Source: a virus
DNA: 20,000 nt
Reading direction: 5' to 3' (one strand)
Virus record (IMG/VR): IMGVR_UViG_3300010155_000149
Coordinates: 1-20,000 of that record
Below, one piece after another: positions 1-20,000 of the stretch (within the stretch, counting starts at the first letter, position 1; each line of letters starts with the position of its first letter). Below the pieces are notes generated by a model, which ran no database searches, was not told where the DNA came from, and saw only the letters and a program-made list of their open reading frames with translations. A program made the position numbers and the translations under genes.

Positions 1-179
1 CCAATTATGTAAGTGTTGCTCCTGGTTCGGATTATACAGCTGTAATAACAGGTGTGGCGGGGGTAGGAAACCTGGTCACCATTACTTGTGTATGGGATGC
101 AAATTATAATGGAAGTCATTCTTCTATTTCAACAAATAGAACAGCTACAATAGATGTGTTTGTAGCATTGATAGATTAA
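1..179 (+). CDS. C-terminal end of an unidentified, probably virion structural protein (partial)
   Basis: The reading frame is open from base 3 and ends with TAA at 177-179, leaving 58 visible residues; the start lies outside the window. The peptide is rich in small, polar and beta-branched residues (for example NYVSVAPGSDYTAVITGVAG near the left edge, and RTATIDVFVALID at the end). That composition suits a beta-sandwich end domain of a tail or fibre protein, but I recognise no family. The muramidase gene follows 19 bases later with its own strong ribosome binding site. Function is not assigned; the structural guess is inferred from composition and context only. Confidence 0.6.
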   Translation, partial: NYVSVAPGSDYTAVITGVAGVGNLVTITCVWDANYNGSHSSISTNRTATIDVFVALID

Positions 180-198
180 ATTATTAAGGAGAAATAAA

Positions 199-675
199 AT
201 GAAAGTTACTTTCGATGAAATAATAGAAGTAGTACTCGAACACGAGGGAGGCTACGTTAACGATCCGAAGGATCCAGGAGGGGAGACCAAGTACGGTGTC
301 TCTAAGCGTGCGTACCCGAATGAGGATATCAAAAACCTCACGGAAGAGGGTGCTAAGGATATTTATAGAAGAGATTATTGGGATAAGAACCGCTGTGCGG
401 AACTTTCCGAAGACCTTCGTCACATATACTTTGACATGTGTGTCAATATGGGTGCTGGACGCGCGACTAAGATCATGCAAGAAACAGCAAACGCTAAAGG
501 AGCCAATCTAAAAATAGACGGAGGTATGGGCCCAATGACTATAGGAGCCATGAAGAATGTGGAGTTAGAACGAGTTAGAGCTTACAGGGTGAAGTATTAT
601 GCTACTCTTATCGAGCGCAAACCCGATTTAGCCAAATTTTACTTCGGTTGGTTTAAGAGAAGCTTGGAAGTCTAG
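199..675 (+). CDS. Endolysin: GH108-type N-acetylmuramidase
   Basis: This 158-residue protein is a peptidoglycan-cleaving muramidase expected to act in host lysis. Near the N-terminus it has the GH108 hallmark HEGGYVNDPKDPGGETKYGV (residues 15-34); E16 of the EGGY motif is the family's catalytic glutamate. The C-terminal half has a DGGMGPMTIGAM stretch (residues 108-118) like the peptidoglycan-binding domain usually paired with GH108. Length is typical for a single-unit phage lysozyme of this kind. No signal peptide or membrane segment is visible, so export would need a holin, and none is seen here. The start is supported by AAGGAG at 186-191, seven bases before ATG. The gene lies upstream of the packaging genes and is visibly richer in G and C than its right-hand neighbour. 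A virion-associated role in host entry cannot be excluded. Confidence 0.9.
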   Translation: MKVTFDEIIEVVLEHEGGYVNDPKDPGGETKYGVSKRAYPNEDIKNLTEEGAKDIYRRDYWDKNRCAELSEDLRHIYFDMCVNMGAGRATKIMQETANAKGANLKIDGGMGPMTIGAMKNVELERVRAYRVKYYATLIERKPDLAKFYFGWFKRSLEV

Positions 676-683
676 GAAAAAAC

Positions 684-3161
684 ATGTCTGACCTTTTTTC
701 AAAAAGATTAGTTTACGATACTATTTACGGTGAAGGTGCGGTAGTATTGGATTCTGATACTATTTCGCAGTTTTTGTACGAGACTGGAATACTTAGTGAG
801 TCTACTAAGGCCGCTAACATTAACAGTATCTCTGACGAGGGATTGTACGATTTCTTTGCAAGTTTTGCCGATTACAAACGAATTACTGATAATAAGGCGA
901 AGGTAATTTTAGGGTGGCCAGTTTTAAATTATATGCTTGATGATAATGCTGCTGATCCGTTTTACGAATTGAATATGACGACTAATACGGATATTAGTAG
1001 AGCTGATTCGGTCAGCTACGGTGGTGCTGTTCTTATGGGTACCACTACACCGGACAAGAAGTATATGAAGGAAATGGAAAAAATAGCTGCGGATTTAGGT
1101 TGGAGTATCGTTCGTTGGATGGGAGTGGGACCTAACAGGCAGAGTAAGGTTGTGGTTATACCGTCTAAGGATTTGGGAGAAATGCCGGCTAGGTTGAATG
1201 AGGATATTACCATTACTGTACAGTACAACGAAGCAGCGTGGCCTGCGACTGAGGATTTCGGAGCTAGTTCTGGAATGTTACCCTCTCCAAGTAGAAAGGG
1301 AGTAAAGAAAGCTAAGAAGCGAAAGGATAAATCTGTTTATTGTGAGGAAGAAAACAATATAGAAAAGATAATAGCTATATATCCTGGTAGGTTTCAACCG
1401 TTCGGTCCTCATCACGAGAAGACTTATAAATTTTTAACGAAGAGATTTGATAATGTTTACATAGCGACGTCTAATAAGAGTGGAGGAAGTAGACATCCAA
1501 TGAATTTTTCTCAAAAGAAAAAGCACATGCAAAAAATGGGAATACCTTCATCCGCAATTGTTCAAGAAAGTCAACCGTACATACCAAAGGGTTTGTTAAG
1601 AAAGTTTGATGCTGATACTACTGCTGCAGTGTTTGCTGTGGGAAAAAAGGACGAAGGAAGGTTATCGGGTGGAAAATATTTTATACCGTACAGTAAAAAT
1701 TACATGAGATTAGAAGGATTCAAGGAACACGGGTACACATTAAAAGCGCCACATATATCGGTTAAGGTGGGAGGTCATGAAATAAATGGTACTACGATGA
1801 GAAAATTATTAGGTTCGGAAAAATATGATTTGGGTATTAAGAAGAAATTTTTTAAGAAGATGTTTGGTTATTATGATCAGAAAACGTTTGATCTTTTTGT
1901 GAATTCGTTTGAAGAGGGATTAATTTTAGAAGGTGGTGCTTACGGTCATATGGCACATCCATTCGATGATTATGAATTGACTTTCGGAGACTTAAGGGAA
2001 ATTATTGAAATGGGTCTTCAGGGTAAATTAGATAAGGAAGAGTCTGCTACTGAAAAACTAGACGGTCAGAATATTATGGTATCTGTTGTAGATGGAGAAG
2101 CAAAAGCTGCTAGAAACAAGGGAGATCTTAAACGTGGTGGCATGTCTTTAGATGATGTAAAGAATAAGTTTAAGCATCACATACCGACTGTTAGGAATGC
2201 TTTTGTGTATTCAATGAAGGATTTAAAATCAGCTTTAGAAAAATTTAGTAAGAAAGATCAGGAAGCACTGTTTGATAACGGTAAAAATTGGGCAAACATA
2301 GAGATAATCTATCCGGATACGAAGAACGTGATTGACTACGATGGTGGTGCACAGATTATATTTCACGGCATTCTCAAGTACGATGATAAGTGGAGTCCTC
2401 GGGGTGAAGTGAGGAGTGGTGGAGCTAAATTATCTACTATTATCAATAAGATAAATAAGGGTATACAGACTAAATTTGCGTTTAAGGGACCGAATGTTCT
2501 TAAAATAGCCAAGGCAAAGGATTTTTCTAAGAAGAGACAAAAATATTTCGGTACTTTGGACAAGTTACGTAATATATATAGACTGAAGGATTCAGATGAG
2601 GTTTCGTTATATCACCAACACTTTTGGTTAGAGTATATTTTGGCTGGCGCCAATTCCACAGATTATTCAAACATACCAGACAATATTTTATATCCACTTA
2701 TGAAGAGATGGGCATTTAGTGATAAGTCGTACAAGATGACTGAGATTAATAAGCTAAAGGAAGATCATCCAGAGTTTGTAGATTGGGTTAAAGCTACTGA
2801 AAAATTAGATCATGCTAAGATGTTAAAGGAAAATATGCGCCCGTTTGAAGTATTATTTTTTGAGGTAGGAGCAGAGATATTGAGTAACGTTAGTAACTGG
2901 TTAGCTCCAAATCCAGATAAGACCGTACAAGCATTGAGAAGAGATTTAGCAAATGCGGCAAAACAAATACGTGGTAAGAAAGATCCATCTTCAATTGGTA
3001 AATTAAAAGCACAGCTATCTAAGATCGATTCAATGGGTGATCTGTCAAATTTAGTACCGTCCGAAGGTTTAGTTTTTAAGTACAAGGGTAAGGTTTATAA
3101 ATTTACGGGTTATTTCGCACCGATTAATCAAATTACGGGCTTAATGAAATTTTCGAGATAA
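684..3161 (+). CDS. Fusion of an NMNAT/cytidylyltransferase-like domain and a ligase-like KxDG nucleotidyltransferase domain
   Basis: This 825-residue protein has at least three parts. Residues 1 to about 220 are unrecognised and end in a lysine-rich linker (205-216). Residues about 228-410 resemble the NMNAT/cytidylyltransferase family: YPGRFQPFGPHHEKT (233-247) in the place of the HxGH nucleotide-binding motif, then INGTTMR (367-373) matching the second signature (ISGTxxR). The first His of HxGH is Gly241, giving GPHH. Residues about 415-825 carry covalent nucleotidyltransferase (DNA/RNA ligase superfamily) motifs: EKLDGQN with Lys458 as probable adenylated lysine, NIEIIYP (538-544) as motif III, SEGLVFK (793-799) as motif IV and KVYK (803-806) as motif V. 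About 250 mostly helical residues separate motifs III and IV, much more than in ordinary ligases. NAD metabolism, RNA or DNA end repair, or small-molecule adenylylation are possible; the substrate is unknown. The gene begins eight bases after the muramidase stop and leads into the packaging genes. Confidence 0.8.
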   Translation: MSDLFSKRLVYDTIYGEGAVVLDSDTISQFLYETGILSESTKAANINSISDEGLYDFFASFADYKRITDNKAKVILGWPVLNYMLDDNAADPFYELNMTTNTDISRADSVSYGGAVLMGTTTPDKKYMKEMEKIAADLGWSIVRWMGVGPNRQSKVVVIPSKDLGEMPARLNEDITITVQYNEAAWPATEDFGASSGMLPSPSRKGVKKAKKRKDKSVYCEEENNIEKIIAIYPGRFQPFGPHHEKTYKFLTKRFDNVYIATSNKSGGSRHPMNFSQKKKHMQKMGIPSSAIVQESQPYIPKGLLRKFDADTTAAVFAVGKKDEGRLSGGKYFIPYSKNYMRLEGFKEHGYTLKAPHISVKVGGHEINGTTMRKLLGSEKYDLGIKKKFFKKMFGYYDQKTFDLFVNSFEEGLILEGGAYGHMAHPFDDYELTFGDLREIIEMGLQGKLDKEESATEKLDGQNIMVSVVDGEAKAARNKGDLKRGGMSLDDVKNKFKHHIPTVRNAFVYSMKDLKSALEKFSKKDQEALFDNGKNWANIEIIYPDTKNVIDYDGGAQIIFHGILKYDDKWSPRGEVRSGGAKLSTIINKINKGIQTKFAFKGPNVLKIAKAKDFSKKRQKYFGTLDKLRNIYRLKDSDEVSLYHQHFWLEYILAGANSTDYSNIPDNILYPLMKRWAFSDKSYKMTEINKLKEDHPEFVDWVKATEKLDHAKMLKENMRPFEVLFFEVGAEILSNVSNWLAPNPDKTVQALRRDLANAAKQIRGKKDPSSIGKLKAQLSKIDSMGDLSNLVPSEGLVFKYKGKVYKFTGYFAPINQITGLMKFSR

Positions 3162-3164
3162 ATT

Positions 3165-3692
3165 ATGAATAGTGAAGATAGAGCATTAAAAGAAGTATTG
3201 TCTGGTAAAACACCAGAAAAACGAGTTATGGTCGGATATGAGGGTAAGGAGAAAAAACAGGGCGATATTAAGAGTAAACTTACCGATATAATGGCTGAAG
3301 TTCGTATGCCGTGGTTTTGTCCATCATGTAAAAAGATAATGAAAAAACGTTTAGATAACAAGTTTTGGAGACTGTTTAACCATTGTTTTGATTGTCAGCT
3401 TGCAATAGAACACGAAATGAGAGTTAACGGAACGTTTGAAACATATGAAAAGAAAAGATTTTTTGAAAATAGAAAAGCAGCAATATTAGACCAAATTCAA
3501 TCGATAGAGAATTGGAAGAATCAGGGTGATATGGAAGTAGTTGAACCGGTTAATGTAAACACAGGTTTTGTTCACATTGATAGGTACGAGATTCCTAAGG
3601 AGTTAGTGGCTGAAGCGGATGAAGCGTTAGCAGAATTGAGAGTTACTCTAGTAAATGTAGATGCTAAGTTGGATGAGTTATATGCCGACTAA
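3165..3692 (+). CDS. Conserved zinc-ribbon protein upstream of terminase; possible small-terminase (gp16) position
   Basis: This 175-residue protein has a clear four-cysteine zinc ribbon: CPSC at 52-55 and CFDC at 74-77, with 18 residues between the pairs. A charged helical region rich in E and K follows (about 81-120), and the C-terminal third is acidic and probably coiled. As I recall, proteins of this type, with RMPWFCPSC and NHCFDCQ motifs, sit beside the terminase in several marine T4-like viruses. In T4 the gene before gp17 is the small terminase gp16. Position suggests an equivalent role in DNA recognition or packaging, but T4 gp16 is not a zinc-ribbon protein, so this is inference. 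It starts three bases after the preceding stop, and its end overlaps the start of gp17, which suggests translational coupling. Confidence 0.75.
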   Translation: MNSEDRALKEVLSGKTPEKRVMVGYEGKEKKQGDIKSKLTDIMAEVRMPWFCPSCKKIMKKRLDNKFWRLFNHCFDCQLAIEHEMRVNGTFETYEKKRFFENRKAAILDQIQSIENWKNQGDMEVVEPVNVNTGFVHIDRYEIPKELVAEADEALAELRVTLVNVDAKLDELYAD

Positions 3693-5262
3693 GACACAGA
3701 TAAAACAGACAATTAAAGAAGAATACGTTAAGTGTGCATTAGATCCTGCATATTTTATGCGCGAGTATTGTTACATTCAGCATCCTATTCGTGGAAAAAT
3801 AAAATTTGATTTGTATGATTTTCAAGAAAGAGTCATGAGTGATTTTAAAGATCACGATTATAATATTATTCTCAAAGCTAGACAATTGGGATTATCTACG
3901 TTATCTGCTGGATATTCTCTTTGGATGATGACCTTTCAGAATGATAAAAATATCCTTGTGATTGCAACTAAACAAGAGGTAGCAAAGAATTTAGTTACTA
4001 AGGTAAGAGTTATGCATAAGGAATTACCCAGATGGTTGAAACAAGATTGTGTCGAAGATAATAAATTGTCTATGCGATATATCAATGGATCGCAGATAAA
4101 GGCAATCTCTTCAACTAGTGAGGCTGGTCGTTCTGAAGCACTGTCTCTATTAATCATGGATGAGGCAGCATTTATAAAGAACATTGATGAAATATGGGCA
4201 GCATCACAGCAAACATTGGCAACTGGTGGTAAGTGTATTGCCCTTTCTACTCCGAATGGGATGGGAAATTGGTTTCATAAAACATGGTCAGATGCTGAAG
4301 CAGCTCAAAACAAATTTAATTTTATTAAGCTTCACTGGTCTATTCATCCAAACAGGGGAGATGTATGGAGAGAAGAACAGAACAAACTTTTAGGACCAGA
4401 TATGGCAGCTCAAGAGTGCGATTGCGATTTTGTAAGTTCAGGAAAATCAGTTATTCCCGGTGAAGTATTAAAACATATTCAAGAAACTACAGTTTGTTCT
4501 CCAGTTGAAAAGAGATATCATGAGGACTTATGGATTTGGAAACCACCTGATTCAAATGGTAGATATTTGGTTTCTGCAGACGTAGCACGAGGAGATGGCG
4601 AAGATTTTTCAGCATTTCATGTTTTAGATTTGAATACGTTAGAACAAGTTGCAGAATACAAGTCTAAAGAAGATACGACGCGTTATTCTGGAATATTAAT
4701 GTCAGTAGCAACAGAATATAATGATGCGTTATTGGTAGTTGAAAATAACAATGTTGGATGGGCTGTATTACAGGTCTTAATAGATAGGGATTATAAAAAT
4801 TTATTTTGGATGAAAAAAGATTTGAAGTATGTAGATTCTAAAACTCAATATACCAACAAGTATAGGGGGGAAAACAAGTACATGGTTCCAGGATTTACTA
4901 CTTCTATGAAAAGCAAACCATTAATCATAGAAACACTTTCTAAATTTATTAGGGAATCTTCAGTTAGAATAAACTCTATTAGATTAGTGGATGAATTATT
5001 TGTATTTATATTTAATAATGGTAAGGCTGAAGCGCTGAAAAGTTATAATGATGATTTAGTCATGAGCCTTGCTATTGGTCTTTGGGTTAGAGAGACTGCA
5101 TTGAGGCTTTATGATGATGAGATGCAAATGACACGAAATACGATGGAAAAAATAGATAGTAATGCTGGTGTTTACAAGGTTGAGAATCATGAAGATCTCG
5201 GTTGGGAAATGCCAGTTGGAGATGAAATAGAATCATTAACTTGGTTAATAGGTAAGGAATAA
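3682..5262 (+). CDS. 17: Terminase large subunit (gp17-like ATPase-nuclease)
   Basis: This is the motor ATPase and headful nuclease that packages DNA through the portal. Numbering is from ATG 3682 (526 residues). The ATPase domain shows a Walker A-type KARQLGLST (65-73), Walker B LLIMDEA (156-162, with Asp160 and Glu161) and the coupling motif STPNG (189-193). The nuclease domain shows three acidic positions: Asp300 in VSADVARGDGED, Glu354 in VVENNN and the Asp pair at 457-458 in YNDDLV. This layout and length match the T4 gp17 family, although T4's own protein is longer (610 residues). ATG 3661 and ATG 3673 are also in frame. I prefer 3682 because a GGATGAG stretch lies just before it, it gives an 11-base overlap with the upstream gene, and MPTKTQIKQ begins the recognisable family N-terminus. 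The portal gene follows after one base. Confidence 0.95.
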   Translation: MPTKTQIKQTIKEEYVKCALDPAYFMREYCYIQHPIRGKIKFDLYDFQERVMSDFKDHDYNIILKARQLGLSTLSAGYSLWMMTFQNDKNILVIATKQEVAKNLVTKVRVMHKELPRWLKQDCVEDNKLSMRYINGSQIKAISSTSEAGRSEALSLLIMDEAAFIKNIDEIWAASQQTLATGGKCIALSTPNGMGNWFHKTWSDAEAAQNKFNFIKLHWSIHPNRGDVWREEQNKLLGPDMAAQECDCDFVSSGKSVIPGEVLKHIQETTVCSPVEKRYHEDLWIWKPPDSNGRYLVSADVARGDGEDFSAFHVLDLNTLEQVAEYKSKEDTTRYSGILMSVATEYNDALLVVENNNVGWAVLQVLIDRDYKNLFWMKKDLKYVDSKTQYTNKYRGENKYMVPGFTTSMKSKPLIIETLSKFIRESSVRINSIRLVDELFVFIFNNGKAEALKSYNDDLVMSLAIGLWVRETALRLYDDEMQMTRNTMEKIDSNAGVYKVENHEDLGWEMPVGDEIESLTWLIGKE

Positions 5263-5263
5263 A

Positions 5264-7066
5264 ATGGCACAACAAGATACATTTTTTGATAGAATTAAAC
5301 GATTATTTTCTACTAATGTTATAGTAAGAAATATTGGTGGTAGGAGGTTGAAGGTCGTAGATACGAGTCAACTTCAAGCTGGATCCAAATCATTAATGGA
5401 TAGGTATACTAGAATGTATACAACTCAATCTGGTTATGGTGGATATATGGGGTATTCTGGAGAATTGGCTAAGGCTCAAAGAATATCTCTGTTTAGAGAT
5501 TACGAAGCTATGGATGATGATGCAATAATTTCCTCTGCTTTAGATGTGTATGCGGATGAATCTACAATGAAATCTGAGTATGGAAATGTATTAGAGATTA
5601 AAAGCAATAACACTCAAATTGTCGAAATATTAAATAATTTATTTTACGATATACTAAATATAGAATTCAATTTATGGCCGTGGATTAGAAACATGTGTAA
5701 GTATGGAGATTTTTTCTTGCATTTGGAGCTAGCAGAAAAGTATGGAATTGTAAATGTATATCCTCTTTCTCCGTATGATGTGTCTAGAATAGAAGCATTT
5801 AATCCTGAGAATCCTCAAGAAACAAAATTTATTTTGGATGCTACTGATCCAAGAAATATGCCGGCTAACGCAAATAGAACAGAATTTGAAAATTTTGAAA
5901 TAGCTCATTTTAGATTGTTGTCTGATTCGAATTATTTACCTTACGGTAAGTCTATGGCAGAGGGTGGTCGACGTACTTGGAAACAACTTTCACTGATGGA
6001 AGATGCAATGCTTATTCATAGAATTATGCGGGCTCCTGAAAAAAGAGTTTTTAAGGTAGATATAGGTAATTTACCACCTAGTGAAGTAGACACGTACATG
6101 AAACGAATCATTGATAAGATGAAAAAAGCTCCGGTCGTGGACGAAAATACAGGTGAATACAATCTCAAGTATAATATGCAAAATTTAACTGAAGATTTTT
6201 ACTTACCTGTTCGTGGTGGAGATAGTGGAACAGCAATTGATGCTCTTCCAGGGTTGACATACGAAGCAGTTGAAGATATAGAGTATTTAAGAAATAAACT
6301 TTTAGCATCTCTTAAAATTCCAAAGGCCTTTTTAGGATATGAAGAGGAAGTAGGATCGAAAGCAACGTTAGCAGCAGAAGATGTTAGGTTTGCTCGTACT
6401 ATAGAACGAATTCAGAGAATTGTTATAAGTGAATTGACTAAAATTGCGGTAGCACATTTGTATTCTCAAGGATACACCGATGCGGCATTAGTAGATTTTG
6501 ATTTGGAGTTAACGAATCCGTCTACTATATACGAGCAAGAAAGACTGGATCTTTGGGAAAAGAAAAATGGTATAGCTAGAGATATGAAAGCTGAATCGTT
6601 AGTTTCTCACCAGTGGATTTACGATAATGTTTTTAACTTTAGTAATGAAGAGATTGAAAAACTTGCTGAAGAAGTCGTGGAAGATAAGAAAACTTTGTAT
6701 AGGTTGTCTTCGATTGAGAATGAAGGTAATGATCCGGCACAACCAGCACAGGAAGGTCAATTGGATTCTCAACCCGGGATGGAAGATGAAGATGAAGATG
6801 ATGATAAAAACAAAAATGTAGAATCAGATCGCGATCATGAAGATAGGGAGACGTACGGAGTCAGGGATGCATTGGGAAAATATGATTATACACATTCTGC
6901 TCAAAGAGACGATAGTCCAACTAAGCAAAATTATAGGGTTAGTCCGTTAGCATTATCTCATTTTGACTCAATGAAGAAGCATTATAATAAAAAAGAACTG
7001 AGATTGCTAAATGAAGTCGAGGACTTAGAGAACCATTTAAAAGAAAAACCTGCAAAATCAAAGTAA
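5264..7066 (+). CDS. 20: Portal vertex protein (gp20-like)
   Basis: This 600-residue protein forms the dodecameric DNA gate of the head and is the docking site for terminase and neck. Family features include RDYEAMDDDAIISSALDVYA near residues 78-97, RNMCKYGDFFLHLEL (142-156), and the MEDAMLIHRIMRAPEKRVF stretch in the middle, typical of T4-type portals. T4 gp20 is 524 residues; the extra length here is mostly a C-terminal tail. That tail includes QPGMEDEDEDDD beginning at residue 503, an acidic motif also found in two other head-region proteins of this window, and it ends in a lysine- and glutamate-rich helical segment. AAGGA at 5254-5258 supports the start, one base after the terminase stop. 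A 45-base gap containing a candidate promoter follows the gene. Confidence 0.95.
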   Translation: MAQQDTFFDRIKRLFSTNVIVRNIGGRRLKVVDTSQLQAGSKSLMDRYTRMYTTQSGYGGYMGYSGELAKAQRISLFRDYEAMDDDAIISSALDVYADESTMKSEYGNVLEIKSNNTQIVEILNNLFYDILNIEFNLWPWIRNMCKYGDFFLHLELAEKYGIVNVYPLSPYDVSRIEAFNPENPQETKFILDATDPRNMPANANRTEFENFEIAHFRLLSDSNYLPYGKSMAEGGRRTWKQLSLMEDAMLIHRIMRAPEKRVFKVDIGNLPPSEVDTYMKRIIDKMKKAPVVDENTGEYNLKYNMQNLTEDFYLPVRGGDSGTAIDALPGLTYEAVEDIEYLRNKLLASLKIPKAFLGYEEEVGSKATLAAEDVRFARTIERIQRIVISELTKIAVAHLYSQGYTDAALVDFDLELTNPSTIYEQERLDLWEKKNGIARDMKAESLVSHQWIYDNVFNFSNEEIEKLAEEVVEDKKTLYRLSSIENEGNDPAQPAQEGQLDSQPGMEDEDEDDDKNKNVESDRDHEDRETYGVRDALGKYDYTHSAQRDDSPTKQNYRVSPLALSHFDSMKKHYNKKELRLLNEVEDLENHLKEKPAKSK

Positions 7067-7070
7067 TCTA

Positions 7071-7083
7071 ATATTTATAAACG
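7071..7083 (+). promoter_or_regulatory. Candidate late-promoter element ATATTTATAAACG
   Basis: This lies in the 45-base gap after the portal gene. The same 13-mer recurs exactly at 12574-12586 in the gap before the neck genes. Read forward, TATAAACG differs from the T4 late-promoter octamer TATAAATA at two positions; read on the - strand, the exact octamer TATAAATA is present (7072-7079). Placement about 30 bases before the next start codon suits a promoter. No experimental support; orientation is uncertain. Confidence 0.4.
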
Positions 7084-7111
7084 AATGGAAACAACTTAGT
7101 TAAGGGATTTG

Positions 7112-7951
7112 ATGAAACATTCAAAATATAGAAATACGGGTCTATTATTCGAATTATTGACTCGACAAATAACTGCAGATATTTTAAATAATACGAAGTC
7201 TTCTACGGCTTCAGAGATTTTGAGGAAAAATTTTCACAAAAAATCTCAATTATTTAAAGAAAATCAACTTTTTAACGTTGTAATTGAAAGCAAGTTTAAA
7301 AGTAAGGATAGAGCAGTACACCTTGTAGAAACAACAGTTAAAGCATATAATAAGATAATCAATACGTCTGCTCTTAAGAGAGAAAAATATGAATTGATTA
7401 AGCAGATTAAGGAAAATTTTACGTTAACTGATTTCTTTCAGTCTAGAGTTTCTAATTATAGGCTTTTAGCAGCTATTCACAACGTTATAACTGAAAATTA
7501 CGACAATTTGGCTTATCATTCTAAGAGTCATCATACATTGATTGAACATATGACCCGGGTAGTACGTACTAAAGAGTCGTCAACCTTATCTAGGTTGAGA
7601 GAAGAAAACAAAGATTTGCGAGCTTTGGCGTATAAAATATTGATTGAAAGATTTAATAAGAAATATAGCGCATTAAATTCTAATCAAAAAGAATTATTGA
7701 GAGAGTACATAAATAATATTTCTAACACAAACGGTTTGAATGAATTTATGGAATCTAAGTTTAAAAGTATTGTTCATGAACTTAAGAAAACGTTTTCAAA
7801 AATTAGCGATAAAGTGATTAAGATTAAGATTAAAGAGTGTATACATTTGATAGAGAGTACGAATATTCAGGGAAAACATACTTCTAATGTTTTAAAGTTG
7901 ATGAGATTTTATCAATTGTTGGAGGATGTTAAACATGCAACTAAGTCTTAG
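7112..7951 (+). CDS. Unrecognised helical protein of the prohead region
   Basis: This 279-residue protein begins MKHSKYRNTGLLFELLTRQI and is rich in lysine, leucine, isoleucine and glutamate, consistent with an all-helical fold. I see no catalytic motif, signal peptide or membrane segment. In T4 the portal is followed by small prohead-core genes (67 and 68) before the protease; this protein and the next occupy that place, so a role in prohead core or early capsid assembly is a reasonable inference but not shown. It is much larger than T4 gp67 or gp68, and no homology is claimed. TTG at 7109 is also in frame; I prefer the adjacent ATG at 7112. AAGGGA at 7102-7107 serves as ribosome binding site. 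The gene end overlaps the start of the next gene by 17 bases. Confidence 0.75.
   Translation: MKHSKYRNTGLLFELLTRQITADILNNTKSSTASEILRKNFHKKSQLFKENQLFNVVIESKFKSKDRAVHLVETTVKAYNKIINTSALKREKYELIKQIKENFTLTDFFQSRVSNYRLLAAIHNVITENYDNLAYHSKSHHTLIEHMTRVVRTKESSTLSRLREENKDLRALAYKILIERFNKKYSALNSNQKELLREYINNISNTNGLNEFMESKFKSIVHELKKTFSKISDKVIKIKIKECIHLIESTNIQGKHTSNVLKLMRFYQLLEDVKHATKS
7921..7925 (+). promoter_or_regulatory. GGAGG ribosome binding site that fixes the next start at 7935
   Basis: A full GGAGG lies inside the end of the upstream gene. An in-frame ATG at 7926 touches it directly, too close for initiation, whereas ATG 7935 lies nine bases downstream at a workable spacing. The downstream gene is therefore annotated from 7935. 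Confidence 0.7.
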
Positions 7952-8354
7952 AGAATTAGTACGTGAATTGATTCAGCAAGAATTAGAAGAAGCCAGTACT
8001 ACTGGTAATATTGCTGGGTATCAAACCCCACATGCGTTTAGAAATGATGAAAAAGATGAGGAAGACGAATTGAAATTAAGTGATGGAATGACTGTTGCAA
8101 AAAAATTATCTGAGAGTACTTATTGGGATTACAGAAACGATGAATCAATGACAACGAAGCAGAAGCTTGCTAAGTCTATGATGAATATTCGGGATAGTAT
8201 TTCAATGCTTGAAAGAGCTGTAAAGTACAATGTAAAATTAAAGAATGAAATGAAATTTGGATCTGATAGTTATTATAAGAGAACAAAAGTTGCCCTTAAC
8301 AAAATTTCAGAAAAATTAGTTAGATTATCAACACGCATTAAGGATTTAATATAA
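7935..8354 (+). CDS. Small acidic/helical prohead-region protein of unknown function
   Basis: This 139-residue protein starts MQLSLRELVRELIQQELEEA, an amphipathic charged helix of the kind I recall at the N-termini of several small head-region proteins in marine T4-like viruses. A short acidic patch (NDEKDEEDELKL) follows at about residues 37-48, and the C-terminal half is basic and helical (repeated K/R with leucine and isoleucine). No enzyme motif is visible. It sits between the portal and the prohead protease, where T4 encodes prohead-core proteins, so a core or scaffold-accessory role is inferred from location only. The stop codon shares its last base with the start of the protease gene (TAATG), indicating tight translational coupling. 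Confidence 0.75.
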   Translation: MQLSLRELVRELIQQELEEASTTGNIAGYQTPHAFRNDEKDEEDELKLSDGMTVAKKLSESTYWDYRNDESMTTKQKLAKSMMNIRDSISMLERAVKYNVKLKNEMKFGSDSYYKRTKVALNKISEKLVRLSTRIKDLI

Positions 8355-8950
8355 TGAACAAAAATCTTCTAGTAGACACTATTGCATTTGATGTATCACA
8401 AGATCAGATACATGAATCTATAACCCGTAATGCTGGTAGGTTAGTGGTAAAGGGCACTCTTCAGAGAGCCGAATCTACTAATCAAAACGGACGAGTGTAT
8501 CCAAGAGATATTTTGGTTAGAGAAGCTAAGAAGTATACGTCTGAATTTATTAAAGAACGCAGAGCAATGGGTGAGTTAGACCATCCTGATAGTTCCGTTG
8601 TTAATTTAGCCAACGTTTCACATAATGTATTAGAGATGCATTGGACTGGAAACGATTTGGTTGGGACTATTGAAGTATTGAGCACACCTTCTGGTAACAT
8701 ATTGAAGGAGCTGTTCAAGAGTGGTATTAAATTAGGAATTAGTTCTAGAGGTTTGGGATCCATTAAGCAGGAAGCTAAGGGGGATGAAGTTCAAAAAGAT
8801 TTTGAATTGATTGCTTTTGATTTTGTATCCAATCCGTCTACTCATGGAGCTTTTTTACAACCGGTTAATGAAGCGAAAGGTTCTAGGGGTGCACATGAAA
8901 AGTGGACACAAGTTGAATTAGCTATTAGACATATTTTATTGGGGAATTAA
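8354..8950 (+). CDS. 21: Prohead core protease (gp21-like, MEROPS S77-type)
   Basis: This 198-residue serine protease would mature the prohead by cutting scaffold and capsid proteins. The order of motifs matches T4 gp21: a beta-rich start with GRLVVKGTLQRAESTNQNGR (28-47), GELDHP with His77 as probable catalytic histidine, GISSRG with Ser130 or Ser131 as probable nucleophile, and ELIAFDFVSNPS (151-162), where Asp156 may complete the triad. Length is close to T4 gp21 (212 residues). The last 25 residues (KGSRGAHEKWTQ onward) are not typical of the core fold and may be an autocleaved tail. It overlaps the upstream stop by one base, and the next gene begins two bases after its stop. Its probable substrates, gp22 and gp23, are encoded just downstream. 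Confidence 0.93.
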   Translation: MNKNLLVDTIAFDVSQDQIHESITRNAGRLVVKGTLQRAESTNQNGRVYPRDILVREAKKYTSEFIKERRAMGELDHPDSSVVNLANVSHNVLEMHWTGNDLVGTIEVLSTPSGNILKELFKSGIKLGISSRGLGSIKQEAKGDEVQKDFELIAFDFVSNPSTHGAFLQPVNEAKGSRGAHEKWTQVELAIRHILLGN

Positions 8951-8951
8951 G

Positions 8952-9467
8952 ATGAAACTCAAAAAGATTTTAGAAGAAAGTATCGGTGGCATGGTTGCTA
9001 TGGAAGCTATTGGTGATTTTAAAGGCGGTAGTAGGGGTGCTAAATTATCTGCTATTGCTAAGCAAATTGTACAAAAGGAAGAAGACGATGCTATAATGCC
9101 TCGCGAAGATTTAATTAAAAACGTTTCAGAATTTTCATCTTATGGACCTTCTATTTATAAGAAACACAATCTTAAAGAAGTTGGTAATATGTTTATAGAA
9201 ATTTCCAAAGCATGTAATAAGCATGTAGTAGAAGAAACGGCAGATTGGTTTGATAGAGTAACCGTTCAGCGTAATATGAATGAGTTGAAAAAGCAAGCTA
9301 CACAGTTTCATAAGATTGCTAATGAAGCACAGTCGTTACAGGATAGGATGTCTGCTTTGTACGAGGATATGGGTAATGTTTTGAATCGTTATTTTAAAAT
9401 AAACGAAGAACACGAACCTGGTCATGATGAAGATGATGAAGAGTTAAATGCTGGAAAAAATTATTAG
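8952..9467 (+). CDS. Helical acidic-tailed protein between protease and bS21, unknown function
   Basis: This 171-residue protein begins MKLKKILEESIGGMVAMEAI and is helical throughout, with a probable coiled coil around residues 105-150 (MNELKKQATQFHKIANEAQS and onward). It ends in an acidic tail, EPGHDEDDEE, starting at residue 155. That tail strongly resembles the repeated EPGHEDED and EPGMEDEE units of the scaffold protein encoded downstream and the QPGMEDED tail of the portal. No enzymatic motif is seen. Location and the shared tail suggest a prohead-core or scaffold-associated protein; this is inference. GGGGAA at 8941-8946 supplies a ribosome binding site inside the protease gene end, and the bS21 start codon directly abuts its stop. 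Confidence 0.75.
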   Translation: MKLKKILEESIGGMVAMEAIGDFKGGSRGAKLSAIAKQIVQKEEDDAIMPREDLIKNVSEFSSYGPSIYKKHNLKEVGNMFIEISKACNKHVVEETADWFDRVTVQRNMNELKKQATQFHKIANEAQSLQDRMSALYEDMGNVLNRYFKINEEHEPGHDEDDEELNAGKNY

Positions 9468-9665
9468 ATGGCTATCTACGTAAAGGTTATAGACGGTAAA
9501 ATAGAGTACGCATTAAAAAAGTTTAAAAAGAAAGTTAAGGATTCTGGTTTACTTCATGAAATACAAACTAGACAGTTTTATTTAAAACCTTCAGCAATAA
9601 AGCGTGAAAAAAGAGCAAAGGCAAGAGTTAGAGCTCAAATGAGATCAAAAAAAGCGATGCTTTAA
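9468..9665 (+). CDS. rpsU: Phage-encoded ribosomal protein bS21
   Basis: This 65-residue basic protein matches bacterial small-subunit protein bS21 nearly end to end. E. coli bS21 has [20 protein letters not shown] and REFYEKP; this protein has ALKKFKKKVKDSGLLHEI (15-32), RQFYLKP (35-41) and a lysine/arginine-rich C-terminal tail with KRAKARVRAQ. It is six residues shorter than E. coli bS21 (71). bS21 sits near the anti-Shine-Dalgarno end of 16S rRNA and helps mRNA recruitment, so a viral copy could swap into host ribosomes and favour viral mRNA. bS21 is known as one of the commoner ribosomal proteins in phage genomes. The start abuts the upstream stop with only a weak GGAAA-type site, so translation probably depends on coupling. 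A 124-base non-coding leader follows. Confidence 0.93.
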   Translation: MAIYVKVIDGKIEYALKKFKKKVKDSGLLHEIQTRQFYLKPSAIKREKRAKARVRAQMRSKKAML

Positions 9666-9789
9666 AATATATTACATATATTTATATCCAAATATAATGC
9701 ACTCACATTCGTTGAGTGTTATCAATTAATCAAACCGATTAAAGTTCCCAATAACTTTACAATGTAAAATCTCTTAGAGGAGAATCCTT
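9666..9789 (+). promoter_or_regulatory. Leader before scaffold gene: promoter-like AT tract and three small hairpins
   Basis: No ORF lies here. The left part holds ATATTTATATCC (9678-9689), whose - strand contains the exact T4 late octamer TATAAATA (9679-9686), and a forward TATAAT (9693-9698). Three inverted repeats follow: CACTCA/TGAGTG (9700-9705 with 9713-9718), TTAATC/GATTAA (9726-9731 with 9737-9742) and TTTAC/GTAAA (9756-9760 with 9764-9768). The gap ends in AGAGGAGAATCC (9776-9787), a strong ribosome binding site for gp22. The hairpins lack U-tracts, so they do not look like terminators. A promoter plus structured leader for the abundant scaffold and capsid mRNA is the likeliest reading. 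Confidence 0.45.
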
Positions 9790-10863
9790 ATGGATAAACT
9801 ATTGCAAGAAGCAATTGCAGACGCAAAAGCAGTACGCGAAACTGCGTTAGCAAATGCTAAATTAGCACTCGAAGAGGCCTTTACTCCACATCTGAAATCA
9901 ATGCTATCCAAAAAGCTACAAGCTGAAATGGAAGGCGAGGATGAGGAAGCCGATGACCCAGTAGAAGAAGAAATGGATTCTTCTGAAATCGGAGCCAGCG
10001 ACAATAAGGAACCTGATGCAGCCGCATCAGAGGCCGATAGTCAAGGACCCGAAGAAGAAGGATCAGCATCCGAAGCTGGGGCTGAAGACGAGGAAAACGA
10101 AAAAACTTCTGATCAAGCCGTAGGTGAAAACATGGAACCCGGTCACGAAGATGAGGATGCTGATGAAGCACCTGATCAAGCGATGGGTGAACAAGAAGAG
10201 CCCGGTATGGAAGACGAAGAGGGTGATGAAGATCCCGATTTAGAAGAAGTTTTACGTCAACTTGAACAAGAAATGGGTATGGAAGATGAAGAAGGCGAGG
10301 AAGAAATTCCTGAACCTGAAGTTGCAGCTCCTGCAGAGCAGGACGAACCTATGCCTGGTATGGAAGATGAAGAAGGCGAAGAAGAGGCTCCAGGAATGGA
10401 AGCCGAAGATGATGATATCGACTTAGAAGAAATTATCAAAGCTCTCTCAGAAGAGGGTGAAGATGAAGAAGAAGTCGAAGAACAAGAAGAGCCCGAAGAA
10501 GATCCGGCTGCTGAACTCGAAGAGTATAAGCAAACGGTACAGTACTTACGTGGTAAACTTCAAGAAGTCAATCTTCTCAATGCTAAGCTTCTCTACACTA
10601 ATAAGCTTTTCAGAAGCCGTAACATTTCTGAAACTCAAAAAATGAAAGTGATCGAACAGTTTGACCGCGCTGCTAACGTACGCGAAGTTAAACTTGTTTA
10701 CACTACATTTGCTGAGTCGATGAAACGTAAACCGGTTAATGAATCTGCTTCTAGAAAAGGTCAAGCTTCTAAACCAATGCGTTCAACTAAATCTCGTAAG
10801 CCAATCATCGGTGAGCAGGTCAATTTTAAGACCCGCATGAAGAAATTAGCTAACATTATTTAA
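9790..10863 (+). CDS. 22: Prohead core scaffold protein (gp22-like) with long acidic repeat region
   Basis: This 357-residue protein forms the core on which the capsid assembles and is later degraded by gp21. Three parts are visible. The N-terminal helix (LLQEAIADAKAVRETALANA, 4-23) and the C-terminal part (LQEVNLLNAKLLYTNKLFRS, about 257-276, then ISETQKMKVIEQFDRA) match scaffold proteins of marine T4-like viruses. Between them, residues about 46-237 are extremely acidic, with repeats of PGMEDEEG or close forms beginning near residues 116, 137, 163 and 189. T4 gp22 is 269 residues, so the acidic insert explains the extra length. The C-terminus is basic (KRKPVNESASRKGQASKP). Codon choice shifts here towards C- and G-ending codons compared with the upstream genes. 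The capsid gene follows after 14 bases. Confidence 0.92.
   Translation: MDKLLQEAIADAKAVRETALANAKLALEEAFTPHLKSMLSKKLQAEMEGEDEEADDPVEEEMDSSEIGASDNKEPDAAASEADSQGPEEEGSASEAGAEDEENEKTSDQAVGENMEPGHEDEDADEAPDQAMGEQEEPGMEDEEGDEDPDLEEVLRQLEQEMGMEDEEGEEEIPEPEVAAPAEQDEPMPGMEDEEGEEEAPGMEAEDDDIDLEEIIKALSEEGEDEEEVEEQEEPEEDPAAELEEYKQTVQYLRGKLQEVNLLNAKLLYTNKLFRSRNISETQKMKVIEQFDRAANVREVKLVYTTFAESMKRKPVNESASRKGQASKPMRSTKSRKPIIGEQVNFKTRMKKLANII
10111..10236 (+). repeat. Two tandem 63-bp (21-residue) acidic repeats within gp22
   Basis: GATCAAGC begins unit one at 10111 and unit two at 10174, 63 bases apart and in frame. The encoded units read DQAVGENMEPGHEDEDADEA and DQAMGEQEEPGMEDEEGDED. Shorter relatives of the second half (GMEDEEGEEE) occur again at about 10276 and 10357. 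Unequal expansion of an acidic unit explains the length of this scaffold. Confidence 0.75.
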
Positions 10864-10877
10864 CGGAGAAATTAATC

Positions 10878-12491
10878 ATGTCATTCAAAAAACAGATTAA
10901 AGACGTTATGGGTGGATACAATCCGCATAATGTGTTGCTAGACTCGTCCCGCAAATTGGTCAACAAATGGGAGCCAACAGGCTTACTCGATGGCATAAAA
11001 AATGAGAGCGAAACCGCCGGAATGGCTGTGCTTCTGGAAAACCAGGCGCGTCAGTTAATCGACGAAGCTTCTCAAGTGGGAACCTCGGCAAATCAAGAAC
11101 AATGGAGTGGCGTTGCCCTTCCGTTAGTTCGCAGGATTTTTGCTGAGCTATCAGCACAGGAATTTGTTTCTGTTCAACCTATGAACCTACCGTCTGGTCT
11201 AATTTTCTATTTAGACTTTAAATATGGTTCAACACAACAGGGTGGAAAATTACACGCGAAAGGTTCAGACCTTCACGGTGATACTTCCAGTTCTGGTGAT
11301 CCAGCTGGCGGCATGTATGGTGCCGGTAAGTGGGGATATTCAATTAACGATGCTGCCGCATCCGTAGTTGTAGCCGCTGCAAACGTAGTGACTGCTTCAG
11401 TAGCTGATGTTAGATTCGACGCGAATCTTTCAGCTTCAGCTGCAGGTAACAATCTTAGGAAGCTTACTTTTACAGCTCCCGCAGATGCTGATACCGATGG
11501 TGCAAAAGCATGGGCGATCCATTCCGGATCCGCCGCTAGTAAGGTAATAACCCATTACCCAGCTTTTACTTCAGTTTCTGGTACTTCAGTATCGATGATC
11601 ATCAGTGGTTCAGTTAGCGCTGCTGCAGATGAAAACATCAATATTGCGTATCATAAAGCTCCAGCCGAAACAAGTCGTGGTGACTTTGAAACCACGTTTG
11701 CATCCGAAGGATCTAATCCTGAAGAAACTAATGCAGGCATTCCTGAAGTCGACATTCAGATGCGCTCTATCGCTATTACAGCGAAGACTCGTAAACTGAA
11801 GGCCGTCTGGACGCCTGAATTGGCACAAGACCTCAACGCATATCACGCGGTGGATGCTGAGGCAGAACTGACAGCTATGTTGTCAGAGTACGTAACCATG
11901 GAAGTAGATTTGGAAATCATCGATATGTTGAAAACCCACGCTTCCGCAGCCACTGAATATTGGTCAGCTAAGGTTGGATACGAGTGGGGTGGATCAGCAT
12001 TTGATACTACTTCCGCTAACGCATCCGCTTACACCAAAGGTGAGTGGTTCCAGACTCTTGGTCACAAGGTCCAAGCAGTATCTAATGCAATTCACAAGAA
12101 AACTCTTCGTGGCGGTGCAAACTTTATGGTGGTCTCACCTGAAGTTGCTACTATCCTAGAAGTAATTCCTGGATTTGCTACGGATTCTGATGGGGATCCT
12201 GGTAAGAGTTATGCTATGGGCGTACAGAAGATCGGAGCGTTAAACAGCCGTTTCGACGTGTACAAGAATCCTTACCTACAGGACGATCAGATTCTCTGTG
12301 GTTTCCGTGGGGCTCAGTTCCTTGAAACAGGCGCTGTGTATGCACCTTATGTGCCACTGATCTTGACACCCGTTGTTTACGATCCGACTAACTTCACTCC
12401 ACGCCGTGGTGTGATGACTCGCTATGCTAAGAAAATGGTTCGTTCCGAATTCTACGGCTTAGTGAACGTCGCAGACTCAGGTCGCGTGTAA
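10878..12491 (+). CDS. 23: Major capsid protein (gp23-like)
   Basis: This 537-residue HK97-fold protein is the main shell subunit; T4 gp23 is 521. Family features include WEPTGLLDGIKNESETAGMA (31-50), NQEQWSGVALPLVRRIF, FVSVQPMNLPSGLIFYLDFK, and near the C-terminus PRRGVMTRYAKKM. The prohead protease of T4 cuts after I-x-E or L-x-E sites; I61-D62-E63 followed by Ala64 (QLIDEAS) lies almost exactly where T4 gp23 is cut after residue 65, so a mature protein starting at Ala64 is predicted. Residues about 150-290, rich in Ala, Ser and Thr, may include an insertion-type domain. CGGAG at 10864-10868 serves the start. The gene is the most G/C-rich in the window by eye and ends just before a strong terminator, both fitting very high expression. 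Confidence 0.96.
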   Translation: MSFKKQIKDVMGGYNPHNVLLDSSRKLVNKWEPTGLLDGIKNESETAGMAVLLENQARQLIDEASQVGTSANQEQWSGVALPLVRRIFAELSAQEFVSVQPMNLPSGLIFYLDFKYGSTQQGGKLHAKGSDLHGDTSSSGDPAGGMYGAGKWGYSINDAAASVVVAAANVVTASVADVRFDANLSASAAGNNLRKLTFTAPADADTDGAKAWAIHSGSAASKVITHYPAFTSVSGTSVSMIISGSVSAAADENINIAYHKAPAETSRGDFETTFASEGSNPEETNAGIPEVDIQMRSIAITAKTRKLKAVWTPELAQDLNAYHAVDAEAELTAMLSEYVTMEVDLEIIDMLKTHASAATEYWSAKVGYEWGGSAFDTTSANASAYTKGEWFQTLGHKVQAVSNAIHKKTLRGGANFMVVSPEVATILEVIPGFATDSDGDPGKSYAMGVQKIGALNSRFDVYKNPYLQDDQILCGFRGAQFLETGAVYAPYVPLILTPVVYDPTNFTPRRGVMTRYAKKMVRSEFYGLVNVADSGRV

Positions 12492-12516
12492 TCTTTATTG
12501 CACATTGATCATAATT

Positions 12517-12544
12517 AAAGGGGCTCTTCGTGAGCCCCTTTTTT
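12517..12544 (+). terminator. Intrinsic terminator after major capsid gene
   Basis: A 10-base stem AAAGGGGCTC (12517-12526) pairs with GAGCCCCTTT (12532-12541) around the loop TTCGT, followed by a T-run (12539-12544) and further T-rich sequence. It is 25 bases past the capsid stop. This is the only strong rho-independent terminator I see in the window and marks the end of the head transcription block. Confidence 0.92.
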
Positions 12545-12573
12545 ATTTTAGTGGTTACAAGTTCAGTTGAACG

Positions 12574-12586
12574 ATATTTATAAACG
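12574..12586 (+). promoter_or_regulatory. Candidate late-promoter element ATATTTATAAACG (second exact copy)
   Basis: This copy is identical over 13 bases to 7071-7083. It lies between the capsid terminator and the neck genes, exactly where a new promoter is needed, and about 28 bases before the next start. As with the other copy, forward TATAAACG is close to the T4 late octamer and the - strand contains TATAAATA exactly (12575-12582). The GGAG ribosome binding site for the next gene is at 12602-12605. Confidence 0.5.
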
Positions 12587-12613
12587 GAAACGTTTCTAAA
12601 TGGAGAAATAACA

Positions 12614-13777
12614 ATGGCTGTACCTATATGGCAAGGAAGTAGCTCTTTTCAACCAGGAGCAACTCCTTACGGTTTTTATGATGCTGATACAGAATTTTCT
12701 GGTTCTGGAGCACATTCTGTAGATAGATTTGCAGATTGGGCCGGCAGACGACTCGGATATCCTATCGTTGATATCGAAATGCAATCGGGATCTTTTTATG
12801 CTTGTTTTGAAGAGTCAGTTACTGAATATAGTTCGCAAGTCAATCAATTTAACATTAGAGATAACTTACTTCACCTTCAGGGTCAAGCTACGGGATCTAA
12901 TATTTCAGGTAAAAGAATAACGCCTACTTTGGGAAGAACTGTTTTTCTAAGCCAGCAGTATGGAACAGAAGCTGGAGTTGGTGGATATGTAGACTGGAAA
13001 AAAGGGAGTATCGATGTAGCCGTTGGAACTCAAGATTACGATCTTAACGCTTTGTGGTCTGCTGTTTCAGAATCTGGAAACTCTATCGAAATAAAGAAAA
13101 TATATCACGATGCACCTCCAGCTGTTCAAAAGTTTTTTGATCCGTATGCAACTACTGGGTACGGAACAGCTAATTTTATAGAAGGATTTGGTTTCGGTCA
13201 ATTTTCTCCAGCTACTAGTTTTGTTTTGATGCCAGTATTTGAAGATCTTTTAAGAATGCAAGCAATAGAATTTAACGACGAGTTTAGAAAATCTAGTTAT
13301 TCTTTTACGTTGATAAACAATAAATTACGTATATTCCCGATTCCTACTTCGACAACAAAGTTATATTTCGATTATATTCTGATGTCAGAGCGTGATAATA
13401 CATTGATAACGCCTGGTGGTGGGTCTGAAGATGTGATATCTGATTATTCTAATGTTCCGTACGATAATATAGAGTACAAGTTTATAAATGATGTAGGTAA
13501 ACAGTGGATAAAAAAATATGGTTTAGCATTGAGTAAAGAATTACTCGGTAATGTTAGAAGTAAGTTTGGTTCTATTCCAATTCCAAATTCTGAAGTAGTG
13601 TTAGATGGTGAAACACTGAGATCGGAAGCGACAACTGAAAAAGAATCGTTGATAGCAGAATTAAGGGAAACGCTAGAACAAACTAGTAGGAAAATTATGT
13701 TGGAAGCCGATAGCGAAGAGAGTACACGTTTGCAGGAAAAACTTAATAAAGTACCATTAAACATTTATATAGGGTAG
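12614..13777 (+). CDS. Neck / head-closure protein, probably gp13-like
   Basis: This 387-residue protein starts MAVPIWQGSSSFQPGATPYG and contains GYPIVDIEMQSGSFYACFEE, followed by EYSSQVNQFNIRDNLLHLQG, a helix-rich region resembling head-tail connector proteins of marine T4-like viruses usually called gp13. T4 gp13 is 309 residues, so this one is longer. The second half includes SYSFTLINNKLRIFPIP (beta-rich) and a charged C-terminal helix (about 335-378). gp13 binds the portal-neck interface and seals the filled head together with gp14. Support comes from the following two genes, which resemble gp14 and gp15 in that order. The assignment is by motif memory and context, so exact orthology is moderate. 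It is the first gene of the transcription block after the capsid terminator. Confidence 0.7.
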   Translation: MAVPIWQGSSSFQPGATPYGFYDADTEFSGSGAHSVDRFADWAGRRLGYPIVDIEMQSGSFYACFEESVTEYSSQVNQFNIRDNLLHLQGQATGSNISGKRITPTLGRTVFLSQQYGTEAGVGGYVDWKKGSIDVAVGTQDYDLNALWSAVSESGNSIEIKKIYHDAPPAVQKFFDPYATTGYGTANFIEGFGFGQFSPATSFVLMPVFEDLLRMQAIEFNDEFRKSSYSFTLINNKLRIFPIPTSTTKLYFDYILMSERDNTLITPGGGSEDVISDYSNVPYDNIEYKFINDVGKQWIKKYGLALSKELLGNVRSKFGSIPIPNSEVVLDGETLRSEATTEKESLIAELRETLEQTSRKIMLEADSEESTRLQEKLNKVPLNIYIG

Positions 13778-13781
13778 TCAG

Positions 13782-14267
13782 ATGCCTGGAAGATTTTTAC
13801 GGTCACGAGATTTAAACTTCTTTGATACTGTTAATAAGGAATTGATTGGAGATCCAAAATCCAAGAAGAATGGTGTCATAAATCAAGAAGTAGTCGTGTA
13901 TAAGATTTCAACGTATGAAACTCAACCAAATCTATACGGTGAATCTTCGTCGGGTCGTGTTTACAAGAACGGAATAAAGTTAGCTTGTATTATTGAAGCT
14001 GCAGATTTTGATTATGAAATAACAGAATTCGGTCCGGATCTTAATCAAGATGGAACGTTTTCTTTTCTTAGACAATCTCTTATTGATGTAGATTTTGTTA
14101 CAGAGATTGGAGATATAATTGAGTGGAATTATGCATATTGGGAAATAAACGAAATACAAGAAAATCAACTCATAGGTGGTATGCAAGAAAACAATCATGC
14201 TGTTATTTGCAATGCTTATTTATCAGAACAGAGTCGAGTTGGTATCGAAAGAATTAGAGCACACTAA
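13782..14267 (+). CDS. Neck protein, probably gp14-like (short form)
   Basis: This 161-residue protein opens with MPGRFLRSRDLNFFDTVNKE, then LYGESSSGRVYKNGIKLACI (about 52-71) and EIGDIIEWNYAYWEINEIQE (about 107-126). The pattern of an N-terminal FF-containing segment, a GES..K.Y motif and a late GD(I/L)I...F/W segment resembles T4-like gp14 neck proteins. T4 gp14 is 256 residues, so this would be a reduced form. Location between the gp13-like and gp15-like genes is the main supporting argument. gp14 works with gp13 at the head-tail joint. The start is four bases after the upstream stop and its own stop overlaps the next start (TAATG), so the three neck genes look like one translationally coupled unit. 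Confidence 0.6.
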   Translation: MPGRFLRSRDLNFFDTVNKELIGDPKSKKNGVINQEVVVYKISTYETQPNLYGESSSGRVYKNGIKLACIIEAADFDYEITEFGPDLNQDGTFSFLRQSLIDVDFVTEIGDIIEWNYAYWEINEIQENQLIGGMQENNHAVICNAYLSEQSRVGIERIRAH

Positions 14268-15661
14268 TGGCTAAAAAAATATCAAAAAAATTACAAACAG
14301 CTTCGGATAAAATAAACAGAGGAAGAGAAGTAACTAGGCAAGACGATAAGGTTAGAAATCCTAAAATCGGTTTGTTGGATATAGATTCTACTATTTTTTA
14401 TTATTTTGAAAATGTTATCAAGCCTATAGTAGAAGAAGCCGGAGAACAGGTAAAGGTTCCTGTAATATACGCGAATCCCGAAAGATGGGCAGCTATTCAA
14501 AGGCAAGGACATATTCGGGATAACAAACGAAAGATAATGACTCCGATCATTACTTTTAGGAGAACTAATCTTACAAAAGACGAATCGATTCCAGTTGATA
14601 AGTTAGATCCTACTTCTCCAAAATTAGTTACAACTTATCAATCTAGGTACACTCAAGAAAATAGGTACGATAAACTTTCAGTAACAAAGGGAATATCTCC
14701 AAAGAGAGAGATGTTTAATGTTGCAGTTCCAGATTATGTTGTATTGAATTACGATTTTATTATATGGACTAGTTTTACTGATCAAATGAATTCTATAGTT
14801 GAGAAGATCAACTGGTCAGAGGGATCTTATTGGGGTGAACCTGGAAAATTTAGATTTAGGTGTACTATTGATAGTTTTGAAGATGCTAGTGAATACGAAG
14901 GTAACAAACGAAGTATAAAGACTAATTTTTCTGTTACCCTTAGGGGATATTTGGTACCGGATTCGTTTAACGATCTTATATTAACTCAAAAATTTATAAC
15001 ACCCAAACAAATAATAATTTCTGATGAAACAGATATTAATATTTTACCAATAACACATATTGATGATGAAGGTGCAAAGTCCATTAGAGTTGTAACCAAT
15101 CTTGGTTCCGGAGGTGGTGGATCTTCGACTTCTGTTTCTACTCTGACTCTTGCACCTGGAGATAACATGAGTTTTACTGCGTTTGCTTATAATGGAGTCG
15201 GTGCAATATCTTCATTGTTAGCTACTTCTCTCGATCCTACTTTTTCTACGGTTACGTCATCGTTGGGAATACGAACGGCATATTTACATGTAGAAACTGG
15301 TTCTTATATTGGAGAGGATATTAATGTTATTGGAACGGGATCTTTTGGAAGATTAGAAACCGGTGCGATATCAGGTACAAGTCCACTTCAAGTAGACGGA
15401 GGATTGAATTTATCCGGAGATATGGCTATGACGGGAAGTTTAGCAGTTCTTGGGGATTTTATTGTTGATGGACAAACTACGTTAACTCAAGTTGATATAG
15501 ATGAAAAAGCATTGGTAGTTTCAGGAGCATTTGCGATTGCAAACGCAGTTATAGGTGAACAGACCCAAAAAGCTAGAGCTGAAATAGAAAGCCTTGGTAT
15601 TTTAGGTAATAGAACAGAGGATCTAGCACCCGTGTTAGATTTAGGTGATGGATTTCAATAA
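14267..15661 (+). CDS. gp15-like tail terminator/sheath stabiliser with C-terminal fibre-like extension
   Basis: In this 464-residue protein, residues about 30-235 follow the order of T4 gp15: FYYFENVIKPIVEEAG (44-59), VKVPVIYANPERWAAIQRQG (62-81), PIITFRRTNL, VLNYDFIIWTSFTDQMNSIV (159-178), then a strand pair ending FSVTLRGYLVPD (221-232). gp15 caps the tail tube and sheath and joins the tail to the neck; T4's protein is 272 residues. Residues about 236-464 are extra: after a glycine-serine linker (GSGGGGSS, 280-287) comes a low-complexity, fibre-like region with TGSFGRLETGAISG (357-370) and LNLSGDMAMTGSLAVLGDFI (380-399). The same style is seen in the fibre genes that follow. The frame is continuous, so this is a true fusion in this sequence. 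Extension function is unknown; surface decoration at the neck is possible. Confidence 0.75.
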   Translation: MAKKISKKLQTASDKINRGREVTRQDDKVRNPKIGLLDIDSTIFYYFENVIKPIVEEAGEQVKVPVIYANPERWAAIQRQGHIRDNKRKIMTPIITFRRTNLTKDESIPVDKLDPTSPKLVTTYQSRYTQENRYDKLSVTKGISPKREMFNVAVPDYVVLNYDFIIWTSFTDQMNSIVEKINWSEGSYWGEPGKFRFRCTIDSFEDASEYEGNKRSIKTNFSVTLRGYLVPDSFNDLILTQKFITPKQIIISDETDINILPITHIDDEGAKSIRVVTNLGSGGGGSSTSVSTLTLAPGDNMSFTAFAYNGVGAISSLLATSLDPTFSTVTSSLGIRTAYLHVETGSYIGEDINVIGTGSFGRLETGAISGTSPLQVDGGLNLSGDMAMTGSLAVLGDFIVDGQTTLTQVDIDEKALVVSGAFAIANAVIGEQTQKARAEIESLGILGNRTEDLAPVLDLGDGFQ

Positions 15662-15667
15662 ACTTTG

Positions 15668-15685
15668 ATATTTATTAATAAATAT
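15668..15685 (+). promoter_or_regulatory. Perfect 18-bp palindrome ATATTTATTAATAAATAT; candidate late promoter
   Basis: The palindrome lies in the 48-base gap before the long fibre gene. Its right half AATAAATA (15677-15684) differs from the T4 late octamer TATAAATA by only the first base, on the + strand. Its left half begins with ATATTTAT, the octamer found in the other intergenic gaps. A GGAG ribosome binding site follows at 15699-15702. It could be a promoter, an operator, or both. Confidence 0.5.
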
Positions 15686-15709
15686 GCAGGAGTGAATGGA
15701 GAATAAAAC

Positions 15710-17965
15710 ATGGCTCAAATTATAAAACATCGACGAGGTACGGCAGCCCAACTTAAATTAACTACTTTAGCGAAAGCTGAGTTAGGTGTATCTACGGGTT
15801 CAGTTGCTGGTTTAACCACTCCGGTTCTTCACGTAGGTGATGGAGCTAATGCGTCAGGATTTGTAGTTGGTAGATTACACCAGGGGGGAACGGTACCAAC
15901 GTTAAATGCTGGAACTATTGGCGCGTCGTTAAATGACATTTTATTTCATGATTCTGCCACGTATAAACTGTACAAGTTAAACACGGCAGCGAATGAAAAT
16001 TTAGATCTTACTGGTAATATTGCAAATAGAGCTATTACTGGAAGTTTAAGAACAACTGGTAATTTATATGTAGAATCTACAATCTCTGCATCTGGAGATG
16101 TAACAGCTTCTAATATTTATGCATCAGGAAATATACATGCTCTTGGTGAAATTATATTTGCAGCGGGTGCAGGCGGAACGATAACTTTAGGTGATTCCGC
16201 AGCAGATAATGTTGTATTCGGAGCAGATGTACAATCTCATATTATACCAGATGCAAGTGATACATACGATTTAGGTAGTACCGGTCAAAGATGGAATAAC
16301 TTATGGATGAGTGGTTCCCTTACTGCGAACGGCGGTCCTCACAGTATACTTTCAGCTACAACAATTGATATAGATTCTGAAGGTGCTCTTACGCTTGATG
16401 GTGGTTCGATTGGTATTGGTACTGATGCAAATGTTGCTGTTGATTTTAATGCTTCTACGTTAGATATTGATGCGAGTGGAGCGTTAACAATAGATTCGAA
16501 TACTTCTATTGCAATTGGTGTAACAGCCGATAAGCCCATAACTATAGAATCTAGTACGTTTGATTTAGATGCAGCTGGAGCGTTAACAATTGATTCAGCA
16601 ACTTCTATTGCAATTGGTACGACAGCAGATAAGCCGATAACTATAGAATCTACTACGTTTGATATCGATGCGTCAGGAGTAGTTGGAATTGATTCAGATG
16701 GTGTAATGACACTTGGGGCTGCATCGTTTGACATAGATGCTGATGGTGGAGCGATAGCGATAGATGCAACAGGTGCTATAACGTTTAATGGTTCTTACGT
16801 CGACGTAGAAACTATAAGATTTACAGGTGATAATATTGGAATTTCAGGTGATACTGATTTACTCGTACTGTCTAGTGGTTTAGTAACTCTTAATGGTTCT
16901 ATTAAATTAGATGATGCTGCGAATATTGGAATTGATTCTGATACTAATTTACTGACTCTTGAGGCGAATAAGTTAACGGTAGCGGGTGAAACTGAAACTA
17001 CTACTTTAGATGTTAACGGTATAGCTGCTATAGCAGGAAATATAACGCTTGATAAGACTAACGCTCAAACCATAACACATACTGGAGCTAGTGGTAATTT
17101 AACTATTTCGTCTACGAATGGTAATACAGTAATTGAGAATGTTACCTTTGATGGAAATCACCTTACTATTCCAGGAAATCTGACTGTAAACGGTACTGAA
17201 ACTATAGTCAATTCTTCTACGTTAGAAATTGGTGATAGGGTAGTCGTATTAAACACTCTTGGAGCATCGGGTGACGGTGGTGTACAGGTCTTAGATAAGG
17301 TTGGAACGGCACACACAGGATCGTTATTATGGAATCCTACCGGTGATTATTGGTATTCTGGAATAAGTGGATCGACACATTACAGAGTTCCACAGCAAAC
17401 AAGTGCTGCAAATTTATTAAATACACAAGTTTTAATCGGTGATGGTAGTGGTAGAGTAACACAACCAGTAACGGGTGGAACGGTTGATTTTGTTGATGCC
17501 GATCTTACATCCGTGGACATGATTCAAGGTGTTGATTCCGGAACTCATATAGATTTAGGAACTACGGACTTAATAGAAACTAAGGGTAACGTACTTCCGA
17601 ATACAACCAATGCAGATGATATTGGTTCCGATGCTAAGCGATATAAAGATTTATACTTAGAAGGTAATGCTGATGTAGACGGAACTCTCAATATTGAGGG
17701 AGTGGTTACGGCACAAGCTCTAATTGCTGCAACCAACGGTATTACGGTTACCAACACTACTGCAACTATTGCTTCTGATTTGACTTTGACATACAACACC
17801 AACGCAGTTGATAGAATAATGGTACATGATGGAGGAACGGATACGGTTGATTTTGTTCCGGCTCCAGCTAGTACTAGTACTAATGGAGATACTGCTGGAG
17901 AGTATGTAAGATGGAATGGATCTGCTTTCGAAATGTCTCAGACTATCGATGGTGGTTCGTTCTAA
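15710..17965 (+). CDS. Long repeat-rich fibre-type virion protein
   Basis: This 751-residue protein begins MAQIIKHRRGTAAQLKLTTL, an N-terminal type I associate with tail-fibre and virion-surface proteins of marine phages. The body is low in charge and rich in Gly, Ser, Thr, Asp, Ala and Ile, in a pattern suited to a beta-helix or trimeric fibre. Residues about 250-348 carry a 33-residue repeat (TFDLDAAGALTIDS, then SIAIGTTADKPITIES). Further on are NLTVNGTETIVNSSTLEIGD (about 489-508) and SLLWNPTGDYWYSGISGSTH, motifs I recall in fibre-like proteins. No intramolecular chaperone or enzyme domain is evident. Likely homotrimeric; the host-binding role is inferred. Start is supported by GGAG at 15699-15702. 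Its stop overlaps the next start (TAATG). Confidence 0.8.
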   Translation: MAQIIKHRRGTAAQLKLTTLAKAELGVSTGSVAGLTTPVLHVGDGANASGFVVGRLHQGGTVPTLNAGTIGASLNDILFHDSATYKLYKLNTAANENLDLTGNIANRAITGSLRTTGNLYVESTISASGDVTASNIYASGNIHALGEIIFAAGAGGTITLGDSAADNVVFGADVQSHIIPDASDTYDLGSTGQRWNNLWMSGSLTANGGPHSILSATTIDIDSEGALTLDGGSIGIGTDANVAVDFNASTLDIDASGALTIDSNTSIAIGVTADKPITIESSTFDLDAAGALTIDSATSIAIGTTADKPITIESTTFDIDASGVVGIDSDGVMTLGAASFDIDADGGAIAIDATGAITFNGSYVDVETIRFTGDNIGISGDTDLLVLSSGLVTLNGSIKLDDAANIGIDSDTNLLTLEANKLTVAGETETTTLDVNGIAAIAGNITLDKTNAQTITHTGASGNLTISSTNGNTVIENVTFDGNHLTIPGNLTVNGTETIVNSSTLEIGDRVVVLNTLGASGDGGVQVLDKVGTAHTGSLLWNPTGDYWYSGISGSTHYRVPQQTSAANLLNTQVLIGDGSGRVTQPVTGGTVDFVDADLTSVDMIQGVDSGTHIDLGTTDLIETKGNVLPNTTNADDIGSDAKRYKDLYLEGNADVDGTLNIEGVVTAQALIAATNGITVTNTTATIASDLTLTYNTNAVDRIMVHDGGTDTVDFVPAPASTSTNGDTAGEYVRWNGSAFEMSQTIDGGSF
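16457..16753 (+). repeat. In-frame 99-bp (33-residue) repeats in the fibre gene
   Basis: Units starting ACGT(T)TGAT or similar begin at 16457, 16556 and 16655, exactly 99 bases apart. The first two are near-complete copies encoding LTIDSxTSIAIGxTADKPIT; the third diverges after about 20 bases. A further weak copy (TCGTTTGACATAGATGC) starts near 16724. The pattern indicates recent internal duplication in a beta-repeat shaft. Confidence 0.8.
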
Positions 17966-18153
17966 TGGGAGATTTTTCTAGGGATGCTAAAGATCTTATG
18001 GACGATTTTGCAATTATGGGCAGAAAGTTTTCAAGGTTAGCACACGATGCATCTAGAGGGGGAGATAAAAGTACGAACAGACAGTTTGGCAAGGCTGTTA
18101 AGGCGTACCAAGATTTTTTTGCAGAATTAAAGAAGCTATATAAGCTATTGTAG
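17965..18153 (+). CDS. Small helical protein after the fibre gene, unknown function
   Basis: This 62-residue protein begins MGDFSRDAKDLMDDFAIMGR and continues with KAVKAYQDFFAELKKLYKLL at its C-terminus. It is charged and amphipathic, probably two helices, with no membrane segment. An upstream in-frame ATG at 17911 would place the start deep inside the fibre gene; I prefer 17965 because it forms a TAATG stop-start overlap like other junctions here. Its size and location suggest a fibre assembly helper or attachment protein, but nothing in the sequence proves it. A 48-base gap with a short palindrome follows. Confidence 0.65.
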   Translation: MGDFSRDAKDLMDDFAIMGRKFSRLAHDASRGGDKSTNRQFGKAVKAYQDFFAELKKLYKLL

Positions 18154-18163
18154 TCTACAATTG

Positions 18164-18175
18164 GGGTATATACCC
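18164..18175. repeat. Perfect 12-bp palindrome GGGTATATACCC in the fibre-gene gap
   Basis: The palindrome lies in the 48-base gap (18154-18201) between the 62-residue gene and the short fibre-like gene. It has no T-run after it, so it is not a standard terminator. A protein-binding operator or a small RNA hairpin is possible. AGGAG at 18187-18191 then serves the next start. Confidence 0.4.
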
Positions 18176-18201
18176 TACGTTAACATAGGAGCCGTTATAT
18201 A

Positions 18202-18510
18202 ATGGCACAGATAATTAAGCTTAGACGGTCGGCTGTAGAAGACCGTATTCCATCCACGGCAAACCTCAATTCAGGTGAGCTTGCTATAAACACGTACGAC
18301 GGTAAAATTTACTTTGAAAAGAATGCAGGTAGTGCTGCAGTCGAAGCGGTTTTAACTTCAAATACTAGTACACCAATTTCTGGGTCTCTTAACATGTCCG
18401 GTTCTATGTCTGTTACCGGATCGATGAATGCAGTTGGAGGAAGAATTTACGAGGAAGGAACATCAGTAATTGATCATGCCACGGCAATGGCAATAGTTTT
18501 TGGAGGATAA
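18202..18510 (+). CDS. Short fibre-like protein sharing the N-terminus of the long fibre
   Basis: This 102-residue protein begins MAQIIKLRRSAVEDRIPSTA and NLNSGELAINTYDGKIYFEK follows, a common phage fibre N-terminal module (seen in tropism-determinant and related virion proteins) that attaches a fibre to the particle. The start closely resembles MAQIIKHRRG of the long fibre gene upstream. After it comes a short SGSLNMSGSMSVTGSMNAVG stretch (60-79) of the fibre-shaft type and a brief end region. It is much shorter than a normal fibre, so it may be a reduced paralogue, a decoration protein or an attachment adaptor. The frame is intact with good ribosome binding sites at both ends; I see no sign of truncation by frameshift. 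Confidence 0.7.
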   Translation: MAQIIKLRRSAVEDRIPSTANLNSGELAINTYDGKIYFEKNAGSAAVEAVLTSNTSTPISGSLNMSGSMSVTGSMNAVGGRIYEEGTSVIDHATAMAIVFGG

Positions 18511-18512
18511 TA

Positions 18513-18839
18513 ATGGCCAATATATTTAAAAATGCAGCTAAAGCAATCGGAAACTCAGCAACAACAGTTTATACGTGTCCAGCTGCAACGACAGGGGTTA
18601 TTCACGCAATATACATTTCAAATATTCACGCAACTAACGATGCAACAGTGAATATTACGGTCACCGATACTAGTCAATCTAATACAGCTTTTCACATAGC
18701 TAAGAATTTATCGGTCCCTAATGGATCTGTAGCAATATTTGAAAAACCAATTAATTTGGAAGCAACCGATATTTTAAAATTAACTGCAAGTGCCGCTAGT
18801 ACATTAGAAGCATTTGCTAGTATACTAGAAATGACCTAA
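18513..18839 (+). CDS. Small beta-rich virion-type protein, function unknown
   Basis: This 108-residue protein begins MANIFKNAAKAIGNSATTVY and contains VIHAIYISNIHATNDATVNI (29-48), then SVAIFEKPINLEATDILKLT (72-91). The alternating hydrophobic pattern indicates a compact beta-sandwich. As I recall, similar small proteins (starting with a K.A....S..TVYTCP pattern) occur among structural genes of marine phages, but I do not know a tested function. GGAGG at 18502-18506 lies six bases before ATG. Its stop overlaps the next start (TAATG), so it is coupled to the following repeat protein and probably belongs to the same particle substructure. Confidence 0.7.
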   Translation: MANIFKNAAKAIGNSATTVYTCPAATTGVIHAIYISNIHATNDATVNITVTDTSQSNTAFHIAKNLSVPNGSVAIFEKPINLEATDILKLTASAASTLEAFASILEMT

Positions 18840-19849
18840 TGGCCGACGTTAAATACCTAGGAAAAAATATACTTAATCACGATCTTATTCTTAATAAGGG
18901 TAACGTAAGTGGTTCAGCTACTTCAACGGGTTCTTTTGGTCACGTAATAGGTACCCTTGCCGGAATCAGTATTGATGAAGCACAAGATACAACTATATCG
19001 GCACCATCAAACGGTCATATTTTAAGTTACAGTACAGCGTCTAGTAAGTGGGAAAATTCAGGAGCAAGTTCGGATTTGGTTGGGTTAGGACAGAAGTACG
19101 AGCATACTCAAGGTTCTGCAAACGCAACTTGGACAATAACACATGGTATGGGATTTCAATATCCAGTTGTTAGTGTTTACGATGATAACGATAAGCTAGT
19201 AATTCCAATGGAAGTTACAGCAACTAGTGCTAATGTTTTAACTGTTACATTTGATTCTGCTGTAGATGGAACAGCTATATTATCTACTGGTGGATCTCGC
19301 ACAGCTGGTGGTCAAAATTATAATCACACTCAAGGTTCAGCAAACGTAACATGGACAGTGAGTCATAATTTAGAATATCAATATCCAGCGGTAACAGTGT
19401 ATGATGGAAATAGTGATGTAATTATTCCACAAAGAATTAGAGCAACAAATGCAAACACCTTAACTCTTACATTCACAGAAGCTGAAAGTGGTTATGCTCA
19501 CGTTTCAGTTGGTGGTGGTTTACCATATGTTACAGCAACAAATGCAGGAAAGTATTTAAGAGTTAACCCTGCTGGAGCAGGAGTTGAATGGACAGACAGA
19601 AATGAATTTTCTGGCAGTACACAGTATACCGGAAGCGTAGAAGTTACTCAAACCTTATCAGCTCAACAAGTTTCTTCAGCATTAATGACGTGGCCAGTAA
19701 ACAATACTGTTGATTTTAATACAACGCTTGTAAGCGGGTCCACTACTTTAACGATTGGGGATAATGTAACAGTTGGAAATGGATATACAATGACCGTAGA
19801 GGATGGAGCAAGATGGCTAGTAGTGCCACCTTCATTCTTTGTAGCATAA
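18839..19849 (+). CDS. Fibre-like protein with two tandem HTQGSA beta modules
   Basis: This 336-residue protein starts MADVKYLGKNILNHDLILNK, followed by SGSATSTGSFGHVIGTLAGI (24-43), a short fibre-type module. Residues about 87-152 and 161-226 are two copies of the same domain: YEHTQGSANATWTITHGMGF and YNHTQGSANVTWTVSHNLEY open the two copies, each followed by a VYD...VIP strand pair and a final strand ending in STGG or SVGG. The last 110 residues include SGSTQYTGSVEVTQTLSAQQ and a beta-rich end (STTLTIGDNVTVGNGYTMTV). The tandem module looks like a small carbohydrate-binding or spacer beta-sandwich; binding is not shown. It probably decorates the tail or head surface. The stop overlaps ATG 19849, but that ATG opens only an 11-codon frame. 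Confidence 0.75.
   Translation: MADVKYLGKNILNHDLILNKGNVSGSATSTGSFGHVIGTLAGISIDEAQDTTISAPSNGHILSYSTASSKWENSGASSDLVGLGQKYEHTQGSANATWTITHGMGFQYPVVSVYDDNDKLVIPMEVTATSANVLTVTFDSAVDGTAILSTGGSRTAGGQNYNHTQGSANVTWTVSHNLEYQYPAVTVYDGNSDVIIPQRIRATNANTLTLTFTEAESGYAHVSVGGGLPYVTATNAGKYLRVNPAGAGVEWTDRNEFSGSTQYTGSVEVTQTLSAQQVSSALMTWPVNNTVDFNTTLVSGSTTLTIGDNVTVGNGYTMTVEDGARWLVVPPSFFVA
19097..19516 (+). repeat. Two 222-bp-spaced direct repeats encoding the HTQGSA module
   Basis: Copies begin at 19097 and 19319 (74 codons apart) and each spans about 66 residues. They share HTQGSAN-TWT--H---QYP-V-VYD at the start and an N-L--TF strand later. The divergence between copies suggests an older duplication than the 99-bp repeats of the long fibre gene. 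Confidence 0.8.
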
Positions 19850-19864
19850 TGGAGATAAATTATC

Positions 19865-20000
19865 CTGTCACAATTACATATTAATACTTTAGCAGCACAA
19901 TCAGGAAGTGTAATACACCTTTCTTCACATATAAGTGGATCATCAGCTTCATCGGGTTCGTTTGGATACTTGAATGTATTTGGTGATACAGTCATTGGAG
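19865..20000 (+). CDS. Fibre-like protein, 5' part only, with non-standard start (partial)
   Basis: The + frame is open from 19859 to the window edge and encodes SQLHINTLAAQSGSVIHLSS followed by HISGSSASSGSFGYLNVFGD, clearly the same fibre-type SGSFG module as in neighbouring genes. No ATG, GTG or TTG lies in frame before about 19970, and an in-frame TAA sits at 19856-19858. GGAG at 19851-19854 is correctly placed for a start at ATC 19862 or CTG 19865. I use CTG 19865, giving (M)SQLHINTL; ATT 19859 is another choice. Alternatively ATG 19849 starts the protein and a +1 shift or single-base error near TATCC (19861-19865) joins the frames. The coding frame is well supported; the start is not. 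Confidence 0.55.
   Translation, partial: MSQLHINTLAAQSGSVIHLSSHISGSSASSGSFGYLNVFGDTVIG

Follow-up and report, generated by a model that had tools for sequence, protein, structure and literature searches.

Why would a phage gene that lies among packaging and head genes encode two different nucleotidyltransferase folds in a single reading frame? This question is raised by the 20,000 nt window analyzed here (positions 1 to 20,000 of IMG/VR record IMGVR_UViG_3300010155_000149), in which one plus-strand ORF at 684..3161 (P0001; ATG start, no internal stop) encodes a protein of 825 aa. A preliminary description of this DNA had recognized an NMNAT-type and a ligase-type domain in one late-region phage protein and had placed the gene in the packaging/head operon. 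ORF, motifs and predicted folds bear out the former, and the surrounding genes the latter.

Organization of the predicted precursor

All sequence motifs named in the preliminary description are present in the order and at the places given there, i.e., GRFQPFGPHH (residues 235-244) and INGTTMR (367-373) of the NMNAT-type domain followed by EKLDGQN (457-463), NIEIIYP (538-544), SEGLVFK (793-799) and KVYKFTG (803-809) of the ligase-type domain. What had been described as an unrecognised N-terminal domain of 220 residues instead falls into three parts, all on the plus strand: a propeptide-like N-terminus of 39 residues (684..800) ending in GILSE39|S, the top-scoring predicted prohead-protease site of the protein; a small conserved module of about 106 residues that we call nmod (SDEGLYDFF..., residues 48-153, 825..1142, delimited by HMM envelopes); and a Lys-rich linker (PSPSRKGVKKAKKRKDK) that, together with the predicted site ARLNE173|D (site score 4.43), connects nmod to the NMNAT-type domain (1200..1358). 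The AF2 model of nmod has low confidence and is too uncertain for a claim about its fold, and in distant relatives this module sits after the NMNAT-type domain. The NMNAT-type domain itself (residues 226-411, 1359..1916, +) was delimited by Pfam, PHROGs, AF2 and structural matches. It is followed by a predicted cleavage zone, SFEE411|G / LILE416|GG (1914..1931, +), placed according to the pattern at the ligase start of relatives, and by the RNA-ligase-type nucleotidyltransferase domain (residues 415-825, 1926..3158, +), which was assigned from AF2, structural matches and conserved motifs.

The ligase-type domain

Sequence scores for the ligase-type domain are low, with a Pfam RNA_ligase match of E 0.028 and 15.0 bits for the window protein and of 18.8 bits for the best relative, where the gathering cut-off of PF09414 is 27 bits; no Pfam family passes its cut-off for the window protein. 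Judged by these scores, the domain is a divergent family and not a member of PF09414. Searches of PDB sequences with phmmer and profiles returned no ligase or NMNAT match, and hhalign against the single T4 Rnl2 sequence aligned motif I at E 0.02 with a very low probability. Matches of the helical insert to eS6 looked composition-driven and were discarded.

The preliminary description had named absence of the ligase fold from residues 415-825 as one result that would overturn it, and a ligase fold was predicted when we examined this region by AF2 (pLDDT 90.5, pTM 0.86) and structural comparison. The best Foldseek matches are RNA ligases (E about 0.014), and the first 35 rows of the VIA structural alignment are all ligases with Z values that are middling (9.0 to 6.1, the first unrelated row having 5.5) but consistent across rows, over an aligned range that covers motifs I to V. 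Naegleria Rnl is the top match (Z 9.0, 186 residues, 4.0 A), followed by fungal Trl1, T4 Rnl1 and T4 Rnl2, and RNA ligases generally outrank DNA ligases (Z 9-8 vs about 7-5). Motif I (EKLDGQN, 2052..2072, +) contains the invariant Lys458 and, as EKxDGQN, resembles the EKIHGTN of Rnl2-type enzymes; motif III (NIEIIYP, 2295..2315, +) contains the invariant Glu540. Between motifs III and IV, the helical insert that had been proposed is confirmed as about 250 mostly helical residues, including a helical block of roughly 190 residues between motifs IIIa and IV in the AF2 secondary structure (2487..3050, +). Motifs IV and V (SEGLVFK and KVYKFTG, 3060..3110, +) follow, the latter reading K-x-T-G and not the usual K-x-K in aligned members so that the first Lys alone is kept, and nothing C-terminal follows motif V where a known RNA-binding domain could lie. 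Across 38 sequences with 34-75% identity to the window protein, E43/K44/D46/G47, R63, E126, E380/G381 and K392 (numbering of the ligase alignment) are invariant. Since the family is large and these catalytic residues are unchanged across diverse members, the motifs are not a product of chance. We lean slightly toward RNA sealing as the chemistry of this domain.

The NMNAT-type domain

For the NMNAT-type domain, the Pfam match of the single window sequence to CTP_transf_like is weak (E 0.018), and the window protein matches the PHROGs cytidyltransferase family phrog_395 at E 5.5e-5. In the relative L108 the match to PF01467 reaches 2e-9; with this and the invariant ligase residues, the relatives remove doubt about both domains. 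The AF2 model of residues 226-411 has the Rossmann-like NMNAT fold, with Z values of 11.6-11.0 to NadM and archaeal NMNAT (2r5w, 2qjt, 1m8j, 1ej2) and PPAT rows coming next at about 10. The second His and the [IV]xGTxxR motif (INGTTMR in the window) are retained, and the window protein reads GPHH where NMNATs have HxGH, so that the first His is missing. Among 60 motifs from relatives, FGPHH (38), the form of the window's own clade, stands against FHxGH (17). Because most of the family, the window protein included, has GPHH instead of HxGH, activity on NMN is likely without being assured, and we would give about even chances to NMN being the substrate. NAMPT, sought as a sign of a NARP2-like pathway, was absent from 9 of 10 relatives tested and present in one, most of these records being fragments, and its absence weakens the case for a complete NAD-rebuilding pathway.

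A large family with interchangeable modules

A first scan found 46 viral loci. Searching with the ligase alignment gave at least 565 coding stretches on viral contigs, plus eight matches in metagenome-assembled genomes that are most likely phage contigs. At tblastn level, matches among isolates are limited to Microcystis phage Mel-JY01 and two huge-phage assemblies. The proteins range from 421 to 1909 aa and are multi-modular and variable, with the ligase as last module in nearly all of them; NMNAT is present in 59 and nmod in 53 of 62 complete ORFs. Between and before these recurring modules, others vary in presence, including a P-loop kinase (AAA_33/zeta class), HD, a PolyA_pol/CCA-adding head, an RNase_T exonuclease, NUDIX, Zn_protease and ParB_N. 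The CCA-adding module is matched by Pfam at 1e-29 and has the tRNA CCA-adding enzyme 1miv as best PDB match (5e-32). Several such modules belong to enzyme classes used in RNA repair according to a review of jumbo phages (PMC7824862). The extra modules point to RNA repair, and they are seen in relatives but not in the window protein. The preliminary description had contrasted the domain pair with phage NAD enzymes that join NMNAT to a kinase or Nudix domain; this contrast stands, yet kinase and Nudix modules occur in the family, too.

In most members the domains are covalently joined in one ORF, whereas in jumbo phage LR756500 the ligase (MKFLKSYEEFLNE|N...) and the NMNAT are adjacent separate genes. 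Cultured marine phages encode some of the modules as stand-alone proteins or as other proteins of the head region, namely the kinase in HTVC008M and Melnitz and a "KGQHR" module beside the major head gene of P-TIM68. The earlier notion of a single fused enzyme thus holds for the physical fusion but not for any need to act jointly, because the modules are interchangeable and divided by prohead-protease-type sites, and because LR756500 encodes the two as separate genes. We found no description of an NMNAT-RNA ligase fusion in phages in the open-licence literature, and the search covered these papers only, so that the novelty of the pairing is not proven.

Conserved position in the head operon

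The gene order runs from a GH108 lysozyme over the polyprotein gene and a small ORF to the terminase, the portal and onward to the prohead protease. TerL follows the polyprotein gene at 91 of 93 loci, GH108 precedes it at 24 of 30, and a prohead protease was found in 7 of 9 related contigs. In the window, all on the plus strand, the conserved downstream neighbor is the terminase large subunit (3661..5262). The proposed processing enzyme is a prohead protease of the T4 gp21 type (8354..8950; Peptidase_S77, PF03420, E 1.1e-27), followed by a small head-region protein whose sequence has the capsid-targeting-like start MKLKKILEE|SIGG (8952..9467) and by the major capsid protein Gp23 (10878..12491; PF07068, E 2.2e-75), which has its own T4-like site QLIDE63|A. 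The T4 late promoter motif TATAAATA gave six matches, none of them on the coding strand, and lends no support. What shifts our reading away from a fused enzyme is this genomic setting, in which the modules vary and the synteny with terminase, portal and prohead protease is fixed.

Prohead-protease-type sites at module borders

The T4 protease gp21 cuts after Glu, and sites of this kind are visible in T4 sequences at FLTE65|A of gp23 and at LLRE10|S near the N-terminus of gp24, with many more in the core protein gp22; gp21 also trims Alt at ITE-6 and LTE-619 (PMC5694885). When the pattern [LI]xE|[ASVGN] was counted in 30-residue stretches, cluster by cluster and against shuffled sequence, it appeared upstream of nmod in 45 of 50 clusters (7.4 expected; shuffled maximum 16) and upstream of the ligase in 47 of 66 (11.3 expected; shuffled maximum 22), with the qualification that clusters share ancestry and are not phylogenetically independent. 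Inside domains it is depleted (1/182 vs 9.5 expected), and downstream of nmod it was found in 5 of 50 clusters (4.1 expected). Linkers from NMNAT to nmod contain it in 26 of 29 cases (4.7 in shuffled sequence, maximum 12 over 2000 shuffles), and the reversed motif, with five, is not enriched. At the ligase start, 46 of 80 relatives carry the pattern hydrophobic-hydrophobic-x-E|GG. The (L/I)xE sites at module borders therefore exceed chance. In linkers, partly owing to their richness in Leu and Glu, plain [LI]xE is raised and so is its reverse, and a test at HSP breakpoints was only mildly positive (27.6% vs 16.2% background; reverse motif 23.9%).

Independently of the family protein, a site weight matrix was trained solely on the N-termini of neighboring proteins and the T4 gp23/gp24 sites. 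It scores as positive 25% of Glu residues in the NMNAT-nmod linker and 13% in the first 30 residues, compared with 2% in control proteins and 0.4-0.6% inside domains. E39 is the top matrix site in the window protein (6.26 vs a control 98th percentile of 3.10), and relatives have FINE|S, RINE|A or FLAE|S at the equivalent place. The candidate sites of the window protein just before the NMNAT and before the ligase have low matrix scores, and one matrix match, E439, falls inside a predicted ligase helix.

Capsid-targeting-like starts and virion proteins

The N-termini MDKLTEFLTKPFLNE|, MEKFIAELIEPLLVE| and MKFLKSYEEFLNE| of family proteins resemble the capsid-targeting sequences of T4, whose internal-protein tag reads MKTYQEFIAE|A. 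Related contigs encode neighboring head-region proteins, a NUDIX protein among them, with tags of the type MIKLKDLLKE|S, and genes near the ligase/NMNAT pair of LR756500 begin with similar tags. Over all proteins of two contigs, N-terminal [LI]xE was found 30 times vs 21.9 expected, so that this loose pattern alone is no marker of packaged proteins; a tighter pattern gave 18 vs 9.8.

Independent experimental support comes from cyanophages, where NMNAT-like/cytidylyltransferase proteins have been reported in virions of S-CBWM1, S-SZBM1, S-SCSM1, S-CREM2 and S-SM1 (PMC10665884, PMC9602691, PMC3037559), for the first four on the basis of mass spectrometry (PMC10665884, PMC9602691), and the authors cautioned that the NMNAT of such preparations might have been carried over (PMC10665884). 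The S-SCSM1 virion protein (ORF91, 409 aa) begins with MKSFLQFLKE|AAES and is recognized by the NMNAT profile at 2e-5.

A probable head-packaged precursor and its alternatives

We consider it reasonably likely that the protein is a late, head-packaged precursor that the prohead protease would cut into enzymes to be injected for early RNA repair and NAD support; packaging plus cutting is its most probable part. What the analysis shows are predicted folds, conserved ligase motifs, variable modules, synteny, border sites that are enriched and inner sites that are depleted, and capsid-targeting-like starts; the cleavage, packaging, injection and catalysis that we infer, and the substrates and target RNA, would fit together as follows. 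After late synthesis, an amphipathic capsid-targeting-like sequence at the N-terminus, perhaps repeated internally, would take the precursor into the prohead core, where the protease of the T4 gp21 type, whose gene lies 5 kb downstream, would cut after (L/I)-x-E at module borders. At least three mature pieces would result: nmod (residues 48-153), an enzyme of the NMNAT type and one of the RNA-ligase type. The precursors of relatives would yield, in addition, a P-loop kinase, HD phosphohydrolase, CCA-adding enzyme, RNase T-type exonuclease or Nudix. These pieces would enter the cell with the DNA and be active ahead of phage gene expression, the RNA ligase and optional end-healing enzymes mending tRNA or other RNA molecules that host defense nucleases have cut and the NMNAT sustaining NAD early in infection. 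Whether all this amounts to a phage polyprotein, a row of enzymes cut apart in the prohead so that the virion delivers an RNA-repair and NAD kit with modules swapped like cassettes, we regard as evenly balanced.

The covalent joining of the domains in one ORF in most members and the common occurrence of RNA ligases as non-virion phage enzymes (PMC7824862) would also agree with an uncut bifunctional NMNAT-RNA ligase that is made late and cooperates inside the infected cell without packaging. We think this unlikely in view of the variable order and content of modules, the separate genes of LR756500, the strong enrichment of junction sites with depletion of inner ones, and the detection of NMNAT-like relatives in virions. 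A core or scaffold protein whose role is mainly structural, with both folds as relics, is very improbable: it would suit the position in the head operon and the many gp21-type sites of T4 gp22, but relic folds are not expected to keep the catalytic K, E, E and K invariant over so wide a range.

Other alternatives concern chemistry. Both domains might be nucleotidyltransferases on other substrates (protein AMPylation, RNA capping or a small molecule) that modify the host, as could be suspected from GPHH replacing HxGH in the window's clade (38/60 motifs), from K-x-T-G in ligase motif V and the lack of a known C-terminal RNA-binding domain, and from window scores below the Pfam cut-offs of every family; the retained second His and [IV]xGTxxR and the true NMNATs and RNA ligases as best structural matches make this rather improbable. 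Slightly less credible still is a ligase domain that acts on DNA and not RNA, sealing nicks in packaging or just after ejection. The gene lies beside terminase and portal and the fold is common to DNA and RNA ligases, yet RNA ligases rank higher structurally, motif I is of Rnl2-like appearance, and among the extra modules in relatives are a tRNA CCA-adding enzyme and an RNase T-type exonuclease.

Comparison with known systems

The proposed head-packaged precursor has parallels in polyvalent proteins (Iyer et al. 2017, PMC5512222), which likewise combine unrelated enzymatic domains in changing order and for which entry into the cell along with the injected DNA is predicted. For these, processing by a zincin-like peptidase was proposed, whereas the borders seen here fit the prohead protease, and the T4-like carriers and the cargo of RNA ligase and NMNAT are further differences; that study brings up RNA ligases just to note that its 2H domains lack an association with them, and states that T4-type ARTs do not occur in genuine polyvalent proteins. 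T4 IPI-III and Alt likewise begin with an amphipathic tag that closes with (L/I)xE| and have a T4-type protease in the operon. Alt, which is injected as an enzyme, is processed at the two sites given above, but here one precursor would release several enzymes. Cyanophage virion NMNAT/cytidylyltransferases (S-SCSM1 ORF91, S-CREM2 ORF154, S-SM1 T4-GC190) are also NMNAT-like proteins of T4-like marine phages, though ORF91 has no visible RNA-ligase domain and its NMNAT is distantly related. The ligase-type domain has the fold and motifs I, III, IV and V of Rnl2, Rnl1 and Trl1 (PF09414 and relatives) and differs in its long IIIa-IV insert, its motif V, the missing C-terminal domain and its score below the Pfam cut-off. 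With NadM and archaeal NMNAT, the NMNAT-type domain shares the fold and the GxFxPx..H / xSGTxxR motifs but has GPHH in most members, and a Nudix domain accompanies it in only part of the relatives or is encoded by a tagged gene of its own.

Implications for phage biology

If this reading is true, the prohead protease would double as a polyprotein protease, and repair enzymes would arrive via the phage head without having to wait for early gene expression. One could then look within the head operon for counter-defenses against tRNA-cutting and NAD-depleting immunity, in the form of modules with a propeptide tag. As a sequence rule, the (L/I)xE border code would serve to list the cargo that abundant uncultured marine phages eject (at least 565 contigs) and would also split "hypothetical" late proteins into candidate enzymes.

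Motifs and module order of the proposed polyprotein family

The usual HxGH motif of the NMNAT domain reads GxHH in the window (1404-1415, residues 241-244) and in relatives of this NMNAT- and RNA-ligase-type polyprotein, with the first histidine shifted to third place, and the counts are 38 members with FGPHH and 17 with FHxGH. The GxHH form is possibly a catalytic variant. Motif V of the ligase (window 3090-3110) is K-x-T-G instead of K-x-K throughout the aligned family. On a freshwater Pelagibacteraceae MAG contig (L130:4285-7242), the ligase precedes the NMNAT domain, which is opposite to every other case seen, and another relative (L061:2509-3834) contains a Zn_protease module (PF05618) that could help process its own chain.

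Related layouts in cultured phages

Cultured SAR11 phage HTVC008M has a counterpart of the polyprotein layout in split form: its cytidylyltransferase-like protein of 596 aa (L150:3654-5444), with DUF5824 and numerous LxE sites, is encoded immediately after the kinase gene. Cyanophage P-TIM68 protein AIR93449.1 (L151:2782-3903) adjoins the major head gene and carries a "KGQ...DLYTDENPKGT" module flanked by [LIVFM]xE sites, which gives it the look of a smaller-scale polyprotein comparable to that in the window.

Capsid-targeting-like starts on other proteins

Two ORFs of the window's head operon have capsid-targeting-like starts, ...ELEE/ASTTG (7926-8354) and MKLKKILEE/SIGG (8952-9467; slash, predicted cut), and are possibly likewise cleaved by the prohead protease. 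In a 462-kb phage (L049), several small unrelated proteins encoded near the ligase (9942-10416, 9227-9539 and 3935-4541) have N-termini that resemble one another, MEYVKLFEEFVN, MEFVKTYLEFINE and MKFILEYEKFLN, and this common start is likely a capsid-targeting sequence. Related phage contig L139 encodes a separate NUDIX protein (10968-11369; PF00293, 1.6e-13) that begins capsid-targeting-like with MIKLKGILME before the predicted cut, making it a candidate Nudix hydrolase packaged in the head; in L101, the Nudix domain sits within the polyprotein.
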